Shown here one piece after another: positions 1 to 64,000 of a stretch of 64,000 bases of DNA. How positions within the stretch are numbered: the stretch's first letter is position 1; every line of letters starts with the position of its first letter. Position numbers and translations under genes: made by a program. The DNA is from Antedon mediterranea (Eukaryota > Echinodermata > Crinoidea > Comatulida > Antedonidae), in NCBI RefSeq assembly GCF_964355755.1, contig NC_092676.1:3826288-3890287 (forward strand), given 5' to 3'. Under the pieces are notes generated by a model. That model saw nothing but the letters and a program-made list of their open reading frames with translations. It made no database searches and had not been told where the DNA came from.

Positions 1-449
1 AAAGTAAAATACTCAATCAATAAGTTTATAAATAATCAAAAAGTTAAAAAGAATATCGAATAATCCCCAACTGAATATCAAATAACCCCTAACTCATATC
101 CCATGTTGTCCAGGAAAATAAAATCAATTTTTAAATTTACTACAGGACTAAAAAAAATGTAGTACCTTTGTTTTTATTTCAGTATTTTGCCTTTAATAAA
201 AATACTCAAATTAGAAAGAGGATGGAGTGTAAAAGAAACCGGTATCAATAATTTACGATTACCAATATTTTCAAAATATTGGAATATTAAGAATTTCTGC
301 TCTTTATTGAATAAACGTATTCAAAAATATTTTATATTTTTGTGTATTTTTCATATTTTCATTAAATATTAATAAGATTAAATTTACTATTAAAAATCAT
401 ATAAAATATTATAAAAAAGTGATTGTATACCATGGAGCGGCTCCTTTGA
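1..449. other. A+T-rich flank, no gene recognised
   Basis: The stretch is A+T-rich with only short chance reading frames. It lies downstream of the 3' end of CRYL1, which is transcribed leftward. I see no splice-bounded coding segment or RNA gene. Confidence 0.5.
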
Positions 450-575
450 GAGACCTCTATTAAGGGGACACTCACAAATCGAACAAGAGGAAATATGTTT
501 TTTAACACTGCTACCAACCCCTATTAAGGGACACTTTGTTGGGTCTCAAAGCTGTCCCCTTAATAGAGGTTCTGC
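450..575. mobile_element. MITE remnant with CTCTATTAAGGGGACA inverted ends
   Basis: The left side reads CCTCTATTAAGGGGACAC and the right side carries its inverse, CTGTCCCCTTAATAGAGG, about 80 bp apart. The element lies just past the CRYL1 stop codon, so it may sit in the 3' untranslated region. Related words (GGGGACACC, GTGTCCC) recur near 19705-19740 and 34622-34670. Assignment to a superfamily is not possible from this sequence. Confidence 0.6.
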
Positions 576-596
576 TGTATTTCAGTAAACTAGTTG

Positions 597-3500
597 TTAC
601 TTCTGTTCTACATCCATATCTTTCTTCAGCTTGGCGAGACCTAGGAGCCGTGCGTCCCTCCATTGATGTCTCTCCTCTAGCTTGTCGAGAGGTATCTGCG
701 AATTCATATCCTTGACTATTTCGTTGAGTGCGGCACCGTCGAAAGTTGGCACTGGCCCAAAATCTGCTGAAACTGATTTCATACTTGACGCATATCGATC
801 TATATAATTTTGCATACCTGGTGATGAATTATAAATGTAATATTATAAGAATATTAAATATTAATTCATTAATTAGCATGAATGCTTAAATGCTTTTGAC
901 AGACTATTGACATTTTAGCACTACTTTTCCGTTTACCAACCAACCACCCTCCCACCTAAAAAAAAAACTCCACCCCGACCGTTTAAAACTAGTGTAACAG
1001 ATTATATAAGTGGCAACTAACAAATTGTAGTTACATCATTCATACTCTTTAATTATACGCTTAAATTGCTGGTAGCCAATTTATGTATGTTATGCACACA
1101 TTACCAACAGCTAAGCGTTCCATTAGAAGGACAAGGCTATGATCATGGCTAAACCTTCGCACAGCACTATCAAATGTTAATCAACTTTGAGAAAAGAGAT
1201 TATAATGCTAATATATAATTGCATTTTTGTATCGTATCACTTTATATTTGGATTCTCTCCTATCAGGTTTAATATCATGCTTGATAACATTACAGTAACT
1301 TAATCAGGTGTGACCTCTTGAACTCTCTAAAAACTAAATTCATTTTCTTGGTAAGAGGATTATAGATATCTTATATGGAACATCCATAGATTAACATCAT
1401 TAATGACTAATTTCAATATATAAAGTAATCTGATTATTTTGTATTATTAGGTTCTGTCTATCTAACAAATTAGTGTGATGTGCCCAAATATGGTAGTGAT
1501 ATTCCCTAATATGGTATAGTGATATGACATCATCATCATGTCCATATATGGGCACATCACATTGCTTTATCACATAAAGATAGTGTAGATAGAGCTTTAG
1601 TGGAGAAACTTAATATCGAAAATACAATCCTATTTGGGCAATTATGAAGATAAACGAGAGATCAGTAATTTATTTAAGCTACTATCAGCACTTCCTCATT
1701 TCAGAAATCGTGGAACCACCCCTGGATAGGAAAGGCTTGAAATTTTACCTTCAGCGTTAAGATGCATGACTTCAAACGGACCAAGAAAAGCGTAGCGTGG
1801 GCCTAGCCCAGCTGTCATTACCTTATCCACATCCTCAGCTGACATTACACCATCCTAAGAATAATAAGAAGTTAAGAGCATTAGCAAGCAGATTAGCAGA
1901 CTAATCTGTACCAGCTTGAATAAGTTCAGATGCCTAAATACATTTTAAGCATCAATGGAGAATGATTGGTAAAAGACTGATAAGTACAACTAAAAGTAAA
2001 CGTATAGAAACAATATAAAAAAACAAAAAAAGAAAATCAGTAAAAAGTATTTGAAATATTAAAATTTTTTAAAAGCGTGGTTCCCACTAGAGATGGAATG
2101 TAAAGCAAATATGCAACATAAGAAAATGTCGTGAGGTGGTTTCCCGAAAGATTGTAAAATCAAAACGGTACTGGGTATGACCAACTAGCGTTCTTGTCAC
2201 CAACTAGTCATCCATTCATAGAAGTACTGATGTAGTAGCCTATCTGTACGGTGACCATAGAATGTGACTCGAGACATGACTAACTACGACTTTTAGTTGA
2301 TAGAAGATTGCCCTTCCAATAATTGTGTTTGACCGTAGACTCTGAACCTGGTTCAGGCCGCATACTTTGTTATAAGCTGTACTATGTTTTCCAGTGTTCT
2401 TGCAAACTGATTTTATTTCCTGTAACAATGTTTGCAGTACGTCGGTTCCCACTTGTGATTACGCAATACAGCACTATGGTCGATAGTTCTAGTGGGAACC
2501 ACGCTTAAGTAACAATTTGATGAAAAAAGACAATCGAGTATATATACAATGATATTAAACTACCTGAACAAGACGCCAGCATTCTCCGATGATTGCATAT
2601 TGGATACGATTTAAAGCAAACCCTGGCAACTCTTTTTTAATCAACACAGGGACTTGACCGATCTCCGTCATTAATTCTTTCGTTCGTTCCACCACATTTT
2701 TCTGTGTCCAGCGAGACGGAATAACTTCCATAAGGGGCACATAATAAGGCGGATTTACCTGCCAAAAAAAATTTAGGTTTTTAAGTATTTAGATTATAGT
2801 ATATTGATATTATTATTATTTTTATAATAATTTTTTAAATTAATACTGTAACATACTAACTGGATGACAAACTATGCATTGTTCACGCTTGGGTAGTTCT
2901 TCTGTGAATAGAGAGGGCGCTAGACATGAAGTTGAGCTTGAGATAACAGCACTTTCATCTGCATATTTATCAAGATTTTTAAAAACAGACTTTTTTAGGT
3001 CTAGATTTTCTGGTACACATTCCTAAAAACAAACAAAAAAATATAAGTAATACATTAAGAGTGGAGCTGTAGCTTGGTGATTAAGGGGCTTGCCTTCCAA
3101 TCCCAAAATCCAGGGTTCAATCCTGACCTAGTGGCAGGGTTCAATCCTGACCTAGTGGCAGGGTTCAATCCTGACCTAGTGGCAGGGTTCAATCCTGACC
3201 TAGTGGCAGGGTTCAATCCTGACCTAGTGGCAGGGTTGTAACTCACGACTCTTTCAACTCCACTCCCTAAGCCTCAAATGAGACTTAGTTTATAATCTCG
3301 ATAAATTCAAATATAATTAATATCCATCCTGTAATTGGTAAGTTTGTGCTCGCTGTTGGATGCGTATAAAATATAAAAAAAAGGTGAAATAATACTTTTA
3401 ATAAAATAATGTTTCTTTTTACCTGAATATGTTTTGCACCAGTAATAGTTTTTTCTAGGTCATTGCTGCCTGATATCAAATTAAACTGTTCATTCACACT

Positions 3501-5069
3501 CAATGTTCCTCTTAACATGCCAGACTTCTTGACAGCTTCTAACTGAATTTTAATATCACTTAATGCGGACGTAACCTAGGAAACAATAATCAACATTTAA
3601 TGTTAATATTTTTAATTAATTAATCATCAATATAAAAAAATCAGAGTGCATTAGGTTAAGTGATCATATTTGTACAATATTATTATATTGAGGCATAAAA
3701 AATGTTTAAAGAGAATGTGTATATATTTATTAAACAGCTCAATGAAGGATTATATAGAGGAAGAATACAATGGACATACTAATAAGAATATATCCACCAC
3801 TCCAGAAATATTATGATATATTTTAATTAAAGTTGCAAAACACAAAAGAAAACCAGTTATAATCCCATGCTCAAATATAATGCACTTTTCAATTTATGAC
3901 CCCACTATACAACCCCCTGACATTTGTCCGATGTGCGTCATACCTTATGAATAACATGATGCACCCGTGCATCAAAAACGTGCCTTACCTTTAGGTGACC
4001 ATGACGCACCCATTTTGACGCACTGTGACCATGTTGTTTATGATATGGTGGTTAGAAAAGTGACAGACATTGACACACCATCGTTCATTGATGTGACGTA
4101 CCATCTAGGTTGTTTGATGCACCCCTGCATCGGTTATTATTTGTAAATGACGCACCACTCCAGGGGTCGTATAGTGGGTCATACAATTGATACGTGCATA
4201 ATTAACACACAATAATTTGGTAATTCATTCCATTGTTAATTCAGTCCAAATTTAATCAAGGTACCAACATTTTAACAAATATTGTATCCAGGGACAGACA
4301 CGGTATATCATTCTTTTTTACATTAAAAAGAATATTAAATATGAATATTTAGAATGTGAAAATGACCTGTTCATCTTTGATATCATAAAGGACTACATTG
4401 TATCCTGCACCAGCAAACAGCATGGCCCAACTTCGTCCAATCAAACCACTGAAAGGTGAGCAAAATACCAAATTTTAAAGAAGAGCAGTTACCATGTTTT
4501 ATTGGGAATAACCTGTGTTGTGGTCATCATGATGATGAGCCCACAGGCCTGGAATTTAGTTATTAAAATCTAATATTTTTCTTTTGACTTTTGTCAATCA
4601 TGTCCTTGATTGATCCTTAAAAATAAAATGAATTATTATTAATTATAAAATAAATTCCATTTATTCATCTTACCACATAGCAGACAGTGGGTGGTAGATA
4701 ACACCATGCGGCTCCCTCCAAAACCCGCCATGCGGCTCCCTCCAAAACCCGCCATGCAACTACTCTCTGCCGTATTATACCGCCGTTAGTCGGCCTACTT
4801 AACTACTGCTACTACTCTATAGCCTAGCCTAGCTAGCTATCTAGGCTAGGAGGCTAGCTAATAAGCCTTTAGGGCCTAGGCCTGGCCCTACTATTATAGA
4901 GGCTAGAATGTACTAGCTAGCCTAGCTTACTAGGGCCTAGGCCTAGCTAGCCTACTAAAACAAGTACTACTACTCTAGCCTAGGCCACTGTAACTTAATA
5001 ACAGTTATACCTCCCGACAATAGCAATTTTCTCTTTTTTAAGAGTAGTTTTTACGGAGTTTGAGGCCAT
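597..5069 (-). CDS. CRYL1: Lambda-crystallin homologue / L-gulonate 3-dehydrogenase, seven exons
   Basis: Members of this family oxidise L-gulonate with NAD+ in the cytosolic uronate (glucuronate) cycle. Coding exons on the minus strand are 5011-5069, 4367-4448, 3423-3575, 2861-3022, 2564-2758, 1749-1854 and 597-817. They total 978 nt and give 325 aa; vertebrate CRYL1 is about 320 aa. A Rossmann nucleotide-binding loop GSGLIG lies at residues 19-24, split by intron 1. SSSTSC is followed by HPVNPPYY with the likely catalytic His at about 151 and Glu at about 163. The C-terminal 3-hydroxyacyl-CoA-dehydrogenase helical part contains [17 protein letters not shown] and RWRD-like HQWRDARL. All junctions are GT..AG and in phase; the exon 2 donor (GTCATT) is weak. 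The start is the first ATG before the dinucleotide fold, 291 bp from the divergent RPL24 ATG. The gene appears intact. The family call is secure; the substrate is inferred from homology. Confidence 0.95.
2073..2506. mobile_element. CCCACTAG-family MITE (long form) interrupted by another repeat
   Basis: The ends are AAGCGTGGTTCCCACTAG and its inverse CTAGTGGGAACCACGCTT. Internal words typical of the long form follow: CCCTTCCAATAATTGTGTTTG, and later ATTACGCAATACAGCAC. A 180-bp foreign segment (2131-2310) with a second copy at 43148-43325 splits it. It lies in CRYL1 intron 5. Confidence 0.8.
2131..2310 (+). repeat. 180-bp dispersed repeat inserted in a MITE
   Basis: The segment from GTGAGGTGG to GATAGAAGATTG is matched, with divergence, by the reverse complement of 43148-43325. 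Shared stretches include AAAACGGTACTGGGT, CTAGCGTTC and CATCCATTCATAGAAG. Both copies sit between parts of other MITEs, so the unit itself has been mobile. I do not recognise its class. Confidence 0.65.
3058..3300 (+). mobile_element. tRNA-derived SINE with tandemly amplified B-box segment
   Basis: GTAGCTTGGTGATTAAGG resembles an RNA polymerase III A box, and GGGTTCAATCC resembles a B box. The 24-bp segment CAGGGTTCAATCCTGACCTAGTGG is repeated five times head to tail (3111-3230), followed by a partial sixth copy. A related 3' part (CCACTCCC...AGACTTTG) occurs at 21905-22040. It lies in CRYL1 intron 3. Confidence 0.7.
3880..4199. mobile_element. Fold-back MITE, ATGCACTT...GTGCAT family
   Basis: This is a long imperfect palindrome. 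The left end ATGCACTTTTCAATTTATGACC pairs with the right end GGGTCATACAATTGATACGTGCAT. The interior is dense in GACGCACC / GGTGCGTC words. It is flanked by TA on the left and A on the right. It lies in CRYL1 intron 2, and a fuller copy sits in RPL24 intron 3. Confidence 0.8.
4690..4990. repeat. Simple region rich in CTAGGCCTAG words
   Basis: The segment repeats CCATGCGGCTCCCTCCAAAACCCG twice near 4706-4752. It then runs into about 200 bp of overlapping CTAG, GGCCTA and TAGCCTAG words. It lies within CRYL1 intron 1, just upstream of exon 1 on the plus axis. No coding sense is seen. Confidence 0.5.
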
Positions 5070-5360
5070 GATTATTTTTCTAAAACGGGGATATCAGGTG
5101 ATATATCGGACGTCTGCTATCAGTCGCCTGCAATGAAAAATACATTACACCAATTAGTAAATAAAATTAACTAAAAGATAAAATAATTTTCTTCATTTAA
5201 AAAAAAATTATGAATTACTATTTTAAGAGTTTACTGATAAAAATGTAAGATTTCCTATTTGAAAGTATGTTTTACTAAATACTGTATGATAAATTAAATA
5301 AAGGTCAACACCAAATTTGACCCCATCCCATCACTCTTTTGCTTTTCCGATTCGGTCAAA
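5070..5360. promoter_or_regulatory. Shared divergent promoter interval of CRYL1 and RPL24
   Basis: Only 291 bp separate the two start codons, so both promoters and both 5' untranslated regions must fit here unless an upstream noncoding exon exists. On the plus side a pyrimidine run, CTCTTTTGCTTTTCC at about 5334-5348, resembles the 5'-terminal oligopyrimidine (TOP) start used by ribosomal-protein mRNAs. No TATA box is evident on either side. That the promoter is functionally shared is inferred from spacing. Confidence 0.6.
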
Positions 5361-8300
5361 ATGAAGTAAGAATATTTTATAAACGTATAAATATTGCTTA
5401 AAAATCATATGTATCGTAAACAATAGTTTTAAATTGTTACTTGTACTGAATGATTAATATATACTCATTTAGTAAATTGATATTTCTTTTTATTCATAGA
5501 CTCGAGCTGTGCAATTACAGTGGATATAAAATCCAACCCGGTCATGGGAAGCGTTACGCTAGGATCGATGGAAAAGTAAGACTGAATTATTGATGGATGA
5601 TAGAGACACGTACCTTACCCTTATTATTATTATTATTATTATTATTATTTATTTCCTTTATTGCATCAAGTAAGCAGTGATGAAGTTGACATAAATATAA
5701 TAGTAAATATGTAAACACATAGTATAACACAGTCCAAACAAGTAATACTAAAATATATCATAGTCCACAAATCAGTCTTTCAATGGCCATCATAGTACAT
5801 CCAGTAACACAAACCAATAGAGGTTCACAATTTGCTTATCATAACTCAGCTACTGATCATTCACCAATAATTGAAAACTCCGTGGAAAGTAATGAAGTTT
5901 TGCTACTGTACTTGCTAGGGTGTAATGATAAATGGCCTAGTTGATAACGATTTTTTTTACAAAGTAAACAACAATATGAATACAAACTCCTTATAATAGT
6001 GGCTACGTCGTAACACCACCTAGCTAGGCGTAAATTAAATCCACAAGCTATGATATCAAACCTAAGGCCTAGGCCTTCACCTATTTATTGAGATGTAGGC
6101 CAGATATGATCGTGGAAGAACGATTTATTTAGTGCACTTTTTTTTTTATTTAAATGGGGCTACTTTTTGTTTACAAAATGAATTGCTACATAAATCTAAA
6201 CAAAATAAAAATAAAAACTGTCAACAAATTTTAAAATAATTTGTTATACTTTCAGGTTTTCAACTTTATGAACGGCAAATGCCAAGCATCCTTCATGATG
6301 CGCCGCAACCCCCGTGAAATCAACTGGACTGTCCTGTACAGACGCAAACACAAGAAGGGAACCCAGGAAGAAGTGATGAAGAAGAGAACAAGACGTACTG
6401 CAAAGTACCAAAGGTCAATCACAGGCGCATCTCTGGCTGACATCATGGCAAAGAGGAACCAGAAACCAGAAGTAAGAAAGGCCCAAAGAGAGCAAGCAGT
6501 CAAGTAAGTACCATTATGACCATCGAAGTAATGCACTTGTCAATTGTATGACCCACTATACGACCCCCGGGAGAGGTGCGTCATGGGTGCGTCATTTACA
6601 AATAATTACTGACGCAGGGGTGCGTCAAAAAACCTAGATGGTACGTCACATCAATGAACAAGGTGTGTCAATGTCCGTCACTTTACCACCCACCATATCA
6701 TAAACAACATGGTCACAGTGCGTCAAAATGGGTGCGTCATGGTCACCTAAAGGTAAGTCACCTTTTTGACGCACTGGTGCGTCATGGTATTCCAAAGTAT
6801 GACGCACATCGGACAAATGAAGCACCTCTCCCGGGGGTCGTATAGTGGGTCATACAATTGACAAGTGCATAAAATCACTCATGCATGCATTTTAAATTTT
6901 AAAAATTGCGTTTTTCCAAGAGATGGATGGTCTAGACCTAGGCGTTGTTTTAGCAGGTCATTAAAAATAAGAAATAATATTTTACCTTTTTTTTAATGTT
7001 TAATGCGCAAAAAAATGGCGATCTAGATTTTCTTAAATTTATGTCGGTTAAAGATGTATATTTCCCCAAAAACATGAAAAATTAAGATTAATTAAATCAG
7101 ACTTTGACTGGTAGCAAATTTGACCATTTTTGCTTAAAATTACAGTTTTTTCAGGTAAATACATTTTTTTAGATCCAATTTTATCCAAAAGTGGATAACT
7201 ATTATGTGACATTAAAATGGCATATTCAACAAAAATTATTTTTCATCTTTTAGCTTGGACAACAGTTTTTTAGGCCTTATCATTACCTCAACTTCTTGTA
7301 AATCATAATTTGTGTATGTCACTGTCAGTATTTAGAAAAAAAAACTGTACTGTTTACAAAAACTCATTGTGTATTTAACGGTCTTTGTAGTATATCAAAT
7401 GGGTTGAAAGCCTTGAAATATTATTTTTTTTTTTTAACCTACATCATATTGAAATTGTTGAATACAATGTTATTTTTTGTAGAGCTGCTAAGGATGCCAA
7501 GCGAAGCAAACAAGCCCAAAAAGTTTCTAAGCCAAGTAAAGTGAGTATAATGCACTAATTGTATGATACACTATACGACCCCTGGGAGAGGTGCGTCATT
7601 TTAATTAAAGACGCAGGGACTGTACAACCAGCACAACCTTACAGATGTTTTTTTTTTCATAACATAACATATCCCTATTTAATATTAGTCCTGTACAAAT
7701 GTAAAAACACAGGTTCCATTGTATATTGACTGTTTTTTTTTTTATTTTGTCAAATTATGATGCCTATTTTTATTATTTTATCCATGCAATTTCTCCCTTT
7801 AAATGTACAATTTAAAACTGTATAGAAACTGATGATAACATGTATTAGGCCCTCTATAGATTTGCAACAGCCAAAATGCCAGTGATCAGCATGCTGATTG
7901 TTGTTAAGCTCTGTCTACACTATCAAACTTATTATGTGACAAAAAAATGTGATGTGCCCATATATGGACATGTCATATCACTACCATAGTTGGATATTTC
8001 GTACTTTTTTTTTATCAAACTAGATTAATAGTGTAGACAGAGCTTTAAACAATTCCTTATAATCTTTTAGGATAATGTTACAAAGTTCTTTAACATACAC
8101 ACATATCCATTATTATGAACACACGGTCAATAAATTAACGTTTCATTGGAAGGGCGAAGCAATTCTGCATTCTCGCATTTCCGGCCGATTCCTTTACCAT
8201 TGCGCAATATCATTCGCAAAATTCAATTTTCAATCAACATCGTCATACAATCCTTCAATGCATAAATTAGATTAGGTTTAAATCTATTAAGATTAAATGC

Positions 8301-11300
8301 ATCAGGCCTAATGAATACTGTATTAATACATCGTATTCTTTTGAACAGTGTCAAATTATGTTACGGTACATTAAATACAGCGTAATCACATGTGATGCTG
8401 TATCACGTATCCCATTTATTGTCATGATACTGGAGTAATGTAAATTATGTATTTGAAAGGTCTAGATTAAACTGTATATTCAATCCATTTGTGCACACAT
8501 TTGACTTTGTGATTAGTTTAAATTATGAAAGCTAAACCAGAGTGATTATGGGTGAATTAGGTATTTGTGTGAAATTGTGTTGGCCACTGATATTATTAAT
8601 CTTATAATGTCATTCATTTCTGTGTGTGACATTATTTATTTGAACTCAAGTTGAGTAAATGACAATGCATTTAAAATCATTGCATGTTTGTTCTAAATGT
8701 AAATGCCGAAATCTGCATTTTAGTTTTTACACAACAAATTTGCAGGAACGTTGAAAGATTTTTATTTTCGTAGAAATTTATTTATACTGAACTGTAGCAG
8801 TATTTAAAATTCAAATACCGTAGATGCTATTTACGTTTAATTAAGAAGATATATTAAGAAGGCACTTGGCAACCATAATGATGGTACTGTAATAATCTTT
8901 GCTATCTGAAAAAAAAAAAACGCCACTAAAATCATATTGCTGAATCAAATAGTACCGTACTGACGCGGGTATAAGCCCACCCCCCTCGAACATGAAATCA
9001 CGTCAAGTTTGGGGGGTGGGCTTATACCCGAGGATCCAAAAATGCAGATCGTCAAAAACAGCACATGTACACTGTGTATTCCCACCATGCGAGCGAGCGC
9101 CCTCTCGAGCTAAATACACGAGGTGTAGAGTGTCGGAAAATTAAGCTTATAGTTCGTGTAATTTATCGTAGAATATCTTATTTTAAACATCAATTTAACA
9201 AGAATTTATCAAGCAGAAAAGCAAGTATACAATGTTCGTTAAATAGAAATGTACCAAAGAAATTTAATAAGCTTGTTTATGGCAGCCGATACCAAATAGT
9301 GGTTTTCCGTTTTGGCGACTTGTAGCGTCGTGTGTGAAGCGATCTTCGACCGCGATGGAGTGTAAACAAAACAGGACCGCTAGGCCTCGTATGGCCTAGC
9401 GTATATTAGCCTAGCTTGGTTATGATCAAAGGTAGGAGTATTCGGTGTATGGACGTCGCCAAATACAAAATAATGTATTACGACACACACTGTAGATCTT
9501 CGAATTAATGGGTGGGCTTATACCCGAGTGCCTCATTTTTCATGAAAATTAGTCAAAAGTCGGGGGTGGGCTTATACCCGAGTATGGGCTTATACCCGCG
9601 TCAGTACGGTACTTGTCTGGGATTGCAGAATTAAAAAAAAAGAAATAATAGGTTTTACGTCCATAACTTGTTATGTTTTCTGTGAATATTCATTTTCCTT
9701 TCGATCACTGAGCTGAGTTTTTAGACATAGACATAATCGTAGGTCTTGAAAATTTGCCCGTAGAAAGTTAAATTAATACATTCTAGTTTATGGTACAATA
9801 TTTCAAATCTTAGTAATATCAAAACATTATATGTATTATGATTTGCTTTTTATGATTTGAATGTTATTATTTTAATGCTTACTTAAAAGCTCTGTCTACA
9901 CTATCAAACTAGTTTGATAAAAAAAAGTGCGATGTGCCCAAATATTCTTTCTTTATTTCCATTCACATAATCATAAACATATATAATCATAGTACAAAGA
10001 CAAAGAATGGCAAGGTAGTGATATGCCCAAATATGGTAGTGATATGAGAGCATGTCCATATATGGGCACATCACATTTTTTTTTCACATAAAGTCTGATA
10101 GTGTAGACAGAGCTTTAGCATTGGTTTTTGGCATGTCAGTTTCAGAGTACATTCAAAACTGATATATAACAATAAAATAAATCAGATAATTATTTGAGAA
10201 ACTTCAAAGGTGTTGCAGTTACAACATTGTATACACTGGAGACTTGTTGACGATAATTTTCACAATATCTATCAACGTTTACACCGGTTTTATTACTTTA
10301 CGCTCATTCTGTTTCCTAACACGTTGTTGGCTTGTAAATAAGTTCATACGGCATTGTTTGGTTTTTATAACGGCGTCGCAATGTGCTTCGCTGAGCAGGT
10401 TATTACCAGACATCTAAGACTGTGATAATATCGTATAACTATAACAATTTATCTTTCACATTTACAGTATTGCTTTAATAATTATTTAGCACTTCTAGAC
10501 ATATTTTTCATCATATTTTTTAAAAATTATAAGTTTCAAACGTCACTTACTGATACACTGTTTAGTAGTCATTTTTTATTAAGGATTTATATTTGTTTCA
10601 AATATTTTTTTGGGAGTTCAATACAATTATTATTATTATACAATAATATAAATTTATTATTTTTGCGATTCAGCCACAGTACAGTAGAACACTTTTTTTA
10701 CGTTCCCTGGATTTTACGCTTAAAATAACCGATGACGTAAAATGAAGGTTCTACTGCATATGATCAGTGATTATAAGGAAATTCACTTCTAATCACAATT
10801 AGTCTGTGTGCCTTCAAAACACAATATTCCACTAATATATAATGTGATTTATATCTAAAGCTCTGTCTACACTATTAAACTAGTTTGACAAAAAAAGTGT
10901 GTCCAAATATAATAGTGATATACCAGGGCTCGATTTAGTGCTAGCCCGGCGTACAATGGCTAGTAAAAACAGCTCCGGGCTACCTAAAGTATCTTCCTTT
11001 AAGCCCGGATGGCTAGTAGGTTGTGGGAACTCGAAATTGGGACGAAATGACCTCATAAAAATAACTCCAGCATAAAAGACATATGTCTTGGCAACATCAG
11101 CAAAAAAACCACTCGCTGTGGCCATAACAAGTGATGATGTAGGCGGAGCCTCTCATAATCAAGCAAATTTTCCGAATTATGATTGGCCATTTATGTTTTT
11201 GTCACCCAGGTTATTGTGAAGTAGGCGGAGCTTCATTATCAGGTCAAACGTGTCACAAAAATATGACCATAAATAACGAACTGTGATTGGTCAAATGTAT

Positions 11301-12529
11301 TAGAATTTTGTCAATGTTAAAAATAACTTGTCTAGTCTTGTCAGGCCTGGTTGTCACAGATCAAAGCTAGGGATATTTTGTAGGGCCGGGTGGCTGGCTC
11401 TATCCCTGTAGGTAGGCCATGGAGGCCATATTTTATAATATGCGTAGGCCTAGATAGAATCAAAAGCCATCGTTTGGCATCGTGATGGCTGCTCAGCAGC
11501 TAGGCCTAGCTAGATACGGCGCGCCCTAGATACTACCATTTTGGTAACAGTTGAGTAGAGTAGGCCAGGTGCTCCAATGCGATCTAGCTAGGCTAGGTAG
11601 GCCTACGTCTATCCTAGCTACCCTACTATAAATAATAGGCTCTCTAGGCCTAGCCTAAGGTAGACAGAATCTAATTAGTTTTCTTGGCTAGGTTGAAGCC
11701 CAACAACAAAAAGACCTCAATAAATCGATTCTGTGAATATGGTGAGCATGAAATAGACTATGCGTCGCGACGCAAAGTCAATTTTTATAATGTGAACAAT
11801 AAAGAAATACAATTTTGTGTAATTTTTCATGCAATAATAGTTTAATACAGTATTTATGTAAAGGTTTAGCAATTCTCGAGCGTTTAGATTAGTGCGCATT
11901 GTTAATTGTGGTAATGAGCATTGTTGAAGGGACAGCAGAAGATGTTGATGTTGTCAATGCACCACCCCAACTCTGTTCGGGATTTGAACGCCCTGACAAA
12001 GAGACCGCTATTGTACAAAATGCCTGAATTCATTTATATGGCGGCCCTGCTATCACGGTGCGATAATAAGAGTGGGCTAGTAAAATAATGTATGGGCTAG
12101 TGAAATCTACAGTGAACTAGCCCAGTGGGCTAGCAACATGAAAAAGATAAATCGAGCCCTGTATACCCAAATATGGTAGTGATATATTAATTACCAAGGA
12201 TTGTTAGGCGCTCGGTTCTTTGTAGGGCGCCATATAAAAACTTGTATAGAATAGAATGTGACATCATCATGTCCATATATGGGCACATCACATTTTTCTG
12301 TCACATAAAGATTGATAGTGTAAACAGAGCTTTTACAGCATATCATTTTGTAAACTTTTTCATGGAAAGTTATTGTACAAATGATTAGTAAATGATTTTT
12401 TTTTGTGAACATGTATAGTTATTGTACAAACGATTGTTTTTTCAGACGTCTCAGCAGAAGAGACCAGGTCAAAGCAAGGCAATGAAACAACCAAGAGCTG
12501 CGGCACCACGAGTAGGAGGAAAGCGTTAA
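5361..12529 (+). CDS. RPL24: 60S ribosomal protein L24 (eL24), five exons
   Basis: This is a structural protein of the large ribosomal subunit in the cytoplasm. Coding exons are 5361-5365, 5500-5575, 6256-6503, 7483-7540 and 12446-12529, totalling 471 nt and 156 aa; the human protein is 157 aa. The start is ATGAA joined to ACTCGAG, giving MKLELC. The conserved N-terminal L24e domain has [15 protein letters not shown] at about residues 9-23 and [18 protein letters not shown] in the middle. A basic helix follows, with [19 protein letters not shown]. The C-terminus ends APRVGGKR, as in other animal eL24. All introns are GT..AG with matching phase. AATAAA lies at 12579-12584. Exon 1 encodes only two residues, common in ribosomal protein genes. 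Intron 4 is 4.9 kb and full of transposons. Confidence 0.97.
5618..5655. repeat. (ATT)n microsatellite and possible LINE 3' tail
   Basis: About twelve ATT units run into TTTATTTCCTTTATTGCATC. Read on the minus strand this resembles the AATAAA-containing 3' end plus simple tail of a non-LTR element. It lies in RPL24 intron 2. Confidence 0.6.
6531..6870. mobile_element. Fold-back MITE, ATGCACTTGTC family, best copy
   Basis: A 340-bp near-perfect palindrome. The left end ATGCACTTGTCAATTGTATG and the right end CATACAATTGACAAGTGCAT are exact inverse complements, and pairing extends through CGACCCCCGGGAGAGGTG. It is bordered by TA on the left. The centre holds repeated GTGCGTCA words. The reading frame inside is a by-product of the repeats. 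It lies in RPL24 intron 3. Confidence 0.9.
7030..7300 (-). repeat. A+T-rich dispersed repeat (TATTGTCCCC family), degraded copy
   Basis: On the minus strand it shares words with 27288-27642 and 29183-29508: a TATCCACTTTTGG-like run, GTAAATACA, and the AAATTTGACC / GGTCAAATT segment. It starts on the plus strand with TTAAAGATGTATATTTCCCC. It lies in RPL24 intron 3. Confidence 0.5.
7550..7620. mobile_element. Truncated fold-back MITE end
   Basis: ATGCACTAATTGTATGATAC followed by CACTATACGACCCCTGGGAG matches one arm of the 6531-6870 element. The other arm is absent. It lies ten bases past RPL24 exon 4. Confidence 0.75.
7906..8046. mobile_element. CTGTCTACACTATC-family MITE
   Basis: The ends are AAGCTCTGTCTACACTATC and its inverse GATAGTGTAGACAGAGCTT (here with AATAGTG). 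The interior has GTGATGTGCCCATATATGG, typical of the family. TA-containing flanks lie on both sides. It lies in RPL24 intron 4. Confidence 0.85.
8951..9613. mobile_element. 663-bp TIR element with GGGCTTATACCCG subterminal repeats
   Basis: The ends AGTACCGTACTGACGCGGGT and ACCCGCGTCAGTACGGTACT are exact inverse complements, and the pairing extends into ATAAGCCCA. The motif GGGTATAAGCCCAC or its inverse occurs five times, clustered at both ends. An 86-codon open frame (9065-9325) inside shows no recognisable domain. It is probably a non-autonomous DNA transposon. It lies in RPL24 intron 4. Confidence 0.8.
9892..10116. mobile_element. CTGTCTACACTATC-family MITE carrying a LINE-tail insertion
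   Basis: The element starts AAGCTCTGTCTACACTATCA and ends with its inverse. It is split at about 9938-10014 by TTCTTTCTTTATTTCC...GGCAAGG. On the minus strand that insert ends in AATAAAGAAAGAA, like a short 3' fragment of a non-LTR retrotransposon. Confidence 0.8.
10859..12333. mobile_element. CTGTCTACACTATC-family MITE split by a 1.24-kb element
   Basis: The left part begins AAGCTCTGTCTACACTATTA and runs to about 10923. The right part resumes at 12162 with CCCAAATATGGTAGTGATAT and ends GATAGTGTAAACAGAGCTTT. A small extra insert lies near 12190-12250 (GGCGCTCGGTTCTTTGTAG). It lies in RPL24 intron 4. Confidence 0.8.
10924..12161. mobile_element. Nested DNA transposon with CAGGGCTCGATTTA ends
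   Basis: The left terminus CAGGGCTCGATTTA and the right terminus TAAATCGAGCCCTG are inverse complements. The insertion is flanked on both sides by TATAC (10919-10923 and 12162-12166), an apparent 5-bp duplication. CTAGCCC / GGGCTAG words are repeated near the ends, and GTAGGCGGAGC appears twice inside. No transposase frame is present, so it is non-autonomous. A CAGGG start suggests hAT, but hAT duplicates 8 bp, so the class is open. Confidence 0.75.
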
Positions 12530-12841
12530 AACAACGCCTTCTTTTGTAAATTTATTCAGCTATGTGATAAAAAAAAATAATAAACCACTTCATGTCGTGA
12601 AGTAAACTATGATTTTGTTGGTTGTTCAAATGTTGTTGCTGCGAAGCTTGAGGTCAACCTTTCATCATGATATGAAAGGTCATTGTTTGTCAGAATCCAC
12701 CGGCTTATGAAAGGATTTTAAAATTTCACAAAAATGACTTTGTATGAATCCTTTTAATGTTAATAAACAGCACACAAAAAATTAGATTCAAATACCTAGT
12801 AGAACTTGAGAAATAAACAAATTAAATTTTGGTATAAAACG

Positions 12842-13060
12842 TCCGCAAAATGGCCGACTAACTGGCACGCCATCTTAATTTTTATGAACGTTCTATACGC
12901 ACGTACGAGATCGTCAAATTTAGAGTTTGAAACACCCGGGGTTGTAGCCACGGCAGCAGTCGTTTTGTGATTGGTTAATGAATTTTAATACAGTCCAATC
13001 ACCGCCTTGTCTCGTTCGCGGACTGTGTGGTGTAAACAAAATAAACAAACCCATCCTACA
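12842..13060 (+). promoter_or_regulatory. Promoter-like interval with YY1-type words
   Basis: CAAAATGGCCGAC and the inverse-oriented GCCATCTTAA resemble YY1 sites that often mark TATA-less starts. Two CCAAT-like words (CCAATCACCG; GATTGG inverted) and CpGs (CTCGTTCGCGGAC) follow. It precedes a possible two-exon transcript. No TSS can be fixed from sequence. Confidence 0.3.
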
Positions 13061-13149
13061 TGAGACTCACGTGTTGCAAGCTCCCTGTTGCTGCAGTCGT
13101 AGAAAATATCGATATTTCACAAATCAATAAAAAGTTGTGTCTGCAAAGA

Positions 13150-13990
13150 TTGTACGTGAAAAGAAGAAAGTGTGTATTTGTACATCTCTCACACTAAACC
13201 ACTCACGCAGACTACAAATTAGGCTAGGTCTAGTAGACTATAGTTTCTTCTAAATTCGCTAGTACTATACTAGGCCAGGCCAGGCCTACACATGGAGTTA
13301 CTCCATGGCCTACAGTACAAGAGAGTAGTAGTCGCCGGTCCACCGACGAACCTCCAGGAAGTGGACAAGGCGCGGGCGTAAACGTATGTAAAAGGCGACG
13401 TAAATAAAAAAGGTAAGCTTGTGTTGAACTTGTTTTTGGCTCTGACTTTTGTTATTGACTAATAATATAGTAATACAGTATATTATAATACAGTAATACT
13501 AATAATTAAAGTAGAGCAGAGGTGAGGCATAGAGGATTATTATAGTTTAGTTAGTAACTGTAATTAAATAATAACCTCTTTCTGTTTGTTACCAAGTCAT
13601 AAAATATATTACTATAGGGCCTAGGTAGGATTGAATAAAAATAATAGTACATTTCCATCCATTTATTGGTCTTATCTTTGCAGATTTATGGAATCAACAG
13701 TACATGAGATGGCTTTGAAGAACTGTAATAGTACTAGTAATAAAATTGTAAACATCAACAAATTATATGGCAGAAATACTAATAGTGTGTGGAATGAATT
13801 TTATTGAACAAATGTATCATAATGAGTTTGGAACAAGCAGGATTTTTCAAACGGGACATAAATTACTTTTGAGACCTGAGTGATACATTTTAATTCTATC
13901 TACACCAGCCAGCTCCATCATATTCAAGAGATGGATTCTTTCATAAATGTCCATTGTACATAGTATTTGGCTAAATAAATAAAAAAAAGT
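13150..13990 (+). ncRNA. Possible two-exon short or noncoding transcript
   Basis: A candidate first exon ends at about 13412 with AAG|GTAAGC. A candidate second exon begins at 13682 after TTTGCAG and runs to AATAAATAAA at about 13974. Only small frames are found: 29 codons from 13292, and 39 codons (13687-13806). I do not recognise either. The support is promoter-like sequence upstream, one consensus donor, one acceptor and one polyadenylation signal. It could equally be chance. Confidence 0.25.
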
Positions 13991-13999
13991 ACAGTAGTG

Positions 14000-15062
14000 G
14001 TTTATTTGTTTATATACCCAGAGTTACAGTATGACTGAAACCCTAGCACTCGCGTCTAAAGAATTCTATTATGCATATTTTACTAGTATTCTTCATAAAT
14101 ATTTAGTTCTGTAATTTTAATTGTCTGCGCTCATTCTATACTTGGTGTCTTAGTATACTGCATAAATGTATCGTGCAAGCATGATCCAAGTAGCATCTAT
14201 TATAAAGTACGCTGGGCATCTTTCTATTCACCTGAAAAAAGGAAAATGAATAAGCACATGTTTATCTGCCCTCAAAACAAAATAATAATTTAGTATAATG
14301 TATTATGTAGGTTTGATCAGTTTAAAATAGCAATGCTCAGTATCTGTGACCTTAATATTATAATTTGACTCTAACATTTGCGCTTCCATTCCAATCAATA
14401 AATACATTTGCTTATCCCGTCCATCAATTATCATAGTTGCACTCCAATTATAGACCTGTAGGTAGGTAAAAATACAAATGAATTGTTTATTTACTGTATA
14501 TGATACAAGCTCAAATACCCCTAACTAGGCCTGGCCTGTTATAACCTTTATTACTACATTAGAGAAAATCCACCTCTATTCATTTTATTGGGAATCCTAA
14601 TATTTAGTATTCAGTGTTCTGTTGCCTAGCCTAGCTAGGGCGGCATGTAATAACAAAAAAATATTTTAATAATGCGTTAGTCAGGACACTACAGCACACA
14701 ACAATATTAATAAACGTACTTATAAATAATGTGTATATACATAATAATATAATAATTAACACCCTCAACGATACATCAAGGAGCATACGCTCTCAGCTCA
14801 CCCCTGGCCGGGCGACTAAACACCGTATCCAGCAGTCATCACTACTAAAATAAAAGACCTAGGCCTCTAGGCCTAGCTAGCTCCAGGCCATGTCATTGTC
14901 AAACACCATTTACTCGTCCAACCGTTTCTTCAAAACGATGTTAACACCCGTGTTAACAAGACGATGTGGACGAATTTCCATCAATTTCAGTTAATTACAA
15001 CGAAATAATAATAAAATGAATGTTTCAATAATACGTGTATAATAAATATAAAATAGCGAAAT
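14000..15062 (-). other. Possible small spliced gene, product unknown
   Basis: A minus-strand ATG at 14981 opens 22 codons to a donor (GA|GTAAAT, exon end 14914). A second open segment follows an acceptor at about 14453; one frame reads 50 codons with DGRDKQMYLLIGMEAQML. Joining these two directly does not keep that frame, so a middle exon is missing or the segment is untranslated. A possible third exon follows TTTTTTCAG at about 14233, and an AATAAA lies near 14005. A promoter-like interval sits just upstream. I recognise no family. Confidence 0.3.
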
Positions 15063-15145
15063 AAACATCGCTCGCGAGAGGAGGGTCGAGAGAGAGGCCA
15101 AGGAGATCGACTCTGTGATTCTCACGCATGCGCAAAATAACTCCG
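15063..15145 (-). promoter_or_regulatory. Housekeeping-type promoter words
   Basis: CTCGCGAGAG at 15071-15080 matches the TCTCGCGAGA core of many ubiquitous promoters. ACGCATGCGCAAA at 15124-15136 contains the NRF1 palindrome GCATGCGC. Both stand within 170 bp of the minus-strand ATG at 14981. Direction is inferred from that ATG. Confidence 0.4.
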
Positions 15146-16230
15146 TGTACCCAGCCAGCAAGATAGGCATTTGGCTATGAATTTCGTAAAAGGTGGCCTT
15201 GAAAAACGAAATTAAAATCCGTTTTAAAAAAAAAATGGGTGATAATATGAATTAATTTTATTCGATTAGGCTAACATACTTATCCAAGAATAAAAATATC
15301 AAAGCGATAAGTAATTACTACCATGCTTTTGCATCAATCAATGATTTACTGCTAAATTCCTATCTCTGTAATACAAAAATAACTTTTAGTGACGTCACAA
15401 AAAGTTTTTCACAGGTTTCTCAGGGGCGTTTTGAGGGCGTTGTCGTCCTCCAAAACATTAAGTATGACTATTGCAAGCTTAAAACTGATTGATCTACACG
15501 TTGAGCCAATAAAATGATATTGCTAGGAACCCTTTCATATCCATTTTAAGCTTTTTTTGACCAAATGTGAAGTTTAGACAAAAAACTCGAACTTCTCAAA
15601 AAGTGTGTATTTTTTAGTCGCGTGCAAGCGCGACTCTACAGCTCACCATGTTCGGTCACTTGGTCGGTCGGTAAACACTAACTCGAATTTGCGCACACGA
15701 CTGCAGCCATGTATATGGCCTTGTTATTTTTTAAAAAATCACGCAATTTTGGACCATTATCACAACTGGTCTATGCTAGTATCATCTACTATGATGGTGT
15801 TAATGGTGTATCAGGTTTTATTGAAAAAACAAAAGCGATTTTTGGACCACTTGTTAGAATTGAGTGGTTTAATGAATAAAACAAGTTTTCATTTTTAGGT
15901 CCTTCGGTTGTAACCTGTAGTTGTCTTTGGACAATTGTCCAATGTCTACCTCGAAAACAAATTTCTTTCTCCTTTCTTTGTGACGCTGTTCCCAATGCAA
16001 AGATGTAAGCACAACGCTCGAAGGATCCATTGCATTGGTTCCAAGTGGCAAGTTGCACAACGAGATGAAGATAACACAGTTTGAATGTGTATCCTTTAAC
16101 AGTTGTAAATACTGTGATTATCAAACGTTGATGTATTGAAAAAACAAAAGCTATTTTGGACTACAAGTTGTTTGATCTTATGTCTGGCTGCGACAAGTAC
16201 AAACAGTACTGTACTATGTACATATTCTCT
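15146..16230. other. No gene recognised
   Basis: Overlapping minus-strand frames at 15789-16124 (111 codons) and 15869-16060 are the longest here. Neither shows a domain, and they overlap in different frames. An expressed gene is not supported. Confidence 0.4.
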
Positions 16231-16232
16231 TA

Positions 16233-16394
16233 AGCCGATTTTCCACTAGGCGAATTTGTTCGCGCGAATCGAAAGCGCCAGCTTGTACGCATGTGTATTC
16301 ATGTTTACATCTTCCACATCCTTCTCTACACATGCGTATTAGCTGACGCCTTCGATTCGCGCGAACAAATTCGCCTAGTGGAAAATCGGCTTTA
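16233..16394. mobile_element. MITE with AAGCCGATTTTCCACTAGGCG ends
   Basis: Left AAGCCGATTTTCCACTAG and right CTAGTGGAAAATCGGCTT are exact inverses. The pairing continues through GCGAATTTGTTCGCGCGAAT. TA flanks both ends. A single-arm relic (CTAGGCGAATTTGTTCGCGC) is at 49706-49760. Confidence 0.9.
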
Positions 16395-16944
16395 GGCGCA
16401 GGGTCTGTAAGGGGCATATGATCATGTCGCAGCTGCAGATAAACCTTTGAACTCTGGAACTCCACAGATTTCCTTGCTTATAGTAATCATTATACTTATT
16501 ACTGAATTAGACAGGCATCTCGGTCCCCATTAGGTGGGTGGTTCCTTTGTGTTCGTTGTTTTTTTGTGATTGATTGTAAAAGGCTGTATAGATGGGCCTG
16601 TTACTAATATTATTATGGGTTGTAGAATGAATAATAGTATGCACGTACAGTATAGTTATTAGTACAGTGTGGTCACTAGATATTTTTTGTAATTAAATAG
16701 ATGAATATTTGCCCTTGGGTTATGATCACTGCTTCGAGTACTCTATAAATAATTTATAGACGGTATGCTAATATTGAGAATATACCAAATAATGATTGAT
16801 AAATATTACCAGACATAATTAAACGTCGCCGCAAGGCCTCATTTCTGGTTTCTTTAATTCTAATTAGTGAAAAACCTCGAACAAACAAAATCATAAAAAC
16901 AAGATACAGTATGAAATTACATGGTGATAAGCCGTCTTCACGAG

Positions 16945-17515
16945 CGAGGCGTGGCCAGTGCAGTATTATGTTCTAGGCTATGAACCCACGCTCCTGGTAT
17001 GGTGTGTACGGCGGTAAAAACGTTTTTGACTCTGATACGAGCCAGACGTGGCCAGTGTCATTTGCTAGGCTATGAACCCACGCTCCTGGTATGGTGTGTA
17101 CGGCGGTAAAAACGTTTTTGACTCTGATACGAGCCAGACGTGGCCAGTGTCATTTGCTAGGCTATGAACCCACGCTCCTGGTATGGTGTGTACGGCGGTA
17201 AAAACGTTTTTGACTCTGATACGAGCCAGACGTGGCCAGTATCATTTGCTAGGCTATGAACCCACGCTCCTGGTATGGTGTGTACGGCGGTAAAAACGTT
17301 TTTGACTCTGATACGAGCCAGACGTGGCCAGTGTCATTTGCTAGGCTATGGACCCACGCTCCTGGTATGGTGTGTACGGCGGTAAAAACGTTTTTGACTC
17401 TGATACGAGCCAGACGTGGCCAGTGTCATTTGCTAGGCTATGGACCCACGCTCCTGGTATGGTGTGTACGGCGGTAAAAACGTTTTTGACTCATACGAGT
17501 CAGACGTGGCCAGTA
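16945..17515. repeat. 92-bp minisatellite, six copies
   Basis: The phrase TGAACCCACGCTCCTGGTAT starts at 16981, 17073, 17165 and 17257, and as TGGACCCACG at 17349 and 17441. The period is exactly 92 bp. Copies differ at only a few sites; the last has a small deletion (GACTCATACGAG), and the first has a diverged leading part. Each unit contains GTAAAAACGTTTTTGAC, a short self-complementary run. No gene is associated. Confidence 0.95.
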
Positions 17516-17607
17516 TAATTGTTCAACGTGTGCGCCGCTCGGTTCATCAGCCAGGCCATTGGCCATTCAGTCAGACAAAGGCAATCCTTGGTCAAACCAT
17601 TCGGGCA

Positions 17608-17854
17608 TACTACTCGTCCCACTAGGACGCAACACATCGACGTTTCATGCACGCAACAACGCAAGGCAAAAGAACACCGGAAAGCATAGTACAGCGCGTA
17701 CTCAAAAGTACGCAGGGTGACCAAGTCTACACGGACGACGGCATGCTGACGTTGATGCGCAACAAGCAGGTTTAATTCCACGCAGCCAAGGGCAAATACA
17801 ATTATTGGAAGGGCATTTTGTTACGTTGCGTCGCTAGTTGGAACCACGCTTTAA
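17608..17854. mobile_element. Degraded CCCACTAG-family MITE (long form)
   Basis: CGTCCCACTAGGACGCAACAC on the left and GTCGCTAGTGGGAACCACGC on the right bound a 247-bp segment. It contains ATTATTGGAAGGGCATTTTG, typical of the long form. Confidence 0.65.
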
Positions 17855-18289
17855 TGTTGTTCAATATACCCTAGAAAACCAGACACGGCTAACCACATAT
17901 TAGGCTTACACTTCACGGCCTACGAAAAGTTAAGTACTTAAATTAACTTCATTGATACGCCGCACGACTAAACGAATGTAGGTCTATACATTGGTTTAAT
18001 TACAAGCAATAAAAATATCATTACTTCATTTGCATATATCTGATGCTATCAATCATTATGTAATTTACATTAGTAGGTTAATGATAATTATCAATTAATT
18101 TGTTGTGCTGATTTTTTACTCGATTAATAAAACAATCAATTAGGCTTGGCACTGAGTAAATCAATCAAGAACACAAGGATACTTTATACACGCGCAGACA
18201 TAATGCGAACAACATTCCGACGAATTGGAATTTTCGATTGACGCCCGCCTGACCTACAAACATTCTGACTTCACGAACATTGTTAAGCT

Positions 18290-18680
18290 TGATTCCCACT
18301 AGAACGCAACGCATTGACGCAAAGTGCTGTATTTTGTAAAGCGTGGTTCCCACTAGCGACGCAACGCAAGGACGTAACGCAACGCAAGTGAATTGACCAA
18401 TCACAAGCGATGGCTTATTCGCTTTTGATTGCTAACTGCCTATAACTTCGCTGGTCATTGGTTAAAACGCTTGCGTTGCGTTTACGTCCTTGCGTTACGT
18501 TCTAGTGGGAACCAAGCTTTAGAAACACAACAAGTGGGAACTACTAACGATGCAACAGTGCTGCAACTATCGCAGGTTTGATTTCACGCAGGCGGAGGCA
18601 ATCGCAATTATTAGAAGAGAATTTTCTTACGTTGCGTCGTTTGCGTTACGTTGCGTCGCTAGTGGGAACCACGCTGTAGA
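18290..18680. mobile_element. Long-form CCCACTAG MITE containing a short-form copy
   Basis: The outer element begins GCTTGATTCCCACTAGAACG and resumes after the insert with AACAAGTGGGAACTACTAACG. It ends CGCTAGTGGGAACCACGCTG. The inner short form, AAGCGTGGTTCCCACTAG to CTAGTGGGAACCAAGCTT (about 18340-18520), interrupts it after GTGCTGTATTTTGTA. TA abuts both ends of the inner copy. Confidence 0.8.
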
Positions 18681-18702
18681 GATGTTCACAGCACTGTTAC
18701 GT

Positions 18703-18790
18703 CGTGGGTTCCCACTACTTGCATTTGTGTGATTACGCAATACAGCACTTTGCGTCGACACTGCATTGCGTTCAAGTGGGAACCACGTTT
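18703..18790. mobile_element. Partial long-form CCCACTAG MITE
   Basis: GTGGGTTCCCACTACTTGC through ATTACGCAATACAGCACTTT to CAAGTGGGAACCACG. One half of the long form remains. Confidence 0.6.
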
Positions 18791-19208
18791 AACATTCCGT
18801 TTACGTTTAAATCATTCATAAAAAACACATTAATATTTTCTTTACTCGTAATTAATAATACAGTAATTAATTTTCCGACTGACTGCCGTGTAGGCGTGAA
18901 TATTCTGTTAAATGTTTAGACGTATTGACTGAGCGTTTAAGTATTAAATACCAGTCATTAAAGATACATGCTATATACATTTTGATTAGTAAGCAAGTTA
19001 ATTGCTTTTCGAAGTAGTTATTTAGGTTGAAGATGTAAGAGTTGAAATACATGACGCCAAACTTAAAAACAATTTATAAAATAGATAATACTAAAGAATT
19101 ATCTTTGATATTAAAAATGCGTCTAGGTTCCAAATTTCAATATTCCTAGGCTGTATATACTGCATATCAACAAATAGAGTTTTTCGAATTAAAGAGAGCC
19201 CCTATTCA

Positions 19209-19521
19209 AGCTTGGTTCCCACTAGCGACGCAACGTAACGCAATCTACACAGCGAAAGAAAATGCCCTTCCGATAATTGTGTTTGTCCCTGCCTGCGTGA
19301 AATCAAACCTGCGATGTTCGCAGCACTTTTGCGTCGTCGGTTCCATTTGTGAATGCTCAATACAGCACTTTCCTTGGATGGATACGTTGCTGCGTTGCGT
19401 CTCTAGTGGGAACCACACTTAAAGCAACGACGCAACGCTACGACGTATTGCGTAATCACAAATGGGAACCGACGAGACAACAGTGCTGCGAACATCGTTG
19501 CGTCGCTAGTGGGAACCAAGC
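19209..19521. mobile_element. Two adjacent long-form CCCACTAG MITE copies, the second partial
   Basis: The first copy runs from AAGCTTGGTTCCCACTAGCG to CTCTAGTGGGAACCACACTT (19209-19421). The second, shortened copy follows directly and ends CGCTAGTGGGAACCAAGCTT at about 19522. Internal words ATTGCGTAATCACAA and CAGTGCTGCGAACATCG are shared with 31141-31347. Confidence 0.75.
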
Positions 19522-19523
19522 TT

Positions 19524-19705
19524 AAGCGTGGTTCCCACTAGCGACGCAATGCAAGGACGTAACGCAACGCAAGTGAATTGACCAATCACAAGCGATGGCT
19601 TATTCGCTTGTGATTGCTAACTGTCTATAACTTCGCTTGTCATTGGTTAAAACGCTTGCGTTGCGTTTACGTCCTTGCGTTACGTTCTAGTGGGAACCAA
19701 GCTTT
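19524..19705. mobile_element. Short-form CCCACTAG MITE, near-complete reference copy
   Basis: 182 bp, from AAGCGTGGTTCCCACTAGCG to CTAGTGGGAACCAAGCTT, bordered by TTA/TTAA. Inner arms GCAACGCAAGGACGTAACGC and GCGTTTACGTCCTTGCGTTA pair, and CCAATCACAAGCGA pairs with the TCGCTTGTCATTGG region. The whole unit can fold into one hairpin. There is no coding capacity. Confidence 0.9.
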
Positions 19706-20178
19706 AAGGGGACACCTTTTGGGTCCAACAAGTGTCCCTTGGGATGTTATGTTCCCTGGATAGGGTTTAGTCCCAGTTTTAAATACCTTTGCTCGTTTCA
19801 CAACAAAGTGTCACCTTACTCCAACCTGAGGTTTTTTTTAAAACCACAAGATCTAGATTTTCTTTGAATATTTTGCCGCGCTAATCGCAAATTTAATGTT
19901 GTTTTCGTCGGTACTTTCGTTAGGAAAAAACTTTTAAACCAATGGGCCAAACGTCCATTGAGACTACAACGGTGTGCTGTATTCGATATTGCTTTTTCGA
20001 CGCCCGATTTTTCTTTTTGAGTACAGAGGTTTAACATGCGTTTTCGCTGATTTTTATACACGCCACGCGCTTTTTCATTTTGCATGCGAGGACAGTTTTG
20101 GTATCTCTTGGTAGCTATTTATTTACGTGCTTGCATTTTGAGTACAGTAAACCAGCGATTTTGGCACGACGTTACCGT

Positions 20179-20295
20179 TTTTCACACAATACCTTGTACG
20201 GTATTGTATTGGTTTTTTTTCACACAATACCTTGTTTGTTTTTTTCCATACAATACCTTGTGTATTGCTTTTTTTTCCACATACCTTATATTGTG
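20179..20295. repeat. Short tandem repeat, ACAATACCTTGT units
   Basis: Three to four units of roughly 35 bp, each with CACACAATACCTTGT or CATACAATACCTTGTGTATTG followed by a T run. It is low complexity and creates small frames on both strands. Confidence 0.6.
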
Positions 20296-20316
20296 ATTGG
20301 GTGCCGCAATTATTGC

Positions 20317-20743
20317 TTCAGCTTGGTTCCCACTAGAACGTAAAGCGTGGTTCCCACTAGCGACGCAACGCAAGGACGTAACGCAGCGCAAGTGAATTGA
20401 CCAATCACACGCGATGGCTTATTCGCTTGTGATTGCTATAAACTGTCAATAACTTCGCTTCTCATTGGTTAAAACGCTTGCGTTGCGTTTACGTCCTTGC
20501 GTTACGTTCTAGTGGGAACCAAGTTTTACGCAAGGACGTAAACGCAACGCAAGCGTTTTAACCAATTAAGCTTGGTTCCCACTAGAACGTAACGCAAGGA
20601 CGTAAACGCAACGCAAGCGTTTTAACCAATGACAAGCGAAGTTAGACAGCAATCACAAACGAATAAGCCATCGCTTGTGATTGGTCAATTCACTTGTGTT
20701 GCGTTATGTCCTTGCGTTGCGTCGCTAGTGGGAACCACGCTGT
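20317..20743. mobile_element. Three-copy nest of short-form CCCACTAG MITEs
   Basis: An outer copy starts AGCTTGGTTCCCACTAGAAC and is interrupted after GAACGTA by a complete inner copy (20343-20524). It then continues CGCAAGGACGTAAACGCAAC and is interrupted again after AACCAATT by a third copy in the other orientation (20568-20742, ending TAGTGGGAACCACGCT). TA is present at both edges of the first inner copy. Confidence 0.85.
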
Positions 20744-22980
20744 ACCGTAATTGCAAAACTTTGAACGGATAAATATTGTATGGTACGATAGTATTTCTTT
20801 GATTGGTGCAATCAGAAATACTTTCTCTATCGTTCGCCGTGTGTTCTTCCTTTGCCAATTTGTAAATTTTCTACATGTTGAGTTCTTTGTATGACACGGC
20901 AAATGAACACACTGTGAATGTCAGCCGTCCGCCATTCCTGTACTTCTGCCTGATGTGCAAACCAGCGACGATGTAATCACTCTTTGTATGATACAATCGT
21001 TTTAACTGTGCAAAAGTCAAAACAGAAACATACGCGATAATTGCGTGTGTTTCAAAAATGTGACATCATGACACGCTACATAAGCCAATTGAAGTCTTAG
21101 TGGGCATGAATTCTGACGATAACATATAGGCCTAGTCAACGTCTTAATACGTTCAAAGGCGAGCCCCCGGCGCTTGGTACAGTTTATAGCGATACTCGGT
21201 TTTGAAGCTACTATTTTTTAGCCTACGGCACCTGTTAGGCCTTTTCTGAAATAGGCCTACAAAAAAAAACTAAATACCGTTTACCATCTTTTGTATGCTT
21301 TATTTTGGTATGTTTTAGCGCCCTCAATATTTTGTATAAAAGCAAAATTGAATGTAATTACAATAGGCCTAAAGTTCCCATATCCTACAGCAGGTCGAAA
21401 TTCCACTTAAAATGAACATTTGATCGAACATAGCCATTTAGTGGTTTAATGACAGGGCGTCGGCATTGAAAAAAGATGAGTTCCAGTTCGAATCTTGATC
21501 TGGGCGATGTTTGTCACAGGCAGGTGTTTCTCACTCTTTACCGTTTATACATGTAATAATATATTATATTGATCGACATGTATTAAACATTTACATCCTT
21601 TCGCCAACATGTGTACCTTATATGACCTGTGATATCCGTACAAATTCATGTGAATTTTAGCAATATACGTCAATTTACATAATGAACTATATTTGACATG
21701 AATGCAGCTTCACATACAGGATATGATGAGAGACTTGAATGAAGCCCGGCTCGTAAAACGTAGATACTTACAATGAGCCTGTATTATGAAATTCATATTT
21801 GAATCAAAGGCAATGGATTCACTCGGAAAGATTTTCATTCAGTTAAATAATGGGGTGGGGTGGGGGGTGGGGGGGGGGCTTGGTGGGGTAATTGGATATA
21901 ATGTAATTTTGTTATTATGATGCTTTGGCTACCAATCCAAGGGTCCTGGGTTCAAGTCCTGTCTCCACTCCCAAAGATTTGTAATAAGACTTTGTTTTAA
22001 TGTAGACTATCTTGTGTATACGTTTGTCTTGTGAACAGGATTGCCTTTAAGAAGGATAGTGAATGATTCATTTATGATTATCCTTGTCAATTTCCCTAAA
22101 TATATATTTGTTTTTAAAGAAAGGAAAGTGCGCTTAACAGCTATGAATGGGATTCATTTAATGAAATGAATTTCAAAAATGAGTTTAAAAAAAAAATTAT
22201 GTAAACATATGCTTTGTAATGTGTTTATATTAAATGTATGTTTTATTGATCCTTCTACACATGCCTTTAATAGCATTCAATTTGAACACTTCTCAGTTTA
22301 GCATATCATAGCACAGTGGTACAATTTTCATAGAATACTACCATAACACATTTTTATTTGTAATAATAATTCAGTACACACAAACATTTGGCGGTCGTTG
22401 CCTCGAATGAAGCATTTATTGATATATGTAATCAATTATTCTTAAGACAAATATCTCATAAATTGTAACAGTAATGTTTTACCCTTTTTTCCTCTTTCAA
22501 ATGGCATAAAAATAGCAGGCAATGGGTTTGATACGTTTTAACCATATTTCCCAACGGGCATCCCGTCGCCTGGGCCGTTGCAGTGGCTAGCTGGAGGGCT
22601 GTGTTTACAATTACGTTGTAGCTCCCGCGGGATACGAGTTGACATTTTGGTGTCTAGGCCTATATAGATATTTTATTTTTCATCAACAAAATTCTGTATA
22701 TAACATACATTTCATCATACTGCGACAACTGTCGGCATCATGTTTTCGAAGAGATCTATATTAATGTTCATAAACATTAACAACATCACATTTTTTTTAA
22801 TCAATAATACTATGTACAATACCATACTTGTAACATACTATAACATAACCAATTTTTACACATAAAACATCTTACCCTAAACATTACATTTTCACGTTAT
22901 TTTCTAACTATCTATCCAATTTTCGTTACATTTTTCTTCTCTACTTTCTTTAGTAGAAAAATAGAAATAGCCATATGAAC
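20744..22980. other. No gene recognised; SINE-like fragments and a G-rich run
   Basis: A tRNA-like A-box/B-box pair (GTGGTTTAATGACAGGGCG; CCAGTTCGAATC) lies at 21440-21510. A second fragment at 21905-22000 (CCTGGGTTCAAGTCCTG; CCACTCCC) resembles the SINE in CRYL1 intron 3. A G-rich run lies at 21851-21890. No splice-bounded coding segment is seen. Confidence 0.45.
21851..21890 (+). repeat. G-rich tract with quadruplex potential
   Basis: Runs of four to ten G separated by single T, in the form GGGGTGGGGTGGGGGGTGGGG. It meets the simple G3+N1-7 rule for a quadruplex on the plus strand. It lies in intergenic sequence. Confidence 0.6.
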
Positions 22981-23389
22981 TGACAGCTAATTGATCGGTT
23001 TAGTATAATATGTTGATATTAAAAATAAAAATGATTGTGTTAAGTATTTTATAAAATGGAAATTATTTTCACTATTGGAAGTACAGGAAACGAGCGCAAC
23101 CAGGACAATTGAACGAGCGCAACCAAGACAATTGAACGAGCTGCTATAATATAATTGGGGCAACATGTTTGTACAGATATAAAACGACTGAGTTTGTCTT
23201 GTGGCGGTGTAATACTGTAGTATCGTCTCCAATGACGTCACCACAGAGAGCTGAGTGTATCACGATGTGTACGCGCGGGTATCAAGTAGGTCTATTAGAT
23301 TCTTCGTTGTGTCACTTAATGTCACTATATGTAGTAAAATTAGCAGTAAGAAGAATGTGGTAATGTAGCATTAGCGGAGTACAAGCGGT

Positions 23390-24900
23390 GGAAAAACACC
23401 TGTTGTACGTGATAGTACCTGTGGTGTAGCATTCATTGTGTAGAAAATGTAGCAATAGAATAAAACATGGATGCCTCAAGTGGTATAATAATTACTATAA
23501 CAGTTCTGTAGTGTGCGTTTGTGTATAGAAATTGATGAAATGTATGGTACGCTTACGTGATAATAATGTTGTAGTGTAGCATTAGATTTTGTGTAGCAAT
23601 GTAGAAGAAATGTGTCTCTTGTAGTATATACTGTAGTGTAGCGGGGAAGGTTTGTAGCCAAACAGGAGTAGAAACATGTACGTTTCTGTGGAATAAATTA
23701 AATGAGAATGTAGCTGCTATATGTAAAGAGAATGTAGCAATATTAGATAGTGTATGTGGTTGGAATAAAGTACTGTACATGATAAAGTAAATGAGAAGGT
23801 CGAGTGCCACTCTGTAGTGTAGCAGCAGGGTTTTGTAGACAAACAGGAGTAGAAACATGTACGTGTCGGTGTAATAAATGAAATGAAAATGTAGCTGTTA
23901 TGTAAAGAAAACTAGCAATATTAGATAATGTATGTGGTTGGAATAAAGTACATGATAAAGTAAATGAGAAGGTCGACTGTATTATAGTGTAGCAGCAGAC
24001 AGACAAACAGGAGTAGAAACATGTACGTCTCGGTGTAATAAATGAAATGAAAATGTAGCTGTTATGTAAAGAAAACTAGCAATATTATATAATGTATGTG
24101 GTTGGAATAAAGTACATGATAAAGTAAATGAGAAGGTCGACTGTATTATAGTGTAGCAGCACTATAAACAGCAGACAGACAAACAGGAGTAGAAACATGT
24201 ACGTGTCGGTGGAATAAATGAAATGAGAATGTAGCAATATGTGGTTGGAATAAAGTACTGTCGTGAAGCAGTGGCATTTGTAGCGAATGAGAGTAAGCAA
24301 CATTACTCGGTAGTGTAGAATTTGACTTGTGTGAAACGTAGCAATGAAAGATGTAGGCCTATGTAAGGAAAACATACTGCAGTGGATATTTTTGCAATTA
24401 ATGTGTAGAAGATGTAGCAATAGAATTAAATATTATATGCCTTAAGTGGTATAGTAATATCACAGTTCTGAGGTGTAGAGTTTGTGTATAGAAATTGATG
24501 AAATGATCTGTGTGGTACGCTTACATGGTAATAACAAAACTGTGTAGCAATTAAAGAAAACAATTACTGCAGTGGATTTTGTAGCAATAGAAGAAGTATG
24601 TTCGCGCTATAGCAATGTAGTAGGTAATATAGTGAAGCAGTGGAGTGTGTATGCTACAACAGCAGAAATTATGTACTTCGTGGTACTTTTGTATTTGAAG
24701 TAATTTGATGAGTTTGACCTTGATGAGTAGATAAAACATGCATTTTTAAAGTTGTAAGTGCATTGGAATTTATGTAGCAATCATAGAAATCACATACTTG
24801 GTAGTAGAATAAACAGTAGCTTATGTAACTACGTGTATAACAGTAGAGTGTAGGTAGTGATAGAGAAACGTGTGTGTTGTACTTGCAGTAGTGTAGTGTT
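23390..24900. repeat. Degenerate tandem repeats, about 164-181 bp period
   Basis: The phrase AACAGGAGTAGAAACATGTA begins at 23661, 23842, 24006 and 24182, so units are 181, 164 and 176 bp long. Outside this core the sequence still repeats GTAGCAAT and GTGTAGTG words. The many minus-strand frames here (TATTFSFH-like) are by-products. Confidence 0.8.
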
Positions 24901-25073
24901 CTGTAGCTTTTAAAATTGGGGTATATTTCACGACGCCCGTTCTGTTTCGCCGCTGTTGAAAAATAGGGAGGATTGATCAATGTCGTTTCAAAGGTTTATA
25001 CTTTATAATAAACAATGGATACAAACAATATAATTAGAATAGAAACCGGAGTTAACCTTTAAGACAATGATTT

Positions 25074-25256
25074 TGCTTAAAGGGCGGCTCCGGGTTTAAA
25101 ATTTGTAATGTTTACTTTAACATGTAAACCTGTACTGTGGAGCAAAAATTCTCATTCCCCACTCTCGATCCAATTTGATCAAGGTTGCATACGTATATTT
25201 TATTATAACCAATAGAAATGTTAACACTCCGGAGTTACCCTTTAAGCAAATATTTG
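25074..25256. mobile_element. MITE with CTTAAAGGG-type ends
   Basis: Left GCTTAAAGGGCGGCTCCGG (preceded by a partial GGAGTTAACCTTTAAG) pairs with the inverse of right CTCCGGAGTTACCCTTTAAG. The spacing is about 180 bp. No coding capacity is seen. Confidence 0.55.
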
Positions 25257-25469
25257 TATGCATTTGCCCACTTCAATTGTAGATTACGAGGTCCATTAAT
25301 TAAACTGATTTGATATTTAAAAGCCTCAGTTTTTGACAATCCACCAGGACTTTGCCTTTTTCGACAGGAATACTTCAACTTAGACCCTTTGAGTTACTGA
25401 CATTTGTTCTGCTACTGAGGTAGGCGGTATGTAAATGAGTTTTAAATAAAGTCAGTGTGGGCTTACAGA

Positions 25470-25622
25470 TTGGTTCTCACTTGAAGCCAACGCAGAGGAA
25501 TGTAAGCGCGCCGCAAGCAAACTGACGCGATGGATTGTCCGAAGTGTCGGTTGTGATTGGCCAACTCACTTGTGTTGTGCAGACGTCGTTGTGTTGCGTG
25601 CAAGTGAAACCCAGGCTTAATG
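25470..25622. mobile_element. Diverged CCCACTAG-family MITE
   Basis: It starts TTGGTTCTCACTTGAAGCC and ends GCAAGTGAAACCCAGGCTTA. The interior has TGTGATTGGCCAACTCACTTGTG, a diverged form of the short-form centre. It lies just downstream of the receptor gene's stop codon. Confidence 0.55.
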
Positions 25623-25835
25623 AAATCAACTCAGCTCTATCAACACATCTTTTATGGATATCAAACTTCCAAAAATGGATTGCTAATTTCTTTAGTTATT
25701 TTCGTTTAGAAATGCATTTAATTAATTTGCGGATGAAAAATATAGTAAGTCTGTTGAATTAGTGATTCTGATTGTTATCTCTCAGCAGAGTTGTTAAATC
25801 GTTTCGTAAACGTCTCAACTCTTATCAAATTTGAT

Positions 25836-28800
25836 CTAAAGATCGTCTGTCCAAGTCCAGGGTCGTGACGTATTCACTAAATCAACTGGATCAAACACAA
25901 GGTCATCTACGTTCCTTCTTTTCGGATTAAACAAAAGTAAGACCATAGTTACAGAAATTGTACTGATAACGTAGATCAAGAACATAAAACGGTCGATAAC
26001 CTCGGCAACGCGTTGCCAATCTCTTAAAATGCGTTCTTCGCGTCGCGTTTTCTCGCTAGCTGTACGCATACTAATAAGTATATCATCAACCGGTGTGGCA
26101 ATGCGTTTCAGATATAGTTTGTAAATGCAATTGTGTGAAAGCACGTTTCCGGTGTCTTCAAGCGCATTTTCCTCCTCGATAGATCTTGCTGTAGGAACGT
26201 GTATACCATACTGGCTAGACATACTATAATTACTCATATCACGTGGTACAAGGTGCGTTGAACTACGACCATGTCCTGTCCTGTGGAAAAGAAACAAAAG
26301 AGTCAGAAACGTGTTAAATCTCAGTGTACACTAGCAACAAACGTGTTAAATCTAAAGCTTGTTTCCCACTAGCGACTCAATACAAGGGATGTAAGGCAAC
26401 GTAAGTAGTGATTTTACCAATCACAAGCAATGGATTATTAGAACAGTGGCTAGCAAACGTTATTTTGCAGGAAAGTTTTCCGTTTGCTAGTTTCGTCCAG
26501 TTGACACACTTTGGTGAACTGCAAACAAGTTAGTTGGTCACTTTGTGAACAAATGGTCTTTTGGTGCTCAGCGGTCTCCGTTAACTTTAACGCTATTTCC
26601 CAATACGCAACGTGCAAGTTCCGCCCACTTTGTAAACAAATCGATCTGCGCGTGCGCAAACATTACGAAAACATTTAGCTACGTAGGTCGAGAAACTTAT
26701 TTCTTAAAAATAGCGTCAATGAAAAAACGTAAACCGTTTAAAATTAACGTTTACGTGCTCCTGCGAAAACTCTCTAATGACTCTAGTAGTCTAGACATGC
26801 AGCAGAAACTTCTCCAAACAGGGGAAACTCAACGTTTGCAAACACAAGTTCTGTTAAGTTTGCTCGACTGGCTCGGGTCGGGATTATTCTTTTCTATTTT
26901 AAAAATTTGTAATACTTACCGTGTTACAAGAGAGCTTCGAGATGACGTGCGTGATCTGACCATACTTCGATGACGTGTTTTTTTCCTTGCGTGTTTTTTC
27001 CACCTACTTGCCTCGAAATCGTCTTCATCACTTTCTGGTGCGCAATTACAAAGTTTCATGCAGACGATTTTTGACAGGTAAATGAATGTCAGCACCTTCA
27101 GCCAATCAGGAACCTCGGATGTACAATTCTCTCCCCGGTCAACAATGTTTAATATTAACACATTCATCGCAGTAGAAATTGAAGTTAAAACCATAATTGC
27201 TATGTAATACTGGGCTATAACAATGAAAAGAAAATGAATTAGTAGAAACGGATTAAACTTAACTTTGCCATCAAATTACTTTTATAACTTTAAAGATATA
27301 TTGTCCTCCTGAAAAAATAATTTATAACAAAAATTTTTTGAATATGCCATTTTAATGTAACATAATAATTATCCACTTTGACTAAAAATTGGATGGAAAG
27401 AAAATGTATTTACCTAAAAAACTGTAATTTTTATAGCTAAATATGGTCAAATTGGCTGCCAGCCAATGGGTTTTTGGTTGAATGTAACCATTTATTTGTC
27501 ATTTTATGAGTGAAAACATTTTTTTTTCGTTTTCTATGGAAATGATTACCTTTATTAAAACTACAAAATAAAATATTTTAAGTATAATTTAATTAATCTT
27601 ATTTTTTTAGGTTTATGGGGGACAATACATTTTTAAACTATTTTATAACATCTTATCACAATTGTCAGTCGTGTCACTTTTTTAATTAATAACTTTAAAA
27701 AAAATTGAATTAATTTTAAAGCATTTTGGCACAAACTGTTTTGAGTACATATGTATAATACAAAATTAATTATAGCTAATAAGAAATTTTTTATAGCTTG
27801 GTTTCAATATATGACGTAACGCGAGCGTCACACTGCGCACGTAATTTCACCAATAACTGTGATTGGTCAACTTATTTACGTTGCAAACCTGAAAACTTGA
27901 CATTCAAAACATTCATTTCTTATTTGCTTTTGATTGTGAAAATAAATTAATAGTCCATATATTGATATTACCATAAAACTCTATTTAAATTTACTACTGA
28001 TTGTATTTCGTTATTTGCATAATTGTATTTCTATAGACATTTGTAATAAAGTACAGTCCACGGTATAGTTACAATTCTATCGAATCCAGACGTCTAACAT
28101 CATAAATCATTCATGATTTCTGCTCCAGACGTCGAGTAACAAAAATATGGGGTCCCGCGTGCCAGATTGCTTTGCACAATAAAACATTTTTCCTTAATCG
28201 GTTTTCAAAATGACGCCACCATTTTGGAAATAAATGTTAATTTTGATTGATTGAAAATAACCTAAGCATTTAAAAACAAATCTTAGTTAACAAAGTCCAT
28301 TTTATAAATAACTGCTTTGATGATAAATAATGTCTCAGTTTTTACTTAAGCACTTTTTAGCTAAAGATTGATAAATGTCCAGCACCTATCCTTTTGTACT
28401 AGATCAATACAATTATAATATTATATTAACAATCGACAGTATTGATTATATTATTTACATATACTAGTGATACCACGCACATACACACGATTTTCCGGGC
28501 GCGTGCAAACTTTCTTAATGAATGGCACGGCTATTTTTATGCGCGCAGCGTCAACCATGTGTCTCTTCGTGACGTTGTCAATGACGTCATACTTACCGAT
28601 TAATGGAAAATGATCTGAAGTTCTTGGCATAGTTTCTGCAACTATCAACATGAATACGTTTAAACACAAAATTAATGTTACACATAACGAAGCTTTGACA
28701 ACAGCAACGCTGTACGGCATCCAGAATCCAACCATGGACAAACCAGATAAAAGAAATATTGGCATCACCAGATTATAGATATAATACAGAGGTTTACGAC

Positions 28801-29795
28801 GAAGCTTAATCTTGCACGTGACATCAACATAGCTGACATCCGGGCAACAGAGATATTGTTCGACACTGCGCACAAAGTGCGTATTTAACATTTTCCATTG
28901 CTCGTTCTCCATGAGTTCGTAAATTATCGGAGCTGCAGTGGCGTTAAACAAATCTAAGTATTGCTGATCGTACGTCCATGAGCCGAACTTTAAATCACAC
29001 TCGTGGTAGTCAAAGGGAAAGTGCGTTATGTCCAAAAGACATATACTGTGTACGATAAACGGCTTACTGGCAATCCGCACTAGCCCGTCGTGACGTAGCA
29101 CAGCATTAGTTAATAGAAGTTTATCCATAAAATCTGAATCTTTACTTTTGCCTCTATAAAGTAAAATAAACACAATTAGTTTGTTTAAATATGTATTGTC
29201 CCTCTGAAAAAAAATAATTCTTAAAAAATGTGTTTTTTAATTTCCATTTTAATGTAACATAATAGTTATCCACTATGAATGTAAAAATGTATTTACCTAA
29301 AAAAATGAAATTTAAAGCAAAAAAATGGTCTAATTGGCTGCCAGCCAATGAGTTTTTGGTTGAATTTAACCATTTATTTTGTCATTTTAAAAGTGAATTT
29401 TTTTTTCTATGGAAGTGATGAACTTTATTAAAACTACAAAATAACATATTCAAATTCTGATTTAATTTATCTTCAGTTTTCATGTTTTTGGGAATAATAC
29501 ATCTTTAAAGGGTTTCATATTTACATGTAAATAATAATAATATTATTAATAATAATATTGTTATTAGTAGGCCTAATAGTACATTTTTATTTATCATGCA
29601 TGCAAACTGTTTATGACTATAGGTAATAATTATGGTTTGGGGTACTGTATAATTTGTAAAAAAATGAAAGAATACGTTAGTGTTATTATTATTATTATTA
29701 TTATAAAATTTTGAAAAAAGGTGGATATAACAGAAAAGAAATATTAATGTTCTGATTCTAAGAACAGTAACATTGATAAAATCACATAATGTAAA

Positions 29796-29880
<85 letters not shown>

Positions 29881-30135
29881 ACGCCGAGAATGTTAAAGAG
29901 TCGCTATCCAATCGAGTTCGAACAATACCATGAAAGCCCCAGTGGTCTAATGGTTAGGACATCTGCATATCAAGCAGGCGGTCCGAGTTCGAGTCTCGGT
30001 TGGGGCGACTTTTTCTCATTTCACAGATTTCCTCATCTTTATCGTTTCAAATTAATTAATTAAATTTCAGTATATCACCGGGCGGTTTAGAATTAATGTT
30101 CTGTGCCTGATTTGTTTATATATATATTATATATA

Positions 30136-30188
<53 letters not shown>

Positions 30189-33100
30189 TAACAAAAGTGA
30201 GAATAACAATGAAATAGTTATTATTATTATTATTAGAAATAATTGTATTAATCTATTGAAGATGAAATGAATAAATAGTGGTTAACGCCACAAAAGAGAA
30301 AAAAAAATTATTATTATTAGTAATAGTACATACATACAACGTTATAAACTGTTTATGATATATGTATAAATGTAAACATATAATTTATGCATCAAACAAC
30401 AGTATATGTTTCATCAAACGAAGGCTGACTGGTGGTCAGCTTTTGTCACCAAGTGGTTAGTTTCACTCTTCATATTCCAAACATGATATCTCATTAACTT
30501 TATGCACGCCCATGTAATGCATTATCTATGCATGTGAAAACTTATGGTAATTTGTTTGCATCAAGGGACGTCTTCTCAACGTCCAAATATATGTCGCCTC
30601 TTTACTCTTTAAAGCTATCACGTGTTCACACAATAAAACAGATTCAAACGGGCAATTCTGAATAAATTCATTTTTTAACATTGGAACTATTTTATGTCTA
30701 TAGCATACAAATAAACTAATGCCATTTTGAAATTTACCTAATCCTAGTGTATGCGTTTGTTTGTAATATAATCAATAGAGTGGTTTAACGAGTTTTGGTA
30801 TTAACGCGGCGAATGACATATCCGTGATGAGCATGACTCGACGAAACGGTGGCAGACTTCGACAATGGGTGTTTAATTATGTGTCGTAATGTCGTTTTAA
30901 AAATTCACTTTACAGTTTTAAAACACATCATCTAAGTTTAATATCATTCCACTTTGTGAAAAAATAACTGGAGCCGCAATTCGTCATTAATATTGCAAAG
31001 AAATATTGTAAACGCTAGGAAAATTGTCATTGTTGAAATTTGACGGACTCGTACGTACGTACAAAAGGTTGTTTGAACGCGCGTGTTGATATTTGACGCG
31101 ACTTAACAAAGGTCAATCGTTTCTCTCTCCATGTGGTGTTAAGCGTGGTTCCTACTAGAACGCAACGCAGCGACGTATCGACGCGGCAAAGTGCTGTATT
31201 GCGTAGTCACAAGTGGGAACCGACGACGCAAAAGTGCTGCAAACATCGCAGGTTTGATTTCACGCAGACGGTGACAAACACAATTATTAGAAGGGCATTT
31301 GCTTACGTTGCGTAGATTACTTTGCGTCGCTAGTGGGAACCAAGCTTTAGTAACGACATAATGTCAATCGATTTAGCAATACAGACAATTGATGCGTAAT
31401 TCTGAAAGCAGGTTGTGTTAACATTATTTGAATGTCCAAAAATAGTTGGAGACGGCAGGCATCGGCCAGTTGTTTGCTAATAAAGTTAAATAATAATGAA
31501 ATCGTGTTGACGCAATTTAAGCGTCCGTCGTTTCAACACAAAACAAATCAGATGATAAAAGTTATAATAACATCATACTATGCAAGTCTAGTGACACAAT
31601 AATTGGCTTGCGTCGCCTAGATTTTTTAAATAAAAAATGTTTTAAAATTGTAATTGAGGTGCGTAGTAAAATTGTAATACGTAGGGCGTGGTAAATTCTG
31701 ACAGTTCGGCAAGGCATTTAACATTTAATCGAGGTATCATGTATCAACATTCAGATGTGGGTCAAATTAAAGTCTAAAGGGCGTGGTCAGTTCGAGAATA
31801 GAAAAGTTAATCGGTGTATCATACAGCATAAATGAATTCCCAGTCGTGGCAATTTCATCCACAAAAATGGCTTAAAGGGTACCTACCACCGGGCTTTTAA
31901 AAATATATTTATTTTTTGACAAATAAAACATATCTCTGCCATCAGCTTTCGTTTTGCTTTGTCGATGAAAAAGTTATATTTATCAATATATCAATGTTGT
32001 TACAGTCAAAGGAGATATAGCAAAAATTAAACCCGAAATACTCCTTTAAGAAAGAAAAAAAAATGTGGTCATAGTCATAAACACGTTTTTTTGTTTTGAG
32101 ATTAGAAAATGAATATTGCCAAGTCACAATAATAAACATAACATAATGATAGATGCATTATGCCGAATTTTAAAGTATATCTAAATACGGATTTTAAACT
32201 CCAAAGCAATGATGGATTTTAGAATGATACCATGCATTATAAATGCCACATACTGATTGTTGAACATTTCACTGAAATCGATGGCAGTCTAAATGTCTTT
32301 CTAAATGAGAGAAACTATAAAAAAAATGAGAGAAACTAAAAAAAAAAAGTGAGAGAGTCCTCACTTGGGTACCCCGAGTAAAAAAGTAAAAGATAGATAT
32401 TGGAGGTCTACACTGAAATGTTAATACACCTGCATGGCGGATGATTCGACAGCCAAGAATATATATATATTTTTAATCGCTGTCATAAAAGAGTGCTAAG
32501 TGTATCTATATATAAATTTACGTAAGGGCAAAATTCGGTAAATCTCGGTTTATTTCTAGAATTTCTACTCGATGGTATAGTTGGTTCATACTTTCGGTAC
32601 TGATTTTAACCATCTGATGTAACCCTGTTTACTAATTAAATTGAGTTAGGTAATTAGTTATTGACGATTAAAACGAATTTAGGTTCAACGATTTGCCCCA
32701 AATAGGGGTGTTTTCCGATCGTGGTATACACTGTCTAATGGATGTCCATCTTGAAAAATACCCGCCACAAAAATACGAGGAGGCTTCGCATTTTCCTATC
32801 TCCTCCTATGATAATTGTTTTTAATAGCTGAAAACTGGTTGAACAGCTAGAGTACAGCATCATAATGTTGAAGACAGGCCGATTTTCTTTAAAAAATACT
32901 ATTTTGATAGATTTAATATACGATTATACAAATGTATTGATTTGCGATGAATGGAACATTCCAATCTCTGTTTCACAAGTGTCTATTCCCTCAGGCGTCG
33001 TAATATAAAGGCAAGTACAGTACTGTATACTCGAAATTCGATCCATTTTTGTTTTCAATCTGTGCTGCAGAGGTTGGATATAATTTTTTTTTAAACGGAT

Positions 33101-36100
33101 AATGAGCTAGCGTTTTCACTCGAAGTATATTATGTACAAATCTTTATTATTGCAGTTAAACCACCCACATCATCACCTTTCCCTCACTGGCATGAGTAGC
33201 GTTGTAAAACCAGTAGAGAATAGGCCTACGGTACATCACATGCCCTAAACGCAGAACAACTTTAGTGGGTAGGGTAGGAACCAACTTAAGTATGAATTGG
33301 CTCTAAGAAACAATTGAAAACCATTAGGCCTACTAATTAAGTTGAGTTAGATAATTTAATATTTATTGACGATTAAATCGAATTTATGATTTTCCCCGAA
33401 TAGAGGTGGTTTTCACAAATTGTTTTACATTATATTATAAACATATACACGTCGTAGTGATGTATCGTTACATGTGCTGTACTATTTCAATCGACTAGGA
33501 CGGTGATAGTTTCAACAAAGTATTACATCGCAATGTTTTACTGTGTTTAGTGGTATATTATTTGTAAAACATGAAAGCAATTAATATTTCGTTACTAAAT
33601 GGATAAAGAATATATTTTAACATTGTTCCTCTTTGCACCCATCCTCTTCCCCATCCCTCAACCCTAATGTTACATACAAAACACAAATTAAGTTTGTTTA
33701 AATTTGACTTAAACAATTGGTCTTATTTGTGACAAGTTTCTCTTTCGGAAGTAATAGGGTGCTGATTTTAGTTGAGTACATAAATCACAGTGTCTATTTA
33801 TTCGTTCCTGTACACGACATGTATTATTGTCCTGCGGTACGTACATTTGAAATCGCCAGTTTTTTAACGCTGAAATTATTATGTATTCGAGAACCATCTG
33901 TGGGCAGGACCTAGATGGTACGCGAGCGAAGCGAGCGTACCATCTAGTTATTAATAATTTTCAAATTATTTAAAAAATGTTTAAAATGTCAAAGATTCCG
34001 TGTTTGTAGATTGTATTAGCCTAATAAAACTGCACTTTACTTTGGCTCGTCAACCTTTTTCGTTCAAAATGGTAAATAGAATAATACATAAAGGTGAAAA
34101 GTAAATATTCCGTGTTCGTATCACAACGTTTCGGTATTAATTCGTTGTGAACTTTCTGTTAAGTAAAACTGATACTGCTCCGCGCACTTGTCAGTGTAAA
34201 TTTAACGTCAATAAATTAACTTAAGTGTATTGGTATTCCATTCATTACCCCTACATCGTGACAGCATGAGGATACTAATAAACATTCTTCGAATGATCAT
34301 CATTCGATTAATTTGACTTTCTATCGTATAATGACGAGTTCAGCTTGGTTCTCACTAGCGACGCAACGTAACGCAACCGACGCAACGTAAGAAAATACCC
34401 TTCCAATAATTGTGTTTGCCCCCGCCTGCGTGAAATCAAACCTGTTCGTTGCGCGTCAACGTTAAGCGTGGTTCCCACTAGCGACGCAACACAAGGACGT
34501 AACGCAACGCAAGTGAATTGACCATTCCCAAGCGATGGCTTATTCGCTTGTGATCGATTGCTAACTGTCATTGCTTGTCATTGGTTAAAACGCTTGCATT
34601 GCGTTTACGTCCTTGCCACGCTTAACGGGACACTAATAAAGGAGATATTTTGTTTGTGTCCCGAATTTGTCTTTTTTTAGTCAACTTTTATAAATCACAT
34701 CTTATAAACCCCTATTAGATGCAGATAAGAAATATACACATTTTTTATATATTTTCTATTCTAATCTAAATAGGCCTACCTCCTATTCTAAAGAATTTTC
34801 ACTATTCTTTGACCTTAAAAACTACACAATTACAATGCCTTAATGTGGCATAAACACATTTAGCCTTCGAGCATCACTAATACATTTTCATAACATGGGA
34901 TCTATTTTAATATCTGTTGTATTTAAAGCCCCATGGCTATTTAAAATCAATGTGTTTTTTCTTGTATTATGTTATGACACAATTGGCGCTTCGTAGAATT
35001 ATTATGGTAATCGTAAAGCACCGGGAATCATATCTTTGTATATTGTTCCCTTGTGAACATCCCCAGTCGTGCATTGATTTTTAACATAGATTTCAGCATA
35101 GACGAATGAGAATAGAAGCTTAAGACAGCGAGAATGAGTGATTTAAAGCTTGGGTACAGATATGAATTTTAAATATAATATCTTGTTAGTTGTAGATAAA
35201 TCAAATATTTGTAATAGAAATCAAGAAAAAATATGAATTTCCCTTAAAATGGTCAAATACAAAATCTAGCAAATCTCTTACAAAAACCAGAAAGACATTT
35301 TTTCAGTAGTTAGGTAGTTTAACCTAATGTAATAACATGTCTAGTGACTCCCTAGAAAGTAAAAAAGATGGTAGATGGATGGATAATTGTTGCTATATAG
35401 CATAAAAATAAAACTCTGAAGTTGAATTAAAATACTAGAAATGTAAAATTCAAGTTATATTACCTATATTTAGTCATCTGATAACATTTTTTACCACACC
35501 GTTTATTTTTCATAGTTTTTTAAAAATGCCTCTCTATTTACAACATTTGTGTACAAAAGAATAGAGATTTTACTGTGTAATTGCAACTATCCGCCTACAC
35601 CCCCCCCCCCCCAAGTGCTTTTCAAAAGCTTTTCAATAAAATCCCAAAAATTATGAAATAATTATTGGAATATGATCGACATTTTTAGGCCTAGGCCGAT
35701 GTGAATGCGCATTGAGTTAAGAGTTTCTTTTTGAAATAAGGGAAAACGATAAAGTTGAAATTACTTTTACCTTCAGTTAACGAAAAGTGAATTGAAAATA
35801 TCTTTATCCTTAGGCCTACGTATATTGTATAATATCATAGGCAAATGTCTTGATACAGCGTCGTATGTAAAATATGTTATCTAATGCTAATCATAGCATA
35901 ATATAGATATCACATGTGATATAATGTGACACTGTATTACAGAATGTTCTTAATATAGTTAATATGCTATATTACAGAGAAGCGGGTGAATGTACACCCG
36001 TGGCGTTTGACAGACTTGACATATCGTTTATAATCAGCTATGAAATTTGAGAAATTACGCAAGCAATATATCGTGGGTGATTTTAATCGTGCCATTAATT

Positions 36101-39100
36101 TTACTCACATTTCATAATAATTATGACAGTTATATAAACAAATCGAATATATCATGCATAACTACAATATTCACTGCAATATATATTGTAGATTGACAAA
36201 GAAAGAAAAGAAATAGGTAGCTACACGCTGAATTCTGTAAATTTACTGCTAATAGTATTTATCCCTTTAGGTTGCACGTAACGTATCAAGTAAGTAAGTA
36301 ACTCGAAGCAATGTGAAGGCCCTACATCCATATCGAACGTAACCCCACCTATTTGTCACTGTGACAAAAATGCATTTTTCCCCCGAGCTCATATAGTAAT
36401 ACATCGACTTTTACCCCATCGAAAACCATGCACAGACCTGGTTCTTTTCCTACTTGAAAAACCACGTGATTGTTTGGGATTGAGAATGTTTTACGTGGAA
36501 AGTGTGTTGCTGAGTATGAAGTCACTTCTACGGATTCTCCTCGAGTTTAAAGGTTATCTCTGCTGCTTTTAAACCTCAATGGTGCAGCTTTTGTTGCTGC
36601 AAGGAGTTTGGAGACTTCAACCAAACGTATGAATGTCAAAGACGTTGTACGAGTACTGGACACTGACAGATGTTGTCTTTGATGGTGACTTCCTGACGGG
36701 GTGTTACACGTTGCTGGAGAGGCAGGCATGACATGCAGGTACAACGTCACCACAATTTGACGAATTGGCAGTTTCTTAGCAATTTTTCTCGACGCTCTTT
36801 ATGGACGAAGTTGAATCATGAAACCACAAAAGAATGATGGTTAATCGGTGGAAAATGTTGACACAATAAACAGTTTACTGGAATTGGAAGTTCTTAAAGA
36901 AAAATGCACACTTTTTAAAGATATTTAAAATGTATTTGGGCCTATAAAGAATACCCACTTTTTACGAAATGTCCGCGAATGAATACGAGTTAAAATGATC
37001 TTGTTAGGTGTACTACGAACTATCTGTTACGATCTTCAAATCTCTTCATTTAAAGGGGAGAAAATTCTATTTTATTGTGATAGTCTTCTGTTTGTTGTAT
37101 GTATGTAATTTCTATTCTGAAATAAAGTGATCAATTAGCTTTTGTAATAAAGAGACTATACTGTTTTCAGGAAAGATTTGGCATACGCTATTGCTGAATA
37201 AAGCTTGGTTCCCACTAGATTCAGATAATTCAGATTCAGATAATATTTATTTAGATAATAATGAATGAATATATACAAAATAGAAAAAAGATATTAAAGT
37301 GAACATAGATAAAGCAGTAATTGGTAGTCATTATTATCATGGATCCCTTCTAGAAGTTAAAAACTTGTTTCGCAGGGACAACAAAACACATTACTAAAAA
37401 AATAAAAATAAACCTAGAATATATAATTATATAATTTAGGATAAAAAATTACAGTATAATAACATAACTAACATCTTCTTTATAAAAATTATTTAAATTA
37501 TATTTCAATAGTTTCATGATAATTATAAATGAAATAAATACCGATATTGGTAAATGAAAAAAATATGTATACATAAATTATAATTTATGTATATATATAG
37601 TATATACATTATATATAGTATAGATTAAAGATTGCAATAATAAACAACAACTAATATTTTGTGTAAACATAAATAGTATATGAGTATAAATAATGATAAT
37701 AAGCATATTAACTAAGCAGTATAATATTTAGATATATAATGATTCTTTAACTTTTTTCGGAAAGTAAATAATGATATTGACGTTTTGATATTTGGCGGGA
37801 TATGATTCCACAAATTAGGACCTGATATAGTTATAAAAAATTTAGTTTTAGTAAGTCTAGCAAAAAGAATGTTTAAATGAGAAGTTCTTAAATCGTAATT
37901 GTGAAATTTGGTACGTTTACAGAGCATATCAATTATAGAAATAGGAAGTTGGTTTTTTAAATAATTAAACATAAAACTGGCAACTTGAACATTGTGGATA
38001 TCCGTTAATTTTAATATACCAAGACGTAACGCAAGGACGTAAACGCAACGCAAACGTTTTAACCAATGACAAGCGAAGTTATAGACAGTTAGCAATCACA
38101 AGCGAATAAGCCATCGCTTGTGATTGGTCAATTCACTTGTGTTGCGTTACGTCCTTGTGTTGCGTCGCTAGTGGGAACCACGCTTAAGAATGTTTGAAGG
38201 GAGGGGATTGGGCTATTAACAAATTCACTTGAAATGACAAAAGAAAAGAACGAAATAGGAATTAAAATGTATAATAATAGAAATAATAATGATGATGTTT
38301 ACTGGGGTTAAACTTATATTTAAACCAAAGAATAACATAAATAATAGAATTAAAGAGAATAAATACTAATAGTATCTTTAGAATTTATCAATAATAATAT
38401 ACACAGATATTGAATATAATGCTTCTTACTATGTGTAGTGTTTTACTGATATTAAAATGCATGCCGTATAAAGATGACTTTAATCATAGTTATAATGGAT
38501 GGATTTTTGTTTTCATAAGACGTTGATATTTCGATAGAAATCACTTTTGACAATGCATACATATCGTCACGAATTAAATCGTCATTTCTTTCACTATTTA
38601 CTTTAGTTAATGCTTACTGATGACTTTTACTTTATTATCCACTAGTCTGTGTATATTCACTGCTAAAGAAGCATCGATCATCGCGTGTCATTCTTATCTA
38701 TTTATGCTTTCTCACTCCATTGATCACAATGGAAGCCGAACTGTAGAAATCTTCTTATTTCTTAGCTTTCATCTTTTACTATTACACGAATCGTCATTTT
38801 TTTTTATTGATAGAAAACTGCTCTTCCTGTTCTTTTTTAACGAGGAAAATGTTTTTGAGTAAAGTGTACGATATATTGTGTGACGTCACATACGATAATG
38901 TGTGACGTCATAATTAATGTATACAATGACGTAATACATAGCAAGCATACGCATTGGTCATTGCTGCGTGAATGTTCGCACTTGTAACAAACCAATCGTT
39001 GTTCTTACTTTGTATTTTTTTAAATGTTTTTTTTTCAACTATCTTAAAGGGCCTTTCACACCTGCTCCGGCACGGTTCCGGTCCGGCGACGGCAAATCCA

Positions 39101-42100
39101 ATCGAACGTCAATGTTTCGTTTTTACGCGGCTAAGCGCATATCGATTGGTGCTTGGCCGCGTGGAGCGTCGTGAAAACGAAACATTGGCGTTCGACTCGC
39201 CGGACCGGAACCGTGCCGGAACAGGTGTGAAAGGCCCTTTAAAGAGGGTAACCCTTCCAGTTTATCACAGTGTGTTAACTGATATTCAGAGGCCCTCTAC
39301 TGTAAATGTACTCGTTTGTATAGGTTACAGGGCATACACACTATATAATTATTTTAAAGGATTTCACAGCTATAGTCCTAGAACACCGCCATTGGATCTC
39401 GTAGAAAACTCCAAAATATTACATAGGCCTACATTACATAGAACTCCAAGATGATTCTCCAAAACCGTACTTATATGAATTATCAGTTTGGTTATACATG
39501 TCAAGTTTTCAATAACAAATATAATATTATAATTAATTTATAAAAAAATTGATAATATCCCCACATGAAAATGTAAAATAATGTAAATTCATGATTTATA
39601 TTCAAATTCAAATAGATCAGTCACAGAAATACAATTTACCGTTATGTCGTTCTGTAATGATAATGCATTACACAGACAAGAAAAAAAAGCTACGTTTGCA
39701 GATAAAAAATCAATTTCAACAAAAGATGAAAGTAATAAAATGTATAACGACACTGACTTTAATTTGACAGTATGTACATTGAATATAATATGAACATTTG
39801 ATGGGTGCAACACTGAAAGTGAATGGAATGAACTATGACCTATATAAAGAAAAGATGGTATAACCCGTGGTTTTTCCTGTACTGTGACAGCGTTGATTCA
39901 AATGGAAATTGTCATACAAAATTGACACTCGGCCGCGTATTTTTTTTAAATATAAAAAAAAAAAAAAAAAAAATTCGACAGATTAATATTTCATATAACT
40001 ACAGCCTGAACTCTCTGAATAATCTCTCTTAATTGTAGCTAACGATGTTTATTTATTTGTTTTATTATACCTTATTTATAGAAGGTGATCCTATACAGCA
40101 TATGCTGACAATCAAGAGGCCATCTTGATGAGTGACAGTGGCTGTGTGTATACTAGTACACCGGGGTAACCCCCTACTCATTGCAAAAGATTCTTTCAAG
40201 TGCACATGAGCCAGATGTTTGCACTGGACCTACGGTTTATAGTCCTTATCCGAGAAGACTCGTTCTACCACCAGAACCATGGAGTGAGTGAAGTTTAAAC
40301 CTTTACCGATGTTAATCTGACATGGTATTACGGTTCCATTGTCTTAACTGCTTGAATATTTATTTAAATATGTATTATAAAATAGTATTCAAATGTCAGA
40401 AACCTTTACGGGGTAACAACCTTTTAAGATATTGTTTGAGAGTTTGAAGCACGTTTCAAAATATACCATACATGTATAAGAGTGGCATCCCCGAGCAATA
40501 CACAATAACTGTCATGCATATGCAAAATAAAAAATGAACACAACTTACGTATTGTATAGTGTTATATCTGGAATCCATATTTCGGAACCCGGGATTCTGA
40601 CTTCATAGATGTTTTCATAGTCTGCCGGATTCCACGTAAGCTTTTCATCAAACCAGTGTTCAAATATGTGCATATTTAATTTTAAAATCTGGTCTCGTTC
40701 ACTCTGTGGGTAGAAGAAATATTAATTTAATAATCGGCCTGTATCTACAATGTTTCCAGTATATCATATGCAAGATCCGTGATACAGCACATGTTTTACA
40801 CATGTGATGCATAGGTTTAACCACGGTTATCCATATTACAGGGAGGTGTATCATCCCGTGTATCATGTATACAGATTCCGTGTGATACAGTTACCCATTT
40901 GCGTACTAGTGTGAACCGAACTTTAGTTTGCATACGTAACATGAAATATGTAGATTCTTTAACCTCCTGCAATGTAAATTTAAGTTTCTATTTCATAACT
41001 TGCATTCACACTTTTTGTAAAACCAACAAATAATAGTTTCAGATCTGCGACAGTAAATATAGTCTTCATATCATTTTCTGTATTCTCTTAAAACATTGCT
41101 ACAAAATTACTTATGATACAATTGATAATAATTCTATCATTGCTGGTCACATTCCGTAATTGATAAAAACTAAATATATTATTGTCATTAATATTTTGCT
41201 AGATAAACTATCTCTGAGATATTATTATTAATATACAAACAAGAAATACTAACTTTTATAATCAATGGGGTTTTTATTAAATTAAAAATTGCTGTTTTTT
41301 TAAAGAAGGAAATAATCTCATGTTTGATTTGTTGAAAGAATACAAAGTAACATTACTAATTGCCTTTAGGTGACGTCACAATGAAACGAACATACGCGCG
41401 CGTACGCGTACACGAGCAGTACTGGTCTTTGTGTGCGGTGGTGTCACCGACATTTACAAAGAAACTACTAAAAATGAATGTTTTTAAACAGTGTCATTTA
41501 GGCTTATTTAAAAAAAATGATGTTTTGCGTTGAAAGGTCTTATTATAATATCATTTTTTTAAATAGTACTTATGTAAATAGAAATTATTATTATAAAGCA
41601 AAAATATTATGCGCCTAATTGTGGCTTTGGATTGTCTATATGACATGATTGATTTGTTTCTTCAATGCAAGTTCAATCCTCGTGGGGTGGAATCGTCCGC
41701 ACAGAAAGCTTTTAACGTTTTGTTTAACTATTACATCGATGATTATTTGATGGATAGCAACTTTGTTTTGTCGTTATATTTATAAAAACGCATAATAATT
41801 TAATTATCAGCAGGATTGAAATTTTATCTCCTATACAATTGGACTTGATGATTTGCAAAATTGTTGTTTTATGGGAATAAATATATCTGATAGGATATAG
41901 CGTGATGGGATCGAATTTGTCAGGTCGCTTTGTATATAACCTACCAGAGTTTTTATCAAATCTTCTTGGTTCTCACTGTCACTTGTGATTAGTCAACTGA
42001 CTTGCGTTGCGCGTACGCCACTGAGATGTGGCAACTAATTTGACAAAAAAAAGTGTGATGTGCCCAAACATGGTAGGGATATGCCCACATATGGTAATGG

Positions 42101-45100
42101 TATGACATCATAATGTTCATATATGGGCACATCATTTTTTTTTTGTCACATAAAATTTGATAGTGTAGACGGAGCTTTATGCTTGGTTCCCAACGCAAGG
42201 ACAGACGTAAGCGTAACGCGAGTAATTCCACAACGGAATTCGCTTAGATTGCATGAGGCAATCGGCTTAATAATTATGTTAAAACAGCGTTTAATTTGGT
42301 TGCTAGTTTATGAATTAATGATGTGTATAGATATATTATTATTAATGTATTTCCTTTTCTGTTTATTATAAAATTATAGTAGATCTAATTTTTAAATTAA
42401 TCTTACTTAATTGAGGAAAGTAGTTTATAAATTTTTGAAAGTTTATGTCTGATCTTTTCGACTTCATCTTTATCGTATAGTATAAAATGCTATCATCGGA
42501 ATAACGCAATTACTGTGTAACTTTACTCATAATGTCCCTCAGCAGCATCTATTAACATAATGTAATATATTTGGCATATTAACGGATGATGTTGTGCGAA
42601 ATGGTGAAATGACCGAAGAAAACAGCTTAAACTGTAATAAGCACGTAGAGCGACAGATCACGCTCAAGACAGCAAAGTAAATGCCTTGAAAATCATGATA
42701 AATCCAACTTAAAAAGTTGAAATGCATATGGAACGCCAGTTGTAAAAGTTCTACATAATTGATATTCTGTATAGTTTCTTCCATGAAACGTACTTCGCCG
42801 GCGTCAGTCAGACTAACTTTCCATAATTATACAATTAATAGGTTTAACGTCACACACGACTTAAACATCCTACCCGTCTGGTCAATTGGTCACTGGCTCA
42901 GAGTGACCGTATGACACTTATGCCCTCTATAGTAGCTAATCATATTCGTGCGCTAACCGCGTGTCATACTTGCCTTTGGGTACCACGAATTTTGTTTAAT
43001 ATTATCATAGAAATTAACATTTTCTTTTACTTTTCAGGTTCTAAAGCTCTGTCCACACTATCAAACTAGTTCAACAAAAAAAGTGTGATGTGCCCAAATA
43101 TGGTAGTGATATGCCCACATATGGTAGTGATATAACATCATCATGTTCAATCTTCTATCGACTAAAGCCGAAGTATAGTCGTTATCTCGGGACCGTTCTA
43201 TGCCCACCACCAGGTAGGCTTACTTCATTAGGCTTCTATGAATGGATGTACTGGTTGTGAAACAGGAACGCTAGTAGACCAACCCAGTACCGTTTTGATT
43301 ACGATCAATCTGGAAATTACCTCACGATACTATCAAACTAGTTTTGCAAGAAAAGTGTGATGTGCCCAAATATGGTAGTGATATAAAATCATCATGTCCA
43401 TATATGGGCACATCAATTTTAATTTTTTTTAAAGTTCGATAGTGAAGACAGCTGAGTTTTAGTATCATCATCGCGACTATGACTGGTCAAATTACTGGCG
43501 GCGCGCTTACTTCATTGCGTTGCGTTCAATGAGTCGAGTGGGAACGAAGCTTTATATCTACGTATACAGTGGCGGATTACAATGTATATTTAGAAAGTTG
43601 TTTACCCGTAAATATTATTTCAGATCAACCACTAATCTAACCAATATGGGACGGTTTGTCGATTTTATTCCAATCACGTTTGAGCCACGTGTACGTTCTA
43701 ATAATCCCAAATTAATGCTTTAATACTGTACTGAGTTAAATACATCATACAATTTAAATGAATCAAACGTTCCCAGCTGCACAGTTTTGGCTATTATGAA
43801 CTCACTCATGCGTAGCAATTATGAACTCACTCATGCGTAACAATTATCGGATATTTATAACAATCTTTCAAAATCGGATTGTATTGGACCTTATAAATCA
43901 GCGTCGTCGTCTTATCTGGTGAGGTTTAAACCTGCCAGAGAGGTTGTCATGAGATCAGTGTTTAAACCTACCGTCAGCTTAAATTCATGACATGTAACTT
44001 CTTATTAATTACTTTTTGAAGTATTTTGGATTTCATTTAATCTTGTTCACGATTTTAGTATAATCATACTTTCAATTTGATTAAATTACCATACTACCGG
44101 TGCCAAAACAAGTTCATGTATAGATGTAAAATAAAAGGTTTATAGTTTCAATGGTAACATTTTCATTCAAACATTTTCTCCCGGAATTTTTCATGACATA
44201 TTATTCCGTGATGTTTTCTTTATGACCTGGTCATAATATTCTTGAAAACAGAAAAGAACAGATTTAAATTGCTTTCTAATATGTTCAACTTATACTTAGT
44301 CCCCAATAGCTCTATGCGCGCACACTTTCTCCGGTATTTTCACTGTACATTGTTATACATGTACATCTATTTTTCTTTGGTGACATAATTGTGAAAACCT
44401 TTTTCTGGTCAGGATAGTTTGTTTAGTAACAAAGACAGACTTAAGTTGTTTTTGTAATAATAAGAGGATATAACTTATTTGCAGTGTCTATTTACACTGA
44501 TAATAGTAGTAGATTATGACGGACCAATAGCTGTAATCCCAAAATCATCGAGCCTACCGCCAAATAGCAGACATCGATCTTCACTGCACCTGACGTGTAT
44601 GGCTGAGAGCGCGCAATTCAAAAGCTAAAACAAAACTGTGTGGAATTCTCGTTAGCTTGACTCAGTGTTGAAGAGATGGGAGGAAATAAGTAAACAGCAT
44701 GCTATACTTAGGAGAGGAAAGCAAGAAAAGCCAGCAAATAGAACTGGAAAGGGGTGATAGGCCTATAAGGTATGTAGGACATAATTGTGAAAATGGTGTG
44801 AATTTGTTTATGCTAGACTCGAGGTACTATTTCTCACTGTGGTGGTTTGTGGGTCAGCATGCAATAAAATATATATGCAAAATTTATTAAATATGAAAGA
44901 AATATGATTGATAAGGCAGACACAGTCACTGGGTATTATCCCAGGAAGAAATTTCGAAGAGAAAAAAAAACTGGCCTGAAACATGTTGGAAATTGAAAAT
45001 TATCAGGATAAAAAAAAGAAAAGTTACATTTGCGTTTATAAAAGATAAAAGAATGACTTCTGAACGCGCGCGACTATAACATGCTATAAGTCACTGATCA

Positions 45101-48100
45101 CCTACCCGGATACTGCTGGCATGCATCAACCGCTGTTTGTTGATAGGTTAAAGAGCTGTAATTAATCAGTCATGATTAAGCTGGTATTCTGTTTAATATT
45201 GTCTATTAAGCTACCGATATTTTTCTCCTCGTAATGAGAGTTTTAATGAGTTAAATTATATTACCATTCCCGTATAGCATATGGATGAGAATGCAATTTT
45301 CTGACTCAGAGCTGCCTGTCTAGGCTAAAGTACAATTAAAGCCTATGAATACTGATATCAACAATGATGATAACAATACTGATATCAACAATGATGATAA
45401 CAATACTGATATCAACAATGATGATAAAAAATACTGATATCAACAATGATGATAAAAAATACTGATACCATCAATGATAATAAAAAAATACTGATATCAA
45501 CAATGATGATAATACTGAATCTATATGTAAATAATATATGTATATATAAAAATAAAATGTTGGTTTGATCGTGTAATTCACAAGTCGAATTATTTATATT
45601 ACGCGTTGTCAGTGGCGCGATTTTCCACACGCCCACAGTGTTGATACTACCATATATAATTTTAATAATAATTACAGTATATAAACACAATAGGCATATA
45701 ATTAATTCTAAACCGCCCGGTGATATACTGAAGTTTAATTAATTAATTTGAAACTATAAGATGAGGAAATCTCCAACCGAGATTCGAAACCAGACCTTCT
45801 GCTTGATATGCAGATGTCCTAACCATTAGACCACTGGGGATTTCATGGTATAGTTCAAACCCGATTGGATAGCGACTATTTTTTATTTTTTATATTTTTT
45901 TATCTTTTATTTTTTAATGTTAAAACATTCTCGGCGTGGTACGGCGGAACAACACTAGTCTCCGAGATTAAATATATTTAAGATATATAATGTAAGGACT
46001 TCTGTACCAAGACGTATTTAGGGCATATCATATCAAACATATCTAAGTTGTATACTGCATAACACGCAAACTGTTTGTTTATACAAGGCGTGGCGTGAGT
46101 TAAAACATATAATACGTTATTTTCAAAATTATAAGCTGTGTAGACATACTGTAGCTATGTTATAAATAATAATTATATAATTTTATTAATATTAATGACT
46201 TCATTCTACTCGACAAAATGGCTGTGGATTATCATATTAATATCAATAACAATAATTAATTTAATTAATGAATATATTTAAGAATTTATCACGCACTCAT
46301 CATTAAACACCCACACTTATTGAGTTTTGATAGCTTTTTAACAATGAAGAATGAGATTTGCATTAACACTATAAATGCCATTCTTATAAAAACACAAAAT
46401 GAATGTATGCATTTTATAAGTAGGTCTACAGTAGTTGAAAAGATACATTTAAAAATGTCTAAAAACAAAAACTCACAATATCAACAATTTGTTTCATTTT
46501 AAAAGTGAAGTAGACGTCGATTGAATTGGAAGAATTTGTTATTGGCCGAAGACGTTTGTTGTAACCACCTAATAAATCCACCACCAGCCTCTGCTCACTA
46601 GGAATCTCTCTTGGTACTGCTGTAACACAACAAAAAATGATAACAATAATGATAATGATAACGATAACGATAATGATATGAATGATAACAATAACGATGA
46701 TGATAATGATAATGATAACAATAATTATATAAATAGTGATAACAATAATGATTAAAATAAATGAAACCAAAAGAAACAACATTGATATCAAATAATGATA
46801 TCAAATGATAACAATGATGGTATTCCGATGACTAGCCTGGTCATCAGTAGTATCAATGATAACAATACTGGTATCAACAATGATGATAATAATACTGATA
46901 TCAACAATAATGATAACAATACTGATATCAACATTGATGATAACAATACTGATAACAATGATAATAAAAATACTGATATCAACAATGATGATAACAATAC
47001 TGATATCAACATTGATGATAACAATACTGATAACAATGATAATAAAAATACTGGTATCAACAATGATGATAATAATACTGATATCAACAATAATGATAAC
47101 AATACTGATATCAACATTGATGATAACAATACTGATAACAACATTGATGATAACAATACTGATATCAACATTGATGATAACAATACTGATATCAACATTG
47201 ATAATAAAAATACTGATATCAACAATGATGATAACAATACTGATATCAACAATGATGATAACAATACTGATATCAACAATGATGATAACAATACTGATAT
47301 CAACAATGATGATACCAATACTGATAACAATGATAATAAAAATACTGATATCAACAATGATAACAATACTGATATCAACAAGGATGATAACAATACTGAT
47401 ATCAACAATGATAACAATATTGATATCAACTACAATGATAACAATACTGATATCAACAATGATGATAACAATACTGATATCAACAATGATAACAATACTG
47501 ATATCAACAATGATAACAATATTGATATCAACTATAATGATAACAATACTGATATCAACAATGTTAACAATACTGATATCAACTATAATGATAACAATAC
47601 TGATATCAACAATGATAACAATATTGATATCAACTATAATGATAACAATACTGATATCAACAATGATAACAATATTGATATCAACTATAATGATAACAAT
47701 ACTGATATCAACAATGTTAACAATACTGATATAAATAATTATGATAAAATACTGATATGAACAATGGTGATAACAATACTGATATCAACAAAAATGATAA
47801 TACTGATATCAACAATGATGATAACAATACTGATATCAACAATGATTATAACAATACTGATATCAACAATGATGATAATAATATTGATATCAACAATGAT
47901 AACAATACTGATATCAAATAAATAATGATAATGATATCAATAGATAATGTCATTGTAATAAAGGATCAATTTTCGAGTAGTCTATTGAACTTTTTCAATA
48001 CTGAAAGGGATAATGTACTAAAACCATGACTTAGTTAACAATCCAAAACAAGTTCTTAAATCAGCCACTAGTTAAACTGCCCTTTAATTTCAATAAATGA

Positions 48101-48686
48101 AAAGTAAAATGTGTTTTTTAATGTATAGCATTCAAACGTAAAATCATTTAAAGCACTCTTTTGGATCTATTTACGAATCAGAAGGAAGATAGGTTATTCA
48201 ATCAATTAATACATCGAGCCAAATAGTCATTATAAGCCATCAAAGAGTAACCAAATCTGTTTAATGTTATATATAGAAGCGAAATTAGGGAATAAATCAA
48301 ATTTAAATCAGGCAGCATGGTGATAGTCAGAGCGTGGTCAATTTGAAGGTAGTGGGAAATGGCTGGTTAGCCGTCGTGTTCCTATAAGATACTTAACAAG
48401 TGATTATAGTTTCATGATTTGTATTATATTATAATTATAGTTATGTTTGCATACCTTGACTAGTATAGTTGACGCAATTTGGATAGTTCGGAAAGTTAAC
48501 ACAAATTTCACAGGGTAAACACTGCTTTAACGAGTGGATATATACATCACCGGGATCACACTTCATGTCCAAGTTCGCACCCTGGCTTTGCAGGCCCTGG
48601 TCCTTGTCCTGTGCAATTCCATTGCTAAAGGGCCGCACATGAAGCAAAGTAAAGAGCATGGAAAGTAAAACTATTCGCTCCACCAT
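25836..48686 (-). CDS. Alpha-type nicotinic acetylcholine receptor subunit with N-terminal TNFR-like cysteine-rich module, six exons
   Basis: A plasma-membrane pentameric ligand-gated channel subunit. Minus-strand exons are 48455-48686, 46477-46619, 40549-40703, 28597-29153, 26920-27214 and 25836-26280: 1827 nt, 608 aa, every junction GT..AG and in phase. Residues 1-24 are a probable signal peptide. Cysteines at 43, 56, 59, 62 and 71 form a module with TNF-receptor spacing. LLGGYNK near 96 starts the ligand-binding domain. Loop A is WIPDITLYN (168-176); the Cys-loop is C215-C229; loop B is GSWTYD (W236). Vicinal C279-C280 in YLCCPDVSY mark an alpha subunit. M1 is about 301-322, M2 about 331-350, M3 about 367-387 and M4 558-578, with a long basic/serine M3-M4 loop. 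The M2-M3 junction reads ETMPRTSDHFPLIAQYY across an intron. Oddities are Val at the usual -1' Glu, His at the loop D Trp site, and the extra N-terminal module. No frameshift is seen. Confidence 0.93.
26356..26445. mobile_element. Half of a CCCACTAG-family MITE
   Basis: AAGCTTGTTTCCCACTAGCG through CCAATCACAAGCAATGGATTA matches the left arm of the short form; the right arm is missing. It lies in receptor intron 5. Confidence 0.6.
27288..27642. mobile_element. A+T-rich MITE with TTAAAGATATATTGTCC ends
   Basis: The left end TTTAAAGATATATTGTCCTCC pairs with the inverse of the right end GGGGGACAATACATTTTTAAA. The interior includes ATTGGCTGCCAGCCAATG, a small palindrome. A second copy is in intron 3 (29183-29508). 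It lies in receptor intron 4. Confidence 0.75.
27643..28590. other. Receptor intron 4 remainder, no feature recognised
   Basis: The sequence is A+T-rich. A weak CCCACTAG-MITE relic may lie at 27797-27885 (AGCTTGGTTTCAATATATGA; TGATTGGTCAACTTA). Reading continues open for about 48 codons past the exon 4 donor (to 28451), but homology stops at the donor, so that stretch is intron. Confidence 0.4.
29183..29508. mobile_element. A+T-rich MITE, second copy
   Basis: TTTAAATATGTATTGTCCCTC at the left and GGGAATAATACATCTTTAAA at the right match the 27288-27642 copy. So do GTTATCCACTATGAATG and ATTGGCTGCCAGCCAATGAG inside. It lies in receptor intron 3, 30 bp from exon 4. Confidence 0.75.
29797..29879. 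repeat. (TA)n microsatellite
   Basis: About 40 uninterrupted TA units directly abut the left edge of the SINE at 29880. The YIYIYI frames on both strands come from this run. Confidence 0.95.
29880..30110 (+). mobile_element. tRNA-derived SINE with intact cloverleaf
   Basis: The unit runs from CCACGCCGAGAATGTTAAAG to TATATCACCGGGCGGTTTAG. A second copy lies at 45703-45945 on the minus strand. A 71-nt tRNA-like core (29936-30006) has a seven-pair acceptor stem (GCCCCAG / TTGGGGC, one G-T), A box TGGTCTAATGG, and B box GAGTTCGAGTC. The T stem is a perfect CCGAG/CTCGG. The anticodon loop ATATCAA would read AUC, which is not a usual animal tRNA. About 55 bp precede the tRNA part in both copies, so it is not a simple tRNA gene. 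It lies in receptor intron 3. Confidence 0.75.
30114..30184. repeat. (TA)n microsatellite with two phase breaks
   Basis: TA repeats interrupted by two ATTATA phase shifts near 30127 and 30143. The run lies just beyond the right edge of the SINE. Confidence 0.95.
30185..31138. other. Receptor intron 3 sequence, nothing recognised
   Basis: A+T-rich with short ATT runs at about 30220 and 30310. No coding, RNA or transposon signature could be supported. Confidence 0.4.
31141..31347. mobile_element. Long-form CCCACTAG MITE, near-complete reference copy
   Basis: 207 bp, from AAGCGTGGTTCCTACTAGAA to TCGCTAGTGGGAACCAAGCT. It contains GACGTATCGACGC, GTGCTGTATTGCGTA, CACAAGTGGGAACCGACGAC and ATTATTAGAAGGGCATTTGC. 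It is flanked by TTA on the left and TTAG on the right. It lies in receptor intron 3. Confidence 0.85.
31348..34335. other. Receptor intron 3 sequence, mostly unique
   Basis: No gene is recognised. A perfect 13-bp hairpin lies at 33911-33947 (listed separately). Short frames on either strand lack splice context. Confidence 0.4.
33911..33947. repeat. Perfect 13-bp-arm hairpin
   Basis: CTAGATGGTACGC, an 11-base loop, then GCGTACCATCTAG. The loop GAGCGAAGCGA is itself repetitive. The arm word CTAGATGGTACG also occurs in the fold-back MITE at 6634-6645 and, inverted, near 4099-4110, so it may be a remnant of a related element. Confidence 0.8.
34341..34625. mobile_element. Truncated long-form followed by truncated short-form CCCACTAG MITE
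   Basis: 34341-34460 starts GCTTGGTTCTCACTAGCGAC and keeps CCCTTCCAATAATTGTGTTT and CGTGAAATCAAACCTG. 34463-34625 starts AAGCGTGGTTCCCACTAGCG and ends early, with TTTACGTCCTTGCCACGCTT. The second probably inserted into the first and deleted part of it. Confidence 0.75.
34626..37199. other. Receptor intron 3 sequence, no gene recognised
   Basis: A run of 15 C lies at about 35599-35613. A minus-strand 68-codon frame at 36547-36753 has no splice context or recognisable domain. The rest is A+T-rich and unremarkable. Confidence 0.4.
37201..38187. mobile_element. Short-form CCCACTAG MITE split by a LINE fragment
   Basis: The left 19 bp (AAGCTTGGTTCCCACTAGA) stand at 37201-37219. The remainder resumes at about 38022 with GACGTAACGCAAGGACGTAA and ends CGCTAGTGGGAACCACGCTT. 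The sequence between is the LINE fragment listed separately. Joined at the break, the two parts would give a normal short-form element. Confidence 0.8.
37220..38021 (-). pseudogene. 5'-truncated CR1-like LINE, reverse transcriptase C-terminus
   Basis: On the minus strand the frame ending at 37712 reads LGILKLTDIHNVQVASFMFNY, then LPISIID, then a GPNLWNHIPPNIK motif. That is the typical post-RT C-terminal region of CR1/L2-like ORF2, also seen in the element at 58-59.6 kb. The catalytic core is absent. The 3' end (left) carries a short tandem tail of ATCTGAAT-like units, as CR1-group elements do. It is in receptor intron 3. Confidence 0.8.
39044..39243. mobile_element. GC-rich MITE with AAAGGGCCTTTCACACCTG ends
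   Basis: The left end AAAGGGCCTTTCACACCTG pairs exactly with the right end CAGGTGTGAAAGGCCCTTT. The arms extend imperfectly through CGGCACGGTTCCGGTCCGGC. TTAA stands at both borders, consistent with a TTAA target. It is much more GC-rich than its surroundings. It lies in receptor intron 3. Confidence 0.85.
39244..40545. other. Receptor intron 3 end; possible dispersed repeat
   Basis: A poly(A) run lies at 39953-39973. The segment 40140-40290 (ACACCGGGGTAACCCCCTAC; TTATCCGAGAAGACTCG) resembles a repeat module I associate with other invertebrate genomes, but no second copy is in this window. Confidence 0.35.
42027..42178. mobile_element. CTGTCTACACTATC-family MITE, left end lost
   Basis: AAAAAAGTGTGATGTGCCCA through CATATATGGGCACATCA to GATAGTGTAGACGGAGCTTT. 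The left terminus is missing, and CCCACTAG-family fragments abut it on both sides (41966-42015, 42181-42235). It lies in receptor intron 2. Confidence 0.75.
43044..43462. mobile_element. Two CTGTCTACACTATC-family MITE copies around a 178-bp repeat
   Basis: The left copy starts AAGCTCTGTCCACACTATCA and loses its right end at about 43147. The right copy starts at about 43328 (TATCAAACTAG) and ends GATAGTGAAGACAGCTGAG. Between them, 43148-43325 is the reverse complement of the repeat at 2131-2310. It lies in receptor intron 2. Confidence 0.75.
45350..45515. repeat. GATATC-rich minisatellite, small array
   Basis: Five to six units of about 27 bp, consensus AATACTGATATCAACAATGATGATAAC with 24-29-bp variants. 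It is the same unit as the large array at 46795-47935, but lies on the other side of receptor exon 2 (intron 2). Confidence 0.9.
45703..45945 (-). mobile_element. tRNA-derived SINE, second copy
   Basis: On the minus strand it carries GTGGTCTAATGGTTAGGACA, the same ATATCAA anticodon loop and GTTTCGAATCTCGG. CTATCCAATCGGGTTTGAAC precedes these and CACCGGGCGGTTTAG follows. The acceptor stem is mutated and an A/T-rich insert disrupts the head. It lies in receptor intron 2. Confidence 0.8.
46625..46795. repeat. GATAAC/GATAAT simple repeat
   Basis: Interspersed GATAAC, GATAAT and AATGAT hexamers begin 6 bp upstream (in gene sense) of the receptor exon 2 acceptor. They merge into the larger GATATC array. 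Confidence 0.85.
46795..47935. repeat. GATATC-rich minisatellite, about 1.1 kb
   Basis: Roughly 45 units built on AATACTGATATCAACAATGATGATAAC (27 bp), with 24-, 18- and 36-bp variants and higher-order patches. Nearly all unit lengths are multiples of three, so frames of up to 321 codons stay open on both strands (NTDINNDD or ILISTMMI repeats). These are not genes. The array lies in receptor intron 1. Confidence 0.95.
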
Positions 48687-48800
48687 AGCAGAACAATAAC
48701 CGTGAATACGAGCATTCGAGACTACGTCCGCGCGCGCGTATTTAACAGACGATCAGAACTGGAAGACCTTCAACAGTTTGTTCAGGACTATTATTTCTTC
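48687..48800 (-). promoter_or_regulatory. Possible receptor-gene promoter
   Basis: Upstream of the ATG at 48686, the minus strand holds TTAAATA at about 48739-48745, next to a CGCGCGCG run (48729-48738). This could be a weak TATA-type start with a short 5' untranslated region. No other element is recognised. Confidence 0.25.
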
Positions 48801-51545
48801 TCTAAATAATACGGTCGTTGTTGTTATTATTATTCAGACTGGTTTACCAGGTGAACAATACCAACATTATTGATTATATTCCAAGATAATTCACAATAAA
48901 TATGTATTTTTCCAATTTCTTGAACAACTCACGACTCATGTCGTCTGCATTCCAGCTTGTTGTCACAAACACAAGATAGCAAAGCTTGGTAAATAATTAT
49001 TCCTGAGTGTGTCAGAAGAAGAAAAATCTACTATCTATCAGTTTTTCCTTCGTGCTGTATGTCGTACTACTGGTCAGAAAAATATACAAAATGCTGTTGA
49101 AAAATTCGTAATTAAATTGTATTCACTTTCACGCTATAGTGTGTTTCTTCTTGTGAGGATGCGCTTCACCAACCAATCAAATCGCTTGTTCTATATAACA
49201 TATTCGACGAATTAATTTTACATAATGAAAAGGCCGTTCATCCATGATGACGTCATAGCAATACAAAATGGAACATATTCAACCTTTTGGCTTTATTTTA
49301 ATAGATATATGTTTTCAATGAACTATACAATAAACCGTTACTGTTGCAAGTTGATGTCTGCGATAAGTGACTCAATTATAAAATGAATGGAATTAAAAGT
49401 GAACGTTATCATTGTTAGCTACTACATTCAAACAAGTCACAATTCAATTATATAATATGATGCGGTTAATTTCCAACTATATTAATACCATCAGTAACTG
49501 AACGCATCGAACGCAATATATCAAACGCGTTGCATTTACTGACGCAATGCTAAATTGATTTTGTGACGTCATAACACTCAACGCAAAGATAACTTTTCTT
49601 GTAGGCTATAAATCCTGAACACAGTTATGTTGTCTCTCCTGAAAGAAAAATGAAAATACAAAGTTAAAACAAAAGTGTTTTTCCACATTAAAGAATTTCC
49701 ACTACTAGGCGAATTTGTTCGCGCGAATCGAAAGCGCCAGCTTATACGCATGCGTATTCGACAGGCCTGCATGTTTTGAGCAGATGATTCAACAGATTAC
49801 ATTTGAGAGTATATAGCAAACCGGTTGACGTGGATAATTGCGAGATGTGTTCGAGTCTCGAATAAACACATTTTCTATCCAAATGACCATGCGTGTATTC
49901 TACACTATCAAAGTTTATGTGACAAAAAAAGTGATGTTCCCAAGCATGGAAATGATGATGTCATATCACTACCATATTTGGGCATACCACTACCATATTG
50001 GGGCAACTAGTTGGATATTTTTCAGAAGTATTCTTCTACGCACTTTCTAAATATTTCTTACTGCAAACTTTAAACCATTAACCATTGTTTCGTTTCTGTT
50101 ACATTACCAATTATATGAAGTAGAGGTCATTGTTTTTTTTAAATAATTTTTTTTAAACCAACGCTACATTTTCTTTAAAGGAATATATTTTTCTTATTTA
50201 AATACATTTCTCGAAGTAAAACAGTTGATCAAAACCTAACCTTAACTAAATAGATTTTCTAAAACATCATATATATATGGGCTAGTTAGTTATTAATTAA
50301 TGCCAAAATAATAGCATTATTTAAATTCACCTATTGATAGAATAGAAACTATTTACATAATGGTATGGATCTAGATACACAAGAATAATAGAAAATCGCA
50401 TTTGAAAGAATTACTGGTAATGAATCTATTCATTGTATATAATGTTTAATCATAGCTAAATTAATATTAGACACTACATTTATTTACTGTCTATAATTCG
50501 TCTAAACAAATATTTAATTCAGAATAACATTATACAATGATGATGAATTTTGAAATAGTACTATCATTATACACACGTGCGCGCCAAAGATTAGGATATT
50601 TGACGCGCGTGTACCTAAACTCTAAAATCGACGCGCGCGTGGCAAAGATGCTGGTGTGTAACATTGCGTCTGAACAATGACTCACATGTTTTTATGCGGG
50701 CGATCTAACGATTATAACAATTGTACGCGGTAACGCTTGTCTCTGGTTGTGATTACTAACCAGTAATCAAAAATCAACTAATCGTTGTTTTTTAGCCAGG
50801 ACGAACACAATTTTTTGGTCCTTACATTTCTTATACCCCAACTCTAATCCAAAATCCCATACACACCGTGTTGCACTGTGCAGAGAAAATTACACAAATG
50901 CAATGGAATATTGAATTCGATTAAGTTCATTAAAAATACCTCAACCGTATTATAGTTTTATTCTGTATTTAAATTAATGCAATTTAATAATTCAATTTTA
51001 GTGCCCACGGTGTATTTAATTATTATACTCAAATACTGAATTTATAAGAACGTATTTCATTAATAATTAAAATTTATTATGCAATATAAAAACAGTATAA
51101 TTAATCATTTATATAATACAATATTATAATTATATTATTATATTATATTATTATATGAATAATTGTTACTAGGTTATATTGTTATTGTTGACTATTTTTA
51201 TTATCAATTATGTATGTCATTACTTAAAATGTCATAGTTTATTCTGTTTTAATTAACTACATCAATTTAATCCAAACCTATCGTTTTTTTTTTGTTTTTT
51301 TTTATATCATATACTATAGTTTAAAAGACATACTGCGAGGGAGGTATCTGCAATAATCTGTAAACATCGGGCTAGGCTCTAAAGGTTAGAAAAACCAATC
51401 TTATCTTTTTTTAAATAATTTCTTACAAGTCTTTATATTTTTTTTAAATAAGTGTTTTTATAAGATATTTCTAAGATCTACGTTGAAATGTATATTGTCT
51501 TTTCACCAAAATGTCCATTGTACTCTCAGAGAGCAGCGACACCTT
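48801..51545. other. Intergenic, no gene recognised
   Basis: It contains a single arm of the AAGCCGATTTTCCACTAG MITE (about 49690-49760) and a CTGTCTACACTATC-family MITE relic (49897-50012). Short CGCGCG-rich patches lie at about 50575-50645. The 68-codon frame at 49009-49215 shows no domain. Confidence 0.4.
49897..50012. mobile_element. CTGTCTACACTATC-family MITE, partial
   Basis: It starts CTACACTATCAAAGTTTATG and keeps ATGTCATATCACTACCATAT and a TTGGGCA word. The right terminus is lost after CAACTAGTTGGATATTT, which also occurs in the 7906-8046 copy. Confidence 0.65.
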
Positions 51546-51547
51546 AA

Positions 51548-51668
51548 GCTTGGTTAACACTACGCAACGGAAGTAATTTCAACAACACAAGCAACAGTTC
51601 AAATGATGTGTTGCTTGTGATTGGTCGAATTGCGGTGGCGCGTTCATCCTTGCGTTACGTCCAAATCA
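51548..51668. mobile_element. Diverged CCCACTAG-family MITE
   Basis: AAGCTTGGTTAACACTACGC, then TGCTTGTGATTGGTCGAATT, then CATCCTTGCGTTACGTCCA. The right terminus is missing. Confidence 0.55.
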
Positions 51669-53545
51669 AACATTCTATTGGTCCAACAGAGAAATTAATA
51701 TTACTCTTCAACAACAAATCGTCGATAATACAATGAAATATAAACACATACAACAATTAGTGGTAACCATACATTTTTCAAATCTAGATCCGTCAGTTCA
51801 TTTGACTTGGCCCATAGAGAAGTAAGTTATTTCATCATGATGCAAGGCTGTAAGCGGCCGACCAGCACGCTTACCCGTGTGCAGTAGGCCTACCCGCCCG
51901 AGGTTCAGCATAAGTAGGGCTGATGCATCTATCATAGGAATTTGCACGTACATGCAAGGAAATTGATCGCTTTCAAAACTGTTGAAAATGTTGATGAATT
52001 TTTGCATTATTAACAAAGTTGACTATGAACGCGAGTTCGAGTTAACTTATGAGATTAATTCAATTGTCGCCAACTCAATAAAAATCAAATTAATAAAAAA
52101 ACAGCTCATAAAGCCATTCGAATTCGCCATTAAGTAACTTCATTTGTATTGTGACTTCATTATTTACTTTCATTCCGACGAGTTAATCACGTTGGAAAAT
52201 TAATTTCTCACCTACGCCTCTTATTACTCAATCATTCTCATTACAATAAGTTTCAAACGAGTAACTGTGTTTACAAACTTGGGTTCGTGTCTATTGATAC
52301 GGTTGTGGCCTTACTTCTTTTTCAGAAATTAATATCTCAGCACCTCAAATCGGTTAAAGATATAAAATCTAGGCCTATATTAAAATATATAAACATTATT
52401 TTGCAGGAACATTGATATTAACCCACTTTAGATTAGACCGATGTGAAATAAATAATATAAAAAAGTAGTGTACGTTGTTACAAGTAAATTTTATGTGTAA
52501 AATGTGTTGATCTTTCGATTTATTAGGCCTACGTGTTTGTCAGAAGACAAGCCTTCAATTTACATTTGAGTAAATTTTCACAAAATTCCTTTGCAAAGAA
52601 ATTCCTGTAGCATTACCTAAAAAGTATATTTTACAACGCTCGTCCTACGAAAAGTGGGTTAAAGTGGGTTTATTATCAGTGTGGTTGCAGAGGTTTATAT
52701 TCCATCCCGAAGCTGCCCTTTAAGCTTCTAAATCTGATTATATTTTGTATACGACCGTGTTTTGATTAGCCTATTCCTTGGTACTGTGTCTAAATGTGTC
52801 CAGTGTTATAGGCTAATTCCGTGATACATCGTCATATGTATTTCATACGTGACGCCTGTATCATCTCTTACCTAACATAGAACTATCAATGATACAGGGA
52901 ACCGCGCTTGTGATGCACTAGACTTGTTTTTTTTATGTTATGAAACGCCATCTGTGTCAAAATATTTATCTTTTTACTAATTTTGGCCTAGTTCATGTGA
53001 TGCACATGTGATGTTGTATTACGGAATTTGCTTACGATGAAATATTGAATTGAAAATTAATTTTTCCATATTTTTCTCTGCGTATCTGAAATCAGAAACT
53101 TTAGTTCTTTCACGACAAGTTTCTTCTACTTGGTGATGAATACAATTTTTTAGTGTCATAAAGCAATTCCGTTTTGGCTGTATTCTAATTAAAATACAAT
53201 CTCTAGAGAATATGTGTGGTTTAACAATTCCACGCAGTGAGAAAAAAAAATGGTTCGTTTTATAAGAGACAGTTGCATTCTTAACGCAATTGTTGTGACA
53301 AAAAAGAAAATACCGTGAAAAATAAAGACAAAATTTGAGCACAAAACACTCTTCACAATCAATGTTATCACTGCCAAACAAGCTAGTATACAATTACATA
53401 AAAAGTGTTAAACAAGATTGGAAATTTGGACAATTCTCAAGTATGGAACGTCACTTGTGCATATCAATCGTTAAGCCATATTAAAATAATAATTAATTTA
53501 CTAAACAGGACGGTATGAGGTGGACGATTGCGTATAGGCGTCTAA
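51669..53545. other. Intergenic, no gene recognised
   Basis: A 45-bp module (GAAACGCCATCTGTG...TTTTTACTAA, about 52942-52982) is shared with the LINE at 59.55 kb and with 63.65 kb. Minus-strand frames at 53019-53393 have no recognised domain. Confidence 0.4.
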
Positions 53546-53548
53546 CTT

Positions 53549-53702
53549 TGGTTTCCACTATTTTAGAATGTAACGCAAGGACGTAAGCGCAATGCAAGCG
53601 AGTTGACCAATGAAAAACGAGTGTTTGGATAATGCATCACTTGTGATTGGTCAAATTGCTTACGTTGCGTTTACGTCTTTGCATTGGAGTGGGAATCAAG
53701 AG
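53549..53702. mobile_element. Diverged CCCACTAG-family MITE
   Basis: CTTTGGTTTCCACTATTTTA at the left and GCATTGGAGTGGGAATCAAG at the right. The centre (CACTTGTGATTGGTCAAATTG) is as in the short form. Confidence 0.6.
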
Positions 53703-54294
53703 TTACTTATACGTGTCGTGTGTCGACGTAGATTTGTCGTAAACTCACCTATGGCCAACAGTAGTTGCGAACAACTCCCATTTCGAGAACTCTGTTTTTT
53801 TGTACTACCACCTCCTTTTACTAAATTGTTATTTTATCTATTAAAAACAAATTCTAAACCATACTTGTATTACTACTTTCCTAAATAATACTTTCGACAG
53901 AGGGTGTAAGAAAGAAAGAAGAAACAGCAAATTGTCAGACGTATATAGAGAATAATTAAATCCAATAAAATCGGATCAAATTTGATCAGTTTAGTAAATG
54001 CAACGAACGACACATTTGATTCTATAGCAGAGCGAGCTTTGTTGTAATTGGCTTCGTCTAACGAGTACAATTTACTTCGATAAGGTAATGACCATCAATT
54101 CAGTCAACGACTTGATATAAATTATGAGCTTTGGATAAGGATAATTCACTGTTAAATAACTTAAGAGCCAACAATCTACTCTACCAAACATCTAGTAGCT
54201 CGCCGAATCTCCATTGTCATCATTTGTTATGTGCTGTATCATGCAAATCTATAATACATGTAACATTGTTTTTACCCCAAGCTTAAAGATACAT

Positions 54295-54480
54295 TGTCCC
54301 CGGCCCTCTTAAAAAAAAATTCATTTTTGTTGTTAAATACTGTAGGTCTATGCCATTTAGTGTCACTTGATAGTTATTTATACCGACCAAAAACTTGATG
54401 TAATCATTTAACTGGAAAAATGTATAGGCCTAAAGTAAACATTTTTGTCGGTTTAATGCAGAGAGAAAATGTCCATGGGA
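54295..54480. repeat. Partial TATTGTCCCC-family repeat
   Basis: TTAAAGATACATTGTCCCCG followed by GCCATTTAGTGTCACTTGATAG resembles the left half of the 27288-27642 element. No right end is found. Confidence 0.45.
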
Positions 54481-54520
54481 AACCAGCCTGCTTGTGATGC
54501 TGTATCGTGGGCCTTCTTAA

Positions 54521-54664
54521 GGTTTGGTTCCCACTTGGACGCAACGCAACGAGTTGGCAAAACGCCAGCAACAGTTCGTTTGATCATCCATCGCGTAGTG
54601 AATGGTCAAATTATTTGCGGCGCGCTTACGTCGTAGCGGTGCGTCCAATGAGAACCAAGCATTA
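54521..54664. mobile_element. Diverged CCCACTAG-family MITE
   Basis: GGTTTGGTTCCCACTTGGAC at the left and TCCAATGAGAACCAAGCATT at the right, 144 bp. The centre has ATCGCGTAGTGAATGGTCAA. Confidence 0.65.
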
Positions 54665-55629
54665 AGGATAACGAACAAATTAAGATAAAATGCAAAGAAT
54701 CATCTTTAAGCGTTTCATACCATAACTTTGTTTTATTTATTATTATTAATCAGATATCTTCGTTGCACACAGCAAAGTAAAATTTGACTTGGTTGTTTAG
54801 GCAGTCTTCATTTGAATTCTGTGTTTCCCACAATTCATAGTTTATCTGGTTTTACGACAACGTAGTTACAATATAAAGACGTTAATTTGCACAATTATAA
54901 GAAAGGTTACTTTTTAATTATTTAGTGCAGTTATGAAAAGGATATGTAAATTACAAGTGCCTAAAAACCGTGTCTTGACGTTAACAACCAAAAACACTGG
55001 CAGCAGGCTGCAGGCAATGCCACGACATATCACGGTCGTAGATCCTGGAGTGATGTCCTCAACATCCTGCCTGATGCAACTTGGCGCGAAAAAAAAAGGC
55101 CTAGACCTACTTGTTAGTGACACGTGTACAGGCAGTTGCACAGCTCTTCAGTGTCAGAATGTTTGCGTACACGATCCACAAACTAATGCATCTCCTGTCT
55201 CTGATTGATCACTTTATTTATCATTCTCTTAGATGTAAATTTTATATCTATTAGAAAACTTACTTGCTAATTCGTCAATAAAATAAACGCTTCCCTCGTT
55301 TACTCTGACTTTTCTGCCAAGAAAACGTGCAAGTTATACGCATGCAAAATACGAATTCCAAAAATTATCGTTAGCTATAAAATGATTCTGTAGTCTACGA
55401 AGCTACTGTTCACCAATGCCATGCACTGAACAATATTACTTTATACTTTGACACCCATAGCGTCAAAAAGACGTTTTGATTAATTGTTCGATTAAAGTAT
55501 TCATATTGCGAAGTTACATCACATGATAGGTAATTTAGTTGTAAATATCTTGAATTTTTACTTGTAAGCCGACGTGTCTGTAGAAAGAGCTTTAAGATTT
55601 TTAACCAAATCCGTTGTTGGTTCCCACTA
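54665..55629. other. Intergenic, no gene recognised
   Basis: Open frames at 54933-55208 (plus) and 54914-55141 (minus) overlap each other. Neither shows a recognisable domain, signal peptide or splice partner. Confidence 0.4.
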
Positions 55630-55850
55630 TAAGCGTGGTTCCAACTAGAACGCAATGCAGCGACGTATCGACGCCAAGTGCTGTATTGCGTAATCACAAG
55701 TGAGAGTTTGATTATAAGGGCCTTTTCGTACGACGCGCAGATTGCGTTATGTTGCGTCGCTAGTGGGAACCAAACTTTAGACGCAACGCAAGACGTGCGT
55801 GCTAAAGCGTGGTTCCCACTAGCGACGCAAAGTAACGCAACCTAACCCTC
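55630..55850. mobile_element. Long-form CCCACTAG MITE plus adjoining fragment
   Basis: 55630-55778 runs AAGCGTGGTTCCAACTAGAA to CGCTAGTGGGAACCAAACTT and keeps GACGTATCGACGCCAAGTGC. An adjacent piece at 55804-55845 starts AAGCGTGGTTCCCACTAGCG without a partner end. Confidence 0.7.
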
Positions 55851-57760
55851 CAAACGCATTATTTAAACTTTATTCCCCTGTTTAGAATGTTAATGATTGA
55901 TATTGGTTTTGTCAGCGGCGTCAATATTACTGAGACGATTATTAGAATGTATATTGAGTAAGTATTGATAGTAACACAATAAAATACAATTTCACGAGTA
56001 GACAATTGTTTAATATTTTCATATTATATTATTCAATTGTATTTCTCAGAACTTTTGTTTTTATGCAATTGTGATGTTGATCAAATAGATAGGTTAATGA
56101 AAATATAAACGGACGTGATGAGAACAGCCGAGCTGGCGAAAGAATTATTGGGTGTGAAGTGCGTATGAGAGAAGTTTATGACGATAGGAGGCAGGCTTTT
56201 GGTTTTCCGAAATAATTTCCTTTGCAAGGCGTATAGTATTTTCTGTATATCGTTATTATCCTATTGTATTGTCAAATAAATTACTGTACATTAGGCCTAA
56301 CTATTGTAGGCCTACGTACTTATATCGGCATAATTAGTGAAGCTGTCTATTCCATTCATTCATGTAGGCCTAATAATATCTATTTTCTCTCTACAATATG
56401 TAAATATTTACAAACAATTTTAATACGAGAATGTAAATAAATTCAACGTGAACACAACAATAATATCTTTCTTTATAATCGTATTAATACATCACAAAAA
56501 TTGATCGTGTCAAAAAAATTCTTTTCGACAATTATGTAATGCAAATATTATCCCCGAATGTAATCAACATGCTGTTATAGTAATACATAAATTGATGCAT
56601 TCTGGTTGTAATGCTAATTTAATTTATTTAAAAATCTATATGAATGCATTGAAACATTACTCTAAAATACGACACAGAATTGCATTGAGACATTTACAAC
56701 TGTAATTGTAAAGGAAGTGTGTATTTCCAATATTATAATTATAATATTTCGTTTGGTATTATAAATACTATAAAATATAAAATAAATGTCTGTTACCGCA
56801 CGAAGATCGAGAAGAGGATCGATAAACGCGAGTTCATTCGACCTTGAAGTCGTATTCAGGTTTTTACAACGACTGAAACACATGATCTGTTTTATGATAA
56901 ACCCCTGGGCAAACAAATACGAACAAACGGATAAAAAGTACACATAAATAAATAAATAATAACAATGTAGTCAGTCAATTATACAAATACAAATAAAGAC
57001 AATATGACGCTATCTAACACAATGCGTCTATCAAATAAATTACGTTGCAATTGTATGTGAATATAGATGAATTAATTCTTCCGTAATTAGTCTCTATCGA
57101 ATTAGATACGGTTTACCAGGGTCGTTAAAAAATATTGTTTTCAGGCCTATATTATTTTAACAGAACTGTATATGGCATAACACGCATGATACACGCGTGT
57201 ATCGAAGGAAAGGCTTAACATTCTCGAGTATAAACCTATATTACCAAGCATGTTGTTTTTAGACCTAATATAGCTTATGATTTTAACAGAACTTTATATA
57301 ATAATAATATTAATAATAATATTTATTCGGTCATCAATGTCTGGTCACAAGTCACACGCGAGAAATTAATAACGGTATCGGTACTGCAAAAAGCCTATTG
57401 CCGTTAATGTGATGTTTGATAAATACCATTAGAACATTATTATATACTGTATATAATGTTGGTAAATTCTGTATTAATTATAATAATTATTTGATATCTG
57501 TCTGATATCTATAAACAATTTCCCGTAAAATTGCATTGGCATCCTTCAGCCCTCCAGCATTGCTCTAATTATTTCGTGATGGGACAACATCAATCAGATT
57601 ATATGCAACCCATCATGACGTAATCTAATTTTATACTAAGTTCAATACGGTACATGACAGCAACTGTGCTTTTCATAAAACGCGTCGAACGTTTTCAAAA
57701 ACGAAATACATGGACACGACACACGGGCAATGCAATGCGTATATATATAATACTTGTACA
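55851..57760. other. Intergenic, no gene recognised
   Basis: A+T-rich. ATT/ATA runs at about 57300 precede ATTTATTCGGTCATCAATGT, which may be a LINE 3' end on the minus strand. The minus-strand frame at 56662-56943 has no supporting homology. Confidence 0.4.
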
Positions 57761-57905
57761 TTCGTTCGTTCGTTCGTTTTTATTTCACAATGCATCAAAC
57801 TTAATATTTTTACATAATAAGTATTAAATAAAAAAATGCAAAGCCTGGAAAAGACCAAATAAGCTCAATATAGAGCTTTAAGCCTGGTTTCACCAGTACA
57901 AAATA
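57761..57905 (-). mobile_element. Probable LINE or SINE 3' end with (CGAA)n tail
   Basis: On the minus strand a unique segment ends in TGAAATAAAAACGAACGAAC, a polyadenylation-like word followed by a 4-bp tandem tail. That is the pattern of a retroposon 3' terminus. The body is too short to classify. Confidence 0.45.
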
Positions 57906-57967
57906 CACTAATAATTGTATCAATTACAATAGACAATAATTAAATATTAATTAAAGTAGTAGAAATA

Positions 57968-58043
<76 letters not shown>

Positions 58044-58046
58044 TTA
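57968..58046. repeat. (AT)n run followed by T tract
   Basis: About 28 AT units, then about 23 T (58026-58046). On the minus strand the T tract reads as poly(A), marking the likely 3' end of the adjacent LINE. Confidence 0.9.
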
Positions 58047-59610
58047 TACACAATTACGCTACAGGACAATACAAACACAACAAGAGGACAAACGTAAAGG
58101 GTATAGTATATGTACTATCATATATACTTGCAGGAGGTGAGACAAAAAAAAAAAGTTTGATGAAAAAGTTTTATTAATACGATCTGTATTGTGATAAAAG
58201 GAATTGTTTATATTTGGATTTGAATGTATTTAAGTTATTAGTATTTAGTAAGGATTGACTTAAATTATTCCATACTAGAGGACCATGGTATTTGATAGAA
58301 TTCCGAATTGTGTTATGGGTTAAATTTATTGTGGCGTAATTGTTGGCGTTTCTTGTATTGTAGTTGTGAAATTCATTATTTTTGATGAAGAAATGTTTGA
58401 AAATATTTGGAAGTTGATTGTTTGAATATCTGTGCATGAATGTGGCGATTTGTAATTTGTTAATATCGAAGATGTTTAGGGTATTAAGTTTAAAGAAAAG
58501 GGACTTTGTGTGGGCTATATAGTGAGAATTGGTACAAATGCGAATAGCCCGTTTTTGGAGTTTAAAGAGTTTGTCTAATTTAGAAATATGTGTGGAAGCC
58601 CATGGACAGAGAGTTTTATTTTTAGTATCTGTAATTCCCCAAGCAATGTTACAATAGGATAGATAAGGTAAAATGAATGTGTTATATAAAGAAAAGAGGA
58701 TATTAGAGGGTAGAATATATTTAAGTTTTTTTAAGACACCGATGTTTTTTGAAATTTTATTAGCTATATTTGTTATATGGGTTTTCCAGTTTAAGTTATC
58801 ATCTATAGTTACACCAAGGAACTGAGAATAAGTAACCCTTTTGATAGGAGTGTTTTCTATATGGATTGTGTTTTGATTGTCATTGCATGTTCTATTTGGA
58901 GAAAAGTGTATATATTCAGTTTTGTTTATATTTAGTGAGAGTCTATTAAGTTTAAGCCAGTGAGATATATGTTTTATTTCCTTATTAAAAATTCTAGTTA
59001 AGGTGTTGTAGTCAGGATGGGAGGAAAAAATGTTCGTGTCGTCGGCAAACAGGACGTGTTCAAAAGAGTTGGAAGCGTTGATGATGTCGTTGACATAGAT
59101 GAGAAAAAGTAGAGGACCAAGAATTGATCCTTGGGGCACACCGCATGTTATGGGAAGAACTTCTGAGGAGTAGGAGCCGAAAGAGGTGATTTGTTGTCTG
59201 TTTTGAAGATAGTTAGAAAGTAGAGATAGAGGAGTTCCACGGATTCCATAGTGACTAAGTTTAGTTAAAAGAATTGTGTGGTTAATAGTGTCAAATGCTT
59301 TAGACAAGTCCAAAAATAAGCCAATAGTATGGTGGTTTTTAGATAAGGCGTTAGAGATTTTACTTTGAATGTCCAGGATTGCAAGATCAGTAGAATGTTT
59401 TGGTCTGAAGCCATATTGGTTATCATGAAAAGATTTATGTGAAGAAAGAAAGTTGTAAAGTCTATTGTATATAAGGCGTTCGAGTATTTTAGAAAAGCAA
59501 GGCAAAATTGAGATTGGACGGTAGTTTTCAAAGACAGAGTTTGACTTAATATTAGTAAAAAGATAAATATGTTTGCATATATGGCGTTTCATACGTATAC
59601 TACATAGAAA
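58047..59610 (-). mobile_element. 5'-truncated non-LTR retrotransposon (CR1/L2-like)
   Basis: The minus-strand element comprises the reverse-transcriptase frame (58174-59600 or so), a short 3' untranslated part (58047-58173) and a poly(A)-like end against (AT)n. The apurinic endonuclease that should precede the RT domain is missing, so this is a dead-on-arrival style truncation, although the RT frame itself is open. Confidence 0.85.
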
Positions 59611-59700
59611 ACCCTTATATTGGAGCAAGTCTAGTATCAAGTTTAATTGTGCGTGATCAATTGATAGCCTTGGTATCACGGAATTGACACGCGCGTACAA
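58174..59700 (-). CDS. Reverse transcriptase of a LINE (ORF2 C-terminal part)
   Basis: The open frame is 508 codons. The part from about residue 57 (FENYRPISILPCFSKILERL) is clear non-LTR reverse transcriptase. The fingers include YGFRPKHST (96-104). Motif A is FLDLSKAFD (129-137, first catalytic Asp 131). Motif B is GVPQGSILGP (187-196). Motif C is FADD (218-221), with Phe where YADD is commonest. The thumb and C-terminal region ends with YHGPLVWNNL. The first about 40 residues from the ATG show no RT homology and probably derive from flanking sequence, so the true frame starts upstream of a truncation. It copies LINE RNA at nicked DNA when the element is complete; here the endonuclease is absent. 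No internal stop is seen, implying a young insertion. Confidence 0.88.
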   Translation of the reverse strand: MYARVNSVIPRLSIDHAQLNLILDLLQYKGFLCSIRMKRHICKHIYLFTNIKSNSVFENYRPISILPCFSKILERLIYNRLYNFLSSHKSFHDNQYGFRPKHSTDLAILDIQSKISNALSKNHHTIGLFLDLSKAFDTINHTILLTKLSHYGIRGTPLSLLSNYLQNRQQITSFGSYSSEVLPITCGVPQGSILGPLLFLIYVNDIINASNSFEHVLFADDTNIFSSHPDYNTLTRIFNKEIKHISHWLKLNRLSLNINKTEYIHFSPNRTCNDNQNTIHIENTPIKRVTYSQFLGVTIDDNLNWKTHITNIANKISKNIGVLKKLKYILPSNILFSLYNTFILPYLSYCNIAWGITDTKNKTLCPWASTHISKLDKLFKLQKRAIRICTNSHYIAHTKSLFFKLNTLNIFDINKLQIATFMHRYSNNQLPNIFKHFFIKNNEFHNYNTRNANNYATINLTHNTIRNSIKYHGPLVWNNLSQSLLNTNNLNTFKSKYKQFLLSQYRSY

Positions 59701-59797
59701 ACAGTTTTAATGGAGGCATGGTTTTCTGTACGCGCGCGTACAAACAGTGATGATTAAGACGCGGCATGATTAGCGGTAATGAACGCATGGTTTTTTT

Positions 59798-60052
59798 CTA
59801 CGCGCGCATAAACACAGTCATGATGAAGGCACGGCATGCTTTTTTACGCGCGTGTACAGACAATGATAATGAAGATATGTTTTTTCGTCATTGTGTTGCC
59901 TTTTAATTACACCCAGGTGCATGAGTTTTTTCTACGCGCGCGTAAAACAGTGATGATAAAGGCACGACATGCTTTTTTACGCGCGTACAGACAGTGATAA
60001 TGAAGATATGTTTTTTCGTACGTGTGTTGCCATTTTAATTACACCCAGGGTG
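59798..60052. repeat. Two tandem units of 134 bp rich in ACGCGCG
   Basis: CTACGCGCGC begins at 59798 and again at 59932. Each unit then has GGCACGGCATGCTTTTTTAC or a one-base variant, GATAATGAAGATATG and TTTTAATTACACCCAGG. A shorter, diverged unit may precede them at 59700-59790. Confidence 0.8.
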
Positions 60053-61030
60053 TTTTAATTAAAGAATCTCCGACATAATTCTTTGTACTAGGGACTGCTT
60101 TATATATTAACGTACGTGAATATTAACACATTGTTGTTTGGGATTACACTTAATATTTCATAAGTTATGGCACTTTTAGAAATTGTGTTCGTTATTAGAA
60201 TGCAGAATTGTATCAAGGTTAAGTTGTAATATCAAACAAAACAACATAATATGTCTCTGATAATTATATTTACAAATTAGACCAGTAAAACTTATTGGGA
60301 CTGTGTTGGTTCTTGAGACCAAATCTTGTAAAGTTCATTCAATAATAAATGGAAAGAACCAAGCTTAAGATTGAGCCAGGAATCAAATATTCATACGATG
60401 TCTATATTTTATTAGTACAGTTTATACCAGTGCTAAACGAACGTAGAATAATATTAGTAATTATTATATTATTATCAATTATACCACCATACTTATATCA
60501 TTTTTCAAAATTATACTGAAGCCGTATTTGAAATATTGCATTAATATAATGTAGCAGACAAGTTATACTAATTCATGTAAACTGACTATTAAGTTTTCAG
60601 TTTAGGTATGAAACTTAACCCGTTTCACATGACGATTTTATTCGATTATCTATCCGTTAACAGATTCTTTTCAGTCGTCGGTTTTATATAACGCCATTTA
60701 TGTGTGATAAACAGTATTCATTCGGCGCATGCTCGTTTCAAAAAGTTTTTGTAACTATTGCAAACAGCGAAGTTACGTTAGTGATGTTCCACGAAGAAAA
60801 CTATAATAATGCGCGCAATCAAATCTTGATGAAATTGTACGACTTTTAAAGGCGCGTAAACGTTGTATTTTCTTAAATAAATTTCAAAGAATTGAATTAG
60901 GATGTTTTAATTAATAAAAGCACACATATCGTATATTGCACATAGCAGAATATAGTCGTCCCACACTCCTATTACAAATCATTTATCCGCTACTGAGAAG
61001 GAGCTTATCCATTGTTTGAACCATACTCCT
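60053..61030. other. Intergenic, no gene recognised
   Basis: A+T-rich unique sequence without long frames, repeats or RNA signatures. Confidence 0.4.
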
Positions 61031-61033
61031 TAT

Positions 61034-61223
61034 GCTTGGTTTCCACTAGCGACGCAACGTAAGAAAATGCCCTTCCAATCATTGCGTTTGCCCCCGCTTA
61101 CGTGAAATCAAACCTGTGATGTTTGCAGCACTATTGCGTCGTCGGTTTCCACTAGTGATTACGCAATACAAAATTTTGCGTCGATACGTCGCTGCGTTGC
61201 GTGCTAGTGGGAACCACACCTTA
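61034..61223. mobile_element. Long-form CCCACTAG MITE
   Basis: GCTTGGTTTCCACTAGCGAC to GTGCTAGTGGGAACCACACC, 190 bp. Inside are AAGAAAATGCCCTTCCAATC, CGTGAAATCAAACCTG and GATTACGCAATACAAAATTT. Confidence 0.8.
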
Positions 61224-62575
61224 AGATGTATGTAATAAAAATGTATGTTTATCTATTTATCGTCGATCGTTACCGTCGTAGTGTAAATGGGCCTTTACAC
61301 TACTATTCACTAATTTAATTATCTCCACTTACTATCATAACTGCATGTGAATGTATGAGATATAAAAAGAAACATAGGCCTACAACTACCCCTTGGCCTA
61401 ACATGCATTAATATAAATTAAATTGTCTAACGATCGTTTTTCTCTCATTCTATTATGTCATAAATGATAAATTTGTGGTAGACATTTCCACGACAAATGA
61501 CAGACCATTCAATTATTTCATCTAAATAAACCATAAATATTTATTTCACAATTACACCTAAGTGATATATTATATATGTATTTAATAAGTTGTTGGACGA
61601 GCCTAATGAACGTCTAGCCGGTCATGCGCACTATAGTTTTATAATATGACTCATAAACATACAATTTGTTGTATAACATTTTAGTTGAAATTGTATGTAA
61701 GGTCTATTAATATTGATAACAGAAGTTACTTATTAGAGGAATAATGTATGTTTCACTATTAAAAAACACTAAAAGTGGTTTATGTAAGCTTGGCCACATT
61801 AAACCAATTTGGAAAACAATTTCTATCGTAGGCCTGTAATATTTTATTCCGATTGAATCATGGCTTCGAATAGATAAACATGCATTACGCAGCTAAGCAC
61901 ACCAATTGGAGATTCACCATAAAATATTCCATTAGAATCAAAAGTTATCAAATATAGTTAAAAGCAGAAATAAATGGGCAAGAAAGGCCAATTAATTTAG
62001 ATATGACACGCAAAACCCACATTAAAAGAATATTGAATCGGCTATCCAATAACTAAGCTAACCGCCGAACCAAATCCAAGGAGGAGCAATAACCTAAAAT
62101 ACTCAATAAAAGGTTAACCATGTCATATTGGATAAAAAGAAACAGGCCTACATTTTCTTCGATGACAGGTCATAAAAAAAAAAATAAGTGAATTCAAAAA
62201 TAATATTTTATAGTGGGGAATAATATTGCAAAATAAACTGTGGTACTTTAAACTGGCGTTTCTATCTCTACGATCAAGTGTGCGCCTGCGCAAAAATAGT
62301 ATATATTTTGTAATCTGAACATTTTTTATGTCAATGCTAAAAAATGTGAAGTTGCAAAATTAATGTCATTAATATTTTGTGCAAAAATAATTATCCCATC
62401 ATAACAATTAGATATCTAATTTTAAAAAGTAAAATATGTAAACAAATTTGCGTCAACCTCATTTCATAATTTAGGACCAGAATTGAATCTTAGTTTCATA
62501 AATGGAACATGGATTGTGCGTGAATTTTATAAATTACATTTGGAACGTAGCTGACGAATAGCTAACAAAATATTA
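61224..62575. other. Intergenic, no gene recognised
   Basis: A+T-rich. No splice-bounded coding segment, RNA gene or clear repeat could be supported. Confidence 0.4.
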
Positions 62576-62576
62576 A

Positions 62577-62699
62577 GCTCTGTCTACACTATCGAACTTT
62601 ATGTGACAAAGAATGTGAAGTGCCCATATATGAACATGATGACATCATATCACTACCATATTTGGGCACATCACATATTTGATAGTGTAGACAGAGCTT
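62577..62699. mobile_element. CTGTCTACACTATC-family MITE, compact complete copy
   Basis: 123 bp with exact ends AAGCTCTGTCTACACTATC and GATAGTGTAGACAGAGCTT, bordered by TTA and TTA. It keeps ACCATATTTGGGCACATCAC. Confidence 0.9.
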
Positions 62700-62880
62700 T
62701 AGAAATTGTTGAGGGCAGCAAACTATTAACATATTTAAACATAAAAGTGGAAATTTGAAGTTTTATCGTATTTTTGGAATATTTATTTTTGTTTTTAAGA
62801 GGTTCTGGGGGTGAATCAAATCCATCCTCTCTAATTGCGTGTGAACACAACTTATTACAATTCAATCTCAAATTGAATCT
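62700..62880 (-). pseudogene. LINE C-terminal fragment
   Basis: The minus-strand frame reads YSKNTIKLQISTFMFKYVNS then LLP, matching the post-RT region seen at 37.7-38.0 kb (VQVASFMFNYLKNQLP) and 58.4 kb (LQIATFMHRY). It is cut at its 3' end by the adjacent MITE. Confidence 0.6.
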
Positions 62881-63167
62881 GCATTAAAAACAGATTACTG
62901 ATTCTGCTTTAAAAGTCAAGAACATTTAAAACAATTTTATGCACCAATTACCGTGTAAACCACTACCATCACATGTATGTATTTTTAATGATACATTTTG
63001 TTTAATGTATTCTTATCTATTTTTAATTACATTTATATTATAAATCAGGTATCAAGGTGACTGTAAAGTCAAGCTAAGTTAAGCTTCGGAAATGGGGCGC
63101 GGAAAGAGGCAATTGCCTGAATATCCATACGCGGTTCTAACTCGTTAACGTTCTGTTGCACACCGTA

Positions 63168-63823
63168 AAGCACTGTCTACACTATCGAACTTTTAGACTT
63201 GCCCCAAGTCTGTATTATAAATATGTTGATTATAAATTGTAGGCATTTGGATGTTCTAACTTTTAAACACCTTGCATCCAAAACTGATAGTGGAAAGCAT
63301 TGTATCCCAACCAGATTTATTCGTTTGTGGAATACACTACCGGTCAATATTAAAGACGTCTTTGTTTGCGGAAAAGAAATACTAATGGACCACTAAAAAT
63401 ACTATGCCTCTCTAATGTATACAATTATGGTATTAATATTACATATATTTACATTGTTTTATGTTTTAATGTATGCTTTGAGTGCTGGTGTGGCACGCCT
63501 TATGGCGACAGTGGTCCTTTGACCTCTTTTGCCACTCCTTGGCACACTCAAAGTTTATGTGTTATTTTAATTTTGCTATTAAAATTAATAAAATAAAAAA
63601 TTTCGAGGCTTTTTGATGTTTGTCTGAAATACAAGTAGTATATGTATGAAACGCCATATGTGCCAAAATATTTATCTTTTTACTAATGTTAAGTCAAAAC
63701 TGGAACATAAAGTTTGATGATGTCATAGCACTAGCACTACCATATCTGGGTATATCACTACCATAGTTGGGCACATCACACGTTTTTGGTCAAATTAGTT
63801 TGATAGTGTAAATGGAGCTTTGG
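63168..63823. mobile_element. CTGTCTACACTATC-family MITE split by a LINE fragment
   Basis: The left end AAGCACTGTCTACACTATCG stands at 63168-63195. The right part resumes at about 63706 with TTTGATGATGTCATAGCAC and ends TTTGATAGTGTAAATGGAGC. About 510 bp between them are LINE-like. Confidence 0.7.
63199..63700 (+). pseudogene. LINE 3' fragment inside a MITE
   Basis: The frame 63199-63396 ends with TRFIRLWNTLPVNIK, the conserved tail motif of CR1-like ORF2. It is followed by an A+T-rich 3' part with AATAAAATAAAAAA at about 63587. A further module at 63634-63695 matches the LINE at 59541-59610. No catalytic core is present. Confidence 0.6.
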
Positions 63824-64000
63824 CTATCGAACGTTGCGCGTTCGTCAAATATGTATTACTGTGACGTCACACATGTTAATGTACGCTGAAACATCTTGGT
63901 TTGTATGTCATTAAAAACAAGCATTTGCTCCTCATTTTTGCTGTTGATTATAATTTTCCAAAATGTTGATGTCCATGAGTATTGCCATTTTATTAGTTGA

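Follow-up and report, generated by a model that had tools for sequence, protein, structure and literature searches.

The gene described here, on the minus strand of the analysed stretch of Antedon mediterranea DNA, is predicted to encode an alpha-type nicotinic receptor subunit that has acquired, in its signal-peptide exon, one somewhat degenerate module of the TNF receptor (TNFR) type, probably derived from a TNFR gene and used in interaction with other proteins. Judged from the sequence and from a structure prediction, this reading is given a probability of about 0.6. The combination of a nicotinic subunit with a TNFR-like N-terminal module appears not to have been described, as a search of the open-access literature for a TNFR-type module on a Cys-loop receptor returned none, which is not proof of its absence.

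Gene Structure and Channel Domains

The genome searched comprises 354 Mb in 18 contigs, of which the window, the whole stretch of DNA that was analysed, covers 64 kb. In this window, six minus-strand exons with GT-AG borders throughout are joined into a predicted frame of 608 amino acids followed by a stop codon:

Exon 1, 48455..48686, minus strand: 232 nt (77 codons plus one base), with the start codon, the predicted signal peptide (about residues 1-24), a Gln-rich linker and the CRD-like module
TNFR-CRD-like module within exon 1, 48471..48563, minus strand: residues 42-72, KCDPGDVYIHSLKQCLPCEICVNFPNYPNCV, spacing C-x12-C-x2-C-x2-C-x8-C
Exon 2, 46477..46619, minus strand: start of the ligand-binding domain, with its N-terminal helix and first strand
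Exon 3, 40549..40703, minus strand: ligand-binding domain
Exon 4, 28597..29153, minus strand: Cys-loop C215-C229, loop-B GSWTYD, vicinal C279-C280, the extra C290, M1 and M2
Exon 5, 26920..27214, minus strand: M3 and the start of the cytoplasmic loop
Exon 6, 25836..26280, minus strand: cytoplasmic loop, M4, C-terminal tail and stop codon

An earlier note on this DNA had given the coordinates, the cysteine spacing, the intron phase and the length of 608 residues, all of which were borne out when the frame was read again. Its claim that the six exons close to one nicotinic receptor frame is upheld by a Pfam scan of the spliced protein, in which residues 86-298 match Neur_chan_LBD (profile positions 1-216 of 216, E=1e-55) and residues 305-575 match Neur_chan_memb (positions 1-232 of 233, E=2.3e-28). 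The closest solved structures in the PDB are those of the nicotinic subunits alpha-4, des-2, alpha-3, alpha-6 and alpha-7.

The subunit is assigned to the alpha type because it holds the Cys-loop (C215-x13-C229), the loop-B motif GSWTYD and the vicinal loop-C cysteines behind a Tyr (YLCC, residues 277-280). It also shares with nicotinic alpha-type subunits the complete ligand-binding and transmembrane domains, the loop-B Trp and an intron of phase 1 after the signal peptide, but it differs from them in the N-terminal cysteine-rich module, in the lack of the -1' Glu of M2 associated with cation selectivity (SVAVVK, with a one-residue insertion, replaces SGEK) and in Cys290 (DVTC), an unusual extra cysteine of the ligand-binding domain that is a Tyr in the nearest paralog. 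This paralog (C3:10015154) is likewise devoid of the M2 -1' Glu and has AVGVVK for SGEK, also with a one-residue insertion, so that the ion selectivity of both subunits may differ from that of ordinary nicotinic receptors. The plan of the TNF receptor superfamily, a single-pass protein with a TRAF or death-domain tail, is not found here, since outside the module the protein is an ion channel subunit with four helices.

Other features of the window include an open frame of 510 residues (58174-59706, minus strand), which by eye is of the LINE reverse transcriptase type, and two tRNA-like sequences in introns of the receptor gene (29936-30007, plus strand, and 45769-45840, minus strand), perhaps tRNA-derived SINEs.

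The Cysteine Module and Its Likeness to Fn14

The module has cysteines at residues 43, 56, 59, 62 and 71 and an early Pro-Gly. The segment KCDPGDVYIHSLKQCLPCEIC takes the form of an A1-type first module, C-x2-G-x1-2-Y-xn-C, followed by CxxCxxC, a form that also occurs in the TNFRs encoded by the same genome. The six cysteines and three disulfides of a full CRD are not present, as Tyr74 occupies the position of the sixth cysteine of Fn14, with an N-glycosylation sequon (N73-Y-T) directly after the module and beside this Tyr. Five cysteines cannot form three disulfides, and one of them is therefore left unpaired, presumably C59 or C62 if the disulfides are arranged as in the CRDs of Fn14 and BCMA. 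By its residues, the module is an A1-like first half with an incomplete second half, and somewhat degenerate.

In sequence, the module resembles the CRD of Fn14 (TNFRSF12A), with which it had been matched in the earlier note. This match holds for the spacing of the five cysteines, which is identical, and for the Gly, Tyr and Leu positions, and fails at the sixth cysteine. Fn14 also carries a hairpin Asp and a single transmembrane helix, whereas the module has Ser in place of that Asp (Ser-Leu for the Asp-Leu found in both Fn14 sequences at -4/-3 before Cys2, at the tip of the hairpin) and is attached to an ion channel.

When the module was compared by phmmer with 177,635 distinct PDB sequences (E<=10), the sole match was Xenopus Fn14 (2kn0, E=0.16; E=0.046 for a slightly different span of the module), in an alignment that retains the five cysteines, the early Gly, the Tyr and the Leu. 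Among 5000 shuffles with the cysteines held fixed, nine reached the real phmmer score against Fn14 and 35 that of an HMM built from two Fn14 sequences; with the Gly fixed as well, these counts were 52 and 135 of 5000, respectively. The search of exon 1 with HMMs for TNFR CRDs, which the earlier note had proposed as a check, gave a negative answer: neither TNFR_c6 nor stn_TNFRSF12A, nor any other Pfam model, was matched at E<=10. In the positive control, the Xenopus Fn14 fragment matched stn_TNFRSF12A and, weakly, TNFR_c6.

The spacing of the cysteines was rejected as a proof by itself. In its strict form (C-x12-C-x2-C-x2-C-x8-C) it occurs once in the six frames of the window, but a chance open reading frame at 6750-6878 shows the nearly identical C-x12-C-x2-C-x2-C-x10-C, which makes spacing alone weak evidence.

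Predicted Fold of the Module

The module alone was modelled with AlphaFold2 from a single sequence, with no alignment and no templates, and the resulting model is of low confidence (mean pLDDT 60.7). When this model was compared by Foldseek with 350,542 PDB chains, ranks 1-24 were all occupied by BCMA, TACI, Fn14, Grindelwald or BAFF-R, with E-values of at least 0.17, and the VIA-align matches (Z 2.0-3.5) all came from this same group. The chance open reading frame at 6750-6878, a control that consists of one frame and not of a distribution, yielded a model of similar confidence, two unrelated Foldseek hits and zero single-CRD TNFRs. In the structural comparison suggested in the earlier note, which was to include Fn14, the top 24 hits are thus single-CRD receptors, with Fn14 among them, for a low-confidence model restricted to the module.

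The likeness to BCMA, TACI, BAFF-R and Drosophila Grindelwald, which together with Fn14 supply all the best Foldseek hits, lies in the predicted hairpin followed by a second module. These receptors differ from the module and its subunit in carrying four, six or eight cysteines, all paired, and TNF-receptor signalling tails.

TNF Receptor Genes of the Same Genome and Probable Origin of the Module

Matches to the TNFR_c6 profile reveal TNFR genes in the genome, with a cluster at C9:20.18-20.27 Mb, and genes for TNF ligands (TNF domain) are present too. One CRD from the C9 cluster, CPYGKYITSFSTCVPCDECNEKDCKIVC, aligns with the module segment CDPGDVYIHSLKQCLPCEIC, which it resembles through the pattern CPxGxYITSxxxCxPCxxC, and 27 of 5000 cysteine-fixed shuffles reach the score of this alignment. 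The CRD exons of these C9 genes read as class 1-1, with borders consistent with phase 1. The C9 receptors are nevertheless multi-CRD proteins, and their second module is shorter and has a sixth cysteine, unlike that of exon 1. A genome search with exon 1 returned the self-match and no second copy. Neither did any Fn14-family gene match above the cut-off, including with the Xenopus Fn14 fragment, although such a null says little here. Partial, weak TNFR_c6 matches at C8:1.76-1.80 and 8.95-8.99 Mb were rejected as relatives, as they belong to long arrays of another cysteine-rich repeat that lacks CxxCxxC; these loci hold long genes with many CPxGxY cysteine-rich repeats, of which TNFR_c6 matches only the first half.

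An explanation that we regard as unlikely accepts exon 1 as the true first exon and takes the cysteine stretch for a lineage-specific extension, with a likeness to TNFRs that is convergent or due to chance. The absence of a Pfam match, the odd number of cysteines, the weak E-values, the lack of another genomic copy and the one loosely similar spacing that arose by chance in the window all speak for it. It is at odds with the residues between the cysteines, which match Fn14 and the TNFRs of this genome more closely than do 99.3-99.8% of the cysteine-fixed shuffles, and with a fold retrieval that is specific to single-CRD TNFRs and from which the chance frame gains none of them.

Taking all the evidence together, an origin of the module from a TNFR-type domain is probable. 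Since the C9 CRD exons and the nicotinic intron behind the signal peptide are both in phase 1, an insertion at this intron would preserve the frame. The earlier note had claimed that the module was added by exon acquisition, and this stands insofar as a TNFR-CRD-like module precedes the nicotinic domains of the subunit; it needs modification in that the module has no exon of its own and shares exon 1 with the signal peptide. Such an arrangement fits a captured TNFR 5' exon, or an insertion followed by intron loss, better than a new internal exon, and on this ground 5'-exon capture or exon fusion is considered as likely as simple exon insertion. The most likely course of events would be that a 5' exon or a class 1-1 CRD exon of a TNF receptor gene was captured into the intron of phase 1 that follows the signal peptide.

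Exon 1 as the Predicted First Exon of the Gene

Further features of exon 1 and of introns 1 and 2 are as follows:

27-bp tandem repeat ATGATAACAATACTGATATCAACAATG, 46636-47942: fills most of intron 1
Array related to the 27-bp tandem repeat, 45348-45512: in intron 2
Alternative donor AGG|GTGCGA at 48581, minus strand: its use would remove 48455..48580, 126 nt or 42 codons, in the same phase

Exons 1 and 2 are joined in phase 1 (...CAA G|CA GTA), and the donor of exon 1 (AAG|GTATGC) scores 8.3 bits, comparable to the 6.2-10.1 bits of the later exons. In a scan of the coding strand from 46620 to 64000, that is, over 17 kb upstream of exon 2, exon 1 was the only ATG frame that begins with a hydrophobic stretch and also has a fair phase-1 donor. 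Codon statistics give exon 1 a value of 0.085, whereas nearby introns average -0.38 and reach -0.02 at most; they do not discriminate the frame (0.090 for the next one), and thus back the coding nature of exon 1 weakly. As a predicted first exon, it has good support of an indirect kind.

It has to be considered that exon 1 could be a separate gene for a secreted single-CRD protein of 80 residues, wrongly joined to a subunit whose own first exon lies elsewhere, perhaps beyond 64000. The unspliced frame of exon 1 does stop a few codons past the donor (...TSQGMQT, ending in GMQT*), there are ATTAAA motifs further downstream (48265, 48122 and 48088), and two published papers caution that an unusual domain architecture is frequently a mistake of gene prediction (PMC3927609, PMC12964723). 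Nevertheless, the strength of the donor, its exact phase match with exon 2, the lack of a rival signal-peptide exon over the 17 kb scanned and an intron 1 of 1.8 kb that consists largely of tandem repeat and gives no hint of another gene make such an artefact distinctly improbable.

The module might also be optional, through use of the donor at 48581, which would lose it without a frameshift and leave an isoform with the signal peptide and linker. This donor keeps the phase and removes exactly 42 codons, but it scores 5.3 bits versus 8.3 for the distal one, and sites of this kind are frequent by chance. An isoform of this sort, which would be compatible with the gain of a TNFR-type module, is judged improbable.

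Paralogous Subunits

For comparison, first exons were sought for two other subunits, and all those described are candidates. The best one of the C11 subunit, MDSLILLVCLLSFGK, has a donor of 12.7 bits, and that of the subunit at C3:37.12 Mb, MQTSYITLFATIVTCLVG, one of 11.9 bits; both are short, end in phase 1 and encode a signal peptide only. Judged by these two paralogs, such subunits probably begin as a rule with a short signal-peptide exon, and the gene described here departs from this rule. They agree with the statement of the earlier note that ordinary subunits run from the signal peptide straight into the ligand domain, and comparable nicotinic subunits of this genome appear to be without the module. 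The nearest paralog, with 50% identity over exon 4, shows no comparable module in the 39 kb that precede its exon 2, which suggests that the module was gained recently, although the first exon of that paralog is insecure.

Neur_chan_LBD has 92 exon matches genome-wide, which reflects a sizeable expansion of the nicotinic-type family. Clusters of such genes are found at C3:6.80-6.95 Mb, C3:37.07-37.60 Mb, C6:3.27-3.51 Mb and C6:18.39-18.45 Mb.

Proposed Function of the Module

About 14 residues separate C71 from residue 86, where the ligand-binding domain begins with its N-terminal helix. We infer that the module would be secreted with the ectodomain, on a tether of roughly that length ahead of helix alpha-1, and known nicotinic structures would presumably place it at the synaptic (outer extracellular) rim of the pentamer, with one copy for each subunit of this kind. 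The module would act in protein interaction, with an extracellular partner, a partner on a neighbouring cell or another receptor, and these contacts would govern placement, clustering or assembly, not gating. Its unpaired cysteine could join it covalently to the partner, to a neighbouring subunit or to C290, the last being a speculation. Given the retention of the acetylcholine-site residues, a small ligand probably still gates the channel.

It has to be weighed, finally, whether the module binds a ligand of the TNF superfamily, or a different protein ligand, that gates or modulates the channel, so that cytokine signalling would be coupled directly to a ligand-gated channel; a CRD-like module and TNF-domain genes are indeed present, and the single-CRD receptors Grindelwald, Fn14 and BCMA bind their ligands via one module (PMC8024323), but the trimeric ligand faces a pentameric receptor, the acetylcholine-site residues are kept, and the Asp of both Fn14 sequences is a Ser at the hairpin tip, which makes major ligand contacts in relatives of the CRD fold (PMC8024323), a mild argument against classical TNF-ligand binding, and we consider this highly improbable. 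A module for interaction or anchoring at the rim of the pentamer is more likely.

Significance

To our knowledge, animal Cys-loop receptors are strikingly uniform in their extracellular part, and added extracellular domains have rarely been reported. A survey of lophotrochozoan nicotinic receptors notes additional domains, dynamin and GAIN among them, in some molluscan subunits (PMC6896357), and so provides a precedent for nicotinic subunits annotated with added functional domains; these cases are based on gene models, and the TNFR-type module is not among the domains named in the part of the survey that deals with them.

If the reading of a gained TNFR-type module is true, a disulfide-rich module grafted onto the N-terminus would give a protein partner a natural means of anchoring, clustering or modulating a neurotransmitter receptor. 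Vertebrate and invertebrate nicotinic genes have in common an intron of phase 1 that follows the signal peptide, and the same reading would mean that domain shuffling can operate through this intron.
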